Under the pieces are notes generated by a model that saw only the letters and a list, made by a program, of their open reading frames with translations, ran no database searches and had not been told where the DNA came from. Positions 1 through 64,000 of a stretch of DNA of 64,000 bases are shown piece after piece. The translations under genes were made by a program, and so were the position numbers. The DNA is from Clostridiales bacterium (GTDB taxonomy: Bacteria > Bacillota > Clostridia > Christensenellales > Borkfalkiaceae): NCBI GenBank assembly GCA_015069295.1, contig SVIW01000006.1, positions 1-64,000 on the forward strand, in the 5' to 3' direction. Position 1 is the stretch's first letter. Each line of letters opens with the position of its first letter.

Positions 1-36
1 CAAGGTTACTTTTTCAAGTACTTTGAAAATTAACGG

Positions 37-65
37 AAATTACCTTTCATTTGCTTGTTTGTCAA
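37..65 (-). promoter_or_regulatory. Tandem promoter P3 firing toward the left edge
   Basis: TTGACA (60-65), a 17-base spacer and TAATTT (37-42) on the minus strand. It is the third promoter in the series, 118 bases from P2. Stacked strong promoters of this kind are typical of rRNA or other very highly expressed operons; the gene itself is outside the window, so that reading is inference. Confidence 0.55.
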
Positions 66-154
66 ATAAAATCTCATTTCTTTCTTATTCCATTTTTAAT
101 CTTCTTTACCCGAACCACAGTTCGGTCCGTCCCCTTCGCGGCGACAGCTTGTAT

Positions 155-184
155 ATAATACCACAAGCCCTTTTCCTTTGTCAA
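155..184 (-). promoter_or_regulatory. Tandem promoter P2 firing toward the left edge
   Basis: TTGACA (179-184), an 18-base spacer and TATTAT (155-160) on the minus strand. The bases around its start, ATACAAGCTGTC, match those of P1 111 bases upstream. A small CCGAA/TTCGG hairpin follows in the leader. Confidence 0.7.
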
Positions 185-265
185 GTGTTTTTTCAGACTT
201 TTTTAAACTTTTTTAAAAATTTTTTCCAGCCCGTTTTTTTACACTCCCTCGCGGACAGCTTGTAT

Positions 266-294
266 ATATTACCATTTTATATTTATAATGTCAA
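266..294 (-). promoter_or_regulatory. Tandem promoter P1 firing toward the left edge
   Basis: On the minus strand a TTGACA box (289-294) is followed after exactly 17 bases by TAATAT (266-271). It lies downstream of the ileS stop and points out of the window. The first transcribed bases, ACAAGCTGTC, are repeated after promoter P2, so the units look duplicated. The target gene lies beyond the left edge. Confidence 0.7.
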
Positions 295-379
295 TCACTT
301 TTTCGCAAATTCTCGAAAAATTTTTAAAAATGTTTATATTTTTCAATTTTTCAACAAACTTCTCAAAAGTCCAACATTT

Positions 380-3300
380 TTAGGCTTTTACCAACGTCAA
401 GGTCGCTTTATCGCCGTTTATATCCACCGTTTTGCTAACCCCATCCGCTGCTTTTACGTCCGTGCCGTCCACAACGTTCAAATCCGCAAGCTTTTTGCCT
501 AACGCACAGCCTTCCTCTACCGAAACCGCCAACACGTCGTTTTTAAACGCGCCGCTTGCAAGCACGGTCTTCGCTCTCCCTTCCGCTTCATAATATATAT
601 ATATACGGTCGGTGATTTGGAAATCCGCTTCTTTACGCATCGCTTGGATTTTAGAAACGATTTCTCTTTCAATCCCTTCCAAAATCAATTCTTCGGTGAG
701 TGCCGTGTTGAGCGCAACGGTTACGCCCTTATCGCTGGCGGAAATAAAGCCTGCTTTGCTTTCCGTGAAGATTTGCAAATCTTCCTCTTTCAATACGACT
801 TCGGGATCGCTTTCCAAAACGTATTCCCCACCGCCGCGAACGCTATCCACGACTTTCTTCGCATCGCAATTTACGAGGAACGCGGAAATTGCGCCCAACT
901 TTTTACCGTACTTAGGTCCAAGCGTTTTGAGCTGTGGTTTCAATTTATACGAAATAAATTCGTCTGCATCCTCAGCCGATTTATATTCTTTGATATTCAG
1001 CTCGTCCAAAGCAATCGCTTTCAACCCCTCGTCCAAATCCCCTGCGCGAGCAGTAACGACGTACATTTCTAAAAGCGGTTGTCTGTTTTTCACGTTGCCC
1101 GTGTTCCGAGCCGCTCTGCCGAGGTTTACCACGTCCAAAACGGTATCCATACCGCTTTCCAATTCAGCGTCCACAAAAGATTCGTCGTAGACGGGGAAAT
1201 CGCAAAGATGAACGGACTTAGGCGCGTCAGGGAAGAAGGCAGGTACGAGGTTAAGATACATTTCCTCCGCAATGAACGGCGTGTACGGCGCAGTCAATTT
1301 CGCAAACGTAACCAAAACGTGCCAAAGCGTGGTATACGCCGCCGCCTTGTCTTCCGTCATCTCACTCCCCCAATACCGATCTCTCCCGCGACGGACGTAC
1401 CAGTTGGACAAAATATCCGAGAAATCCTGCAACGCACGCGCGCTATCCGTAATATTATATACCGCAAGATTTTTATCCACCGTATCCACGAGCGTGTTCA
1501 GTTTAGAGAGTACCCACTTATCCATCAAAGAAAGTTTGCACTTCTTTAAATCGTAGTCAGCGGGATTATACCCGTCGACGTCTGCGTAAAGGCAGAAGAA
1601 CGCATAGGTATTCCAAAGCGTACCCATATACTTTCTCTGCGCTTCGCTGACCGCTTCGGGATAGAAACGGGAAGGCAGCCAAGGCGCGGAAGAGGTATAG
1701 AAATACCAACGCACAGCGTCCGCCCCCTGCTTGTCGAGCACCGACCAAGGGTCAACGACGTTGCCTTTATGTTTCGACATCTTAATACCGTTTTTATCGT
1801 TGACGTGTCCAAGCACGATACAATTTCTAAACGGCGCTTTATCGAAAAGCAGAGTCGAAATAACGAGCAAGGTATAGAACCAACCGCGGGTCTGGTCAAC
1901 CGCCTCGGAAATAAAGTCCGCGGGGAAAGTCTGTTCGAACAGTTCTTTATTCTCAAACGGATAATGGTACTGCGCAAACGGCATCGAACCGGAGTCAAAC
2001 CAACAGTCGATAACCTCGGGCGTACGGCGCATTTCGCCGCCACACTTACCGCACTTACAAGTCAAATCGTCCAAATACGGGCGGTGGAGTTCGATATCTT
2101 TCGCCGCGCCGCATTTTTCGGAAAGCTCTTTACGCGAACCGATAACCTCGATTTCCCCGCAATCGGGACAAACCCAAACGGGCAACGGCGTTCCCCAATA
2201 GCGGTCGCGCGAAAGCCCCCAATCGATAACGTTTTCCAAAAAGTTCCCCATACGCCCTTCCTTAATGGTATCGGGCATCCAATTGACGGAGCGGTTGGTT
2301 TCAATCAGTCTATCCTTAATTGCCGTTACTTTGATAAACCAGCTCGATCTCGCGTAATAGATAAGCGGAGTATCGCAGCGCCAGCAGAAAGGATAGTTGT
2401 GCATAAACTCCATCGTCTTTAACAGCAAACCGCGAGCTTTGAGGTCTTTGACGATAACGGGATCCGCCGCCTGCGCGCCGATACCCGTAAACTCGCCGCA
2501 GCCCGCGGGGAATTTCCCCTCTTCCGTAATGAGCTGCACGACGGGCAGGTTATAGCGTTTACCGACTTTATAGTCGTCTTCCCCGAATGCAGGCGCGATA
2601 TGCACAACGCCCGTACCGTCGGAAAGAGTAACGTAATTATCGCAAGTAACGTAATGCGATTTTTCACGATACGCAAATTTTTCTTTGCCGAAGGGATACA
2701 GCTCTTCGTATTCGGTATATTCGTACTCAGTACCCTTTTTCTTGGAGAGCACGGTATAGCCCTCTTCCCCAAGCACGCTTTGCAACAGCCCTTCCGCGAG
2801 AATATATTTCTCGCCCGTTTCCGACATTTCTACCATAACGTAGTCAAATTCGGGGTTCATACAAAGCGCAACGTTGGAAGGCAACGTCCAAGGGGTCGTC
2901 GTCCAAGCGAGAATATAGGTGTTTTCCGCGCCTTTTACTTTGAATTTTACAAAGGCGGTCAGTTGCTTTACGTCCTTATACCCCTGCGCAACCTCGTGCG
3001 AAGAAAGCGCCGTCCCACAACGAGGGCAATAGGGTACGATTTTGTGTCCCTTATACAAAAGCCCTTTCTTGTGGATTTCTTTGAGTGCCCACCATTCCGA
3101 TTCGATATAATCGTCGTGATAGGTAACGTACGGATTGTCCATATCGCACCAGTACCCAACGCGGTCGGACATCTTCTTCCACTCGTTCGAATACTGCCAA
3201 ACGGACTCTTTACACTGCTTGATGAAGGGCTCGATACCGTACCCCTCAATCCCCGTTTTGCTTTCCAAACCGAGTTTTTTCTCGACTTCCAATTCCACGG

Positions 3301-3577
3301 GCAAGCCGTGCGTATCCCAGCCCGCTTTTCTCAAAACGTGCTTGCCTTTCATCGTCTTATAACGGGGCACGATATCCTTCATAACGCGGGTCAAAATATG
3401 CCCAATGTGCGGTTTCCCGTTCGCGGTAGGAGGACCGTCGTAGAAGGAGAATTCTTCCTGCCCTTCCGTTGCGCGCATACTCTCTTCAAAGACTTTCTTT
3501 TCGTTCCAATACTCGACGATCTGTTTTTCACGTTCGACGAAGTTTAACGAAGTGTCTACTTTCTTGTATAAAGACAT
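380..3577 (-). CDS. ileS: Isoleucyl-tRNA synthetase
   Basis: Charges tRNA-Ile with isoleucine in the cytoplasm, with editing of misactivated valine. The 1065-residue protein has the class I HIGH signature at residues 57-60 (PHIGHIL) and the KMSKS-type loop as KMSKH around residues 599-603. Between them are the CP1 editing domain and paired CxxC zinc-type motifs, followed by an anticodon-binding C-terminal half. The long form with a C-terminal extension resembles the eukaryote-like IleRS type found in some bacteria, often linked to mupirocin tolerance in that subclass; tolerance here is inference. The ATG is preceded by AAAGGAG. A T-box leader with an ATC specifier lies directly upstream and has its own promoter, so expression should respond to uncharged tRNA-Ile. 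No clear terminator hairpin follows the stop. Confidence 0.97.
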   Translation of the reverse strand: MSLYKKVDTSLNFVEREKQIVEYWNEKKVFEESMRATEGQEEFSFYDGPPTANGKPHIGHILTRVMKDIVPRYKTMKGKHVLRKAGWDTHGLPVELEVEKKLGLESKTGIEGYGIEPFIKQCKESVWQYSNEWKKMSDRVGYWCDMDNPYVTYHDDYIESEWWALKEIHKKGLLYKGHKIVPYCPRCGTALSSHEVAQGYKDVKQLTAFVKFKVKGAENTYILAWTTTPWTLPSNVALCMNPEFDYVMVEMSETGEKYILAEGLLQSVLGEEGYTVLSKKKGTEYEYTEYEELYPFGKEKFAYREKSHYVTCDNYVTLSDGTGVVHIAPAFGEDDYKVGKRYNLPVVQLITEEGKFPAGCGEFTGIGAQAADPVIVKDLKARGLLLKTMEFMHNYPFCWRCDTPLIYYARSSWFIKVTAIKDRLIETNRSVNWMPDTIKEGRMGNFLENVIDWGLSRDRYWGTPLPVWVCPDCGEIEVIGSRKELSEKCGAAKDIELHRPYLDDLTCKCGKCGGEMRRTPEVIDCWFDSGSMPFAQYHYPFENKELFEQTFPADFISEAVDQTRGWFYTLLVISTLLFDKAPFRNCIVLGHVNDKNGIKMSKHKGNVVDPWSVLDKQGADAVRWYFYTSSAPWLPSRFYPEAVSEAQRKYMGTLWNTYAFFCLYADVDGYNPADYDLKKCKLSLMDKWVLSKLNTLVDTVDKNLAVYNITDSARALQDFSDILSNWYVRRGRDRYWGSEMTEDKAAAYTTLWHVLVTFAKLTAPYTPFIAEEMYLNLVPAFFPDAPKSVHLCDFPVYDESFVDAELESGMDTVLDVVNLGRAARNTGNVKNRQPLLEMYVVTARAGDLDEGLKAIALDELNIKEYKSAEDADEFISYKLKPQLKTLGPKYGKKLGAISAFLVNCDAKKVVDSVRGGGEYVLESDPEVVLKEEDLQIFTESKAGFISASDKGVTVALNTALTEELILEGIEREIVSKIQAMRKEADFQITDRIYIYYEAEGRAKTVLASGAFKNDVLAVSVEEGCALGKKLADLNVVDGTDVKAADGVSKTVDINGDKATLTLVKA

Positions 3578-3610
3578 ATAATTTTCTCCTTTGGAGCGTT
3601 TTTATCAATT

Positions 3611-3655
3611 AAAAAATAAAAAACAACCGTTGCGTCTTGGAAAAACACAACGGCC
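3611..3655 (-). terminator. Regulated terminator of the ileS T-box
   Basis: An eight-pair stem, CCGTTGTG with CGCAACGG (one G-U pair), is followed by TTGTTTTTTATTTTTT on the minus strand. Its 5' arm directly follows the T-box bulge, so the two structures can be mutually exclusive. Confidence 0.8.
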
Positions 3656-3850
3656 TTTTTAACCACCAAAACAAACTATCATTTGCTATCCCTGATAACG
3701 GAGGATAAGCCCGTACCCAAATACTCCTTTCGTTTCCTTAGGTCGGCTAATAAGGTGATATCTTTTACGCGCCCCTTCTTCCTTTCACCAAAACGGAATT
3801 TCTCTGTGCGGGGAAATCGTAAAAGCGTTGTCCTTTTTCAAACGCCTTTT
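3611..3850 (-). promoter_or_regulatory. T-box riboswitch leader of ileS (Ile, specifier ATC)
   Basis: In the minus-strand leader, a CAGAGA/TGGTGAAAG segment matches the usual T-box stem I pattern. A specifier-loop candidate GATATCA places ATC (codon for Ile) at 3757-3759 followed by the conserved A. A GGTGGTT antiterminator bulge, able to pair with the NCCA end of tRNA-Ile, lies at 3661-3667. A terminator hairpin (3627-3634 with 3646-3653) with a T-rich tail (3611-3626) ends the leader just before ileS. Uncharged tRNA-Ile should favour read-through. Confidence 0.85.
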
Positions 3851-3865
3851 TATACAGTTTTCTTT

Positions 3866-3894
3866 ATTATATCCTATTTTTTTGCTTTTGTAAA
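3866..3894 (-). promoter_or_regulatory. ileS promoter
   Basis: Minus-strand TTTACA (3889-3894), a 17-base spacer and a perfect TATAAT (3866-3871), about 20 bases upstream of the T-box stem I. It begins just after the stop of the deacetylase gene. Confidence 0.75.
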
Positions 3895-3912
3895 GCAAAA
3901 CGAACGCAAAGT

Positions 3913-4608
3913 TTAGCCCAATAAAACTTCTTTATTCGTACCGTAGAAAATATCCGCTTTGCCCGAAAGCTTTTTGCAAATTTTTTCAAACTTTTCCCAA
4001 GTAATCAGTTCCGCGTCCATTTCGTAAGCATGACCCCAGATATACAAAAGCTGCGGTTCGTCCGTCTCCAGCGCAAGGAATTTATCCACAATCTCCTCAA
4101 AGCAGTCCTCTGTGTAATACACAGTAGGATCGTAACGGAGCAAGTTTTCTTTTTGCACGGCAAACGAATGGGTCGATTTTACCGTACGGGAATATTTTAT
4201 CGGCGTGTTCTTTTCGATAAGCCCCGCCACGCGGTCGTCGTTCGGACCGTTGGGATACGCCATACCTACGACAGGATATCCGCAAAGCCGTTCCAGCAGC
4301 TTTCTATCTTCTTCAACCTGCCAAACAACCGCTTCGTCGTTCAGCGTAGTCAACGTGGGGTGGGTAAGCGAATGTACCGCTATTTCATGCCCTTGATAGA
4401 TGGATTTTAAAGAACTGGGATTTATTTTCGTATGTGTAATCGTACGTCCGTTGCAGACAAACTCCGTATTCGGTAAGCCCAACAAGCCCGAATTGAGATT
4501 AAACGTCCCTTTCAATCCGTACTTGTTCAAAATCTCGATTAACCGAATATCCTGCGTTACGCCGTCGTCAAAACTGAACGTTACCGCCTTTAACTTTCCT
4601 TCCCACAT
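3913..4608 (-). CDS. Polysaccharide deacetylase family protein (NodB-like)
   Basis: Predicted metal-dependent deacetylase of N- or O-acetylated carbohydrate. The 231-residue protein has no signal peptide. It shows the family's first motif FSFDDG at residues 11-16 (D14 catalytic, D15 metal ligand) and the second as HSLTHP at 79-84, with metal-binding H79 and H83. A third motif is visible as MAYPNG. It starts 24 bases after the aspS stop, so the two are probably co-transcribed. The lack of an export signal suggests an intracellular sugar substrate, or a deacylase of another small amide; the exact substrate cannot be read from the sequence. Confidence 0.85.
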   Translation of the reverse strand: MWEGKLKAVTFSFDDGVTQDIRLIEILNKYGLKGTFNLNSGLLGLPNTEFVCNGRTITHTKINPSSLKSIYQGHEIAVHSLTHPTLTTLNDEAVVWQVEEDRKLLERLCGYPVVGMAYPNGPNDDRVAGLIEKNTPIKYSRTVKSTHSFAVQKENLLRYDPTVYYTEDCFEEIVDKFLALETDEPQLLYIWGHAYEMDAELITWEKFEKICKKLSGKADIFYGTNKEVLLG

Positions 4609-4632
4609 AACAGCCCCCTATCCTTGTTTTCC

Positions 4633-5964
4633 TTACGGGGAAACGCGGTTGATATCGCGAGGGAACATCGTCGCTTCGCGGACGTTCTTCGCGCCAAGCA
4701 AGTGCATCGTCAATCTTTCCAATCCCAAGCCCAAACCGCCGTGAGGAGGCGCGCCGTACTTATGCAACATAAGATAGGTCGCAAATTCTTCTGGGTTCAT
4801 ACCCAATTTCACCATCTTTTCCACCTGCGCGTTGTAATCGTGCACGCGTTGACCGCCCGAAGTGATTTCCAAGCCCCTGAACAAAAGATCGAAAGACAAG
4901 GTATATTCGGGGTCTTCGGGGTCGTCCATCGTATAGAAAGGACGCTTTTTGGACGGGTAATGGGTAATGAAAATAAAGTCCGAATTAAACTGTTTCTTTG
5001 CGTACTTGCCCAAAAGCTGTTCTTCTTCGGGGTCAAAGTCCTTCATATCGCTAGGCTTGTATTTGAAAGTCTTCATCAAGATTTCCTTTGCTTCCATAAA
5101 TTTCAGCACGGGAATTTCTTTGATTTCGGGAATTTCAATATGCAACAATTCGACTTCGTTTTTGTATTCCGTCTTCAAAAGCTGCATAATATATTTTAAC
5201 ACGCCCGCTTCCATATTCATAATGTCTTCGAACGAGTCGATAAAGCCCATTTCAAAGTCCATCGAAATATATTCGTTGAGATGGCGGCTGGTGTCGTGGT
5301 GTTCAGCGCGGAACACGGGCGCGATTTCAAAAACGCGTTCGTAAACCGCTACCATCGCTTGCTTGTAAAGCTGGGGAGACTGCGCAAGATATACCTGTTT
5401 CCCGAAATAGTCGAGCTTAAAGACGTTCGTGCCGCCCTCTGCGCCCGCAAAGTTAATCTTCGGGGAGTGGATTTCGGTAAAGCCCTCTTTCGTCAAATAT
5501 TCTCTAAACCCTCTCTGAATCCCCTCTTGCAATTTGAAAATCGCGCGTTCTTTGGGGTTACGTAAGGTTACGGGACGGTAATCGAGTTTCGTGGAAAGAT
5601 CGCAGTTTACCTGCTTTTTCGTGATAACCACGGGCGGAATTTCCGCGGGGTGGGACAAAAGTTCGATATCGTGGATTTGCACTTCGTAACGCTTACTGCC
5701 GTCCTTGGTTTCGCCCGCAACGACCTTACCCGTAATTTTTGCGGCACATTCTTCCTTTACGTCCTCGCCCATACGGTAATTAGAAAAACTTTCCGCGTAT
5801 ACGCACTGGATCGTTTCTCTTGCCGTACGCAAGATTACAAACGCAAAATCCGACATCATACGGATATTGTGAATGGTGCCCGTAATGGTAACGATTTGGT
5901 CTTCGTATTTTTCAAAATCGGCATACGCAACGGTATTCGATTTTTGTTCGCCTGTGATAAACAT
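4633..5964 (-). CDS. aspS: Aspartyl-tRNA synthetase, archaeal/non-discriminating type
   Basis: Class II synthetase that charges tRNA-Asp, and probably tRNA-Asn if non-discriminating. The 443-residue length is that of the archaeal-type enzyme rather than the ~590-residue bacterial AspRS with its GAD insertion. An N-terminal OB-fold anticodon domain (about residues 15-110) precedes the catalytic core. Motif 2 is seen as FRAEHHDTSRHLNEY and motif 3 as GLGLGLERL near the C-terminus, which ends FPRDINRVSP as in that subgroup. If it is non-discriminating, a GatCAB amidotransferase should be encoded elsewhere. It is followed closely by the deacetylase gene. Confidence 0.93.
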   Translation of the reverse strand: MFITGEQKSNTVAYADFEKYEDQIVTITGTIHNIRMMSDFAFVILRTARETIQCVYAESFSNYRMGEDVKEECAAKITGKVVAGETKDGSKRYEVQIHDIELLSHPAEIPPVVITKKQVNCDLSTKLDYRPVTLRNPKERAIFKLQEGIQRGFREYLTKEGFTEIHSPKINFAGAEGGTNVFKLDYFGKQVYLAQSPQLYKQAMVAVYERVFEIAPVFRAEHHDTSRHLNEYISMDFEMGFIDSFEDIMNMEAGVLKYIMQLLKTEYKNEVELLHIEIPEIKEIPVLKFMEAKEILMKTFKYKPSDMKDFDPEEEQLLGKYAKKQFNSDFIFITHYPSKKRPFYTMDDPEDPEYTLSFDLLFRGLEITSGGQRVHDYNAQVEKMVKLGMNPEEFATYLMLHKYGAPPHGGLGLGLERLTMHLLGAKNVREATMFPRDINRVSP

Positions 5965-6014
5965 ATCCCTTCACCTCGTTTTAGTAAAAAAAATTCACCT
6001 TTTATTACGATACT

Positions 6015-6043
6015 ATTTTAATATGTTTGACAAAAAAAATCAA
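6015..6043 (-). promoter_or_regulatory. aspS promoter
   Basis: Minus-strand TTGATT (6038-6043), a 17-base spacer and TAAAAT (6015-6020). It overlaps, face to face, the plus-strand promoter of the kinase gene. Confidence 0.55.
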
Positions 6044-6055
6044 GAAAATTATAAT
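6027..6055 (+). promoter_or_regulatory. Pyridoxal kinase gene promoter
   Basis: Perfect TTGACA (6027-6032), a 17-base spacer and perfect TATAAT (6050-6055), about 30 bases upstream of the ATG at 6093. Confidence 0.85.
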
Positions 6056-6092
6056 AGATTTATCAAATTTTTCTTGTTTGGGGGCAATTTCA

Positions 6093-6908
6093 ATGCGCGT
6101 TTTGGCTATCAACGATATTTCCTGCGTCGGAAAATGCTCGTTAACCGTAACCCTGCCTATCCTCTCCGCCTGCGGAATCGAATGCGACGTCCTGCCAACG
6201 GCAATGCTATCCACCCACACGGGCGGGTTTACCGACTACTTTTTCCGCGATTGCACCGAAGATATTCCGCAAATCTTACAGCACTGGAAATCGATCGGCT
6301 TGACCTTCGATTTTATTTACAGCGGCTATCTTGGCAGTATCAAGCAAATCGATTTAGTTTTGCAAACCGCTAAGCACTTTCTTTCCGAAAACGGAAAACT
6401 CATCGTCGATCCCGTAATGGGCGACGGCGGGAAACTGTACAAAGGCTTTTCCGCGGCTTTCGTTGAAAAAATGCGCGAACTTTGCCGCAAAGCCGATTAT
6501 ATCCTGCCCAACGTTACCGAAGCGTGTTACCTTGCCGATTTGCCCTATCCCCTCGACGACGAAAGCGCAAAAAGCGCAATCCCCGCTCTGCAAAAGCTCT
6601 GCCCCCACCCCATCGTTACGGGAGTAACGACTAAAAACCGCGTTTCGGTCTATTATGCGGAGGCGGGCAACGTATGCACGTATGCGCACGAGAATATAAA
6701 AGGATTTTTCCACGGCGCGGGCGACGTATTCGCCTCGGCGTTCGTGGGCAGCTTGGCAAACGGGAAAACGGAAGAAGAGTCCATTCGCCTTGCCGCCGAT
6801 TTCGTAGCGGCGTGTATTCGCCGTTCGGAAAAGGAAGTCCCCGACAAACGCTTTGGCTTAGCTTTTGAAAAAGAAATTTTCCCTTTCCTGCAAAAGCTGC
6901 ACGGTTAA
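6093..6908 (+). CDS. pdxK: Pyridoxal/pyridoxamine kinase (ribokinase fold)
   Basis: Phosphorylates vitamin B6 vitamers in the salvage route to pyridoxal phosphate. The 271-residue protein begins MRVLAIND; this ATG has GGGGG eight bases upstream, which decides against a longer frame that opens with TTG inside the promoter. Family signs are ISCVGKCSL near the N-terminus, the DPVMGDGG segment around residues 106-113, and the anion-hole/catalytic motif GAGDVFASAF at 208-217 with the base Asp211. It is one of few plus-strand genes and reads away from aspS. PdxY and PdxK belong to one family and cannot be separated here; a related hydroxymethylpyrimidine kinase role is less likely. Confidence 0.88.
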   Translation: MRVLAINDISCVGKCSLTVTLPILSACGIECDVLPTAMLSTHTGGFTDYFFRDCTEDIPQILQHWKSIGLTFDFIYSGYLGSIKQIDLVLQTAKHFLSENGKLIVDPVMGDGGKLYKGFSAAFVEKMRELCRKADYILPNVTEACYLADLPYPLDDESAKSAIPALQKLCPHPIVTGVTTKNRVSVYYAEAGNVCTYAHENIKGFFHGAGDVFASAFVGSLANGKTEEESIRLAADFVAACIRRSEKEVPDKRFGLAFEKEIFPFLQKLHG

Positions 6909-6927
6909 AAATTCTACCTGCATTTCC

Positions 6928-6956
6928 TTGACTTTCGAAAAGAAAGCCGCTATAAT
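6928..6956 (+). promoter_or_regulatory. Strong promoter of a small RNA
   Basis: TTGACT (6928-6933), a 17-base spacer and a perfect TATAAT (6951-6956), just after the kinase stop. The predicted start is near 6963. No start codon with a ribosome site follows. Confidence 0.8.
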
Positions 6957-6962
6957 AAAAAC

Positions 6963-7140
6963 AGATCTGCGGTGTTCGGAGTTCGGCTTATTTGCGGAAT
7001 CCACAATATATATACGGGAGCGGTCATTCGTGGCGATAGGCAAGGTCTGTTTTACGGAAAGTCCGAGGCGTCAAGATGCGGCACCCACCTGCTTTTAGCG
7101 GGTTCACCTTTTGCCGAGGTGCGGCACAGGCGGATTCTTT
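6963..7140 (+). ncRNA. ssrS: Probable 6S RNA (or another structured small RNA)
   Basis: A non-coding stretch with its own strong promoter and a following terminator. The two ends can form a long interrupted rod. Base pairs join GATCTGC with GCGGATT, then GTGTT with GGCAC, then TTCGGC with GCCGAG. A local CCTGC/GCGGG hairpin sits on the 3' side of the next open region. About 180 nucleotides, a long closing stem and a central bubble with a 3'-side hairpin is the architecture of 6S RNA, the RNA polymerase-sigmaA decoy. It lacks the SRP loop signature and the RNase P core. The family call rests on shape and size only. Confidence 0.5.
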
Positions 7141-7171
7141 TGTATACAACCCGATTTTTCGGTATTATAAC

Positions 7172-7203
7172 AAAAAAACGGAGCCAAACAGCTCCGTTTT
7201 TTG
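7172..7203. terminator. Bidirectional terminator between the small RNA and lipoprotein gene 1
   Basis: ACGGAGC (7179-7185) pairs with GCTCCGT (7191-7197). T runs lie on the 3' side in both directions, so it can end the plus-strand RNA and the minus-strand lipoprotein gene. Confidence 0.85.
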
Positions 7204-7208
7204 TTTTC

Positions 7209-8861
7209 TTAATAATCCCAAGCCTTCAAGCCCGAATTGTCGATTTCTTTGTTTTCGTAAATTTCCTTGAATTCCGCACGGAAGGTTTCCAAATAATCTA
7301 CCGCTACGACGTAATGATACGAAAGGGGTACGTATTCTTTCATCTTCACGGTAACGACGGGTGCCGTATAATCGGTATTCCCAACGTAACAACTCGTCCA
7401 AACGGACGTGGGTGCGGGTTTGTTGTACAAATACATATCCTGTCTACCCATCGGACTCTTCAAGGCGTTGGAGTTCCCCCTCGCTTCGAAATGCGTCGTC
7501 GTCAAACTTCTGCCCGAAGCGTACGCCCTTGCGCCGGGAATATAAACGCCAACGCCAAAATCGTTTTCGTTCACCCAAGCAAACCAATCCTCGGGATGTT
7601 TGGTCGTTACGTACGAACCGTCTGCCCAACCGTCCAATTGTCCTTGTCTATCGTAGACGTAGCTCGACAAATTCCAAGGCTCGTCCCCTTCGTAACAAAC
7701 GTAGTTGTTCAAAGGATGTACGATATAGGTTGCAGGGATTTCCAAGTTATGCCCAGGAATATAATCCATATCGGTAAAGCCGTTCCAATCGATAAAGCGG
7801 TTGGTAACAAACAGTTTATTATCCTTAATCTCGTACCAGTTTTCGATATACGATTTCGTCGTTCTGCCGTTTTTGCGTTCCTCGTACAAGGGATTATCCA
7901 TATTTTCGGGCAAGCCGTAGCCGTTCGCCCAGTCCATCGCGCGGGTCTTGACGTAGATTTGGTTGCTGGTTACTTGATAGTCGATAATCTGCGATACGTT
8001 ACAAGCCTCGTCGCCGCCCTGTACGGGGTTATACGGCCAATAATACCCGTTAGGATCCGCCGTGAACGAAGTGTATCTTTGATACCCGTTTGCCCCCGTT
8101 GCCTCTTCCATACTGCCGCCGACGTCCGCATAATAGCTTTGCTGGATTTCACGCCCCGCGTCGTAGATATTGATAAGATTAACCGAGTCAGACAAATAAC
8201 GCTTGCAATTTTCACTTTCCGCCGTAACCCCTACGCCAATGGATACGCTCTCGTCCGTGTTGATGTATTCGGCAATCTTCATGCCTTGATAATTCGTGCG
8301 TTCAAGATAGGAAAGCGTACCGCCCATCGCAAGGTCGGCACCCACCTTCAAATCCCCGCTTTCGATATAGATTTCCTTTTCAAACGCGGGCACGTCGCGG
8401 TCCGCCACTGCAAAATCGCCAAGTTTTACCGTCGCCGTTTCGTTGTCTACGTTTTTCAGCGTTACCGAAAGCATTTTCTTATCGAATAAGCCCACGCCGT
8501 TGTCGCGATAGCTGTCCAAGAACTGCTTGAACTCAATCTGCTTATTCGAAGGTTCAATGAAGAAATTTTCTTCGACGATTCTCGTCGGATCGCTCACGTC
8601 GCAATATTCGAACGTACCGTATAAATTGTTCGTCGAATTCATAATCAGGCGCATATAATTCTTGCCCGTGATATCCTTATTGATTTTAATTTTCTTTTCT
8701 TCGCCAGGATTCAGCGAAAACGTATCCGTGGACGAATACACGCTGGTAAACGAGATCCCGCCCGTAGGCGCAGGCTGTTCCTCCTCGCCGCAAGCCGAAA
8801 GCCCCAGCATACCAAATGCCGATAAGCCCGCCAATACCAAACAACACAACTTTTTCTTCAT
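7209..8861 (-). CDS. Tandem lipoprotein family member 1 (unknown function)
   Basis: A 550-residue exported lipoprotein: the signal ends in the lipobox LSAC, giving an acylated Cys24. Residues about 38-155 look like a beta-sandwich carbohydrate-binding-type module. The rest is a larger beta-rich domain with conserved landmarks DAGREIQQSYY (234-244), YWPYNPVQGGD (274-284) and KSYIENWYEI. The Arg/Gln and Asp/Trp-rich motifs suggest a sugar-binding or mutarotase-like fold, but I do not recognise an enzyme family. It is the last of four tandem paralogs; its first ~48 residues are nearly identical to those of member 2, implying recent duplication. It has its own promoter and terminator. Start: AAGGGG 9-14 bases before ATG. 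Confidence 0.8.
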   Translation of the reverse strand: MKKKLCCLVLAGLSAFGMLGLSACGEEEQPAPTGGISFTSVYSSTDTFSLNPGEEKKIKINKDITGKNYMRLIMNSTNNLYGTFEYCDVSDPTRIVEENFFIEPSNKQIEFKQFLDSYRDNGVGLFDKKMLSVTLKNVDNETATVKLGDFAVADRDVPAFEKEIYIESGDLKVGADLAMGGTLSYLERTNYQGMKIAEYINTDESVSIGVGVTAESENCKRYLSDSVNLINIYDAGREIQQSYYADVGGSMEEATGANGYQRYTSFTADPNGYYWPYNPVQGGDEACNVSQIIDYQVTSNQIYVKTRAMDWANGYGLPENMDNPLYEERKNGRTTKSYIENWYEIKDNKLFVTNRFIDWNGFTDMDYIPGHNLEIPATYIVHPLNNYVCYEGDEPWNLSSYVYDRQGQLDGWADGSYVTTKHPEDWFAWVNENDFGVGVYIPGARAYASGRSLTTTHFEARGNSNALKSPMGRQDMYLYNKPAPTSVWTSCYVGNTDYTAPVVTVKMKEYVPLSYHYVVAVDYLETFRAEFKEIYENKEIDNSGLKAWDY

Positions 8862-8892
8862 AAAGTTATCCCCTTTTTCTTTTTACGCACCT

Positions 8893-8946
8893 ATTATATC
8901 ATAGGAAAGAAAGTAAATTCTGTTAAAAATACCGAAACTTTTGTCA
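8893..8946 (-). promoter_or_regulatory. Promoter and upstream motif of lipoprotein gene 1
   Basis: An extended -10 (TGATATAAT; TATAAT at 8893-8898) has no good -35. A 27-base segment at 8920-8946 recurs upstream of lipoprotein gene 3 with two mismatches. A weak -35 with a conserved upstream element would suit an activator site. Confidence 0.5.
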
Positions 8947-8958
8947 AAATCTACGCAA

Positions 8959-8983
8959 AGCGGACGGAAAATTTCCGTCCGCT
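8959..8983 (-). terminator. Terminator of lipoprotein gene 2
   Basis: A stem of AAGCGGACGGAAA with its complement TTTCCGTCCGCTT. The same GCGGACGG stem recurs after lipoprotein genes 3 and 4. The T tail is short on the minus strand. Confidence 0.6.
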
Positions 8984-8993
8984 TGTTTTTCGC

Positions 8994-10664
8994 TTAATAA
9001 TCCCAAGCTTTTAAGCCCGAATTGTCGATTGCGCCGCTGTCGTGGAGCTGCTTAAATTCTGCGCGGAAGTTTTCAACGAAGTCTACCGCTACGACGTAGC
9101 TATACGAAAGCGCAACGTACTCTTTCATCTTTACAGTAACGACGGGCGCGGTATACGAAGTATTGCTTACGTAACAGCTCGTATACTTGGAGGTAGGCGC
9201 CGGTTTGTTATACAAGAACTCGTCCGCCTTGCCCATCTTAGAGTGATACGCACCTGCGTTGGCACTAACCCCCGACTCTTTTGAAGTCTCCACTCTGCCC
9301 GAAACGTAGTTGCCCGCGCCGGGGATATACACCCCTACGCCGAAGTTACTCTCGTTGACCCAAGCAAACCAATCTTCGGGGTGCTGGGTGGAACGATAAC
9401 TTGTTGCCGCGCTCGTCCAAAAGCCCAAATCCGCTCTTTCCACAAAATTGGTATCCTCTAAATTCCAAGCGTTCTTACCCTCGTAGCAAACGTATTTATT
9501 CAAAGGATGCACGATATAGGTCGCAGGGATTTCCAAATTGTGCGATCGGATATCGTCCATATCGGTAAAGCCGTTCCAGTCGATAAAGCGGTTGGTAACA
9601 AACAATTTATTATCCTTAATCTCGTACCAGTTCTCGATATACGATTTCGTCGTTCTGCCGTCTTTTTGCGCGTTGTACAAGTCCTTATACGAGGGCTTTA
9701 ATTTATATTCGTCCTTACCGTAACCGTTTGCCCAGTCCATCGCGCGCGTCTTGACGTAAATTTGATTATCCGTTATTTCATAATCGATAATCTGCGATAC
9801 GTTGCAAGCCTCGTCGCCGCCCTGTACGGGGTTGTACGGCCAATAATATCCGTTAGAATCCGCCGTAAAGGAAATGTATCTTTGATACCCGTTTGCACCC
9901 GTCGCCTCTTCCATACCGCCGCCGACGTCTGCATAATAGCTTTGCTGGATTTCACGCCCCGCGTCGTGGATATTGATAAGGTTGACCGAATCGGATAAAA
10001 ATTCTTTACAAATCCCGCTCGTTTCGTCGATACCCAAGCCAATGGTAACGTTGCCGTCAAGCCCGATGTATTCGGCAATCTTCGCTCCTGCGTAGTTCGT
10101 ACGTTCAAGATAGGAAAGCGTACCGCCCATCGCAAGGTCGGCACCCACCTTCAAATCCCCGCTTTCGATATAGATTTCTTTTTCAAACTCGGGCACGTCG
10201 CGGTCTGCCACCGAGAAATCCCCAAGCTTTACCGTCGCGCTTTCGTTGTCTACGTTTTTCAAGGTAACCGACAGCATTTTCTTATCGAATAAGCCCACGC
10301 CGTTTTCGCGGTAGCTGTCCAAGAACTGCTTAAACTCGATTTGCTTGTTCGACGGCTCGATATAGAAATTTTCCTCGACGACGTGCACGGGGTCGCTTAC
10401 GTCGCAATATTCGAACGTGCCGTACAAATTGCACGTCGAATTCATAATCAGGCGCATATAATTCTTGCCCGTGATATCCTTATTGATAGAAATTTTCTTT
10501 TCTTCGCCAGGATTCAGCGTAAAGGTATCCGTGGACGAATATACGCTGGTAAACGAGATCCCGCCCGTGGGCGCAGGCTGTTCCTCCTCGCCGCAAGCCG
10601 AAAGCCCCAGCATACCAAACGCCGATAAGCCCGCCAATACCAAACAACACAACTTCTTCTTCAT
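8994..10664 (-). CDS. Tandem lipoprotein family member 2 (unknown function)
   Basis: A 556-residue paralog of member 1 with the same lipobox LSAC (Cys24) and the same opening sequence through the TGGISFTSVYSS segment. It keeps DAGREIQQSYY, YWPYNPVQGGDEACN and the C-terminal NSGLKAWDY end. It differs mainly in a loop near residues 310-325, where extra residues are inserted, and in the 400-470 region. This pattern of a conserved core with variable loops suggests different ligand preferences. The gene has its own weak promoter and terminator, so it forms a single-gene unit in the tandem array. Confidence 0.8.
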   Translation of the reverse strand: MKKKLCCLVLAGLSAFGMLGLSACGEEEQPAPTGGISFTSVYSSTDTFTLNPGEEKKISINKDITGKNYMRLIMNSTCNLYGTFEYCDVSDPVHVVEENFYIEPSNKQIEFKQFLDSYRENGVGLFDKKMLSVTLKNVDNESATVKLGDFSVADRDVPEFEKEIYIESGDLKVGADLAMGGTLSYLERTNYAGAKIAEYIGLDGNVTIGLGIDETSGICKEFLSDSVNLINIHDAGREIQQSYYADVGGGMEEATGANGYQRYISFTADSNGYYWPYNPVQGGDEACNVSQIIDYEITDNQIYVKTRAMDWANGYGKDEYKLKPSYKDLYNAQKDGRTTKSYIENWYEIKDNKLFVTNRFIDWNGFTDMDDIRSHNLEIPATYIVHPLNKYVCYEGKNAWNLEDTNFVERADLGFWTSAATSYRSTQHPEDWFAWVNESNFGVGVYIPGAGNYVSGRVETSKESGVSANAGAYHSKMGKADEFLYNKPAPTSKYTSCYVSNTSYTAPVVTVKMKEYVALSYSYVVAVDFVENFRAEFKQLHDSGAIDNSGLKAWDY

Positions 10665-10690
10665 AAAGTTATCCCCTTTTTTACCAATTC

Positions 10691-10718
10691 ACTATATAAT
10701 TAACGCCCTCAATCTCAA
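10691..10718 (-). promoter_or_regulatory. Promoter of lipoprotein gene 2
   Basis: Minus-strand TTGAGA (10713-10718), a 16-base spacer and TATAGT (10691-10696). The 27-base element seen before genes 1 and 3 is absent here. Confidence 0.45.
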
Positions 10719-10720
10719 CG

Positions 10721-10750
10721 AAAAGCGGACGGAAATTCCGTTCGCTTTTT
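10721..10750 (-). terminator. Terminator of lipoprotein gene 3
   Basis: A stem built from AGCGAACGGAAT and ATTCCGTCCGCT-type arms, followed by TTTTCG on the minus strand. It is a close copy of the terminators at 8959 and 12548. Confidence 0.65.
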
Positions 10751-10757
10751 TCGCTGC

Positions 10758-12440
10758 TTAATAATCCCAAGCCTTCAAGCCCGAATTGTCGATTGCATTC
10801 GTATCGTGAAGTTTCTTAAATTCTGCGCGGAAGTTTTCAACGAAGTCTACCGCTACGACGTAGCTGTACGAGAACGCAACGTATTCTTTCATCTTTACCA
10901 CAATGGTAGGCGCGGTGTAGGACGTGTTACCCGTATAGCAGCTCGTATACACAGAGGTAGGCGCGGGCTTGTTGTACAAGAACTTGTTCGCGTCCCCCAT
11001 CGGCGCTTTATGCGCGTTGGCATTGTTGTTGTAAACGATACTTCTCGTAGCGTTGCTTCTGCCCGAAACGTAAGTGCTTGCGCCGGGGATATAGATACCT
11101 ACGCCGAAGTTTTGCCCCTCGTTGACCCAAGCAAACCAATCTTCGGGATGGGTCTTACTGCGATGGCTTAATTCCGGTTTCGTCCAAGCGCCCAAATCCG
11201 CCCTTTCCACGTAATTGATATCCGTCAAATCCCAAGCGTTATTGCCTTCATAGCAAACGTATTTGTTCAAAGGATGGGAAATGTAGGTTGCGGGGATTTC
11301 CAAACCGCATTCGGGAACTTTATCCATATCGGTAAAGCCGTTCCAATCGATAAAACGGTTGGTAACGTACAGCTTGTTGTCCTTAATCGTGTACCAGTTT
11401 TCGATATACGACTTGGTCGTTCTGCCGTTCTTTACCTGTTCGTGCAGTTCGCCGTACGTAGGGTCGTTTTTAAATCTTTCCCAAGCATAGCCGTTGCCCC
11501 AGTCCATTGCGCGAACCTTAATATAAATTTGGTTGCTGGTTACCTGATAGTCGATAATCTGCGATACGTTACAAACTTCGTCGCCGCCCTGTACGGGGTT
11601 GTACGGCCAATAGAAGCCCTCGCTCGTTTCCGTAAAGCACCACATTCTTTGATAGCCGTTTGCGCCCGTCGCTTCCTCTCTCGTACCGCCGACGTTTGCG
11701 TAATAACTTTGCTGGATTTCGCGCCCAGCGTCGTAGATATTGATGAGGTTGACCGAATCGGACAAAAATTCTTTACAGTTCGGATCCGACGGGTCAATCC
11801 CCAAGCCTATCGAAACGTTGTTGTTCGCGTCGATATATTCGGAAACTTTCAAGCCTTGATAGTTCGTACGTTCAAGATAGGAAAGCGTACCGCCCATCGC
11901 AAGGTCGGCACCCACCTTCAAATCCCCTTCTTGGATATATACCTCTTTTTCAAACTCGGGCACGTCGCGGTCTGCCACCGAGAAATCCCCAAGCTTTACC
12001 GTCGCCGTTTCGTTGTCTACGTTCTTCAACGTAACCGAAAGCATTTTCTTATCGAACAAGCCCACGCCGTTTGCGCGATAGCTGTCCAAGAACTGCTTAA
12101 ATTCAATTTGTTGATTCGAAGGCTCGATATAGAAATTTTCCTCGACGATTTTCGTCGGGTCGCTTACGTCGCAATATTCGAACGTACCGTACAGATTGTT
12201 AGTCGAATTCATCAACAAGCGAACGTAGTTTTTGCCCGTAATATCCTCGTTAACCGCAATTTTCTTTTCCTCGTTCGGATTTAAAGTAAAGGTTTCCGTG
12301 GACGAATATACGCTGGTATACGCAAGCCCGCCTTTAGAGGGCGTGGACGAAGACTGTTCTTCCTCGCCGCAAGCCGAAAGCCCCAGCATACTAAGCGCGG
12401 AGATGCCTGCCAAAATCAAACTGCACAACTTTTTCTTCAT
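10758..12440 (-). CDS. Tandem lipoprotein family member 3 (unknown function)
   Basis: A 560-residue member of the same lipoprotein family: signal peptide, lipobox LSAC, then an acidic/serine linker (EEEQSSSTPSKGG) and the two-part beta-rich body. DAGREIQQSYY, FYWPYNPVQGGDEVCN and NGRTTKSYIENWY are all retained. Compared with members 1 and 2 it has an inserted loop (GNGYAWERFKNDPTYGEL region). It has the best promoter of the array, so it may be the most highly expressed copy. Function unknown; an outer-surface glycan-binding role near the importer is inference from context. Confidence 0.8.
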   Translation of the reverse strand: MKKKLCSLILAGISALSMLGLSACGEEEQSSSTPSKGGLAYTSVYSSTETFTLNPNEEKKIAVNEDITGKNYVRLLMNSTNNLYGTFEYCDVSDPTKIVEENFYIEPSNQQIEFKQFLDSYRANGVGLFDKKMLSVTLKNVDNETATVKLGDFSVADRDVPEFEKEVYIQEGDLKVGADLAMGGTLSYLERTNYQGLKVSEYIDANNNVSIGLGIDPSDPNCKEFLSDSVNLINIYDAGREIQQSYYANVGGTREEATGANGYQRMWCFTETSEGFYWPYNPVQGGDEVCNVSQIIDYQVTSNQIYIKVRAMDWGNGYAWERFKNDPTYGELHEQVKNGRTTKSYIENWYTIKDNKLYVTNRFIDWNGFTDMDKVPECGLEIPATYISHPLNKYVCYEGNNAWDLTDINYVERADLGAWTKPELSHRSKTHPEDWFAWVNEGQNFGVGIYIPGASTYVSGRSNATRSIVYNNNANAHKAPMGDANKFLYNKPAPTSVYTSCYTGNTSYTAPTIVVKMKEYVAFSYSYVVAVDFVENFRAEFKKLHDTNAIDNSGLKAWDY

Positions 12441-12471
12441 AAAGTTACCCCTTTTTTTATATTACAAATTT

Positions 12472-12537
12472 ATTATAGCATAAAAAGACACGCTCGTCAA
12501 TAGGCAATAACTGTTAAAAATAACGAAAGTTTTGTCA
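12472..12537 (-). promoter_or_regulatory. Promoter and upstream motif of lipoprotein gene 3
   Basis: Minus-strand TTGACG (12495-12500), a 17-base spacer and a perfect TATAAT (12472-12477). Ten bases further upstream, 12511-12537 carries the 27-base element shared with gene 1 (25 of 27 identical). Confidence 0.7.
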
Positions 12538-12547
12538 TTTTTCACGC

Positions 12548-12578
12548 AAAAACGGACGGAAAAGCTTCCGTCCGTTTG
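12548..12578 (-). terminator. Terminator of lipoprotein gene 4 and the cluster 1 operon
   Basis: A stem AAACGGACGGAA with TTCCGTCCGTTT, followed by TTGCG on the minus strand. It separates the operon ending in lipoprotein 4 from the single-gene units of lipoproteins 3 to 1. Confidence 0.75.
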
Positions 12579-12587
12579 TTTTTTTGC

Positions 12588-14246
12588 TTAATAATCCCAA
12601 GCTTTTAAGCCCGAATTGTCTACGCCGTTAACGTCTTTAATCTTTTTGAAGTCCTTACGTATCGTGTCCAAGTAATCGACCGCCACGACGTACGTATACG
12701 AAAGAGGCACGTATTCTTTCATCTTCACGCATACGACGGGCGCGGTATAGTCGGTATTCCCTACGTAACAACTCGTCCACTGCGAGGTAGGCGCTTTCTT
12801 ATTGAAAAGGTATTTGTTCGCCATCTTGCTTTCGAACGCCGAGCGGTTGTTTTGCATCGTCAAAATCGATTCCACGTCGTTTCTACCCGAAACGTAAGGA
12901 CCTGCCCCAGGGATATAAACGCCTACGCCAAAGTCGTTGTCGTTGACCCAAGCAAACCAATCTTCAGGGTGATAATTGTTGACGTACGCAGTCTTTGCCC
13001 ATTCGTCCAATTTACCCTGCCTATCGTACGTTTTGTCCTTTAAGTTCCAAGCGTCGTTGCCCGTATAGCAAACGTAGTTGCGGAACGGATGCACGACGTA
13101 CGCCGCGGGAATTTCCAAATTGTGCGCCTCGATATCGTCCATATCGGTAAAGCCATTCCAGTCGATAAAGCGGTTTTCGACGTACAGCATACCGTCCTTA
13201 ATCGTATACCAGTTCTCAATATACGATTTAGTCGTTCTACCGTTCTTTACCTCTTCGTATTGCGGATTATTCTCATCCCAAGCCAAACCGTTACCCCAGT
13301 CCATTGCACGAACTTTAACGTAAATCAGGTTATCCTTCACTTCGTAATCGATAATCTGGGACACGTTACAAACCTCGTCGCCGCCCTGCACGGGGTTATA
13401 CGGCCAATAATGTCCGCCGTCGCCCGCCGTATAAGACCACATTCTTTGATAACCGTTTGCGCCCGTCGCCTCTTGCTCCGTACCGCCGACCGCCGCGTAA
13501 TAGCTTTGCTGGAATTCACGCCCTGCGTCGCAGATATTGATAAGGTTTACGGAGGAGGAAAGGAAGGTAGCACATTCGTCGCTATCCTCGTTAATACCGA
13601 CGTCAATGGAAATATTGTTGTCGTAATCGATATACTCGGAAACGACCTCGCCTTCCCAGCTCGTTCTTTCCAAATAGGAGAGCGTTCCGCCCATCGCAAG
13701 GTCGGCGCCCACTTTCAATTCGCCTTTTTGGATATACACTTCTTTTTCAAACGAAGGAACGTCGCGGTTTGCCACCGAGAAATCCCCCAGCTTTACCGTT
13801 GCTTCTTCGTTGTCCAAATTCTTCAACGTTATCGAAAGCATTTTCTTATCGAACAAGCCTACGCCGTTATCGCGATAGCTGTCCAAGAATTGTTTAAATT
13901 CGATTTGTTGATTCGACGGCTCGATGAAAAATTCTTCTTTAACCACTTGCGTAGGATTTTCAACGTTGCAATATTCGAACGCCCCCAAAAGATTTGCGGA
14001 CGAGTTTAAAAGCAAGCGCACGTAGTTTTTACCCGTAATATCGTCGTTGAAGGAAAATTTCTTTTCCTCGTTTGCCTTTAAGGTAAAGGTTTCCGTCGAA
14101 GTATACAGACTTTCGAACGTATATTTTTCCGTTACTGGGTTGTTGTTAGACGAACTGCTTTCTTCCGACGAGTCGCCGCAGGCAGCCATTTGGAAAACGC
14201 TAAAAACGGATAATCCCGCCAACAATACACTAAGTTTTTTTCTCAT
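12588..14246 (-). CDS. Tandem lipoprotein family member 4 (unknown function)
   Basis: A 552-residue, most divergent member of the family. The lipobox is MAAC (Cys23), followed by a serine-rich linker and a YTFESLYTSTETF start of the first module. The core motifs are present with changes: DAGREFQQSYY instead of EIQQ, and HYWPYNPVQGGDEVCN. It starts 23 bases after the Gfo/Idh stop and has no promoter of its own, so it is the last gene of the transporter operon. This is probably the founding copy, from which genes 3, 2 and 1 arose by duplication downstream. It could be an accessory binding protein or an unrecognised carbohydrate-active enzyme. Confidence 0.8.
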   Translation of the reverse strand: MRKKLSVLLAGLSVFSVFQMAACGDSSEESSSSNNNPVTEKYTFESLYTSTETFTLKANEEKKFSFNDDITGKNYVRLLLNSSANLLGAFEYCNVENPTQVVKEEFFIEPSNQQIEFKQFLDSYRDNGVGLFDKKMLSITLKNLDNEEATVKLGDFSVANRDVPSFEKEVYIQKGELKVGADLAMGGTLSYLERTSWEGEVVSEYIDYDNNISIDVGINEDSDECATFLSSSVNLINICDAGREFQQSYYAAVGGTEQEATGANGYQRMWSYTAGDGGHYWPYNPVQGGDEVCNVSQIIDYEVKDNLIYVKVRAMDWGNGLAWDENNPQYEEVKNGRTTKSYIENWYTIKDGMLYVENRFIDWNGFTDMDDIEAHNLEIPAAYVVHPFRNYVCYTGNDAWNLKDKTYDRQGKLDEWAKTAYVNNYHPEDWFAWVNDNDFGVGVYIPGAGPYVSGRNDVESILTMQNNRSAFESKMANKYLFNKKAPTSQWTSCYVGNTDYTAPVVCVKMKEYVPLSYTYVVAVDYLDTIRKDFKKIKDVNGVDNSGLKAWDY

Positions 14247-14269
14247 TATCTTCTCCTTATTTGCCTTGC

Positions 14270-15559
14270 TTATTCAAATTCCGCGAGGGCAACCAAACGG
14301 TTTTCCTTTCTCGCCTTTTCCGCCGCAAACACGCAAAGATGCCCGTTGACGGAATCGTTAATCGAGGTAATGGAAATCGAGCTCTTATCCCCGTTGAGAT
14401 ACGCGCACAAATCGTGCATAATCGCAAAGTCGCCGCCGCTGTGCCCGCCGAATTTCGCGTTGTTGACAACCTCTTTGGACACGTCTACAACTTCGCTGCT
14501 GCCGTTAAACTGATCCGTCGTATACGTGCGGTAAACGAATTTGTCTTCGGAAATTTTCCCTTCGATTTCCCCTTGCGTACCTACGATATGGATATACCGT
14601 TCGGGCGCAACCGTTCCCCCGACGAGAGTAAACGAACAACACGACCCGTCTTTAAACGAAACGATAACGTTTTGTCTGTCCACAAGATCGCCGCCCGCGA
14701 TATACGCGCAACGCCCGTAATTGTCGCGGCGCAAGAACTCTTCCTTTTCCTCTTGCGTAATTTCGTCCAGAGGTTTGTTTAATTTATCCCATACGAGGAA
14801 GGGCATTACGCCAAAGTGTAAATATTGGCGTTTCGCCGAATACACGCAAGTATCCACGTGCGGGCATTGATAGCAAAATTCCGTCGCGTCCTTGGGCATT
14901 TTGGGCTTGATAAAATGCGAACGGCTGCCCATACTCGCCAATTTTTCAGGCACGGTCGAATTGTTCAACCAGCACATAACGTCCATATCGTGGCAGCATT
15001 TTGCAAGCAAGAAACCCGAACCGCAAGCCGCCTCGCTATTCCACTTCCCTCTGTCGAACGCCGCCAAAAAATGGGGAGTACAAACGTGTTCGTTCATTTC
15101 CATCGTCATAATATCGCCAAGCTTGCCTTCGTTGATGTACTTTTTAATCGTACGATAAAAAGGCGTATAGCGAAGCACGTGTCCGACGAATACGTTACAG
15201 CCCATTTCCTTTGCCTTGTCGCGGATTGCCAACAACTCTTTTTCGTTGGGAACGATGGGCTTTTCCATCAACATATCGTAGCCCGCGCTTAAAATTTTCA
15301 TCGCCGTTTCATAGTGCAACGCGTCCATCGTCGCGTTGATAACGAAATCGCACTCTATTTTCTTGCTAAGGAAATCGTCAAGATTGAAAAACAGCATCTC
15401 GTCCTGAATGCCGTATCTTGCTTTTGCCTCACTGTGCTTAAACGGGTTGGGATCCACGATCCCGATCACTTCCAACTGCTCGGGGCAATCGAGCGAATAG
15501 TCCGCATACACCTGTCCTCTATTGCCGTATCCTACGACAACCGTCTTTAACTTTTTCAT
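14270..15559 (-). CDS. Gfo/Idh/MocA-family NAD(P)-dependent oxidoreductase
   Basis: A predicted sugar or inositol dehydrogenase, or 3-keto-sugar-forming enzyme, in the cytoplasm; 429 residues. The Rossmann motif VVVGYGNRG lies at residues 7-15. The catalytic EKP motif is intact (E99-K100-P101), and CHDMDVM carries the usual histidine/aspartate pair. A CxxCxxxxxC motif (C229, C232, C238; CYQCPHVDTC) belongs to a known subgroup and may bind a metal. It is closely similar along its whole length to the C-terminal two thirds of the AraC fusion encoded at 18200-20311. It is followed at 23 bases by lipoprotein 4. The substrate is unknown. Confidence 0.88.
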   Translation of the reverse strand: MKKLKTVVVGYGNRGQVYADYSLDCPEQLEVIGIVDPNPFKHSEAKARYGIQDEMLFFNLDDFLSKKIECDFVINATMDALHYETAMKILSAGYDMLMEKPIVPNEKELLAIRDKAKEMGCNVFVGHVLRYTPFYRTIKKYINEGKLGDIMTMEMNEHVCTPHFLAAFDRGKWNSEAACGSGFLLAKCCHDMDVMCWLNNSTVPEKLASMGSRSHFIKPKMPKDATEFCYQCPHVDTCVYSAKRQYLHFGVMPFLVWDKLNKPLDEITQEEKEEFLRRDNYGRCAYIAGGDLVDRQNVIVSFKDGSCCSFTLVGGTVAPERYIHIVGTQGEIEGKISEDKFVYRTYTTDQFNGSSEVVDVSKEVVNNAKFGGHSGGDFAIMHDLCAYLNGDKSSISITSINDSVNGHLCVFAAEKARKENRLVALAEFE

Positions 15560-15597
15560 TTTCTTCTTGTCCTATCACTTATTTTTTTACAGCGGAA

Positions 15598-15626
15598 CGT
15601 TCCGCGTGATTTACTCACGCGAAACG
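15598..15626 (-). other. Intercistronic hairpin
   Basis: Twelve pairs (one G-U) around a GTAAA loop, overlapping a perfect 14-base palindrome GCGGAACGTTCCGC. It lies between the large lipoprotein gene and the Gfo/Idh gene. No T run follows on either strand, so it is more likely an mRNA-stability or processing element than a terminator. Confidence 0.55.
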
Positions 15627-15639
15627 CACCTATTTTTTG

Positions 15640-18180
15640 TTATTTTACAACGATTGCACGCACGTAAATATCGTTCGTGGAACCTTGAATACCATTAAAT
15701 TTCACACACGAAATATAATCGTAGGCATAATCCGAAAGATCGATTTCGAGTACCGCCCATTCTCCTTCCGTCATGTTTACTTTAATTTCAATCCATACGT
15801 CCTTATTGGCACCGTAATTGATTGATTCCTCCGCACTTTGCGCACCGTACGTAGAAATAACCGCCGTTGCGCAAGAGGTTCTGTTTTGGTAAACGATATA
15901 CAGTTTGCCACCGTCTACAACCTCGAGATTCTTCAAGTTGTTATCCGCCAAATAGAACATTTGATTTTTCGTCGAGGTATTTAATTGCATCGCAGACAAA
16001 CTTTCAAGATAGCTGCCGCTTACCCAACCGTCTACCGCAAAATAGCTTTCCGCGACCTCTTTATTAGACAAATCAACGCCGTTGCCGTTCAAGCCGTGGA
16101 AGGCAATCGAGTGCAGATACACCGTACCCGTACCAACGAAGTAAATCTTAACCCCCGTCAAGTTAGTGAGCTGCGTAGGAAGTTTCACCTCTACGGGCGC
16201 AGGGTTTTCCTTGGAAAGCGCAAACACGTGTTCCGTTGCGACGCCGTTACAATCCAGCACGAGCTTAATTTGTTCTACCGACGAATCTTCGGGCAACGTA
16301 TAGCGCAACGTCATCGTATCGTAAGCGTGCAAAGCAAAATTGTTAAAAGCCTTTTCCACAAAAGCGTTGCTTGTTTCCACCACCGCTTTCGCCGCGTACG
16401 CTTCAGAGGTAAAGCTTACCCCCGAGCTTGCAATATAACTTTCCACCTCGCCTTCGGTCAAGAAGTTAAGACCCGTTACGGGGCGGACGAGATCCGCGTC
16501 AAATTTACAGAATTCGAACGATTTCAAAAGATATGCGTTATCCACGCCGTTGCTGTTCGCCGCGATACGCAAAGTCTTTAACGTTCCCGTAATCCCGTAT
16601 CTGTCCAACGGAATCGTGATGGTTTCCGCCGCCTTCATCGTTGCGGGCAATTGAGCCTGCAACATGTACTCGCCCCCGTCTTCCGTCATCAAAATAAATT
16701 CGAGATACGGGATCCAACCGTAGTTTTGCACGGTCAACTTAATACTGCTGTATTCTTCCAATACGATCGTCTGGTCGATCGGTTTTAAATCGACTTGGTT
16801 ATATTGCGCTCTAAACGGCATATACACAAGCAAACCTTCCGTCTTGTTGTATACGTCAACGTATTGTTCTAATCCAGTATGGTCGCACATAAGCCCCGAT
16901 TTATACGACGACTTATCCGCAGGGAAATCAAAGCCCGTAATATTCGAGCGGGTAACCCCGTCCAAGTCTTCCTGCGAATCGGACTGCAAGAAATCTTCCG
17001 CAAACGAATCTTTCGCCTGCTTCGCTTCTCTATCCGCAAGGTCGGTTACGCCCTTGATTTCTTTGATGTGCAAATGGTACGCTTCGCTTTGATCCGCCGA
17101 AGTTCTGTCGTACTGATATTGCAAACGGAGCAACCCAAGTTTCGCGCTGTTTGCCCATACGTAAGTACCGTTATATATTTTCGAGCTCAAATCGAAGGTC
17201 GCCGTAATCCAATCCCCCTCCGCAGAATATTCGAGAGGGCTCATCGTATGGGCAACTTCCATACCGCTAAACGCACCTTGGCTGAACGCGTACGTATCGT
17301 CCTCGTACATACTCGACCAATACAAAACGAGATGCGCGCCGCGGTTCTCCCCGATTACGTAGTCGTAGGGGTTCTTAAAGGTAACCTGTATCTTTTGCGT
17401 ACGGGTAATATCTACGTGCAGATTTTCCAGCATAATATGGGGGTCCATACCCGCAGGCGAATACCCAAAATCTACGTCTACGTATCCGCCGTCGCCGTCG
17501 TCCACGTAGTTGATACCGCCAAAGTACCCGCCCTGTTCGCCTGCGCCGCCTGCAACGCCGTAGAAGCGGCTTGCAATCGTTGCTGCGTCAAAATAGATAT
17601 ATTCGCTGCGTTTTAAATAGATTTCCGTATCGGAAGTAATCGGCTGCGTGAAATCAAATTCCGTTTCGCAAGCCTCGTCTGCGTAATACCCAAGCAATTC
17701 GTAGCCGTCGGCAATTTTGTCTGCTCGTTCGGCATAGCCGCCCTCGGCAACGCTATTTTCCCGTTTCAAAACCGCTTCGCTACCGTCGGTAAGATAGTAT
17801 TTTACGTCGTACCCAATCACCCAACGCGCATACAGCGTCATACTTTTACTGACCGTATCCGTGTTAAAATCCCATTTTTGGGTATACGCCTTGGAAGTAT
17901 ACCAACCCTCCAACTGGTAGTTGTTAGGATTCTTTTTCGCACGGATAGAGGGTTCTTTTACCAAGTCCCCGACTTCTAAATCTTTTTGTTGCAAGGGATT
18001 CGTAGTTTCCAATTCGTCATAATCGCCCGCACAAGGGTCGAAGGATACCGTAATCGACGTTTCTTCAACGATAGACGAACCGTCGCTATTCGTGTTTTCC
18101 GCCTCACCGCAAGCGGCAAAACAGCAAAGCCCAAAAGTCAAAGCGCAAATGGCTATCAAGCCTTTTTTCAGTCCTTTCAT
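15640..18180 (-). CDS. Large lipoprotein with InlB/FFD-type repeats
   Basis: An 846-residue surface lipoprotein starting MKGLKKG. This ATG has AAGGAG ahead of it and a proper signal peptide; the frame opens earlier, but inside the neighbouring gene. The lipobox FAAC gives Cys24. Residues about 35-185 hold two Listeria-Bacteroides (FFD) repeats, recognised by YQLEGWYTS...LYARWV and YELLGYYAD. The remainder looks like several beta-sandwich, carbohydrate-binding-type domains, with recurring LTNLTGVKIYFVG-like strands. It lies between the regulator fusion and the Gfo/Idh gene of the transporter operon. A glycan-binding role at the cell surface is inference; no catalytic motif is seen. Confidence 0.78.
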   Translation of the reverse strand: MKGLKKGLIAICALTFGLCCFAACGEAENTNSDGSSIVEETSITVSFDPCAGDYDELETTNPLQQKDLEVGDLVKEPSIRAKKNPNNYQLEGWYTSKAYTQKWDFNTDTVSKSMTLYARWVIGYDVKYYLTDGSEAVLKRENSVAEGGYAERADKIADGYELLGYYADEACETEFDFTQPITSDTEIYLKRSEYIYFDAATIASRFYGVAGGAGEQGGYFGGINYVDDGDGGYVDVDFGYSPAGMDPHIMLENLHVDITRTQKIQVTFKNPYDYVIGENRGAHLVLYWSSMYEDDTYAFSQGAFSGMEVAHTMSPLEYSAEGDWITATFDLSSKIYNGTYVWANSAKLGLLRLQYQYDRTSADQSEAYHLHIKEIKGVTDLADREAKQAKDSFAEDFLQSDSQEDLDGVTRSNITGFDFPADKSSYKSGLMCDHTGLEQYVDVYNKTEGLLVYMPFRAQYNQVDLKPIDQTIVLEEYSSIKLTVQNYGWIPYLEFILMTEDGGEYMLQAQLPATMKAAETITIPLDRYGITGTLKTLRIAANSNGVDNAYLLKSFEFCKFDADLVRPVTGLNFLTEGEVESYIASSGVSFTSEAYAAKAVVETSNAFVEKAFNNFALHAYDTMTLRYTLPEDSSVEQIKLVLDCNGVATEHVFALSKENPAPVEVKLPTQLTNLTGVKIYFVGTGTVYLHSIAFHGLNGNGVDLSNKEVAESYFAVDGWVSGSYLESLSAMQLNTSTKNQMFYLADNNLKNLEVVDGGKLYIVYQNRTSCATAVISTYGAQSAEESINYGANKDVWIEIKVNMTEGEWAVLEIDLSDYAYDYISCVKFNGIQGSTNDIYVRAIVVK

Positions 18181-18199
18181 TCTTTTTCTCCTTGAAAAT

Positions 18200-20311
18200 T
18201 TATTGTAAAACGGGAAGAGAAACAACGAGGCTTTCCTTTCTCGCTTTCTCCGCCGCAAACACACATAAGTGTCCGTAAATCGAGTCGGACAACGCCGTAA
18301 TTGACGCCGAATCCTCCACGCCGTTTAAATAGACGATAAGATCGTGCATAATCGCAAAGTCGCCGCCGCTATGCCCGTCCCGTTTTGCCCGCAAGGGTAT
18401 ATCCTCTTTTAAATCGATGGTCTTTACAATCCCGTCGAAGGCGTCTTTCGAATATTTCCGAAGCGTAAACTTATCCTCGGAAAATTTCCCCTCGATTTCG
18501 CCGTCCGTACCGATAATGCGAATACCGCGCTCCGCTTTGGTCGCACCGCCCACGAGCATAAACGTCCCGCACGAGCCGTTTTCGAAGGTTACAATAACCC
18601 CCTGTCTGTCCACAAGGTCCCCACCTGCGATATAGGCGCAACGTCCGTAGTTATCCTTGCGCAAAAATTCAATTTTTTCCTCTTCCGTAATCTCCTCGAG
18701 GGGTTTATCCAATTTGTCCCACACAAGGAAGGGCATAACCCTACGGTCGAGATACTGACGGATTGCCGAGTATTGACAGGTGCGTTCGTATTTACAATCG
18801 TAGCAAAACTCCGACGCGCCCTCCGGCATATTTTCCTTGATGAACTGTGCTCTACTTCCCAGCGACGCAACCTTGATAGGGACGGTAACGTTGTTCAACC
18901 AACACATCAAATCCATATCGTGACAGCTCTTGGCGAGCAACAAACCCAAACCGCACGCTTCCTCGCTGTTCCATTTCCCTCTGTCAAAGGAAGTAACGTA
19001 GTGGGAAGCACAGACGTTTTCGTTCATTTCTACCGTCATAATTCTGCCGATTTCCCCATCGTTGATCAGCTTTTTAATCGCTTTATAATAAGGCGTGTAC
19101 CGAAGCACGTGGCAAACGAAGACCTTACAGCCTTTTTCTTCCGCCTTATTGCGAATGGAGAAAAGCTCTTCCGCCGTCGGCACAATCGGCTCTTCGATCA
19201 GCATATTGTAACCCGCTTCTAAAAGCTGCATTGCCGTTTCGTAATGCTTTTGGTCCATCGTTGCGTTGATGGCGATATCGCACTGTATTTTCGCCTGCAA
19301 AAAGCTTTCCATATCCGCAAACAGCCTATCGTCCGTAAGCGAATAGCGGGCTTTTGCCCGATTGCGCTTGTATTCGTTGGGTTCTACAACCGCCGCGATT
19401 GCAAGCTCGTCAGGGCGTTCGAGCGAATAGTCCGCATACACCTGTCCGCGGTTGCCGTAGCCTACGATGACCGCCGTGCATTTTCTGAAATTCCACTGCC
19501 CGTTACCTTCCAATATCGCCGTAATTTTATCCGCTTCTTTTTTGTATTTCCGCAAAGCACGGTAATAGGTTTCGCGACTGGTAAAGCCAGAGGTGAAAAT
19601 AATTTCGCTGATGGTGTGCGAGCCGCGCAACCGTTTCTCAATCTCTATCGATTTTTTTACCCGCACGTAATTGAGATAAGAATTTAAATTTACCCCGAAA
19701 TACTTGTTAAACGCCGAAGAAAAATATTTGGAGCTATACCCGAATTTCTTTGATAAAAAGGATAAATTCAATTCCTCGTTAAAATGCTCGTCAATATACT
19801 GGCGCACCCGATCGAACAAATCGTCCGCGCGCTTTTTGCCCGTATCTGCGAACAACGCGCCCGCGTCGAACGCACCGATGAAATAATTGACAAACCCGCG
19901 CTTTTCGTAGGTATTGTTGTGAGCCAACTCGTCCGCCGCGCGATTAAGCATCGACAAGATTTTTTTCATCGTTCCCGAAGGAAGCCGCAGCTTGTTGTTA
20001 AAATGTTTTTCCCCGCTCGTTATCCCTAAAAGATAATCCTGTTCGATAACGACGGAAAAACCGCTGACGGGCGAAAGGATTTGCACGGCGTACGATTCGA
20101 AAAGGTTGGACACGAACACGTCGCCCCCTTTACAATCGTACTCCGCCTTGTGAATCGTGCATTTTATCGTCCCGCTTTTTATCAACAAAAAATGCACGGT
20201 ATTATAATAGCTTTTAGTCAAAAAATCCCGTTCGGTGGTTTCGCGGAATTCGGAAATACGAACTCCGTCTAAAAAACCCGACATTTTTTGACGGTTTTGT
20301 ACGCCGTCCAT
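18200..20311 (-). CDS. AraC-type regulator fused to a Gfo/Idh oxidoreductase domain
   Basis: A single 703-residue open frame with two normally separate proteins. Residues 1-160 form an AraC cupin-like sensor. Residues about 165-260 are the two helix-turn-helix units of AraC (LSFLSKKFGYSSKYFSS and ISEIIFTSGFTSRETYYRA). From 276 a full Gfo/Idh domain follows: GYGNRG at 284-289, CHDMDLM, and the CxxCxxxxxC cluster (C503, C506, C512). The catalytic EKP is EEP: Glu374, codon GAG at 19190-19192, replaces the lysine. The start codon overlaps the permease stop by one base (TAATG), so translation is coupled. It may be a transcription factor that senses a sugar or NAD(P)H through a dead enzyme; residual activity is the alternative. 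Confidence 0.88.
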   Translation of the reverse strand: MDGVQNRQKMSGFLDGVRISEFRETTERDFLTKSYYNTVHFLLIKSGTIKCTIHKAEYDCKGGDVFVSNLFESYAVQILSPVSGFSVVIEQDYLLGITSGEKHFNNKLRLPSGTMKKILSMLNRAADELAHNNTYEKRGFVNYFIGAFDAGALFADTGKKRADDLFDRVRQYIDEHFNEELNLSFLSKKFGYSSKYFSSAFNKYFGVNLNSYLNYVRVKKSIEIEKRLRGSHTISEIIFTSGFTSRETYYRALRKYKKEADKITAILEGNGQWNFRKCTAVIVGYGNRGQVYADYSLERPDELAIAAVVEPNEYKRNRAKARYSLTDDRLFADMESFLQAKIQCDIAINATMDQKHYETAMQLLEAGYNMLIEEPIVPTAEELFSIRNKAEEKGCKVFVCHVLRYTPYYKAIKKLINDGEIGRIMTVEMNENVCASHYVTSFDRGKWNSEEACGLGLLLAKSCHDMDLMCWLNNVTVPIKVASLGSRAQFIKENMPEGASEFCYDCKYERTCQYSAIRQYLDRRVMPFLVWDKLDKPLEEITEEEKIEFLRKDNYGRCAYIAGGDLVDRQGVIVTFENGSCGTFMLVGGATKAERGIRIIGTDGEIEGKFSEDKFTLRKYSKDAFDGIVKTIDLKEDIPLRAKRDGHSGGDFAIMHDLIVYLNGVEDSASITALSDSIYGHLCVFAAEKARKESLVVSLPVLQ

Positions 20312-21186
20312 TACAGCTTTAACCCTGCGGCAAAATCGCCGCTACCGAAGAATTTCATACTGATAATCGAAGTAATGATAAGCGGGATACTCGACAAAAT
20401 ATACATCGCGTAAATCGCGCCTTTATCGTTGACGAAATTCGTTTCCAAATTCTTCATCGCGGGCATCAACGTTAAATTGTCTCGGAGGATTAGAATCGGC
20501 CACAAATAGTCGTTATACACAGAGGAAACGCTGCCAACGAAGCAATACAAAATAATCGGCAAAGCAAGGGGTACGGTAAAGGTCAGATACAGCTGCATAT
20601 CGTTCGCCCCTTCTATCCTCGCGCTTTCGTAAATGGCTTTGGGCTGCTGCGAGAAGAAGGTTCTAAACAAGAACAGCGAAGTAACTTGCCCACCCGAAAG
20701 AATGGGCAATAAATACCCCACGTACGAGTCTTTCAAGCCCAGCGTATTGGAAACGAAAGGCACGAGCACGGGCATACCCATAATCGAGGGCAGCATCATA
20801 ACCGCCAAGAAGAAGATGAAAATTCCTTCTTTAAAATAGAACGTCTTATAGGTGAACAAATACCCTAAAATTGTACCGATAACACAGGTCAAAAAGGCGG
20901 AAGCAAACGCCAATAAAACGCTGCGCCAAAAATATACGTTCATACCGTCGATAAGACCAGGCCCCGACCACGCCAGCGAAAAGTTTTTGCCGATCGTAGA
21001 AAAGAACCCTTTCTTCCAAAAGGACGGGAATCCGAAAATATTCCCCGACACCGCCGCATTGTCCTTTAACGAATTCATAATCGTCAAATACAAAGGAATC
21101 AGGGTAAATACCGTGAAGACGGTGATATAGATTACAATAAAAATCTGCCAGCTTTTTTTATCTTGGCTTCTTAAACTCTTGCCCAT
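20311..21186 (-). CDS. Carbohydrate ABC transporter permease (MalG type)
   Basis: A 291-residue inner-membrane subunit of a sugar importer. It has six predicted membrane segments (first at about 17-38) and the EAA loop that contacts the ATPase, seen as ESARIEGANDMQLYLTFTVPLALP. It begins one base after the partner permease stop, and its own stop overlaps the fusion regulator start. The C-terminus ends in the short FGSGDFAAGLKL typical of this family. No ATPase gene is in the window; a shared MsiK-type ATPase is presumably encoded elsewhere. Confidence 0.92.
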   Translation of the reverse strand: MGKSLRSQDKKSWQIFIVIYITVFTVFTLIPLYLTIMNSLKDNAAVSGNIFGFPSFWKKGFFSTIGKNFSLAWSGPGLIDGMNVYFWRSVLLAFASAFLTCVIGTILGYLFTYKTFYFKEGIFIFFLAVMMLPSIMGMPVLVPFVSNTLGLKDSYVGYLLPILSGGQVTSLFLFRTFFSQQPKAIYESARIEGANDMQLYLTFTVPLALPIILYCFVGSVSSVYNDYLWPILILRDNLTLMPAMKNLETNFVNDKGAIYAMYILSSIPLIITSIISMKFFGSGDFAAGLKL

Positions 21187-21187
21187 A

Positions 21188-23578
21188 TCACACCTCCTTA
21201 TCCTTCGTTTGCATACGCAAATTCAGTACCGTGGCGACGAACAGGAACAAGAATAGTACCGTGGCGTACGCAGCAGCTTGCCCCCACGCGCCTTGGTTCA
21301 TCTTGGTATACATTTGGAAAATAACCGTCTTGTCGCCGTTTTGACCGCCCGTAACCAGTTCCGTTCTGCCAAAGTTTTGCACCGAACCGATAAAGGTAAG
21401 GATAAACACGTATTTAATCTGCGAGAAAATGAGCGGAATATCAATGAAAATAAACCGTTTCATAACGGTAATACCGTCTAGCTCCGCCGCCTCGTAATAG
21501 CTGTCGGGCACGTTCATCATCGCGCCGTAGAAAATAAGATACGACCCGACGTACGGGAAGCCCATAAAAATTAGCGAAGGCATCGGATATCGGCTAAAGA
21601 AGGAAATCTTTTCGCCGCCGCAAAGCTGTACGAGGGCGCTGAGCACGCCGTCGCCGCCCAAAATACCGTTTTTCCAAAGCAAGGTCGAAGCTATACCCGG
21701 GATAATGCCGGGGATAAACAGCAACGTACGCGTCAACGCCGAGTACCCACGGCTGCGCATAATCGTAAGGAAGAACGCAAACACAAGGGGCGGAATCAAC
21801 GCAAACACGAGGTCGAAGAATAAGAAAATGAACATATTCTTAAAGGACTCGCCCGCGTATTCGTTGGTAAATACTTCGACGTAGTTTTGGAAGTTATTCC
21901 AAATCAGAGTAGGTCTTTCCCGCGTATAATCGAAGAAAGAATTGGAAATGGACGCCACGGCGGGATAGTAACAGAACATAATAAGGAATACGCTGGATAC
22001 TACCAACATCGTGTACACAATCCATTGCTTTTTAAAATCTTTCAGCATTCTGAAAAACGCCTTGTCAAAGCCTTTCTTTTTCCAGAAAAGGAAGGAAATC
22101 AGGGTTTCTATTGCCGAAATTACGGAAAGGATAATAAAGACGATAAAAAGCGGGCGCAAGGTTTCCGCACGCAAAATCTTGTCTACGTTCCAACCCTTCA
22201 AATAGCGTACGCCCGATTCGCCGTTTACCTTATCCTCGTACAGATAGTACGCATAATCCCCTTCCGTGTTATGTATAATTGCGGAAATATCATAATCGAG
22301 ATTGCCCGTGAAAATTTCTTTTTCCGTTCTAAAATCGATAAAGGTTACCGTCTGCAAATCTTGATAGGTCGTATACCCTTTCCCCGTCGTCGAATCAAAG
22401 AAGACGTTGGTCGGCAGGGCAACCAATTCGATATCCAAACGGACGAGGTCGTCCTCTTCAAAATATTCGTTCTCAATCTCCGCAAGATCGTCGAAAGAAT
22501 ATTTAAAAATACCGGCTTTTGCGAAGGTATACACGTTGCCTTGTTCCTTATCGACGGCAACGCTCTCCGAGTTGATAACGTTGATGTTGTATACGCGGTA
22601 ACGATCCGCAAGGAATGCGGACAATTCGACTTCTACCACGCCCTCATCCCAATTATAGTTTTCAAGGGCAGGGTACACAGTTTGCACGTTTTCAAACGCC
22701 GAGTTTTCTATGCGCCGCTTTGCGCGCAGCGCCACCATATCCTCGTCTACGTATTCGATTTCGCCGTTTTCCACTCTCAATTCTTCTTCCGCATAAATTT
22801 CCGCGTAGAACGTTTGATAGTTTTTCTCGTATTCCGCCTGGTATTCCTTCATCAAAACGCCTTCGTAGTCGTTCCCTTTAAAATCGGTAGACATACGATA
22901 AAATCCGCCCTTGAAAAAGAGATACAATAACCCGTCGTATACCTCAAAGCCTTGCACCTGCAAGCCTCTTACCAGCTCTAAAACGCAAGGATTGGCACGG
23001 GTAACGTTGTAAAGATACCCCGTATCTGGCGATGCACAAATATCCTCCACGTCGTATTTGGAAACCACGATATAAGGAATACTCGTAACAACGTAGACGT
23101 GGCTTTCGTCTTCCGTCAAGCCCTTGAAATCCCCGTTAATTAACGCGTAATCATCGCAAAGTTGCAATCCGTCTTTCGTGTTTTCCAGCTTGAAAAGATA
23201 ATGTACGTTGGTATAAATCCAAACGTAACCCGATTCTTTCCCAACCATAAACGATTGAATATTACCCACGTCGAAATCTTTCCCAAAACGAGCTTTCGCC
23301 TCGTCTTTTAACGAGAAAGGCTCGCCAATGGGATTCCCCTCCTTGTCCATGTGGTACACGGAGGAGTTGGACGTTGCGTAATACCAATCGTTATCTATCC
23401 CTGCGGCAATCGAGGTAACGTTCGACCCGTCTGCAGCCGCAATCCGTTCCCCCGAAGGCATTAAAATACCCAAGACGACGGTCGCCGCTATCAACAACGC
23501 CAACAAAACCGCCGAAATAATCGCCGCGAGTTTACTCTTATTTTTCTTTTTGCAAAAATCTTTTTTTGCTTCTGCCAT
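21188..23578 (-). CDS. ABC sugar permease (MalF type) with a giant extracytoplasmic domain
   Basis: A 796-residue protein, more than twice the usual ~300. The start MAEAKKD has GGGGATGG upstream; an in-frame ATG seven codons earlier lacks a ribosome site. One membrane segment (about 16-40) leads into roughly 430 residues predicted outside the membrane. These show repeated short strands with aromatic ends (NDWYYATSNSSVYHMDKEG, GLLYLFFKGGFYRMS, GNVYTFAKAGIFKYS), like a beta-propeller. A further membrane segment near 475 and the standard permease core follow, with the EAA loop as EAAELDGITVMKRF. The outer domain may dock or replace part of a binding protein, or sense ligand. Confidence 0.85.
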   Translation of the reverse strand: MAEAKKDFCKKKNKSKLAAIISAVLLALLIAATVVLGILMPSGERIAAADGSNVTSIAAGIDNDWYYATSNSSVYHMDKEGNPIGEPFSLKDEAKARFGKDFDVGNIQSFMVGKESGYVWIYTNVHYLFKLENTKDGLQLCDDYALINGDFKGLTEDESHVYVVTSIPYIVVSKYDVEDICASPDTGYLYNVTRANPCVLELVRGLQVQGFEVYDGLLYLFFKGGFYRMSTDFKGNDYEGVLMKEYQAEYEKNYQTFYAEIYAEEELRVENGEIEYVDEDMVALRAKRRIENSAFENVQTVYPALENYNWDEGVVEVELSAFLADRYRVYNINVINSESVAVDKEQGNVYTFAKAGIFKYSFDDLAEIENEYFEEDDLVRLDIELVALPTNVFFDSTTGKGYTTYQDLQTVTFIDFRTEKEIFTGNLDYDISAIIHNTEGDYAYYLYEDKVNGESGVRYLKGWNVDKILRAETLRPLFIVFIILSVISAIETLISFLFWKKKGFDKAFFRMLKDFKKQWIVYTMLVVSSVFLIMFCYYPAVASISNSFFDYTRERPTLIWNNFQNYVEVFTNEYAGESFKNMFIFLFFDLVFALIPPLVFAFFLTIMRSRGYSALTRTLLFIPGIIPGIASTLLWKNGILGGDGVLSALVQLCGGEKISFFSRYPMPSLIFMGFPYVGSYLIFYGAMMNVPDSYYEAAELDGITVMKRFIFIDIPLIFSQIKYVFILTFIGSVQNFGRTELVTGGQNGDKTVIFQMYTKMNQGAWGQAAAYATVLFLFLFVATVLNLRMQTKDKEV

Positions 23579-23614
23579 CTCGTTCCATCCCCTTTTCATA
23601 AGGTTTGGACGGGT

Positions 23615-25366
23615 TTACGATTTCGCTATCCCATCGTCCAAATCCAAGTTTTCAGGCTTCCAACAATTTACGCTCCAGTTTCTCAAATTCTTCGCCTCAC
23701 GCGGCCAAGCGGAAAGCAAAGTCGAATGCCAATTCGTTGCAAACTGCGTTGCCGTCATCGCCAAATCACCCTCGCCCATCATAAAGCGTTTCCAATAGGT
23801 CTGGTTTTGCTGCATTGCCGTCGCGTCTGCGCAAAGTCCGCAAATCAACCATTCGATATATTCGTTGTTGTCGGACAAGCCGCTGAATTGTACTTTTTCA
23901 CTGCTGAAGAACGCCTTCCATTTTTCAGGCACAGCCACCAAATCGTTATTGACCGTCGTCAAGCCCTGCGGCGTTGCGCTCGTTCCTTCCAACGCATTAT
24001 AATAAATCGACTGCCCGTACGGCGACATAAAGAATTTAATAAAGTCAAGGTTTAATCTGTTTTGGCTAGCATCGTGCGAAACAATGGAAAGATAACCGCC
24101 GTTGCCGCCAACGTCACGAACAATCGTGCCTTCCTTGATAAACCCACCCTTACTGTGCATCGTAGGATAGTCAAACAAATCCGCATCTACCTTCGAATCC
24201 GCTCTACCAAAGAGTAAGCCCGAGCCCACGAAATCCAAGAAGATCTGCGGGGAATCGTCGCCTTGCGATTGCTGATAGAATTCGCTACGCATTTCGTCGT
24301 GCGTAACGGTATCCGCCCCGACTGCAAGGTAGGGTTTCAAGGCTTCGAACTGCGACAAGAATTCTTTAAATCTCGCGCTGTTTGCGCCAACGTACGCGCT
24401 TTCCGTCTGCCCCGCGCTCGTCTTAATCGTAAGCGGCGTTTCAGGGTCAAGAATGGTGGACAAGAGCTTGTTGTGGCTCAAGTCGAAATCCTTATGCGCT
24501 TCGGGCGTTTCCGCCGTCAAATCCACCTTATACGTTACGCCGTCGGTTCTCGTCTTTTGTACGTAATCGTACATGTTTCTATAGTAATAGTCCCCGTAAA
24601 TACGAAGCAACCACATAAACTGCGAACCGCCAACCGACGAAGGATGCAAGGAAAGTCCCAAAGGCTCGCTATACCCAGCTTTCTGCATATAATCGCAAAG
24701 ACTGATAAGCTCTGCCCACGTCTCGGGGTTTTTCGCTACGCCACCGTTATAACCTTCCGCCGCCGCTTTTGCGAGGGCTTCCTTGTTGACGAACCAACCC
24801 GTGTTGAGATTAAGGCTGTTCATGATAAATACGTCCGTGTTCATACCCGACGTATCGGTAACGTAAGCGTTCTTCGTCAAAACTTCCGTCCAATACTTGT
24901 TACCCGCATAAGCGTTTAAACCGTATACGCTCGAATACATATTATAGCATTCTGCGGTCAATACCTTGGCAGAGAGCAGATTCCCCTGCACGATATCCCA
25001 TTCGGTTTCGTCGTCCGCTACTTCCGTATCTGCGATTTCTTTATAGCTTGCCGCATTGTATTTCGTATCCAATACGACCCCAACCGCGCCGCCGTGGATC
25101 TTTTCGTATTCGTCCGCAACCGCGCGCCAGCCCGCCTCGGTACCATCGAAAACAATGGCAACGTCAATCGAGCCTTCCATTTGCTTTACCTTGTCCAAAC
25201 GGGGCATATACGCCTGGTCCAGCTCATCGAATTGATAGGAAAGCTTTACCCCGTCTATGGGTTTGTCCGAGGTAGAAGAGCCTCCGGACGGTTCCGAATC
25301 CCCGCAAGCCCCAAACGCAAACGTCGCCGCAAGCGCCAAACACAACGCCGAAATTCTTTTCTTCAT
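23615..25366 (-). CDS. Extracellular solute-binding lipoprotein (sugar importer, cluster 1)
   Basis: A 583-residue substrate-capture component of the importer, anchored by a lipid at the lipobox FGAC (Cys20). The body shows a family 1-type binding-protein pattern: IDVAIVFDGTEAGWRAVADEYEKIHGG near the N-terminus and a long C-terminal lobe with FIKFFMSPYGQSIYYNALEG. It is longer than the usual 420-460 residues. It is the first gene of the cluster 1 operon, 36 bases before the large permease. AAGGAGG precedes the ATG. The substrate is not recognisable; context suggests an oligosaccharide. Confidence 0.9.
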   Translation of the reverse strand: MKKRISALCLALAATFAFGACGDSEPSGGSSTSDKPIDGVKLSYQFDELDQAYMPRLDKVKQMEGSIDVAIVFDGTEAGWRAVADEYEKIHGGAVGVVLDTKYNAASYKEIADTEVADDETEWDIVQGNLLSAKVLTAECYNMYSSVYGLNAYAGNKYWTEVLTKNAYVTDTSGMNTDVFIMNSLNLNTGWFVNKEALAKAAAEGYNGGVAKNPETWAELISLCDYMQKAGYSEPLGLSLHPSSVGGSQFMWLLRIYGDYYYRNMYDYVQKTRTDGVTYKVDLTAETPEAHKDFDLSHNKLLSTILDPETPLTIKTSAGQTESAYVGANSARFKEFLSQFEALKPYLAVGADTVTHDEMRSEFYQQSQGDDSPQIFLDFVGSGLLFGRADSKVDADLFDYPTMHSKGGFIKEGTIVRDVGGNGGYLSIVSHDASQNRLNLDFIKFFMSPYGQSIYYNALEGTSATPQGLTTVNNDLVAVPEKWKAFFSSEKVQFSGLSDNNEYIEWLICGLCADATAMQQNQTYWKRFMMGEGDLAMTATQFATNWHSTLLSAWPREAKNLRNWSVNCWKPENLDLDDGIAKS

Positions 25367-25439
25367 ACTATTTTGCCTCCTTATTTTGTGTTTTTATAAA
25401 ATATACTTTCATAAAAAACCAAATATTTTCCTTTCTTAA

Positions 25440-25605
25440 ATTATATCACACCTCGTTTTATTTTCGGTGTCAAAATTTCCTTTTTATGTCCCATTATTTC
25501 CGTTTTATCTGCCAATTTCTTCTTTTATGACTATATTATAACAGAAAAAAGAAAAAATGGGGGTTATTTCTTCCGCTACTCGTGTCAAGAATCCGCCAAT
25601 TTCTT
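25440..25605 (-). promoter_or_regulatory. Control region of the cluster 1 transporter operon
   Basis: An extended -10 TGATATAAT (TATAAT at 25440-25445) serves the binding-protein gene. A second TGTTATAAT lies about 100 bases upstream. Two copies of a 15-base direct repeat ATCYGCCAATTTCTT (25507-25521 and 25591-25605, one mismatch) are 84 bases apart, eight helical turns, as expected for an AraC-type operator pair. Confidence 0.5.
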
Positions 25606-25618
25606 TTGCAATTTTTTA

Positions 25619-25650
25619 CAAAAAAAGAGGGAGCGTTTTTTTCTCCCTCT
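25619..25650 (-). terminator. Terminator of the GH42 gene
   Basis: GAGGGAG and CTCCCTC arms around an A-rich loop, followed on the minus strand by seven T. Confidence 0.85.
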
Positions 25651-25668
25651 CTCTTCGTTTTGTTTGAG

Positions 25669-27714
25669 TTAGAGTTTTTCCACAACCGCATACGCCGTCG
25701 TTTCGGGAGCGAGCGTCAGCTCGTTACCCTGCCACTTGCCTGCGCCGCCAACCTTGACAATCTTTTCTTTCAAGCAAATCGTCTTGGTTTCCTTCGAGGC
25801 GTTAAAGAGGAAGACGATTTGTTCGTTTTCCTTTTCCAAACGCTTTTCGTACAAAGAATTTTTCACGTCCGCGTAAGAATATTTGGAAACGCCGACCTCA
25901 TCCACGATATCCGCAATAGTCCGATGCCAAATTTCGCCGCCGTCGTGATAATAAGCATACCCTACCGAGAACCCAAACAGATACACCGCGCCTTTTCCGT
26001 ACGCAAATTTTTGCAAAGCAGGTTTTCCGTCGTCAAACCGCGCCAAGACTTCCGCGCCTTGCGCTTCGTATACCGTTTTATACGGACGGATTTCCCCCGT
26101 AAGCCCGTTATACGCCACTTTATTCCCGTTCGAAACGAGCCGAGTACGCATACGCGCCGTCAACAAGGGTTTCACGTCGAGGTCGTACGGCTGCATCCAA
26201 GTATTCGTTTGACGGAGTCCAAAGCCCTCGTCCGCGATAACGACGCCGCCGTTTTTCACGTACGATTCCAACGCCTCGCGCAGCTCGTTCGTAATCATTT
26301 GATGATACGGGAAATACAAAACCTTATATTCCGCAAATTTATCCAAATCGCGTACGCCGAGATAGTCGACCTTGTAATTATTATCGCGAAGAAGTCGATA
26401 CATACCTGCGTGCGTGTTACGGTATTGGAATTTAGGGTTGCCGAAGTCAAACGAATAATCCGCCCCGCAGCTATCCTCAATGACAGAAACCAACAGATTG
26501 TCAAAATCGAACACGATGGCAACGTCCGCCTTTTCCGCCTCGCAGCCCGAAAAATGCGCTTTATCCTCTTTCAGCGCGCCGCCGATTTCTTGCACCTCGT
26601 AAGCGACCTCGCGCGGCGTGCCGTCCATATACATAATCCCCGAACAATCGCTTTCCATACCGACCCGTTCGGCGCGGTATTGCCAATAGACGAGCCCCTT
26701 CGCCCCTGAGGAAATCGCGCTATACAATTTGAAATTCATATCGAAACGAGTATCGTAAACGTAAAATCTGCCCATTCCGGGATAGATTTCGTGCAGGAAA
26801 TAATTTTTATCTACGCAGCGCAGGAAATCCCCCAGCATTTGGAAATCCATTCGCTTCGCGTGGGTGTCCATCGTCGTATCGCAAGGAATGGACGTCCCCC
26901 AAAAATCGACGGCTTTTTTTGCCGTAAAATCGTCGCAAAGGTCGGAAAGCGCCAACTGGAACCCGCAGGTAAAGCCCACGTGCGACATAATCGGACGCAC
27001 TTTGTCGTATTCTCTAATTTTGTCGTACACGAAGCGCAAATCCTCGTAAATACAATATCCCGCTTTGAATTTCTTAAACTCGAAAATATCCCAATATCCG
27101 TGCGGCATTGCGGGAAGATTGACCGTTTCAAAGCTTTCTTCCGTCGCGCCGTAACGGGCGTTAAGCGCCTCGATAGTATGATATTTTTCCTTTAAATACT
27201 TGCCAAACCCCGCGCGGCAATGAGGACAAAAACATTCCTCTACGGGACGGTTACGCGGCTCGTTCCAAACGTTCCAAAGAATAATGGAGTCGCGCCCGTG
27301 GTATCTCTCCACGACCTTGCCAACGAATTTTTCCGCCGCCGTCTTGACGTAGGGATTGGTAAAGCAGGGTTTCCAGCCGCCGTAAAACGCGCCGTGATAA
27401 CCACCGCGGAACACCTCGCCTTTTGGACCGATTCTCGCCCCGCCGTATTTATCGAAAACGTATTGCGGCGCACATTCCAACAAGAATTTTATAATAACCT
27501 TACGATTGTATTTTTCCGCCAGTTCCATCAAGCGGTCTACGTCGGAAAAATCGTATTCTCCCTCCACCCGTTCGTTTTGCCTCCAGTTAATGCGGATTTG
27601 CAAGGCGTCAAGATTAAACTTTTCCAAATTGGAAATATCCTCCTCCCATTCTTCGGGAAGCGGCGTGGGGGAACGATAATACTGCGTACCGTGGATAATT
27701 TCATCAAAAAACAT
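25669..27714 (-). CDS. Beta-galactosidase, glycoside hydrolase family 42
   Basis: A cytoplasmic 681-residue enzyme predicted to release galactose, or a related sugar, from imported oligosaccharides. It has a TIM barrel with the acid/base in WNVWNEPRNRP (Glu152) and the likely nucleophile Glu309 in FLHEIYPGMGRF. A zinc site of the GH42 type is visible as C117 plus CFCPHC (C161, C163, C166). The trimer-forming middle domain and a short C-terminal beta domain follow. No signal peptide. It has its own strong promoter, a ~95-base leader and a terminator, so it is transcribed apart from the importer operon. The linkage specificity is unknown; arabinosidase-like GH42 members exist. Confidence 0.9.
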   Translation of the reverse strand: MFFDEIIHGTQYYRSPTPLPEEWEEDISNLEKFNLDALQIRINWRQNERVEGEYDFSDVDRLMELAEKYNRKVIIKFLLECAPQYVFDKYGGARIGPKGEVFRGGYHGAFYGGWKPCFTNPYVKTAAEKFVGKVVERYHGRDSIILWNVWNEPRNRPVEECFCPHCRAGFGKYLKEKYHTIEALNARYGATEESFETVNLPAMPHGYWDIFEFKKFKAGYCIYEDLRFVYDKIREYDKVRPIMSHVGFTCGFQLALSDLCDDFTAKKAVDFWGTSIPCDTTMDTHAKRMDFQMLGDFLRCVDKNYFLHEIYPGMGRFYVYDTRFDMNFKLYSAISSGAKGLVYWQYRAERVGMESDCSGIMYMDGTPREVAYEVQEIGGALKEDKAHFSGCEAEKADVAIVFDFDNLLVSVIEDSCGADYSFDFGNPKFQYRNTHAGMYRLLRDNNYKVDYLGVRDLDKFAEYKVLYFPYHQMITNELREALESYVKNGGVVIADEGFGLRQTNTWMQPYDLDVKPLLTARMRTRLVSNGNKVAYNGLTGEIRPYKTVYEAQGAEVLARFDDGKPALQKFAYGKGAVYLFGFSVGYAYYHDGGEIWHRTIADIVDEVGVSKYSYADVKNSLYEKRLEKENEQIVFLFNASKETKTICLKEKIVKVGGAGKWQGNELTLAPETTAYAVVEKL

Positions 27715-27847
27715 AGAACTCTCTCCTTATACAATGTCTTTCGTGGTATACGCGCTCGTGGCGCGTACCGTAAAGCGTGAGTCGGTCTTGAAAAATTCTT
27801 TCAATACCCGTTTGGCTTATTATACCGCAGAAAAAACACAAAGTCAA
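27715..27847 (-). promoter_or_regulatory. Promoter and leader of the GH42 gene
   Basis: Minus-strand TTGACT (27842-27847), a 17-base spacer and TATAAT (27819-27824), then a leader of about 95 bases. The leader carries a GC-rich hairpin (27745-27769, GGTACGCGC with GCGCGTATACC) before the AAGGAGAG ribosome site. No known riboswitch is recognised. Confidence 0.75.
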
Positions 27848-27951
27848 GTTCCATTTTTCCCGTTTTTGTGTCAATTTTTAAGCTGTTTTTCGGAAAGCAG
27901 TAAATTTCCTCAATCCCTTTTCAATCGCTTTCCTTTTTTTTGTTTTTGTGC

Positions 27952-27957
27952 TATAAT
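27952..27957 (+). promoter_or_regulatory. Extended -10 promoter of the FAD oxidoreductase gene
   Basis: GTGCTATAATATG on the plus strand has the TGnTATAAT form; there is no convincing -35. The same GTGCTATAATG wording occurs before the AraC gene at 34585. Confidence 0.55.
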
Positions 27958-27997
27958 ATGTTAAACTTCTTTACAAAAGTCTATTTGGAGAATCTTA

Positions 27998-29506
27998 ATG
28001 AGAAAAAAGGTTATTATTATCGGCGGCGGTTTGTCGGGCTTTACGACGGGTATCTATCTGCAAGCCAACGGCTATGACACCGAAATCGTAGAAAAAAACG
28101 CCGTTTCAGGCGGCGCGTGCATCGGCTGGGAACGCAAGGGCTGTTATATCGACGGCTGTATTCATTGGATGACGGGGGTCAACCCCAAAACCGCCGAATA
28201 CGGGTTATGGCGGGATATCCACGCCCTGAAAGAGGATACGGAAATCTTCTTCCAAAGGGATTTTGCGCATTTTGATTGCGGCGAGGGAAAATCCTTAACG
28301 ATTTGGGGGGATTTGGAAGAATTGCAAGCCGAATTGTTGGCGTTTGCCCCCGAGGACGAAAAGGAAATCAAACGCTTTTGCCGTCTGATAAAACGCTTTC
28401 AACGCATCGTGCCCCCTATTTCCCGACCTGCGGATATGATGAGCCTTGGCGAGCTTCTCAAAATCGGGCTGACGATGGCGGGCGATTATTATTGGATTAC
28501 GAAAACCTCAAAGCTTTCCTGCGCCGACTACGCAAAGCGTTTTAAAAACGAAGCCTTGCGCGAATGTATCGAAAACTATATGGCGACGGGCTACAATTTT
28601 ATGAGCCTTTTGTATATGCTGGCGCACGTTACGGGGAAAAACGGCGGGATTCCCATCGGCGGCTCTCTGCCGTTGATGCAGCGGGTTGAAAAGCGGTATC
28701 TCGACCTCGGCGGCAAGCTTCGCTTAAACGCCGAAGTAGACGAGGTTTGCATTGAACGCGACCATGCCCGCGGCGTTCGGCTGAAAAACGGCGAAATTTT
28801 ATACGCAGACTGGGTCGTTTCCGCTACCCCCGTGGAACACTCGTTAAAGAAATTACTTGGGGGCAGGTACGAGTCGAAGAAGTTCGACAAGTATTTGAAG
28901 GATAGAGAAAACTACCCGATTTACACCTATTCGACCGTCGTTTTCAAATGCGCGCAAGACCTTTCTTCCCTTCCTCTTTCCCTGCACGCGGATAAGCCGA
29001 CTCCCTTCGTTCTCGACCGAGAATATAAGGGGATTACCTTCCGTAATTATTCTTACGACAAGACGATGAAAACGCCCGAAGGCGCGTGCGTGGTACAAGC
29101 CAGCATTCGCGGCAACGACGGTATGTATTTTTGGTGGAAGGATAAAAAAACGGCGGGCAATTACCGCGAGGAAAAGAAAAAGTTCGGGGAAGAAATGCTT
29201 GCTTTCGCCGAGGAATATTTCCCCGATTTGAAAGGAAAAATCGAAGTCATTGACGTCGTTACCCCCTGCACCTACGAACGGTATCTCCATTCCCGCCACG
29301 GCTGTTTCCAAAGCTTCGTGCAAACGGCGACGGGAAAAGCCATTATGGAAAAAGGCGTCGTAAAGGGTTTGAAAAACTTCCTGTTATCGGGACAATGGTT
29401 ACTGCGTTGCGGCGGATTGCCGCCTGCGGCAATCACGGGCAAGTTTGCTGCCCAGCGCATCTGTAAAGCCGACAAGAAAAAATTTATTTACCCTGAAAGA
29501 AATTAA
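27998..29506 (+). CDS. FAD-dependent oxidoreductase, phytoene desaturase (CrtI) superfamily
   Basis: A 502-residue flavoprotein. The N-terminal dinucleotide-binding motif IIIGGGLSGFTTGIYL (residues 5-20) and the EKNAVSGGAC continuation are the classical CrtI/NAD(P)-binding-8 pattern. The C-terminal FAD contact is seen as GGLPPAAITGK. Relatives desaturate carotenoids, or oxidise or isomerise other lipids, but no carotenoid genes are nearby, so the substrate is unknown. It is a single plus-strand gene with GGAG before the ATG and is closed by a strong bidirectional terminator. Confidence 0.83.
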   Translation: MRKKVIIIGGGLSGFTTGIYLQANGYDTEIVEKNAVSGGACIGWERKGCYIDGCIHWMTGVNPKTAEYGLWRDIHALKEDTEIFFQRDFAHFDCGEGKSLTIWGDLEELQAELLAFAPEDEKEIKRFCRLIKRFQRIVPPISRPADMMSLGELLKIGLTMAGDYYWITKTSKLSCADYAKRFKNEALRECIENYMATGYNFMSLLYMLAHVTGKNGGIPIGGSLPLMQRVEKRYLDLGGKLRLNAEVDEVCIERDHARGVRLKNGEILYADWVVSATPVEHSLKKLLGGRYESKKFDKYLKDRENYPIYTYSTVVFKCAQDLSSLPLSLHADKPTPFVLDREYKGITFRNYSYDKTMKTPEGACVVQASIRGNDGMYFWWKDKKTAGNYREEKKKFGEEMLAFAEEYFPDLKGKIEVIDVVTPCTYERYLHSRHGCFQSFVQTATGKAIMEKGVVKGLKNFLLSGQWLLRCGGLPPAAITGKFAAQRICKADKKKFIYPERN

Positions 29507-29520
29507 AAAATTAAAACAAA

Positions 29521-29557
29521 ACGAAGCGGCAAGCGCATTGCTTGCCGCTTCGTTTTT
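29521..29557. terminator. Bidirectional terminator
   Basis: ACGAAGCGGCAAG pairs perfectly with CTTGCCGCTTCGT, with T runs on the plus strand. It separates the convergent FAD oxidoreductase and esterase genes. Confidence 0.9.
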
Positions 29558-29575
29558 TACGTAAAAGCCCCCCTT

Positions 29576-30598
29576 TTACCAACCTAATCGTTTTACTTTC
29601 TCGTTTATATGCTCCCAAACGACGTCCTTACACCAATAATGCGCTTTCGGAGTAACGACGAGTCGGCAGTTTTCCTCGCATTGGCAGCGCTCGTAAATAG
29701 CGCGCGCCCTTTCAAAGCCTTGTTTCACCCCGCCGACAGGGAAAATCTCGTCTTTTTTGCCCGCAACGACAATCAATCCTCTCGGCGCAAGCAACGCGGA
29801 AAGGTCTTGCATTTCAAAATAACGGTACGCCGAGGGCAGATAATTGCAGTTACAATGGGCTATATCCAAAATCGACGTTTTATACGGGGAAAAAGAACAG
29901 CTTGGAACGCTGAATTTTATACGTGAATCGTAACAAGCGGCGTAAAAGCTCATCGTGCCGCCGCCTGAATGTCCCGTTATGAAAATTTTATCCAAATCAC
30001 ATTCGGGAAAGGTTTCCAAGGCGTCAATCGCTTTATGCACGTCCCAAATCCGCTCGCCAAGCAGCGTTCGCCCTAACAGCAAAGCGACCATCGAAGCGTG
30101 GCGGCAATTTACGCTCGGCTCTCGGTCCTGTCTGCGCGCCTTTCTCTCGCCCATTCCGCGCTGTTCAATCGCCAAAGCGATATATCCGTTTTCGACGGCT
30201 TGCAACGCATACGCGTCGTTTGGATAATCGACCCGATCTCCCTCGTATTTGATTTCGCCGATAGAATTGTGAAAACCCGTCGTATGCCCTTGCAGGGTAA
30301 TAGCAACGGGGTATTTTTCTTTCCCCGTTTTGGGTACGAGCAAATAACACGGCACGATTTCCCCTATCTCGCTTTCAAACGTAAAGCGAATTAAACGGTA
30401 ACTCCCCTCGTCCTTTTCCCATTCGATACAAACCTGCATAGGGCAGGCGTTTTTTTCAATTTCGACCAAGCCCGTCAATTCGAGAAATTTTTGTCTAAGC
30501 GTTTCTTTCCAACCCTCAAAATCCGCTTGCCCGCGATAAGCAAGCTCTTGTTTTATACTTTCTACCAACAATTCGTGGCACAAATCCGAATTAACCAT
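29576..30598 (-). CDS. Alpha/beta hydrolase, acetyl-xylan-esterase-like
   Basis: A 340-residue cytoplasmic hydrolase. The nucleophile elbow GHSGGG places Ser211. The acid is probably the Asp in AGKKDEIFPV, and the base is the His in TPKAHYW near the C-terminus. The long N-terminal part and the RGMGERKA region resemble the acetyl-xylan esterase/Abhydrolase 7 group that deacetylates oligosaccharides. It lies 15 bases after the unknown glycosidase-like gene, so it is the last gene of a three-gene minus-strand operon. Removal of acetyl groups from rhamnose- or xylose-containing glycans fits the context, but is inference. Confidence 0.8.
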   Translation of the reverse strand: MVNSDLCHELLVESIKQELAYRGQADFEGWKETLRQKFLELTGLVEIEKNACPMQVCIEWEKDEGSYRLIRFTFESEIGEIVPCYLLVPKTGKEKYPVAITLQGHTTGFHNSIGEIKYEGDRVDYPNDAYALQAVENGYIALAIEQRGMGERKARRQDREPSVNCRHASMVALLLGRTLLGERIWDVHKAIDALETFPECDLDKIFITGHSGGGTMSFYAACYDSRIKFSVPSCSFSPYKTSILDIAHCNCNYLPSAYRYFEMQDLSALLAPRGLIVVAGKKDEIFPVGGVKQGFERARAIYERCQCEENCRLVVTPKAHYWCKDVVWEHINEKVKRLGW

Positions 30599-30613
30599 TT
30601 GCTTTTGACTCCT

Positions 30614-32614
30614 TTATCGTAAAACCAACGTATGCGTCGAAAGATAAGTAAACGGCTCGTTGATAACGATTTCCCCGTCTTTTTGAACAAATTCCACTCT
30701 GCGAAGCGCGCCCGTTTTTCTGTCCACCATCGAAATTTCGTTGACGGAAAAGTTGCGAATACGGAAACGAATCGAATCGAAACAATCGACCGTCGAATTG
30801 ACGAGAATCAACGCTTTTTCCTCGTTTCTGGCATACAGGTACGCGTACACGCCCGAAAACTCCGTGCTGACAAGCGGCGTGCCCTTGCACTTTGCGACGT
30901 AATTTCTAAGCAACGTCGTACGAAGGTCGTTGTATTGCTCGTGTAAAATCTCGTCGAGGATATACGGAATCAAGAAAAAATTTTTCCCCTCGACGTCGCC
31001 GTATCCCACGAGCTTGTTTTCGTAATCGTACAAATAGGATTTTGGAGAAACGGGCTCGGTATACTTGATTTTTACGTAATGCCCCGCCCTGCGCACCGCT
31101 GCGCGATAGGCGTGTTTGCCGTGGATAAGAATACCGTCTGCCGCTTCCTCGTAGGCAAGCCCCGTTTTACCCTCAACGTAGACTTCGTGTTCCGTTGCGC
31201 CGATTAAATCGCCCAAGCCCATACGCATCAACCGAATCGCCGCCGCGCCGTCTAAAACGACGTAATTGTTTTTGAACAGCGCGCGGAGCTGTTCTTCGGT
31301 AAAATTATATACCGCGCTGTTGCAAAGCGCGACGATTTTCCCGAAAAACTCTTTTTCCGTGGAGACTTTCGTATTAAACCCTACCGAAGCAAGGTACGCG
31401 CCGAAGTAATATTCGTCGGGCGAAAAGCTCATAAAATTGCCGTTTTCCGCTTTTCTGTTGTACACCTCGTTAGGGTCGGCGGGAATAATAATCCCCTCCG
31501 CGCGGTCATACTCGAGGGAAAGATTTAAAACCCCGTTCAAATAGGGGGTAATTTCCGCTATCTTTTCCCCGTAGCCAAAGCTTTCTATCCCGCCGTTGCC
31601 GCAGAAATCGTAAATATCGTAGGTCACCCCGTCAATACACAGCGGAATTGCCGATTCCAACTGAAACTGCAAGAATTTTGCGCTTTTGGAAAAAGTGCTA
31701 AACGCGCTGTTTTCCATTTCCGGATAAATTTTCGTCTCCTTGGGAAGATACGCCCTGCATACGTAAGGAAACATATTGAAATACAGATAATAGCTCTTTG
31801 CGTCCGTTTCCATATAGCAAGGCAAGTGCAAACGGTTGATCATCTCCCCGCCCTGCGCCAAGCCCTTGTGTACGGCGTACCAATCGCGCGCCTCCATCGA
31901 ATGTCGAATTTGCGCCGAGCTCATTAAGCCGACCTTCGTCCCCAACCCGACCTCGGCTGCCGTCTTGCCCAAAAATTCGGCAAGCCCCGTCATCGTTTCG
32001 CGGCTGACGTCCAGCCAAGCGTTCCGCACTCTTTCATCGCAGGTTTTTCTAAACAGCAAATCGGTAAATTCTTCGCGAGTGTACTTTGCCCCAAGCTTTT
32101 CGTTGTACTTTTGCATATGCAAATCGCAAAAACAACCGCCGTATTTTAAATCGCCGTGATTATGCAAACGGAAATCATCCTCTACCCAAATGGTTTCAGG
32201 TTCGACCTCTTTGATAAGGTATTGCCAAAATTCTTTATAATACGCCCGCCAATTTTCACAATAAGGACAAACGACCAGCTCGCACTGCGTTCCGTCGTAA
32301 TCGGTCATCGGCGTAAAATTTTGCCCGGGCTTCATTTTACGCCCCCTATCTAATTGCCCGATTTCTATCCAAGGGTTCAAGCTGACGGTAATCCCCTTTT
32401 CGTTAAGACGGACTTTGGCGCGCTTTATCGCCTCCACCCAAGGCTTCGCCTCTTCAATCGTCATATGCCCAACGGAATAATCTTCGCCGTTAATAAACAT
32501 CATTACGTCTTGAAAACCGTATTTAACGCAATGCTCGACGATATCGTTTAAGTATTCTTCCTCGTAACGGTCGGGTACGAGCTGTATACGCAACATATGT
32601 ATAAACTCTTTCAT
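30614..32614 (-). CDS. Unrecognised glycoside-hydrolase-like TIM-barrel protein
   Basis: A 666-residue cytoplasmic protein; I cannot assign it to a named family. The N-terminal 350 residues read as a TIM barrel: QDVMMFINGEDYSVGH, an ITVSLNPWIEIGQ strand, then ETIWVEDDFRLHNHG, with a likely catalytic Glu/Asp-Asp cluster. A CxCxxH-type site (GGCFCDLHMQKY) recalls the zinc motif of GH42 neighbours. The middle resembles a glutamine-amidotransferase-like trimerisation domain, and the end is a beta-rich lobe (KALILVNSTVDCFDS). This order matches GH42-clan enzymes. It is the middle gene of an operon with the GH78-like and esterase genes. Confidence 0.7.
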   Translation of the reverse strand: MKEFIHMLRIQLVPDRYEEEYLNDIVEHCVKYGFQDVMMFINGEDYSVGHMTIEEAKPWVEAIKRAKVRLNEKGITVSLNPWIEIGQLDRGRKMKPGQNFTPMTDYDGTQCELVVCPYCENWRAYYKEFWQYLIKEVEPETIWVEDDFRLHNHGDLKYGGCFCDLHMQKYNEKLGAKYTREEFTDLLFRKTCDERVRNAWLDVSRETMTGLAEFLGKTAAEVGLGTKVGLMSSAQIRHSMEARDWYAVHKGLAQGGEMINRLHLPCYMETDAKSYYLYFNMFPYVCRAYLPKETKIYPEMENSAFSTFSKSAKFLQFQLESAIPLCIDGVTYDIYDFCGNGGIESFGYGEKIAEITPYLNGVLNLSLEYDRAEGIIIPADPNEVYNRKAENGNFMSFSPDEYYFGAYLASVGFNTKVSTEKEFFGKIVALCNSAVYNFTEEQLRALFKNNYVVLDGAAAIRLMRMGLGDLIGATEHEVYVEGKTGLAYEEAADGILIHGKHAYRAAVRRAGHYVKIKYTEPVSPKSYLYDYENKLVGYGDVEGKNFFLIPYILDEILHEQYNDLRTTLLRNYVAKCKGTPLVSTEFSGVYAYLYARNEEKALILVNSTVDCFDSIRFRIRNFSVNEISMVDRKTGALRRVEFVQKDGEIVINEPFTYLSTHTLVLR

Positions 32615-32642
32615 TATCTATCTCCTTTATTTATACGAGTAT

Positions 32643-34283
32643 TTATCCGAGCGAAATACCCTCGGGCAATTCTACCCGCTTGCATATCTCTCCATTGTCA
32701 AAGTCGCAGGTTATTTTCACCAACCCCTTTGCCGTGGGGATTTCACATTCCACGTGCTTTAATCCGCAAAGCTGAGGGTTTAACGTAATTTTCGTGCAAT
32801 CATCGTTTGAGAAACGGAAGCCCACGATATATTCAACGAAAAAGGGCAATACCCCGCACGACCAACCGTGGCAAAGGCTGTGTCTAAACCCGACGTAACA
32901 ATCCTTCCCAAAGTCGCCGTGGATATCCTTTTGCCCCGCTTTCGGGCGTTCGGTGATTTTGCAAGCGTTCTCCGTCCAATCGACGTCAAACCCCTCCCAA
33001 AAGGAGGTTGCGCCCATCTTTAACATTCCGCCGTAATATTGCAGATTGTTTTCGTACGCCTCTTGCAAATACCCGTTCTCCGCAAGCGCCTTGGAAATAA
33101 AATAGCTAAGAAAAGCCGAATAGCCCTTTGCGCCGCCCTCTCGCAAGAAAGCAATAGCGCTCTCCTTTTCGCATTTCTCCACCAACAGCCCCATCGCCGT
33201 AATCGCTTTAAAGCAGGAGATTTCCTTTTCCCGCTTTGCCAGCCTCTCGGCAAGAGTTTCCGCCAACAAACGGATTTCCTTGCTGAAATACCCGCAAGAG
33301 GCTACTTCGCGCAAGGTATAATACGCCAAAGCGTAACAAGCAAACGCGCCGTCCTTCGTTCCGTAACTGGGCCAATCGAAAAAATCCTTATGCGAGCAGT
33401 ACAAACCCGCCTTGTCCACGGAAAGCGTTCCGTCTTCGTTAACGCATTTCTCGATTAAACGCAGGTTTTCTATCGCGGCGCTCATATATTCGGGGTTGAC
33501 GTTGCCCGTCTTTGCAAAATATTCTTTTAAGGTCAATAAAAACCAAAAATTATAGGTAGGAATATTGTTATACCACTTGTTTGTATAATGACGGATAATC
33601 GTTTCAAAAGAATTGCGGATTTCGCGGCAATCGCCGTAAAGGTATAAAATCCCCAAAATTTCAGGGTACATATCCCCCGCCCAAACGTGCTGATCGCGTT
33701 TTATCCCGTCCCAAACGCAATTTTGCATATTCAAATGCAAGGTATGCGCCGCCGTGTCAAAAATTTGATTGACCAGCTCGTTGTCGCAATGGAATCTGCC
33801 CTTCGGCGGCTGGGTGTGTATATACACCCCGTATACGCGCGCAAGCCGACAAATCATTCCTTCTTCCAAAAAATCGATGCGGATAAAGCGATACGCCGTC
33901 ATTCCCCACTCCGTGTCCGAATTGCCCGTTAGACAAATCGACATATCCCGCGTAGAATGGTCGTTAGTCGAATTTTTCTCCCCGATTTCGCTGCAGCACT
34001 CCGTCAAAGACTCGCCAAAACGAATACGCACCGCAGGCTTTGTGATAGGCGTCTGTATGGCGCTGAACAGCAAACGCACAGAGCCGAAATATTCTCTGCC
34101 AAAATCTAAAATAATATAGCCTTTGCCGCGGCATTCGCAATACTCCAAATCTTCCATCACGTGTTGCATCAAAAAACTTCCCGTCAAACATTCTTCCCCA
34201 ACGACGTTTTCCGATTTTTCCACGACGGATATAGGCATAAGATATTCGCGGATTCTCTCGTCTTTATACGACCTTGTCTCCAT
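32643..34283 (-). CDS. GH78-like alpha-L-rhamnosidase family protein
   Basis: A 546-residue cytoplasmic protein. The N-terminal 155 residues form a beta-sandwich with the rhamnosidase-type FGREYFGSVRL segment. An (alpha/alpha)6 barrel follows. Its signature WDGIKRDQHVWAGDM (residues 191-205) lines up with the catalytic-acid region DCPxRxERxxWxGD of GH78. A short C-terminal beta domain ends the protein. It is shorter than typical GH78 enzymes (~900) because the extra N-terminal modules are missing. It is the first gene of the operon, divergent from an AraC regulator. It would cleave rhamnose or a related terminal sugar; the exact specificity is unproven. Confidence 0.78.
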   Translation of the reverse strand: METRSYKDERIREYLMPISVVEKSENVVGEECLTGSFLMQHVMEDLEYCECRGKGYIILDFGREYFGSVRLLFSAIQTPITKPAVRIRFGESLTECCSEIGEKNSTNDHSTRDMSICLTGNSDTEWGMTAYRFIRIDFLEEGMICRLARVYGVYIHTQPPKGRFHCDNELVNQIFDTAAHTLHLNMQNCVWDGIKRDQHVWAGDMYPEILGILYLYGDCREIRNSFETIIRHYTNKWYNNIPTYNFWFLLTLKEYFAKTGNVNPEYMSAAIENLRLIEKCVNEDGTLSVDKAGLYCSHKDFFDWPSYGTKDGAFACYALAYYTLREVASCGYFSKEIRLLAETLAERLAKREKEISCFKAITAMGLLVEKCEKESAIAFLREGGAKGYSAFLSYFISKALAENGYLQEAYENNLQYYGGMLKMGATSFWEGFDVDWTENACKITERPKAGQKDIHGDFGKDCYVGFRHSLCHGWSCGVLPFFVEYIVGFRFSNDDCTKITLNPQLCGLKHVECEIPTAKGLVKITCDFDNGEICKRVELPEGISLG

Positions 34284-34584
34284 ACCCTAAAAAAGCGCCT
34301 CCCTATGGCAAGCTATTCTTGCCGTATTTTTATAACTACATTATATCGCAACCGTAAACGCAAAGCAATATCCTATAATGACAAATCGTTGTGCTATAAT
34401 GATATCGTTCGTTTTTTAATTCGTAATTTACCCCTAAAACAAAGCCGTATACCCCTCGCGCGGGCGTTGAATTTGCTTTGTTTTCCGTAAAACGGGTAAA
34501 TTTATATGCTATAATGACTTTTTTAAAAAAATACGTTGCATTTTTTTTAAAAAAATGCTATGCTTTATAGCAAGGAGAACGACT
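34284..34584. promoter_or_regulatory. Divergent control region between the GH78-like operon and araC
   Basis: Minus-strand promoter: TTGCTT (34363-34368), a 17-base spacer, TATAAT (34340-34345). Plus-strand -10 boxes occur three times as CTATAATGA (TATAAT at 34374, 34395 and 34510); the first two are exactly 21 bases apart. The last, with TGC ahead, best fits the araC start. A GGCAAG/CTTGCC hairpin at about 34301-34317 lies in the GH78 leader. No gene is seen in this stretch. Confidence 0.6.
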
Positions 34585-35412
34585 ATGCAACACATTACCC
34601 TGTACGAAAAAGACGTATTCTGCCGCCACGGATATTCCGACAAGGCTATCTATTCGCATATCATCGAGTACGAGGAAGTCCTGCCGCATAACCACGACTT
34701 TATCGAGTTTTTTTACGTGTTCGAGGGAACGTGTAATCATCTTTTAAACGGCGAATTTCAAGTTCTACACGTCGGCGACGCGCTTGTCTTGCCCCCTAGC
34801 GATATACATCAGTATATCCCCTCCAACACGACTTTTCTACACCGTGATTTTGTGTTTAGATTGGATTTTTTCAAAACGGCTTGCGAGTTTTACTCCCCCG
34901 ACCTCTTCCAAAAAATTATCGGTGGGGAAATGAATCTGCGCATCAAGCTTTCCGTCGAGCAAATGTCAAAAATCGAAGCTTACGTTCCCTTTTTAAGCCT
35001 TGAAAGCGAAAACGAGAAACATCAGCTCGCCGCACATTCGTTGATTACTTATCTACTGAATTTGATTATCGAAAACAATTTAGACGAATCGTATAGCTAC
35101 CCCGCGTGGCTTACCCGTTTGCTTTCTATGTTAAGCACCCACGAAAATCTAAACGTCCAGCTTTCTCAAATCCTTAAAAATTTCGCGTATACGAAAGAGC
35201 ATATGCGCCGCACCTTTAAAAAATATATCGGTACGTCGATGACGGATTTTTTCAATACGCAAAAAATGTCCTATGCTTATGCCTTGTTGACGACGACTTC
35301 GTATTCCGTCGAACGCATTTGCGAGGCTATCGGCATCACAAACATATCGTATTTTTATCAGCTTTTTAAAAAAACTTACGGCATAACGCCGCATTCCTTG
35401 CGAAAGTCTTAA
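34585..35412 (+). CDS. AraC-family transcriptional regulator
   Basis: A 275-residue DNA-binding regulator. The start MQHITL is chosen because AAGGAG stands eight bases ahead; an upstream ATG in frame lacks such a site. The N-terminal cupin sensor shows LPHNHDFIEFFYVFEG and GDALVLPPSDIHQY. The C-terminal AraC domain has SQILKNFAYTKEHMRRTFKKYIG and VERICEAIGITNISYFYQLFKK. It is divergent from the GH78-like operon, which it most likely activates in response to a released sugar. A strong terminator follows. Confidence 0.9.
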   Translation: MQHITLYEKDVFCRHGYSDKAIYSHIIEYEEVLPHNHDFIEFFYVFEGTCNHLLNGEFQVLHVGDALVLPPSDIHQYIPSNTTFLHRDFVFRLDFFKTACEFYSPDLFQKIIGGEMNLRIKLSVEQMSKIEAYVPFLSLESENEKHQLAAHSLITYLLNLIIENNLDESYSYPAWLTRLLSMLSTHENLNVQLSQILKNFAYTKEHMRRTFKKYIGTSMTDFFNTQKMSYAYALLTTTSYSVERICEAIGITNISYFYQLFKKTYGITPHSLRKS

Positions 35413-35466
35413 AACGCGAACGCAAGCATTTTCAAAGCACCGTGTACGCGTTGAGCAGGAAAAAAT

Positions 35467-35532
35467 TAAAAATAGCAGGCAACCCAAAGGTTTCCTGCTA
35501 TTTTTTGGTTGAGCGGTTTGCCGCTATTTTTA
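35467..35532. terminator. Double terminator between araC and the small lipoprotein gene
   Basis: AATAGCAGG pairs with CCTGCTATT followed by TTTTTT (35471-35506). A second small AGCGG/CCGCT hairpin with ATTTTT follows at 35512-35531. The genes on both sides converge here. Confidence 0.8.
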
Positions 35533-35539
35533 ACTTCAA

Positions 35540-36031
35540 TTAAATTTCAAGCGCCAAATCTTTTAACGCACTCGCCAATTCCTTTTTCAAAGTTTCCTTA
35601 CTTGCAGAATAGCTATTAAACGATCCGCTAACGTTAACAACAAATTCATAATAATCCGAGTATGCAGACATAACAGCTTTTATTTCAACGGACAGATCAG
35701 TATCCCTTATTTCTTTATAGAGCGATTGTATTTCAGATTCGTTCGCCTCAATTATCTCTAAATTTTTGCTATTGTCTAATTGCGCGTATAAAATAGCAGT
35801 ATTTATATCACCGCCATATTTGTCTTTATATATAGCGTCATACCAATATGAGTAAATATCATCTGCTAGAATATCTAAGCATTGCTGCGACTCGACGACC
35901 TTATCGTAAAAGACTTGAACTTTATCCTCTTTCCCCTCCTCTTCGCTTTCGCAAGCATAGAATAGAAATAAAGGTACGCAACATATAACTGCCATAAGCA
36001 TACTAAAAATTCTTTTTGTCCACCATTTCAT
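35540..36031 (-). CDS. Small lipoprotein under an XRE repressor (unknown function)
   Basis: A 163-residue predicted lipoprotein: a TM-like signal ending LFYAC (Cys27), then an acidic linker EEEGKEDK and a helix-rich body of about 125 residues, with many Glu, Lys and Tyr and no cysteines. No family is recognised. Its promoter holds an operator inside the -35/-10 spacer, so it is presumably repressed by the divergent XRE protein. The DNA here is more A+T-rich than its neighbours, as in acquired genes. The fixed pair of repressor and small membrane-attached protein resembles a stress- or phage-linked module, but no toxin motif is seen. Confidence 0.75.
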   Translation of the reverse strand: MKWWTKRIFSMLMAVICCVPLFLFYACESEEEGKEDKVQVFYDKVVESQQCLDILADDIYSYWYDAIYKDKYGGDINTAILYAQLDNSKNLEIIEANESEIQSLYKEIRDTDLSVEIKAVMSAYSDYYEFVVNVSGSFNSYSASKETLKKELASALKDLALEI

Positions 36032-36066
36032 TTGTAAAAATCCTCCAAGATTAATTTTGTACCAAT

Positions 36067-36122
36067 ATTATATCCTACATTTCGTAGGAAGTCAAGTATT
36101 TTCCTACATTTTGTAGTAAAAT
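36067..36122. promoter_or_regulatory. Divergent promoters with two palindromic operators
   Basis: Minus-strand TTGACT (36090-36095), a 17-base spacer and TATAAT (36067-36072) drive the lipoprotein gene. The spacer is almost entirely the palindrome CCTACATTTCGTAGG (36074-36088). A second copy, CCTACATTTTGTAGT (36103-36117), is 29 bases away centre to centre and abuts the plus-strand -10 TAAAAT (36117-36122). Binding at both sites would shut off both genes. Confidence 0.8.
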
Positions 36123-36128
36123 AATTTT

Positions 36129-36332
36129 ATGAAGAATAATATTTTCGGAATGCGCTTGAAGGAATTACGAATAGAAAAAGGTTTATCTCAACAAAAATTA
36201 GGGGAAATTTTCGGTTTTTGTAATCAAACAATCAGTTTTTGGGAAAACGGGAGTCGAGAACCCGATTTGGATACTTTATTGGAAATTGCACATTATTTTG
36301 AAGTTTCGTTAGAAGAATTACTGGAAGAATAA
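36129..36332 (+). CDS. XRE/Cro-CI-type repressor
   Basis: A 67-residue protein that is almost entirely one helix-turn-helix domain: LKELRIEKGLSQQKLGEIFG, then CNQTISFWENGSREPDLDTL, then a closing helix. It probably represses itself and the divergent lipoprotein gene through the two CTACATTTYGTAG sites. There is no ribosome-binding site, and the ATG falls at the predicted transcription start seven bases after TAAAAT, so the mRNA is probably leaderless. A terminator hairpin follows directly. Confidence 0.85.
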   Translation: MKNNIFGMRLKELRIEKGLSQQKLGEIFGFCNQTISFWENGSREPDLDTLLEIAHYFEVSLEELLEE

Positions 36333-36363
36333 AACACGGTTGCTTAGTGGCAATCGTGTTTTT
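36331..36363 (+). terminator. Terminator of the XRE gene
   Basis: AACACGGTTGC with GCAATCGTGTT (one G-U pair) and a TTTTT tail, overlapping the stop codon. Confidence 0.8.
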
Positions 36364-36383
36364 ACAAATAAGACTAATTTATA

Positions 36384-36550
36384 TGGTTGAGGCAACGGGA
36401 CTTGCGCCTTTAGCGGCGCGCCCCGCTCGGCAATTATCAATTGCCGACTTTGCCCTCAATTTACGCATTTTTCAACCCTCGTAAGGCAAAGCGTTTTGCT
36501 CTCGCAAAACGGCTCCCACCCTCAAGTCCCGTTGCAACGCCGTAAATCAA
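36384..36550. repeat. tRNA-end-derived palindromic repeat element
   Basis: The 21 bases at 36384-36404 are an exact copy of the 3' end of the nearby tRNA-Pro gene (36587-36607). At 36522-36535 a 14-base piece of the same tRNA end appears in the opposite orientation, giving an inverted-repeat frame of about 150 bases. Inside are several hairpins: GCGCC/GGCGC, GGCAAT/ATTGCC and a nine-base GCGTTTTGC/GCAAAACG-type stem. No open frame. It could be a small mobile or att-like remnant. Confidence 0.6.
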
Positions 36551-36586
36551 AAAACCCGAAGATGGAAAATTCCATCTTCGGGTTTT
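36551..36586. terminator. Terminator of the tRNA-Pro gene
   Basis: A perfect 16-pair stem (AAAACCCGAAGATGGA and its complement) with a four-base loop. T-rich arms on both strands make it bidirectional. Confidence 0.9.
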
Positions 36587-36663
36587 TGGTTGAGGCAACG
36601 GGACTTGAACCCACGACCTCTTGGTCCCTAACCAAGCGCGCTACCAAACTGCGCTATGCCTCA
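36587..36663 (-). tRNA. tRNA-Pro (anticodon AGG)
   Basis: A 77-base cloverleaf on the minus strand: acceptor TGAGGCA with TGCCTCA, D arm GCGC/GCGC, anticodon stem CTTGG/CCAAG with loop TTAGGGA (anticodon AGG, reading CCU), T loop TTCAAGT, A73 and encoded CCA. The body matches bacterial tRNA-Pro. The first pair is U1-A72 rather than the usual C1-G72. A good promoter lies 34 bases upstream. Confidence 0.88.
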
Positions 36664-36696
36664 ATATGTTACGCCGTCCTCGCAAACAGCATAACC

Positions 36697-36725
36697 ATTA
36701 TACCTATACTTTTCTATTTAGTCAA
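36697..36725 (-). promoter_or_regulatory. tRNA-Pro promoter
   Basis: Minus-strand TTGACT (36720-36725), a 17-base spacer and a perfect TATAAT (36697-36702). Confidence 0.8.
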
Positions 36726-36790
36726 GCGTTTTTTATCTCTTTTTTCACTTTTTCAAAAAAAATTTTTTCACGCAAAATTCGGCGGTTTTT

Positions 36791-39517
36791 CTATAAAATC
36801 CCCTTAAACCAACTAATACATTTTCCCACAAACGCACCCGTCGGATACACCATAAAAAACGCCGCCAACGCAACAGCCAAACCAATCCCCGCCCAAGCAA
36901 TAACGGGCGCGCATTTTTCCACAAGGCGAGTCCTCTTGACAACGAACGCCAACGCGCAAAGCATTGCCAAGCCCGCGCCCGCGCCAACCGCGGCGTATTT
37001 TACGTACGGAGAAGCATACTCGAAAACGACCTCGTTGACCCCGTCTTCCAATTCCACCGCCAAAAAGCGCAAATCGTTGTCTACGAGCTTTGCCGCTTTC
37101 CCGTTCACGGTTACCGTATACCCCTTTGAGGCAACGAAGTTTAAAAACAAACACTCGCCCTTTTGCGCCGTTACGCGCGCCGTAATTTTACCCGCGCCCA
37201 CCTTAATATCCGCAGCGCTTTCTTGCAGGGACTTTGCAAGCGATTTTACCTCGCTGGTACTCGGTGAACGCGTACCTGTATAGGGCTTACCGCCCAAAAA
37301 CTCGTATAAAGCCTTTTGATTTTTCGTTCTGTTTTCCGCCGTATTCTCCTCTTCAAAAGAGAAATCTCCGCGCGGCAAAACGTATGCGAGCGGGAATACG
37401 AGTTCGTTTTCATAAACGCAATACCCGCCCTCGCTCAACTGACCGTAGGTAGGCTCGCCCGCCTCGTCCGTACCCGTTTGTACCATTACGGGTTTTAAAT
37501 ATCCCAGCTCTTCCGCGCGTTCTTTTTCTTCCTCTTCTTCGACGCACCAAACGTATTTATACCCCAAGAAAGCGTCCCCAAAAGCACGATACGTCCCCAA
37601 GCTTTTCAACAGATTTTTACCATTACCCACGTAACCGAACAAATCGTAAACGATAAAATTATCCGCGTCGATAACCGAAGAGAAGACTCCAAACGTCGCC
37701 CCGCCCATCAGCGCAGCGTTGGTTGTAAAGCTTTCCAGCAGCTCACGTTCACCCTCGTCATTTTCCTCGATATTACCAAAATCTTTTATTCGATAATACC
37801 CGCCCTCTACCTCGTCTATCCTACTTGTAATCGTTTGATAGGTCGTCAAATCGACGTGTTGTGTCGAGCAGTTGCCCGCCACTATCCGTTCGTTATAGAA
37901 GAAAACCTGCACGCTGACTACGAATACGAGCACGAGGGATAAAAAGCGGGGACTGATTTTTTTAATACTGACAAGAAAAATCCCGATCAGCGCCAAAACG
38001 CCCACCAACGCAAACAACACCGCAACGACTTCCATTCCGCCGTAGGAGTGGGCAAATTTCGAGGAAAAACCGCTCGTTTCCAAGGAAAACCAATCGAAAA
38101 AGCGGTGATAATTGCCGTTGACGGAAAACCAAATTAAGAAGCCCGCAATCGCCGCGCCGAAAGCGGAAAAGCCGCCCACAAACCACCAATACGATTTGGG
38201 CATTTTTTTCTCTTTGCGCGAAATCTCCCGCGGAGAAATCTCCATTCCCGATTCCCGTCCCTCTTCCAGCGGCGCAAACAGCCTTGTACCGTCGAAAGCA
38301 AAACGGGGTTTATAGCAGATATTTTCCAAGCACAAACACGCGCCGCCGAGGAAATAAACGGCGTTTAAAAAGCCAAAGCGCAAAGCGTACGACATATACG
38401 AGCCCATATTCATAAGCAACATCGCTTCGTCGACCACGAGAGGTAGCAAAGTAAAAACGCCCGCCGTCAGCATAAATTTCGTGAAATTGTCTTTAAAACC
38501 CTTTCTATAAAACCAAACCAACGTCAAGAGTACAAAAATCGAGTCGGACAAGATATACGACCATTTTTGATAGAGAGAGTCGGTGTAAATTTCTTTAAAC
38601 GCAGACGAATCCCATTTATCGAACGCGCCCGGATCCCATTCCCCCAGCGGACCCTGTTCCCCAAAGCCGTACCAAAAATATTCGAACAGTCCGCCCTCGC
38701 GGCCACTGCGCGCATACGCCATCAGCGAAGGCAGTAAAATGGGCAACGCCAACAGGATTGCAGTTAAAAATACCACACCCAGGTACGCAATGAAACGGCT
38801 CCTCTCCTCTTTTTTTACGCATAGCAAGGCATAGGCAATTAAAACGGGGAATACGGTGAACATCGAAAAGCAGGCGATAGAAAAACTGGTGTAGATACAG
38901 CACGCCATCAAAAGAGAAAAGCGCAAAAACTTGCCCGTTTTTACAAACCGCCGAAACGCCCCCACCGCAAAAGGAAGATAAATCAGCAAATCCAGCCAAT
39001 TGATATAGGTATTGGCAACGAAGGTATACCCACAGTACGCATACGCAACCCCGATCGCCGTGCAAAGATAATTCGGAATCCCTTGAAACAGCTTTTTAGC
39101 AAACCAAGTCCCCGAAAAAGCAATCGTCGCCAATTTAAAGGTCAACACGATGCTGCTAGCGTACGCCACCCGACCTTCGCCGCAAAGTAAAAACAAGAAG
39201 CTAAACGGACTGAGAATACAGTACAAAAGAGTACCCGTTACGTCCGCACCGCCCGCCACGGCGTACGAATAGGTAAACGTAGCTTCCCCTTTAAACACGG
39301 AAAAAAGATGCTCGATAAACGGACAAATTTGCGCGGAGAGGTCAAAGCTTGCCGCCGTATATTTATCCCCAAACGGGTACACGCCGTAGATACCGAGCAT
39401 AAGCCAATACAGCCCGATAACGATAGCGGGCGCCAGGAAAAACGGGTAGTTTTTCTTGAAAAAACCACCCAAATCCTTTAAAAATTTTCCATTTTCTCTG
39501 TTTGCCGCCTCTTCCAT
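36791..39517 (-). CDS. yfhO: YfhO-family multi-spanning membrane protein
   Basis: A 908-residue membrane protein with about 13 predicted membrane segments and a large outside C-terminal domain before the last one. The family mark is the FGDKYTAASFDLSAQICPF start region. In Gram-positives YfhO relatives act in glycosylation of lipoteichoic acid and other envelope polymers, as GT-C-type glycosyltransferases; the exact sugar here is unknown. The start MEEAANR at 39517 is preferred because a promoter ends six bases upstream; an earlier in-frame TTG lies inside that promoter. The transcript would then be leaderless. Confidence 0.85.
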   Translation of the reverse strand: MEEAANRENGKFLKDLGGFFKKNYPFFLAPAIVIGLYWLMLGIYGVYPFGDKYTAASFDLSAQICPFIEHLFSVFKGEATFTYSYAVAGGADVTGTLLYCILSPFSFLFLLCGEGRVAYASSIVLTFKLATIAFSGTWFAKKLFQGIPNYLCTAIGVAYAYCGYTFVANTYINWLDLLIYLPFAVGAFRRFVKTGKFLRFSLLMACCIYTSFSIACFSMFTVFPVLIAYALLCVKKEERSRFIAYLGVVFLTAILLALPILLPSLMAYARSGREGGLFEYFWYGFGEQGPLGEWDPGAFDKWDSSAFKEIYTDSLYQKWSYILSDSIFVLLTLVWFYRKGFKDNFTKFMLTAGVFTLLPLVVDEAMLLMNMGSYMSYALRFGFLNAVYFLGGACLCLENICYKPRFAFDGTRLFAPLEEGRESGMEISPREISRKEKKMPKSYWWFVGGFSAFGAAIAGFLIWFSVNGNYHRFFDWFSLETSGFSSKFAHSYGGMEVVAVLFALVGVLALIGIFLVSIKKISPRFLSLVLVFVVSVQVFFYNERIVAGNCSTQHVDLTTYQTITSRIDEVEGGYYRIKDFGNIEENDEGERELLESFTTNAALMGGATFGVFSSVIDADNFIVYDLFGYVGNGKNLLKSLGTYRAFGDAFLGYKYVWCVEEEEEKERAEELGYLKPVMVQTGTDEAGEPTYGQLSEGGYCVYENELVFPLAYVLPRGDFSFEEENTAENRTKNQKALYEFLGGKPYTGTRSPSTSEVKSLAKSLQESAADIKVGAGKITARVTAQKGECLFLNFVASKGYTVTVNGKAAKLVDNDLRFLAVELEDGVNEVVFEYASPYVKYAAVGAGAGLAMLCALAFVVKRTRLVEKCAPVIAWAGIGLAVALAAFFMVYPTGAFVGKCISWFKGIL

Positions 39518-39523
39518 ATCCTT

Positions 39524-39552
39524 ATTGTACCATTTCCCCCAAAAAAAGTCAA
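39524..39552 (-). promoter_or_regulatory. yfhO promoter with a probable leaderless start
   Basis: TTGACT (39547-39552), a 17-base spacer and TACAAT (39524-39529) on the minus strand. The A of the yfhO ATG (39517) is seven bases past the -10. Confidence 0.7.
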
Positions 39553-39560
39553 CGCTATTT

Positions 39561-39593
39561 AAAAAATTCAAGGCGGAAGTTTTCTTCCGCCTT
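39561..39593 (-). terminator. Terminator of nfnAB
   Basis: A ten-pair AAGGCGGAAG/CTTCCGCCTT stem with a four-base loop, followed by GAATTTTTT on the minus strand. It overlaps the upstream edge of the yfhO promoter. Confidence 0.85.
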
Positions 39594-39608
39594 ACGTTTT
39601 ATCGGATT

Positions 39609-41030
39609 TTATTTGCTTTTAATATACTCGTCAATCGCCTTTGCCGCCACTTTTCCGGCACCCATGGCTTTGATGACCGTCGCCGCGCCCGTTGCCGCGT
39701 CCCCGCCGCAATAGACCCCCTCGATAGAAGTTTTTCCCACTTCGTCCACGGCAATTTCACCGCGACGCAAGGTTTCCAATCCTTCCGTGGTCGCTTTCAA
39801 CAAGGGATTGGGCGAAGTCCCCAACGACATAATTACGCAATCGACGGGAATAATAAACTCACTGCCCTCGATAACCTTCGGCGAACGGCGGCCGCTCGCA
39901 TCCGGCTCACCAAGCTCCATACGCACACATTCAATCCCGTTGACCCAACCGTACATAGGATCGCGAGGGTTGGTCGTTTCGGTGGGAAGAATACGGGTAG
40001 GATTGGTCAAAAGGTCAAAAATAATCCCCTCTTCCTTTGCGTGCTCGATTTCCTCTCGGCGGGCAGGCAATTCCTCCTCGCCTCTACGGTATACGATATG
40101 TACCTCCGCGCCGAGCCGCTTTGCCGTACGAGCCGCGTCCATCGCTACGTTGCCACCGCCGACAACCGCCACGCAGTTCCCGCGTTGGATAGGAGTATGA
40201 CTGTCAGAGCGATAGGCTTTCATCAAATTCGAACGGGTCAAAAACTCGTTTGCAGAGTACACCCCTTTCAGGCTTTCCCCGGGGATATTCATAAATTTCG
40301 GCAAGCCCGCGCCGCTGCCGATAAACACCGCGTCAAAACCGTATTCCGTTTTCAGTTCTTCAATCGTAATCACCCGACCGATAACCATATTCGTTTCGAT
40401 TTTAACACCGAGCGCCTTTAAATTATCCACTTCCTTTTGCACGATTGCCTTGGGCAAACGGAATTCGGGAATCCCGTAAACGAGCACCCCTCCCGCGACG
40501 TGCAACGCCTCGAAAACGGTTACCTCATAGCCCATACGCGCCAAATCGCCCGCGCAGGTAAGCCCGGCAGGACCCGACCCTACGACGGCTACTTTATGCC
40601 CGTTGCGTGGGGCAGGTACGGGTTTATCGTTGCAACTTGCATTGTGCCAATCGGCAACGAAGCGTTCCAATCTACCGATACCAACCGCCTCGCAGCCCGC
40701 TTTAATCCCGCGCGTACACTTGCCCTCGCACTGCGTTTCTTGGGGACAAACTCTGCCGCAAACGGCGGGCAAGGAAGAGTCCTTAGCGATAATTTGATAC
40801 GCGCCCTCAAAGTCCCCCTCCGCTACTTTTGCAATAAATTCGGGAATTTGGATATTCACGGGGCAAGCGCTGACGCAAGGACGATTTTTACAGCCGATAC
40901 AACGCTTCGCTTCGTCCATCGCCATCTCTGCCGTATACCCAAGCGCAACTTCTTCAAAATTCCCGTTGCGAACGGCAGGGTCTTGGGTGGGCATAGGATT
41001 TTTTAACGGACTCATATTAAATTTCGCCAC
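39609..41030 (-). CDS. nfnB: NADH-dependent ferredoxin:NADP oxidoreductase, large subunit (GltD-like)
   Basis: The flavin-bifurcating subunit that couples NADH and ferredoxin oxidation to NADPH formation in the cytoplasm. It has 473 residues. The N-terminal four-iron clusters are held by CIGCKNRPCVSACP and CGRVCPQETQCEGKC. The FAD site VAVVGSGPAGLTCAGDLA and the NADPH site VAVVGGGNVAMDAARTAKR follow. It resembles the small subunit of glutamate synthase, but the adjacent nfnA and the absence of gltB identify it as Nfn. It starts two bases after the nfnA stop, so translation is probably coupled. Confidence 0.92.
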   Translation of the reverse strand: MAKFNMSPLKNPMPTQDPAVRNGNFEEVALGYTAEMAMDEAKRCIGCKNRPCVSACPVNIQIPEFIAKVAEGDFEGAYQIIAKDSSLPAVCGRVCPQETQCEGKCTRGIKAGCEAVGIGRLERFVADWHNASCNDKPVPAPRNGHKVAVVGSGPAGLTCAGDLARMGYEVTVFEALHVAGGVLVYGIPEFRLPKAIVQKEVDNLKALGVKIETNMVIGRVITIEELKTEYGFDAVFIGSGAGLPKFMNIPGESLKGVYSANEFLTRSNLMKAYRSDSHTPIQRGNCVAVVGGGNVAMDAARTAKRLGAEVHIVYRRGEEELPARREEIEHAKEEGIIFDLLTNPTRILPTETTNPRDPMYGWVNGIECVRMELGEPDASGRRSPKVIEGSEFIIPVDCVIMSLGTSPNPLLKATTEGLETLRRGEIAVDEVGKTSIEGVYCGGDAATGAATVIKAMGAGKVAAKAIDEYIKSK

Positions 41031-41032
41031 GA

Positions 41033-41875
41033 TTATTCCACCTCCTTTTTAAAAAGATTGCAAGCCGCTTCTCTTTCGTGCGTTTCAAAATCCGCATACG
41101 TACGCGAACGGCTCATCGCCTCGTCAAAATCGATTTCGTGTCCGTCAAACTCGGGACCGTCCACGCAGGCGAATTTCATTTGCCCGCCGACCGTAAGCCG
41201 ACAGCCGCCGCACATCCCCGTTCCGTCAATCATAATCGGGTTCATACTTGCAATCGTTTTTACGCCGTATTCCTTCGTCGTCATACAAACGAACTTCATC
41301 ATAATCAGCGGTCCGATGGTGATTACCTCGTCGAAGGTTTCCCCGCTTTCCAGCAGTTCCTTTAACGGCACGCAAACGTTGCCCTCGCGCCCGTACGAGC
41401 CGTCGTCCGTCATCACGAACAATTCATCCGAACAAGCTTTAAATTCGTCCTCTAAAATAAGCAAATCCTTGTTTCTAAACCCGATGATAGAGGTTACCTT
41501 CGTGCCCTGTTCTTTCAAGGCTTTGGCAACGGGCAGAGCAATCGCGCAGCCCACGCCGCCGCCGACCACGCAAACCTTTTTCAAGCCCTCCGTGCGGGTC
41601 GGTCTGCCTAACGGCCCGACGAAATCGGGAATATATTCGCCCACTTCTTTTGCGTTTAACAGCCGCGTCGTCCCGCCGACGATTTGGAAAATAATCGTAA
41701 CCGTACCCTTTTCCCGATCGTATCCCGCAATCGTAAGAGGAATCCGTTCGCCGTCATCTGAAACCCGCAAAATGATAAATTGCCCCGCAAGCGCCTTTTT
41801 CGCCACGAACGGCGCCAAAATCTCCATTTGCGTAACCGTCGAGTTCAATTCTTTTTTCGCCACGATTTGATACAT
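41033..41875 (-). CDS. nfnA: NADH-dependent ferredoxin:NADP oxidoreductase, small subunit
   Basis: A 280-residue ferredoxin-NADP reductase-like subunit that binds FAD and NADH and carries a two-iron cluster. The FAD domain shows RIPLTIAGYDREKG, and the nucleotide site is VCVVGGGVGCAIALP. The cluster cysteines are in DGTGMCGGCR followed by FACVDGPEFDGH near the C-terminus. It is the first gene of the nfnAB operon, with a perfect promoter upstream. It pairs with NfnB to balance NADH, NADPH and reduced ferredoxin, as is common in fermentative Clostridia. Confidence 0.92.
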   Translation of the reverse strand: MYQIVAKKELNSTVTQMEILAPFVAKKALAGQFIILRVSDDGERIPLTIAGYDREKGTVTIIFQIVGGTTRLLNAKEVGEYIPDFVGPLGRPTRTEGLKKVCVVGGGVGCAIALPVAKALKEQGTKVTSIIGFRNKDLLILEDEFKACSDELFVMTDDGSYGREGNVCVPLKELLESGETFDEVITIGPLIMMKFVCMTTKEYGVKTIASMNPIMIDGTGMCGGCRLTVGGQMKFACVDGPEFDGHEIDFDEAMSRSRTYADFETHEREAACNLFKKEVE

Positions 41876-41927
41876 TTTTCTATTCTCTCCTTGTTCTTTG
41901 CCAAATCGATTTTTTCTATTGCACTAT

Positions 41928-41956
41928 ATTATAATCTTATTTTTTTGAATTGTCAA
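41928..41956 (-). promoter_or_regulatory. nfnAB promoter
   Basis: Perfect TTGACA (41951-41956), a 17-base spacer and perfect TATAAT (41928-41933) on the minus strand. Confidence 0.85.
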
Positions 41957-42051
41957 ATCCCTGCGTCCTTTCTAGATAAAAAAATAGATAAATTCACCCC
42001 TCATCTAAAAAATAAATTCTTTATTTTTTTCATTTTTCCGCTCGCTTTCGT

Positions 42052-42080
42052 TTGCTTTTCGCATTGTGAAGTAGTATAAT
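42052..42080 (+). promoter_or_regulatory. Antiporter gene promoter
   Basis: TTGCTT (42052-42057), a 17-base spacer and perfect TATAAT (42075-42080). An ACGGAGG ribosome site follows before the ATG at 42124. Confidence 0.7.
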
Positions 42081-42123
42081 GTTTTTCGGTTAAACAATCG
42101 CAGAAAAAACGGAGGCTTTTATT

Positions 42124-43419
42124 ATGGAAAAAGCACTATTATCTCTATCCATAGCCCTGCTGGCAGGGATGCTGTTATCCCGTCTGGCAAAGCTTGCCAA
42201 ACTCCCCGCCGTTACCGCCTATCTCGTGGCAGGTATTTTGGTCGGGCCTTACGTCCTTGGTCAATTCGGCGTGGAAGGGCTGGGCTTTACCTCTTTGGAA
42301 AACGTGGAGTCTTTCTCTATCCTTTCCAAAGTCGCTTTGGGCTTTATTGCCTTTTCAATCGGCAACGAATTCCGTCTTACGCAACTGAAAAAGATTGGGA
42401 AACAAGCGACGATTATCGGGATTTTGCAGGCGGTTATTACCACGCTCGTCGTAGACGTAGCGTTGATCGCTATGCATTTGATTATGCCCAACGTTCTTCC
42501 CTTAGAGGCTGCCATCGTCTTGGGGGCAATCGCCTCGGCAACCGCCCCTGCGGCAACCTTGATGGTTGTAAAACAGTATAAAGCAAGGGGCCCCGTAACC
42601 GATACTTTGCTGCCCGTCGTTGCGTTAGACGACGCCGTGGGATTGGTGTTATTCGCCGTCTCCTTCGGGATTGCCCAAGCCTTGGGCAGCGGCGCAGTCA
42701 GCGTCGTTTCCATTCTTGTCGAACCCCTGCTTGAAGTCATTCTTTCCCTTGCCCTCGGCGCATTAATGGGATTTTTGTTCTCTCTTTGCGAACGCTTTTT
42801 CCATTCCCGTTCGAAACGTCTTTCCGTCTCCGTCGGCTTCGTATTGCTGACGATTGGGCTTTCGCTAATTGATTTCCATATCGGTAGCGTACATATTCGT
42901 TTTTCCTCCCTGCTCGTCTGTATGATGCTGGGTACGATTTTCTGTAACGTTTGCGATTTCTCGGAAGAGCTTATGGACAGAGTAGACCGTTGGACGGCGC
43001 CGTTATTTGCCCTCTTCTTCGTATTGAGCGGCGCAGAATTAGAATTGTCCGTCTTCTCGAACTTTATGATCGTTTTGGTGGGCATCGTCTATATCCTTAC
43101 CCGCTCGCTGGGCAAATACAGCGGTGCAAACCTCAGCGCGAGATTGGCCCGCAGCGACGAAAATATCGTCAAATATTTGGGGATTACGCTGTTTCCGCAG
43201 GCAGGCGTTGCACTCGGTATGGCAGCGCAAGCGGCCGACACTTTATCAAGCGGGGATATTATCCGCAACATCACGCTGTTTGCCGTACTCGTTTATGAAA
43301 TCGTCGGACCCACTTTGACGAAGATTGCCTTGACGAAAGCAGGCGATATCAACCCCGAAGGAAAAACGAGCGCGCGCCACGAACACGCACGCAACAGACA
43401 CAAACCCCGCCACACCTAA
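42124..43419 (+). CDS. Cation:proton antiporter (CPA2 / Kef-type membrane domain)
   Basis: A 431-residue integral membrane protein with about 12 predicted spans, a monovalent cation/H+ exchanger by family. It opens ALLSLSIALLAGMLLSRLAKL, contains the ASATAPAATLMV unwound-helix region and a VVALDDAVGLVLFA segment with the paired Asp residues of the ion site. It lacks the cytosolic TrkA-N/RCK domain of full Kef channels; the C-terminus is a short histidine- and arginine-rich tail (ARHEHARNRHKPRHT). It is a single-gene unit with its own promoter and terminator, likely for pH or ion homeostasis. Confidence 0.87.
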   Translation: MEKALLSLSIALLAGMLLSRLAKLAKLPAVTAYLVAGILVGPYVLGQFGVEGLGFTSLENVESFSILSKVALGFIAFSIGNEFRLTQLKKIGKQATIIGILQAVITTLVVDVALIAMHLIMPNVLPLEAAIVLGAIASATAPAATLMVVKQYKARGPVTDTLLPVVALDDAVGLVLFAVSFGIAQALGSGAVSVVSILVEPLLEVILSLALGALMGFLFSLCERFFHSRSKRLSVSVGFVLLTIGLSLIDFHIGSVHIRFSSLLVCMMLGTIFCNVCDFSEELMDRVDRWTAPLFALFFVLSGAELELSVFSNFMIVLVGIVYILTRSLGKYSGANLSARLARSDENIVKYLGITLFPQAGVALGMAAQAADTLSSGDIIRNITLFAVLVYEIVGPTLTKIALTKAGDINPEGKTSARHEHARNRHKPRHT

Positions 43420-43435
43420 TTTTGGACAAACGAAA

Positions 43436-43469
43436 ACGGCGAAGCAACCATGCTTCGCCGTTTTTTTTT
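43436..43469. terminator. Bidirectional terminator, antiporter and yccF genes
   Basis: An 11-pair stem ACGGCGAAGCA/TGCTTCGCCGT with loop ACCA, followed by eight T on the plus strand and an A-rich segment giving TTTTCG on the minus strand. Confidence 0.9.
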
Positions 43470-43477
43470 CGTCCTTT

Positions 43478-43855
43478 TTATTTTGCTTTTACTATCTGCG
43501 AACCAAAGGGCGCAAACACGAATTTTGCCACTTTGAAATACTGTACTGCGCAAGGAATCCCAATTAGAGTCGCCGCCATCATAATCCCAAACGAAATCGT
43601 TGCAATTGCCGCGGCAAAGCCGCCGAAAATCACCCAAAGGGTATTGACGAACACGTGCTTTCCGTAATGCAGCTTTACTCGTTTCCCTGCGGGCATAATA
43701 ATCAGCCTGCCAAACTTGAAATATTGCAAACCAAAGGGAATCCCTATAATCGTTGCGCACAACGCAATTCCAAGCGCAAAGCTGACGACAGCCGCCCATA
43801 ATCCGCCGAAAATAAACCAAACGATATTAAATACCGCGCGAAAGAATTTTTTCAT
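43478..43855 (-). CDS. YccF-domain inner-membrane protein
   Basis: A 125-residue membrane protein made of two similar halves, each with ATxIGIPxxxQYFKxxK at its core (residues about 35-52 and 92-110), typical of the YccF family. Four membrane segments are predicted. The function is unknown. A strong promoter and AAAGGAG support it as a real, monocistronic gene. Confidence 0.88.
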   Translation of the reverse strand: MKKFFRAVFNIVWFIFGGLWAAVVSFALGIALCATIIGIPFGLQYFKFGRLIIMPAGKRVKLHYGKHVFVNTLWVIFGGFAAAIATISFGIMMAATLIGIPCAVQYFKVAKFVFAPFGSQIVKAK

Positions 43856-43880
43856 ACCTTTCTCCTTTGTGTTTTTTCAC

Positions 43881-43909
43881 AGTATAGCATAAAAAACGGC
43901 TCTTGTCAA
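43881..43909 (-). promoter_or_regulatory. yccF-type gene promoter
   Basis: Perfect TTGACA (43904-43909), a 17-base spacer and TATACT (43881-43886) on the minus strand, right after the amidohydrolase stop. Confidence 0.8.
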
Positions 43910-43925
43910 TACCTATTTTTCATTT

Positions 43926-45125
43926 TCAACGCGTACCTGCTCCCTCTTTTAACCATTCTATCGCCGCGTGGGCATAGATAGCGGCGCCCTTATATAACAC
44001 CGATTCGTCAAAAATAGTTTTGGGATTATGCAAAGGATAACGATATCCTTTCGACGGCGCTCCTGCACAAAGCGCCAATGCCACGGAAGGAACTTTTTGG
44101 GAAATATAGGCAAAATCTTCCGACCCGCCCTCTTTATTTCCTTTCAAATCTTCGGAAGAAAAAACGTCCTCTTTAAAAAGCTTTTGCAGGCTTTCCTTTA
44201 CGAACACGGACAGCTCTCTATCGTTGATAAGAGTAGGGCAACCGCCCTCAAACGAAATCTTTGCACGGGCGTGAAAAGCCTTTGCTGTGCTGTTTGCAAG
44301 CTCTTGGATTCGCTTTTTGATGCGCGCCCTCGTCTCCTCGTCAAACGAGCGGAGTGTGCCTTGCAATACAGCCTCTTCGGCGATTACGTTTCCCGCTTTT
44401 CCGCCCTCTAATTTTCCCACCGTCAATACCGAGGGGGTCGCAAGGGCAATTTCCCGCGCGGGAAGCTGGTGCAAGGCAAGCAGAGTATACGCCGCTACGG
44501 AAAGCGCGTCCACACCCTTCCAAGGAGTCGAACCGTGGCAGCCCTTTCCCTTTATCGACACGGAAAAATAATCGGCGGCAGGCGCACTGACTCCCGCCGA
44601 GGAAACGACGACGCTCCCCGTAGGCAATTCCAAGCCCGTCAATACGTGTAAGGTCATCGCCGCGTCCACCTTGGGATTTTGTAAAACGCCGCCCTCGATA
44701 CAGTCCTTTGCGCCTTGTAATATCTCCTCGGCGGGCTGAAACAGCAGCTTTACCCGCCCGCAAAGCTTCGCCTCGTTTTCTTTTAAAATCCTTGCCGCGC
44801 CAAGCAGCATCGCCGCGTGCATATCGTGTCCACAAGCGTGCATATTCCCATTTGTGCAAGCAAAAGGCAAGCCCGTTTTTTCCCGTATCGGCAACCCGTC
44901 GATATCCGCGCGCAAAAGAAAGACCTTGCCCCCTTTTCCCACGCACACCTGTACTCCCGCTTTACCGCAAGGTTTGGGGGAATAGCCAAATTCTTTTAAT
45001 CTTTGAGAGATAAAAGAAACGGACTTTTCCATAGAAAAGCCCGTCTCTGCGTTTTCGTGTAAATAACGGCGGTAATTTACAATATCTTTTTGTATGCTTT
45101 CCGCCTGTTTAAAAATGCTTTCCAT
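43926..45125 (-). CDS. M20-family amidohydrolase/peptidase
   Basis: A 399-residue zinc-dependent cytoplasmic hydrolase that removes acyl groups from N-acyl amino acids or small peptides. The metal site is visible in RADIDGLPI and MHACGHDMHAAML; FQPAEEILQGAKDCIEGG contains the catalytic Glu pair. The dimerisation domain in the middle has VSIKGKGCHGSTPWKGVDA. It is 53 bases after the cluster 2 permease. A GGCAG/CTGCC hairpin covers that gap and no ribosome site is seen before the ATG, so the start is less certain. It could be co-transcribed with the transporter. Confidence 0.88.
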   Translation of the reverse strand: MESIFKQAESIQKDIVNYRRYLHENAETGFSMEKSVSFISQRLKEFGYSPKPCGKAGVQVCVGKGGKVFLLRADIDGLPIREKTGLPFACTNGNMHACGHDMHAAMLLGAARILKENEAKLCGRVKLLFQPAEEILQGAKDCIEGGVLQNPKVDAAMTLHVLTGLELPTGSVVVSSAGVSAPAADYFSVSIKGKGCHGSTPWKGVDALSVAAYTLLALHQLPAREIALATPSVLTVGKLEGGKAGNVIAEEAVLQGTLRSFDEETRARIKKRIQELANSTAKAFHARAKISFEGGCPTLINDRELSVFVKESLQKLFKEDVFSSEDLKGNKEGGSEDFAYISQKVPSVALALCAGAPSKGYRYPLHNPKTIFDESVLYKGAAIYAHAAIEWLKEGAGTR

Positions 45126-45178
45126 ATAGGCAGTATGTACGAGATTTTTAAAAGTATTCGCGTACCTGCCCTAGGGGT

Positions 45179-46120
45179 TTACCCTTTTAAGCCAGTCATC
45201 ACCACACCTTCCATCAATTGTTTTTGGAAAGCGGCAAACGTAATAATCCCTGGCAGCATCATAATAACGCCGATTGCCATTTGTTGGTTAACGTCCAAAG
45301 GCGTTGCCTCTGAGGTATTGCCTTGTACGCGCATATAAAGAGCCAAGGACAACGTCCAACTGTTCTGCGAGTTCGCCACGAAATTCATCGGGCCCTCGAA
45401 ATCATTCCAAGCGCCGTTGAAAGTAGTAACGGCAAGATAGATTAAGATGGGTTTAATCAAAGGCAAAATAATCGTGCAATAGATACGGAAATGCCCAGCG
45501 CCATCCAAAACGGCAGCTTCGCTAAGCGAATTGGGAATACCACGAATAAACTGCCGAACAAGGAAAATATTCATTGCACCACCACCAAACCATATCGGCA
45601 GCCAAAGCGGATACAACGAATCCGTCCAACCAATTGAATCGTAAATAATAAACAACGGGATTGCCGTAACCATAGAGGGCAATAAGACGGTAGAAATAAT
45701 AATCGTGAACACCACGTTTCTGCCACCGAAATCGATTTTCGCCAGCGCATACGCCGTCATCGAAGAGATAAGGCACGTCCCCAACACTTTCATTACACAA
45801 ATGAACAGGGTATTACGCAAATACCAAAGGCTGTACGGGTCAAAAAACGCACCGTACGCATTAGCAATCTCACTGCCACTGATTCTTTCCGGCCAAAGAA
45901 TGGGTTTTAAAGCGTCTTCAGCAGGAGTTATCGAACGAATTAACAAACAATAAATCGGAAACAAGAATACGACTGAAAACAGTGTAAGAAAGACATAGCT
46001 AGTAATCTTTTTACGCAATTTCCTACGTTTTCCTTTGCGTTTTAATTTTTCGTTTAACAATACGTTTTCGTCCACCTGCGGAAGACTTGTTGCTACGGTT
46101 GTTTCAAATATTTCCGCCAT
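45179..46120 (-). CDS. Carbohydrate ABC transporter permease (MalG type, cluster 2)
   Basis: A 313-residue permease with six predicted membrane segments, the first at about 30-50. The start MAEIFET is preferred: GGGGAGG stands eight bases before it, while an upstream in-frame ATG lies inside the partner gene. The EAA loop is seen as LSEAAVLDGAGHFRIYCTIILPL. It begins one base after the MalF-type gene stop. It functions with the permease and binding protein upstream; the ATPase gene is elsewhere. Confidence 0.92.
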   Translation of the reverse strand: MAEIFETTVATSLPQVDENVLLNEKLKRKGKRRKLRKKITSYVFLTLFSVVFLFPIYCLLIRSITPAEDALKPILWPERISGSEIANAYGAFFDPYSLWYLRNTLFICVMKVLGTCLISSMTAYALAKIDFGGRNVVFTIIISTVLLPSMVTAIPLFIIYDSIGWTDSLYPLWLPIWFGGGAMNIFLVRQFIRGIPNSLSEAAVLDGAGHFRIYCTIILPLIKPILIYLAVTTFNGAWNDFEGPMNFVANSQNSWTLSLALYMRVQGNTSEATPLDVNQQMAIGVIMMLPGIITFAAFQKQLMEGVVMTGLKG

Positions 46121-46121
46121 A

Positions 46122-47156
46122 TTATTGTTCCTCCCCGTAGAAGACCCACTTACTCGTTCTAAAAACAACGAGCGTCAACAAGCCGATGATAACGAACAAC
46201 ACCCAACTGAGCGCACACGCATACGCATATTCGTGGCTTTGATGGAAGGTATCATAAATCTTTACACAATAGAAGTACAACTCTTCATGCGCCGCAGAAT
46301 ACTTCATTCGAAGCGGATAGATGCCGCTATAAATCTGCAACGCCCCGATGATTCCCATTAACAGTTGATAGAAAATCATAGGAGTCGTCATCGGAATGGT
46401 AATCTTAAAGGTCTTGTAAAGATAGTTCGCCCCATCCAAATCGGCAACTTCATATAATTCTTCAGGCACGTTTTTCATCTGCGCGAGCCACATGACCATA
46501 CTGCCGCCAAGCGAGGTTACGCCCGTCAAAATCAAAGTAGGCAAAACCGACTCGGGTTTGCTGTAAAACGCTAAGCCGGCATCTTCGCCAAATAAAGCGC
46601 GCAAAATCGTGTTTAAGTATCCGTAATCAGCGTTGGTAATATCCGCCCAAAGCAGCGTCCCGGCAACAGACGGAATCAAACAAGGCAAATAATAGATAAC
46701 GCGGTACGCCCCCATACCTTTTACCTTTTGGTTCATAAACAACGCCAAGCTGTACGACCCTATCATAGAGAATGCAAGCGAAAAAACGGCATAACGGAAG
46801 GTCAATAACAACGATTTTCCCGTACCGTAAGGTATAGCCATGAAATCTTCGGTAAATATCTTTATGTAATTTTGGAACCCGAAATTGGTAAGCTGGTCAG
46901 CACGGTCAAAGGCAGTATAGTCGTAATCGTGCATACTGTACCAAAGCGACAAGACCATTGGGATTAACGTAAAAATGATCATACCCAAAATTACGGGCGC
47001 ACACCAAATATATCCCGTCGCGTGCTTTTTAAATTTTCTCCAACGTTTCGCCGACTTATTTTTATCGGGTAAACTGGGCGGCAGGGCGACGAAGTCGCCC
47101 GCTCCCGTCGGTGTAGAAAATTCTACGTTTTCTGTTTGTTGATAATTATCCAACAT
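46122..47156 (-). CDS. Carbohydrate ABC transporter permease (MalF type, cluster 2)
   Basis: A 344-residue permease of normal size with a 40-residue cytoplasmic N-terminus and six predicted membrane segments. The coupling loop is ELYEVADLDGANYLYKTFKITIP. It is 11 bases after the binding-protein stop, within the cluster 2 operon. Unlike the cluster 1 MalF-type protein it lacks the large outside domain, which makes a useful comparison. Confidence 0.92.
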   Translation of the reverse strand: MLDNYQQTENVEFSTPTGAGDFVALPPSLPDKNKSAKRWRKFKKHATGYIWCAPVILGMIIFTLIPMVLSLWYSMHDYDYTAFDRADQLTNFGFQNYIKIFTEDFMAIPYGTGKSLLLTFRYAVFSLAFSMIGSYSLALFMNQKVKGMGAYRVIYYLPCLIPSVAGTLLWADITNADYGYLNTILRALFGEDAGLAFYSKPESVLPTLILTGVTSLGGSMVMWLAQMKNVPEELYEVADLDGANYLYKTFKITIPMTTPMIFYQLLMGIIGALQIYSGIYPLRMKYSAAHEELYFYCVKIYDTFHQSHEYAYACALSWVLFVIIGLLTLVVFRTSKWVFYGEEQ

Positions 47157-47167
47157 AAAACACTTCC

Positions 47168-48556
47168 TTATAAGAGATCGTTTACTCGGTTAAAGTTCGT
47201 GGTGTAGGTATCCAACCAACCCGTCATCTTCGCATAAGTTCCTTCATCAACGCTCTGCTGTTTATTAATAATAGCGTCTACACAAGAACGAAGACTAGGA
47301 CGAGCGTCGGGTTCGAATACGTTATACGTCGTCAAACGAAGCTCTTCTCCTGCAAGCCAAGCGGAATGGTTCAAGTTGGGATCCATCGCCTTCGTCCAAG
47401 AGCCGTTATCTTTCAGCGATTTTAAGATGGGAACGCTAGTACCGAATTCCCCTGCAACCTCTTGACCTTCTTCCGAAATGATATACTTGATGAAATCCCA
47501 GCAAAGTTCCTTGTTGGTTTTTTCAACGCCATTTGCTTCCTGCGTTTTATTAGCCGTTTTGGTCGTAATCGCATACCCCGAGCAACCTGCGCCTACCGCT
47601 TCCGTGGGGAAGGGCAAGAAATCAACTTTGCCTTTCATTACCGAATAGAACGTGTACGCTACGGGACGAACGCAAACGGTCATAGCCGTGTAGCCCTGCT
47701 TAAAGCCGTCTTCAGTACCAATCATCGTCTTATCCGAGAACAGTTCGTCGTAAAGTTTGCTTAAAATTTTACGATTTTCCGGGCTCTTCAAATTGAGGTC
47801 GTAATTAGCGTCCAAAATCCCGCTGCTACCCATTTCTTTAAAGACGGAAGTATAGACGGGTTCCCACTGCAAGAAAAAGTTGATTGCATCGTACGAAGCC
47901 GAATAAGCAGCCCCCGCTTCCTTAATCTTGCCGGAAACGCCCTGCAAGAAGGTGATAAAGGTATCCATATTCCAATTTTCGTGCGAGAAATCTTCAGGCA
48001 ACAAATCGTATATACCAAAATTCTCGAAAAGCTCAGTATTGTAGCAGATACCGATTTTGTTGTAATCTCTAGGCGCATAATAAAGCGCGTGTTTTTCACT
48101 CTTATCTACGCTATAAGGCTTATATTCGCCCGTATACGATGCAGCGTGCAACATTGATTCGTAATACAATTCATAGGAAGTTTCCTTGCTTGCTTCGTAC
48201 ATAGGACGCAAATCCAAGAAATGTCCCTTTGCCGCCCAAGGCGCGAATTTATCGTCGGGTACCCATACGATATTGGCAAGCTTGTCTTCGTTCCAAGCAT
48301 AGTTTTGCATATACCCGTCCAAATCGCTGCTACCGAAATTCTTAACGATAACGTTTACGTCTGGATTCTTCGCCTCGTATGAAGACGCCAATTTTTCCAT
48401 AACGGCTTCTTCACCCTCCTCCGATTGACACGCAACGGTGATGTTGTATTTCCCTTCTTCGAATTCGTTTTCGTTTACGGGAGGGGTACAAGCCGTCGCG
48501 GGGAACGCAAGTACTGCACAAGCGGAAAGCGCCAACAATAACTTCATTTTCTTCAT
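47168..48556 (-). CDS. Extracellular solute-binding lipoprotein (cluster 2)
   Basis: A 462-residue sugar-binding protein, lipid-anchored at ATAC (Cys23). Typical family 1 features are YNITVACQSEEGEEAVMEKLASSYEAKNPDVNV near the N-terminus and a WDFIKYIISEEGQEVAGE segment near the C-terminus. It lies between a Gfo/Idh gene (26 bases upstream) and the MalF-type permease. The neighbouring GH29 enzyme suggests a fucose-containing oligosaccharide as cargo; this is inference. Confidence 0.92.
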   Translation of the reverse strand: MKKMKLLLALSACAVLAFPATACTPPVNENEFEEGKYNITVACQSEEGEEAVMEKLASSYEAKNPDVNVIVKNFGSSDLDGYMQNYAWNEDKLANIVWVPDDKFAPWAAKGHFLDLRPMYEASKETSYELYYESMLHAASYTGEYKPYSVDKSEKHALYYAPRDYNKIGICYNTELFENFGIYDLLPEDFSHENWNMDTFITFLQGVSGKIKEAGAAYSASYDAINFFLQWEPVYTSVFKEMGSSGILDANYDLNLKSPENRKILSKLYDELFSDKTMIGTEDGFKQGYTAMTVCVRPVAYTFYSVMKGKVDFLPFPTEAVGAGCSGYAITTKTANKTQEANGVEKTNKELCWDFIKYIISEEGQEVAGEFGTSVPILKSLKDNGSWTKAMDPNLNHSAWLAGEELRLTTYNVFEPDARPSLRSCVDAIINKQQSVDEGTYAKMTGWLDTYTTNFNRVNDLL

Positions 48557-48582
48557 AATAAAAATCTCCTTATCCCTTATTT

Positions 48583-49860
48583 TTATCTATAATTTTCAAT
48601 TTGAACAAGTTCGCCGCCCTTCAAGCGGGATTCCTCTGCCGCAATCGCCATATAATGGCTTTCGATTGATTTTTCCAAGGACGTATCTGCCGAAAGGTTC
48701 TTTTCCGTCATCACTTCGTAGAGCGCGTCTATGATACGGTGATCGCCACCTCCGTGCCCTTCCAAATCGTCGGTAAGCTCGCTGATACGCCAAGTTTTCG
48801 GAGTTTCGAAATATCGACGGAGCACAATCAAATCTTCTCCTTCTCTTACCTCTAGTTCTCCCTGCGTACCAAAGAAACGAATATCCCTGCCGTTGCGGCT
48901 GACAAAGGCTTCCATTTTCAACGTCGCCGTTACTCCGTTTTCAAACTGCATAATCGTCGTCTGGTTGTCCACCACGTTATTATCGCAAGCAAACGCGCAT
49001 CTTCCATAAGGGCCCTCTTTTATCGCCTCGTAGATAGCTTCTTCCGTCAGCGGATACGCATTGGTAATAATACTCATCGGCACTACATTTTTCGGCGAAC
49101 CCAAATTTTTCCACATTTCGATATACACGCGTTTTGCGCTATATTTACAGGAATCTACGAACTTGCAATCCAGACAGCGGTCTGCCGCCCCGACGGGCTG
49201 GTAGGCTTTTTTGAAATACGCCAAGCTCCCCATTGAAGATACCGATTTACATTTACTGCCTGCAAAGTGCTGCAACAAATCGAGATCGTGGCAACATTTT
49301 GCCATAATCATCGGAGTACTCTCTTCGCGCTTACGCCAATTACCGCGCACGTAGCTGTGCGCCTCGTGCCAATACACGACGTTTTCCGTCTGGTCGATAG
49401 ACACCAACATTCCCAAGGCGCCGCTTTTTAAAATTTCCTCGATTTTTCTGACCATCGCCGTATAACGAAGCACGTGGCAAACCATTACCTTCCCGCCCGT
49501 TTCCTGCGCCGTTTTTAACAGCGAGCGCAGCTCCTCTACGTCGTCGGAAATCGGCTTTTCCAAAAGCAAATTATACCCCAGCAATAAAGCCCGCTTTGCC
49601 TGCGCTACGTGTTGTCTATCCTGCGTAGAAACAATCAATACGTCGCTTCTCTTTTTCTTAAAAAATTCATCTTCGCTTAAAAAACGGTTTTCCGGCTTTA
49701 CCTCAAACATATCCCCGTATTTTTTCAAGCGTACGGGATTGATTTCACACAGGGAGACCAGCTGAAACTTATCTCTCAACGTATTTATGTATCGACCATA
49801 CGCCTCGCCGCCGCGGCCGCCGACGCCTATAATCGATACCGTTAATTTCTTGTTTTGCAT
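48583..49860 (-). CDS. Gfo/Idh/MocA-family oxidoreductase (cluster 2)
   Basis: A 425-residue NAD(P)-dependent sugar oxidoreductase. The Rossmann motif is SIIGVGGRG (residues 9-17). The catalytic EKP is intact (E101-K102-P103), with CCHDLDLL supplying the His/Asp pair. It has the same CxxCxxxxxC pattern (CLDCKFVDSC) as the two cluster 1 proteins. It begins 35 bases after an AraC gene, the order that is fused into one protein in cluster 1. Likely role: oxidation or reduction of an imported sugar such as fucose or a uronic derivative. Confidence 0.9.
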   Translation of the reverse strand: MQNKKLTVSIIGVGGRGGEAYGRYINTLRDKFQLVSLCEINPVRLKKYGDMFEVKPENRFLSEDEFFKKKRSDVLIVSTQDRQHVAQAKRALLLGYNLLLEKPISDDVEELRSLLKTAQETGGKVMVCHVLRYTAMVRKIEEILKSGALGMLVSIDQTENVVYWHEAHSYVRGNWRKREESTPMIMAKCCHDLDLLQHFAGSKCKSVSSMGSLAYFKKAYQPVGAADRCLDCKFVDSCKYSAKRVYIEMWKNLGSPKNVVPMSIITNAYPLTEEAIYEAIKEGPYGRCAFACDNNVVDNQTTIMQFENGVTATLKMEAFVSRNGRDIRFFGTQGELEVREGEDLIVLRRYFETPKTWRISELTDDLEGHGGGDHRIIDALYEVMTEKNLSADTSLEKSIESHYMAIAAEESRLKGGELVQIENYR

Positions 49861-49895
49861 AGTTGTTACCTCGTTTCTCTCCTATTTACGTTTTA

Positions 49896-50672
49896 TTACG
49901 ATTCATTTTGAAATTTTTTCTTTGCCCGATAAAAAGTCGGAGCGGAATTGAATCCACATTTGTACAAAATTTCCAAACTGGTCATATTTAAGCTTTTATC
50001 CGCAAACAATTCGTTGGCTCGCCGTACGCGCAACATATTGAGATAATCGCGGAAATTTCGCCCAACGTATTTTTTTAATACCTTCGAACAATAATCCGCC
50101 GAATAGCCCAATTTCTTCGCCACCTTGGACAGCGTAAGATCTTCCAAATAATTGTTGTGAATATATTCTAACAATTCTTTTACAAAGCAATTATCCTTCC
50201 GCTCTCTTACCCGTTCCAACGGATAAGCCTCGGATAAAAAGGAAAAGAATAAATTTGCATATCCCAAATTTTTGATATGCGATTCTTTCGATTCTTTCAT
50301 CCATTCCCGCAAAAGCCCGATAGCCCGTTGATTTTTCTCTATATCGCACATAAAAGTACGAAAGGTCAAATTGGGATATAACTCGCGAAACTCTTTGCTG
50401 TATTCGCGGCTCATAACCAATACGATTGCGCGGACTTTTTCCGTCAGGCATTTATAGCAATGCCCCTCGTAGCTGTCGGCAAAGAAAATGCAGTCTTTGG
50501 ATAAAACCCTCGATTCGTCATCCAAAAACGCTTCGACCTCACCCTCTTGTACGATGATAAATTCCATACTGTCGTGGAATTCCCCCATTTCAACGAGCGT
50601 GGGATCTTCTTTTAAATATATTTGTTTGGGTTGATCTTCTTTTCCCGAATAATACCTTGTTGTTTTCGTCAT
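49896..50672 (-). CDS. AraC-family transcriptional regulator (cluster 2)
   Basis: A 258-residue regulator. The N-terminal cupin region (MEFIIVQEGEVEAFLDDESR and SKDCIFFADSYEGH) precedes a C-terminal AraC domain with LTLSKVAKKLGYSADYCSKVLKKYVG and TSLEILYKCGFNSAPTFYRAKKKF. The sensor is short. It lies between the fucosidase and Gfo/Idh genes, and a GAGGGGG ribosome site precedes the ATG. It probably controls the cluster 2 operon that contains it. Its size and position match the N-terminal third of the cluster 1 fusion protein. Confidence 0.9.
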   Translation of the reverse strand: MTKTTRYYSGKEDQPKQIYLKEDPTLVEMGEFHDSMEFIIVQEGEVEAFLDDESRVLSKDCIFFADSYEGHCYKCLTEKVRAIVLVMSREYSKEFRELYPNLTFRTFMCDIEKNQRAIGLLREWMKESKESHIKNLGYANLFFSFLSEAYPLERVRERKDNCFVKELLEYIHNNYLEDLTLSKVAKKLGYSADYCSKVLKKYVGRNFRDYLNMLRVRRANELFADKSLNMTSLEILYKCGFNSAPTFYRAKKKFQNES

Positions 50673-50722
50673 AATTTCCCCCTCGCTGGTTTCTTGTATC
50701 TTCTACAAAATAATCAGTAAGT

Positions 50723-51682
50723 CTATTTCCGTCTTTTTCCTACCTCTCGCAAAAGGTCAACACTGGGGGCAGGTATGCGACCAAGCGGGTCGGGCCCCAC
50801 GTTCAATAGATAATTGATACCCCTTGCGTTAAGTTCGTTTTTGATTTTTAAAACGGTTTCGGCGCTCTTCCAATTTTGGTCGTACGCCTTATACCCCCAA
50901 GTATCGTTGAGGGTCGCGGGGACTTCGTACAACATTCCGTTGCCCTCCGCGTCCGTTTCGTTGTCGTTCGACGAGCCGTAATCCCCCATTCCGTTCCCAA
51001 TCCTCGAATTGATTAAACAATTCGGTTGATACTTCTTGACGAGGTTATAAAGCTCTATCGATTGCTCTTTCGTAATATCCTGCGGCGTATCGAACCAAAT
51101 CAGGTCGATATCCCCGTAGTTCGTCAAAAGCTCGGTTACCTGCGGAATCGTCTTTTTCCTAAAACAAATTTCAAAGTCCTTTTTCGTGTCGGGGAAATCC
51201 CAGAAATTCGTCCAAGGCTTGCCTTGGCTCGTTTCTTCCGTTTCGCTGTACCCGCCGCCGTGCTCTTCGTGCCAGTCGAGCTCTTGCGAATAATAAATTC
51301 CGAACTTCAAGCCCTTTTTACGGCACGCCACCGACAGTTCTTTGATGATATCCCGCTTAAAGGGAGTGTGCATTACGTTATAATCGTCCACCTTCGAATC
51401 GAACAGGGCAAACCCCTCGTGGTGTTTGGTTGTTACGACGATATATTGCATACCAGCCGATACGGCAAGATCGCACCATTCGTCCGCGTCGAAGAAGACG
51501 GGATTAAACGCCTGCATTAGCTTTTCGTATTCTTTAATGGGAATTTGGAAATAGGACTGCGCCCATTCCGCTATCGTTTTTCCCATTCTTCGTCCTTTAT
51601 ATTCACCAGCCAACAGCGAATACAGTCCAAAATGCACCATCAAGCCGAATTTCGCTTGGCGAAACCACTCTTTATTCGTCAT
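50723..51682 (-). CDS. Alpha-L-fucosidase, glycoside hydrolase family 29
   Basis: A 319-residue retaining fucosidase acting on terminal alpha-fucose. The start MTNKEW has GGAGAGAGG upstream; an in-frame ATG 14 codons earlier lacks one and sits in a hairpin. The TIM barrel shows KFGLMVHFGLYS at the first strand, VVTTKHHEGFALFDS for substrate binding, and the nucleophile in DIDLIWFDTP (Asp198). It ends after the barrel, so the usual C-terminal beta-sandwich is missing. There is no signal peptide; it acts on imported oligosaccharides and supports a fucose theme for cluster 2. Confidence 0.9.
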   Translation of the reverse strand: MTNKEWFRQAKFGLMVHFGLYSLLAGEYKGRRMGKTIAEWAQSYFQIPIKEYEKLMQAFNPVFFDADEWCDLAVSAGMQYIVVTTKHHEGFALFDSKVDDYNVMHTPFKRDIIKELSVACRKKGLKFGIYYSQELDWHEEHGGGYSETEETSQGKPWTNFWDFPDTKKDFEICFRKKTIPQVTELLTNYGDIDLIWFDTPQDITKEQSIELYNLVKKYQPNCLINSRIGNGMGDYGSSNDNETDAEGNGMLYEVPATLNDTWGYKAYDQNWKSAETVLKIKNELNARGINYLLNVGPDPLGRIPAPSVDLLREVGKRRK

Positions 51683-51689
51683 ACCTCTC

Positions 51690-51739
51690 TCCACCTTGCG
51701 CCTTGCGCAGGCGGCTTTCACCAATGCGTAAAAGCCGCC
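51690..51739 (-). other. Hairpins between the surface protein and fucosidase genes
   Basis: GGCGGCTTT (51710-51718) pairs with AAAGCCGCC (51731-51739), followed by a small TGCGC-AAG-GCGCA hairpin. There is no T tail, so this is more likely a stabilising or attenuating structure than a full terminator; the genes may be partly co-transcribed. Confidence 0.5.
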
Positions 51740-51754
51740 GCGAAAAGCTATAGT

Positions 51755-54064
51755 TTAGTCTTCTTTCTTCTTTTTAAGAACGACTACTGCCGCGCCAAGC
51801 ATAGCAACCGCTGCGCTTACGCCACCGATTACGCTGCCGCAACCCGTCGATTCTTCTTCAGGAGTAGGTTTGTCGGGATTTTCAGGAGTAGGTTCATCGG
51901 GAATTTTAGTATAAACTGCGTTAACTGTTACTTCGCCCGTCGTCAATTCGTAAGATTCCCAAACCGCCGTATAACCGTCTTTTGCAGGCACTTCGGGAAC
52001 GGTAATTTCTTTATCTTCTACCGTGTAAGTATCCGTACCAACCGTTTCGCCGTCCGCCACGAAGGTTACGGTGTATTCGATTGCCGATTTCACAATCGTG
52101 AAGGTAGGCGTGCTGTCCAAAGGTAATACGTCAGGAAGCGCTTCCGCCCAAACGTATTCGTAACCTTCTTCCGCATCAGCGGGCAACATTGCTTTAATTT
52201 CCGCCAATTTTTCCGCTCTGTTTTCCGTGTTGTATGCAACGACCGTGCTTGCGCCCGTTGCGTCTACTACCGTCGCCGAGCTTTCTGCATAAGCATCCCA
52301 AACGCCGTTTACGTATACGAAAATCGCTTCTTCCGTCGTTACGTAGCAGGTTTCCGTACCGTTTGCGATAAATGCGCTGGACGGGAACTGCGTACCTGCG
52401 GGAATTACGATTTTATCCCCTTCTGCCGATTCCGCTATTGCGAAATAGAAAGTATTAGGATGCGTCCACATCTGCAAATAACCGTCGATTTCGCCCTCTT
52501 TTGCAGGCGCGCTTTCGTTAAGCGCCACGCCGTTATACGTAATGTTAGACATCGTATTCAACGCCGAAATCTCACTATATTCAAAACCTTGGTTCGGCGT
52601 ATCGTAATCGGATTGAGAAAGCTGAATACCCAAACGACCGTTATTGTAGCCGTACATAGTAACGCTTACTTCCGTTTCCTCAAAATCGATTACTTTGCCC
52701 CAATTCGCGCCGTCGAATTTATACGTAACGGTTTCCGTCGCAACATAGCAGGTTTCCGTGCCGTTTGCGATAAATGCGCTGGACGGGAACTGCGTACCTG
52801 CAGGAATCACGATCGTATCCTCTGCTTTCGGTTCTGCCATGGGGAAGTAAATCGTATTCGGTCTCGTCCACATCTGCAACAGCATTTGCCCGTCGTTTGC
52901 CGTACCAAGACAATCCTTCAACGCAACGTCGTTATACGTAATGCTCGACAGCGTATTTAAAGCCGCAATCACCACGGGCTTAAACGCTTGGTTCGGCGTA
53001 TCATAATCGGATTCGCTTAATTGTAACCCAATCGAATTATTTGCATAATCGTAGATAGAAACACTAACTTCCGTTTCCTTGAACACGATTACCTTGCCCC
53101 AGTTCGTACCGTCAAACTTAAACGTAGCGTCCTCGGTGGTTACGTAATAATTCGGCGTGCCGTCTGCAATAAACGCGCTAGACGGGAACTGCGTGCCTTT
53201 AGGGATTACAATCGTATCCCCAGAAACAGGCGCTTCCATCGGGAAGTAGAAGGTATTAGGGTGCGTCCACATATTCAAATACGCGTCGATGTTTCCTTCC
53301 AACGGCGAAGAAGCTTCGCTAAGCGCCACGCCGTTATACGTAATGTTAGACAACGTATTCAAGGAAGCTATCGCCGTGTATTCAAAGCCTTGGTTTGCCG
53401 TATCGTAATCGGACTGAGAAAGCTGAATACCCAAACGGTTATTGTTAAATCCGTACATGGTAACGCTTACTTCCGTTTCCGTAGGTTCAACCTCAACGCT
53501 AATCGACCAATCCATCGACTCTTTTGCGGTAGTGGCGTTGTTGGTGAGCACGTGCGTATCCTCTATGGTATATACCGTCGTTCCTTCCCCGTTCGTATAA
53601 TTAAACGAAGGGAATTGCGTACCTGCGGGAATTACAACCTTCGTTACGTTCGTTGCGTCGTACACGTCGCCGTCCAACTGATAGCTAACGCTGTTCGTTT
53701 CCGTCCAAATATTGTAATAAACGTTCTTGTCCCACTTCGCCGACGTTTCGGGGAATGCTTCGCGCAACGTTACGCAATCCGTTTCACTCGTATATACTAA
53801 AATGCTGTCCGCTGTGTTACAATCATCCCAACTTGCCGCTGCCGCGGTGGTAGGGCCAGCTTCACTGTAATCAACCCCATCAAGGAAGAAAAGCAATCGA
53901 GAATTACGAAGATGTACTTTTGTAATCGTCGTTTCCGTTTCCGTTACCGTGTCGGGAAGTTCTGCACTTGTCCTTTCCGCCTCCAACGAAAGCCCCGCGC
54001 ACAGCGTTGCCGCCATTGCAAACGAAGCAGCCAAGGTTAACCATTTCTTTTTGCTGTCTGTCAT
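51755..54064 (-). CDS. Surface protein with four PAGTQFPS repeats and a GCGS C-terminal anchor
   Basis: A 769-residue exported protein. A signal peptide (about residues 8-30) is followed by one divergent and three close copies of a ~125-residue beta-rich module. The module runs from TEVSVTMYGYNNxRLGIQLS through MWTHPNTFYF to IVIPAGTQFPSSAFI and YVTTE. A linker, a FFD-like strand (EYTVTFVADGETVGTDTYTV) and a proline/glutamate stretch come next. It ends TGCGS plus a membrane helix plus KKKKED, a tripartite sorting-signal pattern. It is probably a glycan- or host-surface-binding protein; there is no catalytic motif. A helical C-terminal tail distinguishes it from the neighbouring secreted giant. 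Confidence 0.82.
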   Translation of the reverse strand: MTDSKKKWLTLAASFAMAATLCAGLSLEAERTSAELPDTVTETETTITKVHLRNSRLLFFLDGVDYSEAGPTTAAAASWDDCNTADSILVYTSETDCVTLREAFPETSAKWDKNVYYNIWTETNSVSYQLDGDVYDATNVTKVVIPAGTQFPSFNYTNGEGTTVYTIEDTHVLTNNATTAKESMDWSISVEVEPTETEVSVTMYGFNNNRLGIQLSQSDYDTANQGFEYTAIASLNTLSNITYNGVALSEASSPLEGNIDAYLNMWTHPNTFYFPMEAPVSGDTIVIPKGTQFPSSAFIADGTPNYYVTTEDATFKFDGTNWGKVIVFKETEVSVSIYDYANNSIGLQLSESDYDTPNQAFKPVVIAALNTLSSITYNDVALKDCLGTANDGQMLLQMWTRPNTIYFPMAEPKAEDTIVIPAGTQFPSSAFIANGTETCYVATETVTYKFDGANWGKVIDFEETEVSVTMYGYNNGRLGIQLSQSDYDTPNQGFEYSEISALNTMSNITYNGVALNESAPAKEGEIDGYLQMWTHPNTFYFAIAESAEGDKIVIPAGTQFPSSAFIANGTETCYVTTEEAIFVYVNGVWDAYAESSATVVDATGASTVVAYNTENRAEKLAEIKAMLPADAEEGYEYVWAEALPDVLPLDSTPTFTIVKSAIEYTVTFVADGETVGTDTYTVEDKEITVPEVPAKDGYTAVWESYELTTGEVTVNAVYTKIPDEPTPENPDKPTPEEESTGCGSVIGGVSAAVAMLGAAVVVLKKKKED

Positions 54065-54092
54065 CTCTTTTTCTCCTTACCTATTTTTTTCC

Positions 54093-54122
54093 CGTCTCCC
54101 CCTTTTTTTCAAGAGGGAGACG
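54093..54122. other. Hairpin before the 769-residue surface protein gene
   Basis: An eight-pair CGTCTCCC/GGGAGACG stem between the small peptide gene and the surface protein gene. T-rich sequence follows on the plus strand only, so on the transcribed strand it is probably an mRNA structure. Confidence 0.5.
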
Positions 54123-54134
54123 AAATTTTTTTAA

Positions 54135-54260
54135 TTAGTCCCAAGTATCTCCATACTCGCCTTCGTAGTTACCGTTGCCGTCGCCCTCCAAACTTACAGT
54201 CAAGACGTCCGACTTTTCCAGTTCAATAAGGGAAATAAAAAGTTCTTTATAGATTTTCAT
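54135..54260 (-). CDS. 41-residue acidic peptide of unknown function
   Basis: A short gene with an excellent AAGGAGGAG ribosome site, starting 13 bases after the giant protein's stop and clearly translated with it. The product starts MKIYKELFISLIELEKSDVL, continues TVSLEGDG and ends EYGDTWD: a basic and hydrophobic front, a DVLTVS core, and a glycine/acidic tail with one tryptophan. There is no signal peptide and no cysteine. I recall similar short clostridial proteins annotated as hypothetical, but cannot confirm that here. It may be a peptide precursor, a small partner of the surface proteins, or a regulator. Confidence 0.72.
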   Translation of the reverse strand: MKIYKELFISLIELEKSDVLTVSLEGDGNGNYEGEYGDTWD

Positions 54261-54273
54261 ATTTATCTCCTCC

Positions 54274-57200
54274 TTATCGTACTTGCACGCAAACGTTTGT
54301 GAAATCACAAGTGATTATAACGTACCCATTGACCACGCTATACGCGCTTTCCGACAACAATTTACCGTTGCAGTAGACGTTTTGCCCTTCGCTGTACGCC
54401 AAGGTAAACGTCGCTTTCAGCAAGCTACCCTCTTCGCCCGAAATATCGGAAAGCACAACGGTATTCTCTGTTGCATAACAGCTGTACGTTATGCCGCCAA
54501 ACGACAATCCTTTCATCGCAAAGTATTCAAGATTGCCAAGATTGGGAGTAACGTGCAGAACGCCGTAGTTTGCCGTCAAGCCAAGATAGGTCTTCGGCGC
54601 GGTCGCATACAGCATAGACGCTTCTTTAAACTCGTCTTGAAGCCCAAGCTCGCCACTGCCGTCTGCGCCTTGCAAGCTGTTGCCGCCGTTTGCCGCATAG
54701 TAGTCTTTAAAGAAATCCGCATAGTTACCCGAACCGTCATTTGCCGCGTAGTAATCACTAACGCTTGCAAACCAACCCGCGATGGCAGAAAGTCGAGCAT
54801 TGGCGTTCTCCACGCCCAAAACTCTTGCACGCGCCATAATATCGTAATAGGAAACGTGCATAATCGTACCGCCGTCTTGACACCAATATGCAAAAGCTTT
54901 ATCCGTGTACATCTCAATATAGTCGGAGTTTGCGGTATGCTCTACCGTCGTAGATACGGGAGCGAAGACTCTTTGATAAATCGCCGCGCCCGTTACTTTA
55001 TCGCCCGAAACGCTGCGGTCGCCGTTGATCCATTGCATTACTGAAAGCGCCTTATCCTCGTCCGCGATACCCGCCGCAACGATGTGCAAGTTCAGCTCGG
55101 TAAAGCCGTAGTCCATAAGCGTTCCCGCCGCCTTACCGTCGGACGACGCTTTGTCGCGTACCGACCAAGCGTATCTGCCCGTTTCTTCGTTGTAGAAAGT
55201 CGAATTGATATTCGCCTTTACCGTCTCCGCCAAATTGCGAAGCTCCGCAGCCGTATACGACCAGTTCGCCGTCTTTTCTACGCCGTCAAGACCGTGCCAT
55301 TCGATACTTGCCGCAGCGGAAATACCGTTTGCCGCTGCCACCTCTTCCATTTCTGCCATTGCAAGCAATGCTTCGTAGAAATAGGTGTTCGCCTCGGCGT
55401 TAAGATTCCCCGAAGGATAGATATCCCAGAACCCGTTAGGCACGCCGTAATAGCTGTCGTGTCTATGCAAATAGCTGTTGTTAAGCAGTCCGTTCTCACC
55501 TTGCAGGGGTTTCAACATAAACAACATTGCCTTTCTTGCCCGTTCGAGATTGTTTTCAATCAATTCGACGTCGTTGTGGAAGGACGCGTACTCGTTGAGC
55601 GCGATAACGTATTTCGCACCGTTGGTGCTCTGACGGGAGTCGCCCATGCCGCGCACGTAATCGAGGTCAATCGTTACGTTTGCAGACTCGTAGCCCTCGT
55701 TTAAGATAACGAAGAACCTGAAATCCCCGATTTGTTGATTTTTATAATTTGCATGCGTGTACATAGGGAAATACGAACGGTACATACCCTTTTCGTACGT
55801 CGTATAAGGGTTGCTTGCGTATTCAGATTGCAACACCTCGTAAACGTCAGCTTGAACGCTGTCGCTCGTACCCGTACCGCTCATTACCCGCCATTGAATA
55901 CCGAAATCCTTGATTGCCGCTGGCGTATCCGTCAGGAAACGAAGCTCGATAATCGGCGCGTTTTCCGCCGCATAATAAATCCCCGACGTCCATTTTTTAA
56001 ATCCGTTTTGCGTTGCGTCCTTGGCGTCAAAGACAATTCTGCCGTCCGAGTTCGCGCCGCCCGTATACCGCAGAACGCCGTTGATTTGCTGACTCGTGGT
56101 ATTAGCCCCGCTAACCGTCCAGCCGCTATCTTCAAGATAGGTACTCTCGTAAGCGCCGCTTGCATTCCAAGAGTTATATTCTGCCAGCAACGCCGAGTCT
56201 GTAATGGTAGCTTTGCTAATAAATTCTGCGTGGAAGGATTCAAAGCCCGCCGTTTCATAATCGGGGAAGGGCCAGCCCTGTCCGTTCATATAATAGGACG
56301 GCGTTACCGTCGAATAGTCCGGCGCGTTATTTGCCGTATGCGGATGGGTATCGTTAAAGTCAGAATACACGTTGCCGTGTTTGTCTACGTCAATGTTGTT
56401 GAGGTAGAACTCGATATTCTTATCTGCATCGTAATAGCTAACTGACCCGTTCGAATTGAGGGCTTTCAGCTTGGTTGCGTTCATCCAAGCAATCGCCTCC
56501 GTTCCCCAATCCGCTTGATAGGTTACGACTGCACCCGTCTGCGAATGGGTAACCGCGTTATCCCCCGCTGCTGAGTACAACGCGTAATACTCGTTGTAGA
56601 ATTGCGCAAGCTCTTCGTCAGAGGCATAATAGCAAAGCGCGCTGTCTCCCTCCACGATAAAGGAAACCGTATAAAGGTTATCCGCAAAGCTCTCCTCTAC
56701 GATTCTGTTCCCTCTAATAGGCAAACCGTTAAGCAGCAACAAGGGCTTTTCGCCGTCTACCGTAATTTTCACCGTCGCCACGTTCGCCGCCAAAGATTCG
56801 AAAACGAAACTCGTAATCGGCGTATCAACCGCGTCTTGACTTTGGCTAACCACGCCCGTTTCCGCGTCGAATACAAGACTTGCCACCGTAGAGGTGTATT
56901 GCTTTAAGATTTCTCTTTGCGCGCTCGTATACGAAGCCTCCGCGTCTTTATAAGCCGCCGTCGCAACCTCGTAGATCGTTCTTGCGTTTGCTTCGTTATA
57001 ATCGCCGTAAACGCATTCCGTCGTGCCGTCCTCGTACAATACGATGATATACGCACGCGCCGCGTAAGCACGGTTATAGTTCGCAAGCTTGACCGTTTGA
57101 ATGGTCGCGCGCGCCGTCAAAATCCCGTAAACGTCAAAGGTGAACGGCGATTTGCCTGCAAGCTCGCTATACAGATGGAAATCCGCAGGCGCGGCGCTGT

Positions 57201-59958
57201 GGTCTGCGTTAAAGCCCGCGCTGCCGATCGTGTCCACGGGGAGTACGCAAAGCCCGATCCCGTAAACGTACGCTTTCGCCGCCACGTAGCTGCTTTCTTC
57301 CAGAGTTGCCGTAAAACGGATACCCGAAGAGCCAACGTCGCTGCCCATACGAATCGAAGCGCCGTCCAACAAGCCGTAGCTTACGTATACAGCCTTTACC
57401 TTTCCGCTAACCGTCGCCGTCGTACCCGCCTTGTAAAGCTTGCCGTCGATTTCATAGCCGATAAAGATACTCGACCCCATATTCGGCATTTCAGGCAACA
57501 GCTCGCCAACCTCTACCCAATTGATTGCCGACGTCGTAATCCAGCAGTCCTTGTCCGCAATAAATACCGTGTCCGTGGAAACGACGAAACAATTTAACTC
57601 GCCCTCGGTTACGTATGCAAGAGAAGGAATTTGACAGCCCGCCTTAATGCTGACCTGTTGCGCCGTGATCTTACCAGGAATCAAGAAACCGATACAACCG
57701 AATTCGCTATACAAATTGATATATACTTCGCTGATGTTAAATTCGCTAAGCGGCGTACCGTCAATCTCGATATAGGAAAGCGTATTCATCTCGCGGATAG
57801 CCGAAATCGCGCCGGTGAGCCCTACGGTACCGTAATCGTTCCCCGCCACTTGAATAAACAAACCGGTACGGTTGTTGTTTTCTTCATAATACAACAGATT
57901 TCTGTCGCCCAACAACGGGGTTACTTCCGTCTCGATTTCCTCGAAGGAAAGAACCTTATTCCAAGTCGTTGCAGTCTCCGCGTCCGTACTGCCGTTTTTA
58001 AAGACGTACGTTTCCGTCGTAGTGTATGCAATCGCTTCTCCGCCGTTATTGGTATAGTTATAGGAAGGGAACTGCGTACCTGCGGGAATTTCTATCTTAA
58101 TAAAGGACAAGCCGTTATACCCGGATTTAAGCGGATAACTAATACAGTTCGGTTCCGTCCAAACGTTATAATACAATTTATCGCCCGAAGAAGTATCCAA
58201 TACCTCGCGCAAGGTAAGATATTTTTTCTCGCTGGTATAAAGTTTAATTTGATCGAGCGTATTATACTGCTGATATTTTTCGCCGACCGCCGTCGTAGAG
58301 CAGGAAGAATAGTCGTTGACCGTCAAGAAAATCAACAATCTGTTCGTATTGCGGATATGAATATACCTTTTTTCGGTCCCGTTTTCGGTCCCAACCTCCG
58401 TATCCGTTTCTTCAAACGTGAGTATTTCGGTATATACCGCGTTTACGACCTTATTGCCGCCGTTAAGGGTATAACTTTCCCAAGCCCCCGTGTACCCGTC
58501 TTTTACGGGCACGGCAGGCACGGCGATATCGTTATTGCTTACCGTATATTCGCGGGTTTCGTATACCTCGCCGTCCACCATAAAGGTAACGGTGTACACT
58601 TGTTCCCAAGTTCCGTCTACGTTGATAAACGTAACGTCCTCGGTGGTTACAAAGCAAGTTTTCGTGCCGTTTTCGATATACGCGCTAGACGGGAACTGCG
58701 TACCTGCGGGAATTACAATCGTATCTCCAGCGTTAGGCGCTGCAATGTAGAAATAGAAAGTATTAGGATGCGTCCACATCTGCAAATAACAGTCGTCCGT
58801 CCCATTGTTTTCAACGAAATAACTTTCTAACGCATTTCCGTTATACGTAATATTCGTCATCGTATTCAAATCCGAGATTGCGCTGATTTCAAAGGCTTGG
58901 TTCAGCGTATCGTAATCGGATTCGGAAAGCTGAATACCCAAACGGTCGTTGTTGTAGCCGTACATAGTAACGCTAACTTCCGTTTCATCAAATACGATTG
59001 TTTCAGCCCAAGCGCTGCCGTTGAATTTATACGCAACCGTTTCAGTCGTTACGTACACAAGCTCGGACGTACCGTTTACGTATGCGCTAGACGGGAACTG
59101 CGTACCTGCGGGAATTACAATCGTATCCCCTGCTACAGGCTCTTCCATATGGAAATAGAAAGTATTAGGATGCGTCCACATCTGCAAATAGCAATCCCAC
59201 GTTCCATTGTCTTCCCCAAAATAACTGCTTAACGTATTTCCGTTATACGTGATATTCGTCATCGTATTCAAATCCGAGATTGCGCCGATTTCAAATCCTT
59301 GGTTTGCCGTAGCATAATCGGATTGAGAAAGTTGAATACCCAAACGGCTATTGTTATAGCCGTACATGGTAACGCTGACTTCCGTGAATGTCCAACGCGA
59401 CCAGTCGATAGAGTCTGTAGCGGAAGTGCCGATGTTATTATTTATAAACACGGTATCTTCCGTCGTTACGTATGCCGTTGCTTCGCCGCCGTTATTCGTA
59501 TACCCGTACGAAGGGAACTGCGTACCCGCAGGAATTACCACTTTCGTTACGTTCGCATTATTAAAACCGCTCTTTAATGCGTAGGAAACGGTGCCCGTCT
59601 CTCCCCATACGTTATAATAGTAAGGATCGCTATTCACTATATCGCTAAGGGTGTATTCTCCGCTTTCCGTATAGACTAAAACGTTATTTAAGGTGTTATA
59701 AGACGCAGCATTCGCTTTAGTAATCTCTGTCGTTGCCGGTACGCCTGTATAATCGTGCGTATTCAAGAAGAACAGCAATCTATTCGTATTGCGAAGATGA
59801 ATCTTCGTAACGCTCGTATTCGTCGCAGTAAAACTCGTTTCTGCCGAAACGGTTGCTTTTACGTCGTCGCGCGCGGAGAAAACAATCCCAAAGCAAAGCG
59901 CAAGGCTCATTACGAGGGATAACAAAATCGTCCACAAAGCTTTTTTACATTTACTCAT
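54274..59958 (-). CDS. Giant secreted repeat protein with a C-terminal glycosidase-like domain
   Basis: An 1894-residue exported protein: a signal peptide near residues 8-34, then five ~115-residue modules of the PAGTQFPS type, with one FFD-like strand (VPAVPVKDGYTGAWESY) between modules. A middle region of about 350 residues has an SGIRFTATLEES-type surface domain. A beta-sandwich binding part (VSGANTTSQQINGVLRYTG) and a helical (alpha/alpha)6-like domain from about residue 1450 follow. The latter shows HRHDSYYGVPNGFWDIYPSG, repeated helix pairs and EFKEASMLYATAPKTYLGL. That part resembles inverting glycosidases of the GH78/GH63 type, without a certain family. There is no anchor, so it is secreted. 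Confidence 0.8.
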   Translation of the reverse strand: MSKCKKALWTILLSLVMSLALCFGIVFSARDDVKATVSAETSFTATNTSVTKIHLRNTNRLLFFLNTHDYTGVPATTEITKANAASYNTLNNVLVYTESGEYTLSDIVNSDPYYYNVWGETGTVSYALKSGFNNANVTKVVIPAGTQFPSYGYTNNGGEATAYVTTEDTVFINNNIGTSATDSIDWSRWTFTEVSVTMYGYNNSRLGIQLSQSDYATANQGFEIGAISDLNTMTNITYNGNTLSSYFGEDNGTWDCYLQMWTHPNTFYFHMEEPVAGDTIVIPAGTQFPSSAYVNGTSELVYVTTETVAYKFNGSAWAETIVFDETEVSVTMYGYNNDRLGIQLSESDYDTLNQAFEISAISDLNTMTNITYNGNALESYFVENNGTDDCYLQMWTHPNTFYFYIAAPNAGDTIVIPAGTQFPSSAYIENGTKTCFVTTEDVTFINVDGTWEQVYTVTFMVDGEVYETREYTVSNNDIAVPAVPVKDGYTGAWESYTLNGGNKVVNAVYTEILTFEETDTEVGTENGTEKRYIHIRNTNRLLIFLTVNDYSSCSTTAVGEKYQQYNTLDQIKLYTSEKKYLTLREVLDTSSGDKLYYNVWTEPNCISYPLKSGYNGLSFIKIEIPAGTQFPSYNYTNNGGEAIAYTTTETYVFKNGSTDAETATTWNKVLSFEEIETEVTPLLGDRNLLYYEENNNRTGLFIQVAGNDYGTVGLTGAISAIREMNTLSYIEIDGTPLSEFNISEVYINLYSEFGCIGFLIPGKITAQQVSIKAGCQIPSLAYVTEGELNCFVVSTDTVFIADKDCWITTSAINWVEVGELLPEMPNMGSSIFIGYEIDGKLYKAGTTATVSGKVKAVYVSYGLLDGASIRMGSDVGSSGIRFTATLEESSYVAAKAYVYGIGLCVLPVDTIGSAGFNADHSAAPADFHLYSELAGKSPFTFDVYGILTARATIQTVKLANYNRAYAARAYIIVLYEDGTTECVYGDYNEANARTIYEVATAAYKDAEASYTSAQREILKQYTSTVASLVFDAETGVVSQSQDAVDTPITSFVFESLAANVATVKITVDGEKPLLLLNGLPIRGNRIVEESFADNLYTVSFIVEGDSALCYYASDEELAQFYNEYYALYSAAGDNAVTHSQTGAVVTYQADWGTEAIAWMNATKLKALNSNGSVSYYDADKNIEFYLNNIDVDKHGNVYSDFNDTHPHTANNAPDYSTVTPSYYMNGQGWPFPDYETAGFESFHAEFISKATITDSALLAEYNSWNASGAYESTYLEDSGWTVSGANTTSQQINGVLRYTGGANSDGRIVFDAKDATQNGFKKWTSGIYYAAENAPIIELRFLTDTPAAIKDFGIQWRVMSGTGTSDSVQADVYEVLQSEYASNPYTTYEKGMYRSYFPMYTHANYKNQQIGDFRFFVILNEGYESANVTIDLDYVRGMGDSRQSTNGAKYVIALNEYASFHNDVELIENNLERARKAMLFMLKPLQGENGLLNNSYLHRHDSYYGVPNGFWDIYPSGNLNAEANTYFYEALLAMAEMEEVAAANGISAAASIEWHGLDGVEKTANWSYTAAELRNLAETVKANINSTFYNEETGRYAWSVRDKASSDGKAAGTLMDYGFTELNLHIVAAGIADEDKALSVMQWINGDRSVSGDKVTGAAIYQRVFAPVSTTVEHTANSDYIEMYTDKAFAYWCQDGGTIMHVSYYDIMARARVLGVENANARLSAIAGWFASVSDYYAANDGSGNYADFFKDYYAANGGNSLQGADGSGELGLQDEFKEASMLYATAPKTYLGLTANYGVLHVTPNLGNLEYFAMKGLSFGGITYSCYATENTVVLSDISGEEGSLLKATFTLAYSEGQNVYCNGKLLSESAYSVVNGYVIITCDFTNVCVQVR

Positions 59959-59987
59959 ATTTTACCTCTTATTGAAAAAGCATTTTT

Positions 59988-60020
59988 GTGTAATCCGCGC
60001 GTTATCTGCGCGGATTACAC
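59988..60020 (-). other. Perfect 13-pair hairpin between two surface protein genes
   Basis: GTGTAATCCGCGC pairs with GCGCGGATTACAC around a seven-base loop. No T run follows, so it may protect or process the mRNA between the 824- and 1894-residue protein genes rather than end it. Confidence 0.6.
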
Positions 60021-60033
60021 ACTAATAAAGTTA

Positions 60034-62508
60034 TTATTTTTTCTTTCTAATCAACAGCGCGCCGCCAACGAGGGTAACAAGTGCGGTGATACCGCCTGCC
60101 GCCAACGAAGAACCGCAACCGCTTTCTTCCGCTTCCCATTTCGCCGTCAAGGTGATATTGTCCGTGGGGCAGGTTTCAAAGTCGAAAGACTTGTCGCCGT
60201 TGTACCAGCCTTTAAACACGTACCCCTCTTTTTTCGGGTCGGCGGGTTTTTCTATCAGCTTGTCTTCGCGTACTTTTTGCGAAGCAATCGCGCCCGCACC
60301 GTCCGTGTCGAAGTTAATCGTATAAACTTGCAAGAATTTTGCCGTCAATTTGATATCCGACATTACGATATCGCTTTCACGCCATTCTCTTACGCCGTTA
60401 TACCAACCAACGAATTCATAGCCGACTTTGATCGGGTCCATCGGATACTCTTCTGCCGAAATGCGTCCGCCGTCCATAACCATTGCCGAGCCGTACCCGT
60501 CGAAATCTACCGTCCAGAATACGGTATCGAGCTTTTCCCATGCCCCCGTCTCTTCATTCCTTTGGAAAGCAATCGATTCGCCTACCGAATAATAGCAAAC
60601 GCCGTACGCTTCGATACCTGCCATCGTGTTTTCATACGAAGGAATAAAACAGCCTTTTTTAATTACGATCATCGAAATGGAGTTAGGGTCGGTTACACCG
60701 GGAATTTCCACCGCAAACGTACCTTTCTTGCCATAGTTGAACCAGCTGCCGCGAAGCCCTTTGCCCGTGTATTCGCCGAGCGGTTTCCCGTCGATGATAA
60801 CGTTGTTGTTAAACTCACCCTTGGCGAAGACCTGATCCAAACCGCCCGCAGGTAAATTAAGTTCAGCCTGCTCGAAATCAGATACGGACAGGGAAAGATT
60901 GATGACCGCATTATCGCCCGTCTGTTCGATAACCTCTAATTCGTCAACCGTCGTTACGCCGCGTTCAGGTGCTACACGCCAGTTTACGGAGAAGTCCTCG
61001 CTGGGATACCAATCGATATAATTGATGGTTTCCGTTTGTACGTACGCCTTTCTCGTCTCTACGTTTTGTCCCGTTGTGAATTCGTACGAAGGGAATTCAC
61101 AACCCGCTTTTACCGTAATTTTGTTAAACGATTTGCCGTTATACTGTCCGTCGAGAACGTATCCTACCGTGTTGTATTCTTCCCAAATATTATAATACTT
61201 TTCTTGGGTCGAGCTTGCCTCGTAAGCTTCGCGCAAAGTGGTATATTCGGCTCCGTTTTCATCGGGTTCCGTATACCAAAGCAAGATATTGTCCAAGGTA
61301 TTGTATTTTTCCTGCAACGCGCCGATAGGCACCGTCGTTTGCCCTACGGGATAATCGCTTGTCGGAAGATGGAAGAGGATGAAACAATGCCAACGGCTTT
61401 CCGCTTCGTGGTAATAGCCGCGGATATGTAATTCGTTTTCAAGCGCAATTTCCTGTGCGTCTACGGGAATATCGTCCGCAACGTCCAGTATCCAACTTTC
61501 GCCCGACTTTTCAAAAGCAACCGTGTTCTTTATCGTATAGCAAACCATCGTGTTTGTCGTAGGCTCTACGCTGTAAGGATAGCCAACGGGGGGCGTACCC
61601 GTATAATTCCCGCCCGTATAGGCAAAGGAGGGCAGCTGCGTGCCGCTGGGAATTACGATGCGTACCGCGTTGCTAAAAATCGTCGGTTCGAGGTGCGCAA
61701 AACTCAACAACCCCGATCTTTGCCACATATTATACAAAATTTGCGTATTGTTCGAAAACGCGTTTGCAAGCGTTACGTATTCCGTTTCGCTCGTATAAAT
61801 CAAGATCGTATCCAAGAAATTGTATTCTTTATATCTATCTTTAGGACTAATATTATAATAGGTAGAACCGTCCTCGTAATCGTTTTCACTAATCTTCAAC
61901 GTAAAACCGTTGTTTTCCCCTACCAAGGACATAATCGCCGTATCGACGATTTCTTTATTAGGATTCTCATATTTCCACAAATCCCCATTCTTTACATATA
62001 CCGTCGTCTCCTCCACAACGTACGCTGTCTTTTCCGTGCTCGTCGGAGCGGTCGTCGCACCATTAAGGTCGCTAAAGCCCGTATAGGCAAGTGAAGGGAA
62101 CTGCGTATCCGCAGGGATAACGATTTTTACTACGTCTTCGATATTAGAGAGCTGAATGGTAACCGTTCCGTATACCTGCCACATATTATAATAGACTCTT
62201 TCACCAAGCGCCTCTCTTGCCGTCGTATACGTAGTCTCGTCGGTGTACACCAAAATCGAATCCAAATAGTTATATCCCTCGTCGGAAAGCGTGTACAAGT
62301 TCGCGCCAAGGTCTGCAGTATAATCGCTTTCGCTAAGCGTCATGCGCAACCCCCCGTTTGCCTCTTCCACCTTCGTAATCGTGGTGGAAACGGTACTTTC
62401 CGCATCCGCAATAATTGCATTCCCCGACTCGTACAAAGCTCCGATAGCCAAGCAAAGCGATGCACCAAATGCCAAGGCTGCCCCTAATAAAGCTTTCTTT
62501 CTTCTCAT
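60034..62508 (-). CDS. Surface protein with divergent PAGTQFPS repeats, FFD repeats and a GCGS anchor
   Basis: An 824-residue exported protein. The signal peptide (about residues 5-30) is followed by four more divergent copies of the shared module, recognisable by YYNMWQ, IVIPADTQFPSLAYT and IVIPSGTQLPSFAYT. Two FFD/InlB-type repeats come next (YEFVGWYNGVREW and YVFKGWYNGDKSFDF). It ends EESGCGSSLAAGG, a hydrophobic helix and RKKK, the same C-terminal plan as the 769-residue protein. It is first in the surface operon, with its own promoter. It is probably a cell-surface binding protein; no catalytic residues are seen. Confidence 0.82.
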   Translation of the reverse strand: MRRKKALLGAALAFGASLCLAIGALYESGNAIIADAESTVSTTITKVEEANGGLRMTLSESDYTADLGANLYTLSDEGYNYLDSILVYTDETTYTTAREALGERVYYNMWQVYGTVTIQLSNIEDVVKIVIPADTQFPSLAYTGFSDLNGATTAPTSTEKTAYVVEETTVYVKNGDLWKYENPNKEIVDTAIMSLVGENNGFTLKISENDYEDGSTYYNISPKDRYKEYNFLDTILIYTSETEYVTLANAFSNNTQILYNMWQRSGLLSFAHLEPTIFSNAVRIVIPSGTQLPSFAYTGGNYTGTPPVGYPYSVEPTTNTMVCYTIKNTVAFEKSGESWILDVADDIPVDAQEIALENELHIRGYYHEAESRWHCFILFHLPTSDYPVGQTTVPIGALQEKYNTLDNILLWYTEPDENGAEYTTLREAYEASSTQEKYYNIWEEYNTVGYVLDGQYNGKSFNKITVKAGCEFPSYEFTTGQNVETRKAYVQTETINYIDWYPSEDFSVNWRVAPERGVTTVDELEVIEQTGDNAVINLSLSVSDFEQAELNLPAGGLDQVFAKGEFNNNVIIDGKPLGEYTGKGLRGSWFNYGKKGTFAVEIPGVTDPNSISMIVIKKGCFIPSYENTMAGIEAYGVCYYSVGESIAFQRNEETGAWEKLDTVFWTVDFDGYGSAMVMDGGRISAEEYPMDPIKVGYEFVGWYNGVREWRESDIVMSDIKLTAKFLQVYTINFDTDGAGAIASQKVREDKLIEKPADPKKEGYVFKGWYNGDKSFDFETCPTDNITLTAKWEAEESGCGSSLAAGGITALVTLVGGALLIRKKK

Positions 62509-62543
62509 TTTCGTCTCCTTTTACATTCTTTTTCGACAATTCT

Positions 62544-62572
62544 ATTATACACTAATACGTTTTCCCCGTCTA
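62544..62572 (-). promoter_or_regulatory. Promoter of the surface protein operon
   Basis: Minus-strand TAGACG (62567-62572), a 17-base spacer and a perfect TATAAT (62544-62549). AAAGGAGAC precedes the ATG. A direct repeat AACGGTTTTTA (62575 and 62602) lies just upstream. Confidence 0.6.
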
Positions 62573-62608
62573 TAACGGTTTTTAAGAAATTCATTACAAA
62601 AACGGTTT

Positions 62609-64000
62609 TTATTTCCCTGCGTTATAGCGATAGTTTAATCTGCCTATCGGCGCGCTGTCCCCGTCTACGTAGTATTTCATCATATCCGACGGGTCGGAAA
62701 TACCGTCCGCCACTTTAAAATCTACCGTAAACGAGCTTGCGTCTTTTATCCCCAGCGTTGCCAACGGAATTTTAATCGCAAACGTCTTGCCCGAAAGATA
62801 GGTTTCCGCATTTCCTGCCCCTATCCATTCGTATTTTCCGTTTACGGCTACTTTTTCCACGCTCGTTATCCCTGCTCCGTTTTGCGGCGCTTGGCGGTTG
62901 ACAAGGTATTGATACCCTTCCCAGCTTGCTCCCGTATTGCCTTGTACCGAAAGCAAAATATTGAGGTTGTTATTCGCCGTTTCGTCAACGACGATATCGT
63001 TTAAAGTGTTGATTTTGATATACAAATATTTCCCGTCGTTGACTACTTGCGTAGACACGATATCGTTTCGATTCGTCGTGTTGGTGTATACAGCGGCGTG
63101 CGGTCTGCCCTCCGCTACGGTATTGCGGAAGTTTCGTTCCATCGCGTCGCCCGCAAGGTCCATATACGTTCTGCCCGCCCAGCCCTTTTCGCTGTTTAAC
63201 GTAGGGCTTGAAGTCGCAGCATAGAAACGCACTTTTTTATCATTTTTAAAGGCACGGGTATTGCGCATATTTTGCAAATAGTAGTTATCCCCGTAGCCGC
63301 CCACCATCATTTCCGAATCGCGGGAGAATTCATAATTGAAATTGTCAGCAAAGCAAACGTATCCGCCGTATTCCTGCGTATAATAGTCGGTCAACTTCGC
63401 AGCGGTCCATTCGTTCCAGCCGGTAATCATAACTTCGTTGACTTTGCCTTTGTTTTTATGTACGGTCTTCCATTGATTTTCGAGGTTATACCCCTGCGCA
63501 ACTCTGTCTATATCGTTGGTACCAGAAACGTAGTCCCAGCCCCTGCCCCAGTTTTTGTTGTAATGGGTCGCCGAGAATGCGGGATGTTCGGACGCGCTCA
63601 TCGCATACGCGGGGTGTTGCGCCACCGATACGTTGACGTAGCCGTCGGAGGTAATATGTTGAGGATATACCCAATCAATCCACGAATAATCGTCTTTTTC
63701 TACGTTATCGTCCTTTTCATCGTTATGTTGATAAGGCCAAAGGGTGTTGCGGAAGGTAAAGAAATTCATCATTTCCCTTGCCACCGCTTTCGCCTCCGTC
63801 TCCGACGATACTTTATTATGCAATACCATCGTATACGCAAGCCATTCTTCAAAGGTATATTCCGAATTTTCCGTTCCGTATTCAGAGCCCACCCCCGTAT
63901 CTGCAAGATCCACGGAAATCATCGGTTTTCCGTCCTTTTTATACCAGCAAGAGGAATACTTCTCGTTTTTGTAATATTTTAAATAAAACTCTCCGACGCA
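62609..64000 (-). CDS. GH99/GH71-like glycosidase, 5' end cut by the window edge
   Basis: The frame runs open from the right edge to the stop; 463 residues are visible, the first being CVGEFYLKYYKNEKYS. Recognisable parts are WYKKDGKPMISVDL and the strand MITGWNEWTA, common to GH71/GH99-type and related TIM-barrel enzymes acting on alpha-mannan-like or other glycans. A ~200-residue C-terminal beta-sandwich (VAEGRPHAAVYTNTTNRNDI through AIKIPLATLGIKDA) follows and resembles a carbohydrate-binding domain. Its start, and thus any signal peptide, lies outside. The in-frame Met at 63922 is internal. It is probably secreted, given its surface-protein neighbours. Confidence 0.75.
   Translation of the reverse strand, partial: CVGEFYLKYYKNEKYSSCWYKKDGKPMISVDLADTGVGSEYGTENSEYTFEEWLAYTMVLHNKVSSETEAKAVAREMMNFFTFRNTLWPYQHNDEKDDNVEKDDYSWIDWVYPQHITSDGYVNVSVAQHPAYAMSASEHPAFSATHYNKNWGRGWDYVSGTNDIDRVAQGYNLENQWKTVHKNKGKVNEVMITGWNEWTAAKLTDYYTQEYGGYVCFADNFNYEFSRDSEMMVGGYGDNYYLQNMRNTRAFKNDKKVRFYAATSSPTLNSEKGWAGRTYMDLAGDAMERNFRNTVAEGRPHAAVYTNTTNRNDIVSTQVVNDGKYLYIKINTLNDIVVDETANNNLNILLSVQGNTGASWEGYQYLVNRQAPQNGAGITSVEKVAVNGKYEWIGAGNAETYLSGKTFAIKIPLATLGIKDASSFTVDFKVADGISDPSDMMKYYVDGDSAPIGRLNYRYNAGK

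Follow-up and report, generated by a model that had tools for sequence, protein, structure and literature searches.

The 64,000-nucleotide stretch of Clostridiales DNA analysed here (the window) contains a gene in which an AraC-type regulator and a Gfo/Idh/MocA domain share one reading frame, and in which the lysine of the EKP motif is replaced by glutamate. This raises the question of whether the two halves truly form one protein and, if so, whether the Gfo/Idh half serves as an enzyme or as a sensor. The first-pass annotation, made from the sequence alone, described a full AraC protein joined to a full but dead dehydrogenase, and proposed that the latter reads sugar or NAD(P)H and controls DNA binding. 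The gene and its parts are as follows.

18200..20311 (-), AraC-Gfo/Idh fusion gene, 703 aa, with an ATG start and one uninterrupted frame without internal stop
19832..20311 (-), diverged AraC cupin (ligand/dimer) region, aa 1-160, from the alignment with seven fusions
19538..19816 (-), AraC double helix-turn-helix (HTH) DNA-binding domain, aa 166-258 (Pfam HTH_18/HTH_AraC, 173-258)
18212..19480 (-), Gfo/Idh/MocA domain, aa 278-700 (Pfam PF01408, PF02894 and PF22725, all above cutoffs)
19190..19192 (-), codon 374, GAG (Glu) replacing the EKP lysine (EEP), known from one metagenome-assembled genome (MAG)

Both Pfam models recognise the HTH (HTH_18 at 37.3 bits with a cutoff of 33.6, HTH_AraC at 29.9 bits with a cutoff of 26.6). 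In the Gfo/Idh half, GFO_IDH_MocA extends over residues 280-400 and the C-terminal Gfo/Idh domains over residues 409-693; this half retains the glycine motif GYGNRG and is 63% identical to the stand-alone Gfo/Idh protein encoded at 14270-15559. The first 160 residues gave no Pfam cupin match and could be aligned to the sister fusions over 160 residues at 30% identity or less (30% to the fusion of genome G354 and 16-30% to the remaining ones). Among three sister fusions scanned, the Pfam cupin match was present in two (G016 and G000:C1) and absent from G354. The description of two full proteins in one 703-residue frame therefore holds for the intact frame, the HTH and the complete Gfo/Idh domain, while the cupin escapes Pfam. 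A separate feature of the Gfo/Idh half is a group of four cysteines (Cys503, Cys506, Cys512 and Cys558) kept in 54 of 54 aligned Gfo domains, the spacing of which might be compatible with a putative metal or iron-sulphur site.

That a frameshift or mis-assembly had joined two genes is ruled out by seven further fusions in seven genomes, the window's own among them. A profile was run against 398 genomes of the window's bacterial family, with the best two candidates per genome scored, and a scan of named genomes was added; together these gave eight distinct AraC-Gfo fusions in seven genomes: two in the window's own genome, G000 (the window fusion and one on contig C1, 50% identical to it), and one each in G016, G020, G026, G332, G006 and G354. 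Named records with the same fusion proteins are Clostridia MAGs, five of them from sheep colon or roe deer gut, plus SIG410. Since the same architecture recurs at seven other places, the fusion is not an assembly join, and the gene reported in the first-pass annotation is genuine. Six of the seven other fusions also share the operon context as far as it is assembled, with permeases before and a large secreted protein after, and a solute-binding protein lies further upstream wherever the contig extends that far; the short permease of the G000:C1 operon is 57% identical over 301 residues. The G006 fusion lacks its 5' end, as the contig begins inside it, and is followed by unrelated genes. In the window, the start of the fusion gene overlaps the stop of the preceding permease gene (TAATG), and all seven junctions read, counting that of the window, show such an overlap; for three of them a TTG start was assumed.

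Two further candidates were rejected: a 686-codon frame, L189, which is a high-GC open frame, and a 726-codon frame, C11 of G000 (L056:8382-10559), in which a stop codon separates adjacent AraC and EKP Gfo/Idh genes that share a reading frame. No further fusion was present among the matches of 396 order-level genomes (some of them of the window's bacterial family) and 398 phylum-level genomes, in a weak search that scored the best two to three candidates per genome under strict cut-offs. The phylum-level part gave 20 rows, of which three loci were read and the others judged by matched range alone.

The codon at position 374 can be read directly: the fusion has EEP, and the two other Gfo/Idh proteins of the window (14270-15559 and 48583-49860) have EKP, as had been noted at the outset. 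The proposal that a single base change separates the two forms is likewise borne out by the G354 fusion, the codon of which is AAG, one transition from GAG. After removal of near-duplicates and of Gfo/Idh matches that fell short of E 1e-80 against the window domain, 54 domains could be aligned, and lysine occupies position 374 in 53 of these, comprising 46 of 46 stand-alone domains and seven of the eight fusions. Lysine loss is thus not typical of the fusion, since seven of eight retain it, and the idea that it is a feature of the AraC-Gfo architecture did not survive the fusion search and tabulation. In leave-one-out comparisons over the 54 domains, the window protein departs at only one of 65 columns conserved at 96% or more, namely K374, whereas the G354 fusion departs at six of 68 near-invariant columns and keeps Lys374. 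In columns conserved at 80-96%, the window protein departs at nine of 68, including D310E, H432N and S455L, within a range of 1 to 32 over the 54 domains. In relative-rate tests against stand-alone copies, the window Gfo domain showed the faster rate in nine of 20 cases at p < 0.05 (p 0.001 to 0.76).

The consequence of this replacement can be gauged from characterized members of the family. In scyllo-inositol dehydrogenase, the EKP lysine, an aspartate and a histidine are reported to be the catalytic set, and alanine mutants of the three to be inactive, with data not shown there (PMC5969746). Among PDB entries, 8qc2 matches the Gfo family profile best; it is mentioned in the paper on SqgA, a GH188 NAD-dependent sulfoquinovosidase, according to which Lys107 and His193 of SqgA contact the C3-OH and Glu189 contacts the C4-OH (PMC10755693). 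Counting residue spacing in the 8qc2 alignment equates the Lys107, His193 and Glu189 named there with the positions of the EKP lysine, His464 and Ala460. Because the equivalent lysine is described as catalytic in scyllo-inositol dehydrogenase and as touching the C3-OH in SqgA, Lys374Glu should impair hydride chemistry. In terms of the GH188 active-site residues, the window fusion has Glu at the lysine position and Ala at the Glu189 position and keeps the histidine, so that the full set is not present.

Lys461, His464 and Asp465 are kept in 54 of 54 Gfo domains. Position 460, which corresponds to the aspartate of the Lys-Asp-His set, is Ala in 49 and Gln in five of the 54. The whole subfamily, EKP members too, is therefore without the catalytic aspartate, and for this reason the cost of K374E and the term 'dead' can only be inferred. 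As a statement of fact, a dead dehydrogenase was not borne out, given that the domain retains its glycine motif, Lys461 and His464 and departs at just one of the 65 near-invariant positions.

The fusion gene lies in a run of genes on the same strand, the other members of which, together with the presumed promoter, are listed below.

14270..15559 (-), stand-alone Gfo/Idh paralogue in the same gene run, 429 aa, EKP, placed in the tree beside the fusions of the window and of G354
15640..18180 (-), secreted protein with Listeria-Bacteroides repeat (Pfam PF09479), directly downstream of the fusion, with syntenic relatives; ATG at 18180, longest open frame beginning at 18264
20311..21186 (-), ABC sugar permease (Pfam BPD_transp_1), syntenic in sister operons
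21188..23599 (-), large ABC permease (BPD_transp_1 at 26.1 bits with a cutoff of 26.4), syntenic
23615..25366 (-), putative solute-binding lipoprotein, named from its position and lipoprotein-like start, with syntenic relatives 43-51% identical
25669..27714 (-), GH42-type beta-galactosidase family protein (Glyco_hydro_42, 5e-39), first gene of the run
27819..27873 (-), putative operator TGACACAAAAACGGGAAAAATGG, then -35 and -10 (TATAAT) boxes, a match to the pattern of motif plus -10 box

A Pfam scan of the putative solute-binding lipoprotein gave no match. A GH42-type relative (69%) is the first gene of the G354 operon, and the presence of this gene suggests beta-galactosides as the sugar of the operon. 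Beyond the run, four related lipoprotein-like genes, each of about 550 aa, follow one another at 7209-14246 (-), and relatives of these occur downstream of several sister fusions; the two of these that were scanned gave no Pfam match. A very large secreted-looking protein of 1894 aa is encoded at 54274-59958 (-), near a second sugar operon.

Upstream of the window, G000:C1 and G016 operons is a shared motif, TGACAmAa...GGkAA, followed by a TATAAT -10 box 48-49 bp after the motif start. The pattern has two matches in the G000 genome, both before fusion operons, with none for the backward control; since the three sites matched (window, G000:C1 and G016) are those from which the pattern had been built, only the absence of other G000 sites and the G354 site, which was noticed by eye and then measured, are independent of its derivation. 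In G016 the pattern occurs once, at the fusion operon, versus one backward-control match. A scan of ten genomes gave a match in one; the ten include six with fusions, of which four (G020, G026, G332 and G006) are without an assembled promoter. The G354 operon has TGACACA 48 bp before TAGAAT and lacks the GGkAA half, an arrangement matched in 0.0006 of shuffled trials. Overall, the motif lies 48-49 bp before a -10 box in all four fusion operons with an assembled promoter, preceding the solute-binding gene in C1 and G016 and the GH42-type gene in the window and G354. No match to the operator pattern lies in the 305-bp gap that precedes the window's solute-binding gene. The location of the motif fits a predicted AraC-type activator site next to the -35 box.

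The history of the fusion differs between its two halves. Among 47 AraC sequences, the AraC halves of all eight fusions cluster in a single clade (SH-aLRT 99), and a single AraC-Gfo fusion event is therefore the simplest explanation. In the tree of Gfo/Idh domains, the fusions of the window and of G354 pair as sisters (99) on rather long branches and fall in a set of six (95) with four stand-alone genes, 14270-15559 included, while the remaining six fusions make up a separate clade (99). From its place in this tree, which is a quick one with SH-aLRT support alone, the stand-alone gene 14270-15559 is tentatively best read as derived from a duplicated fusion by loss of the AraC half. The proteins of the window and G354 share 30% identity in the cupin region, 63% in the HTH and 66% in the Gfo domain, and dN is 0.70, 0.27 and 0.25, respectively, with dS saturated. 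The His-x-His of the cupin is gone in these two proteins and present in the five other fusions in which that stretch is assembled. Divergence of the cupin and loss of its His-x-His fit a transfer of sensing to the Gfo/Idh half.

Two of the 398 genomes of the family carry a fusion of the opposite order, the relevant loci being the following.

L066:5458-7038 (G016) and L054:1483-3063 (G020), reverse-order fusion, 527 aa, EQP, with Gfo/Idh first and AraC HTH last
48583-51724 (-) of the window, adjacent alpha-L-fucosidase-type gene, separate AraC gene and EKP Gfo/Idh gene, the place that holds the reverse fusion in G016 and G020

On one side of the reverse fusion is a relative of the window's alpha-L-fucosidase-type gene, on the other a stand-alone gene for an EKP Gfo/Idh protein. 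The HTH of the fusion groups with the AraC type found beside the window's other Gfo gene (set of six, 99), and its Gfo/Idh part groups with the type encoded at 48583-49860. It is without a cupin; in effect, the AraC cupin has been replaced by a Gfo/Idh copy. On these sequences, the reverse fusion is independent of the AraC-Gfo fusion, and such fusions arose at least twice.

The subfamily of the reverse fusion comprised 31 domains after matches of 350 bits or less and duplicates were left out. EKP is present in 29 of 29 stand-alone members, 10 of which have an AraC frame nearby on the same strand. Compared with these 29, the reverse fusion departs at nine of 104 conserved positions, including the nucleotide-binding-loop Arg and a GGG stretch; however, the count alone does not mark it out, because the stand-alone gene L168 departs equally often (nine of 108 columns) with EKP intact. 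The G016 and G020 copies differ with a dN/dS of about 0.045 (0.046 for the Gfo part and 0.042 for the HTH), which indicates purifying selection, and a lysine-less Gfo/Idh tied to an AraC HTH is therefore a maintained protein. Two lysine losses, one per tree, both fall on fusion branches, which amount to 8.9% and 6.5% of tree length; the product of these shares, 0.006, is a post hoc figure for two events only, one of them from a single MAG.

A further supposed regularity, that the lysine disappears precisely in those operons that also contain a stand-alone EKP copy, is weakened. The window and both reverse fusions fit it, the next gene in G016 and G020 being EKP (cut by the contig end in G020), and for six EKP fusions no stand-alone copy lies on the part of the contig that was viewed, in some cases a short one. 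However, the G354 fusion, itself EKP, probably has a stand-alone EKP copy in its operon, as contigs L107 and L113 look continuous.

Taken together, we consider it somewhat more probable than not that the window fusion is an operon-specific activator in which the Gfo/Idh half acts as a sugar and cofactor sensor and is catalytically impaired in the window protein. As a one-component activator, the protein would switch on transcription of the sugar-uptake operon to which it belongs; the AraC double HTH would bind just upstream of the -35 region, a placement taken from the shared motif. The C-terminal Gfo/Idh domain would bind the sugar of the pathway, or its oxidised form, together with NAD(H), and signal to the DNA-binding half. 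Lys374Glu would impair turnover and spare binding, with catalysis left to the EKP paralogue at 14270-15559, and the EKP-bearing sister fusions would be able both to sense and to catalyse. Ligand, cofactor, activation and the loss of turnover with binding spared are all inferred from sequence. As for the earlier suggestion of a dehydrogenase domain working as a sensor, it gains credibility from the position in the operon and from the lysine-less reverse fusion under purifying selection; its link to the lysine falls away, because seven of eight fusions, G354 among them, keep the residue, and sensing, if any, does not need its loss.

An alternative is that the protein is a bifunctional trigger enzyme, in which the Gfo/Idh half is still active, either because Glu374, Lys461 and His464 suffice or because the reaction differs, and the cupin remains the sensor; the fusion would then merely couple expression or local regulation of Gfo/Idh to the AraC half. 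The preservation of the other 64 near-invariant positions, the invariance of Lys461, His464, Asp465 and the four cysteines in all 54 domains, the presence of Lys374 in most fusions and the Pfam-recognised cupin of two sister fusions all agree with such an enzyme. We nevertheless regard it as rather unlikely, given the presence of Lys374 in 53 of 54 domains and the contact of the equivalent lysine with the reacting C3-OH described for SqgA. Further, the cupin that would have to do the sensing has diverged more than any other part of the window and G354 proteins and has lost its His-x-His, and the reverse fusion has none.

It is less likely still that Lys374Glu is a neutral or recent loss, tolerated thanks to the duplicate EKP enzyme and of no regulatory meaning. 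The stand-alone paralogue in the same run would permit such a loss, and the rather long Gfo branches of the window and G354, the faster rate of the window domain in nine of 20 tests and the six other near-invariant residues lost by G354 speak in its favour. In a decaying domain, however, changes would be expected at more than one of the 65 constrained positions, and selection has held a lysine-less protein in the reverse fusion. The preservation of the other 64 positions can also be turned to the case for a single-base error of metagenome assembly at codon 374, the true protein being EKP: the codon is known from one MAG and differs from that of G354 by one transition (GAG for AAG). Such an error would have had to strike precisely this codon, and we hold it to be very improbable.

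The preferred reading, that of a regulator with a Gfo/Idh sensor, can be set beside several known systems. The window fusion resembles AraC/XylS one-component regulators in its HTH pair, cupin-like N-terminal region, sugar-transport neighbours and motif near the -35 region. The HTH of AraC regulators is normally the C-terminal end, whereas here an extra Gfo/Idh domain of 425 residues follows it. With the Gfo/Idh/MocA family (8qc2, SqgA), the fusion shares the Rossmann glycine motif and the K-C/S-C-H stretch with the catalytic histidine; unlike SqgA, it has EEP for EKP, Ala at the Glu189 position and a regulator fused on. In yeast, Gal80 is a Gfo/Idh-fold protein that serves regulation rather than catalysis, as a separate eukaryotic protein acting on an activator. 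Gal80 structures (3btu, 3v2u, 3bts, 3e1k and 2nvw) matched the Gfo family profile, and the proposed role of the window fusion is similar in placing this fold in gene regulation, although Gal80 has no HTH of its own. The window fusion did not match the Gal80-specific C-terminal domain PF22685 at E 0.001; the 48583-49860 protein and the G000:C1 fusion matched it weakly, with scores under the cutoff. GbdR and FtrA are AraC regulators with an enzyme-derived domain of the DJ-1/PfpI type, placed N-terminally. They are similar to the window fusion in having such a domain joined to an AraC HTH, but the DJ-1/PfpI fold is unrelated to Gfo/Idh. Among the matches listed in a search of the open-access literature on Gfo with AraC, helix-turn-helix or Gal80, none reports an AraC-Gfo/Idh fusion.

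A broader reading is put forward tentatively, as one that falls somewhat short of probable: one family of gut Clostridia may have twice rebuilt the regulators of its sugar operons around a copy of the operon's own Gfo/Idh protein, in opposite orders, and in both lines the lysine may have been stripped from one such copy and a stand-alone EKP copy kept. This would be a bacterial counterpart of the split between enzyme and enzyme-like sensor in yeast, with the bifunctional stage (EKP) and the sensor-only stage (EEP, EQP) both still to be seen. If so, related genomes would hold a natural series from an enzyme beside a regulator, through a bifunctional fusion, to a catalysis-free sensor, and the step from enzyme to sensor could be tested residue by residue. 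The Gfo/Idh fold would then join the sensor domains of bacterial one-component regulators.
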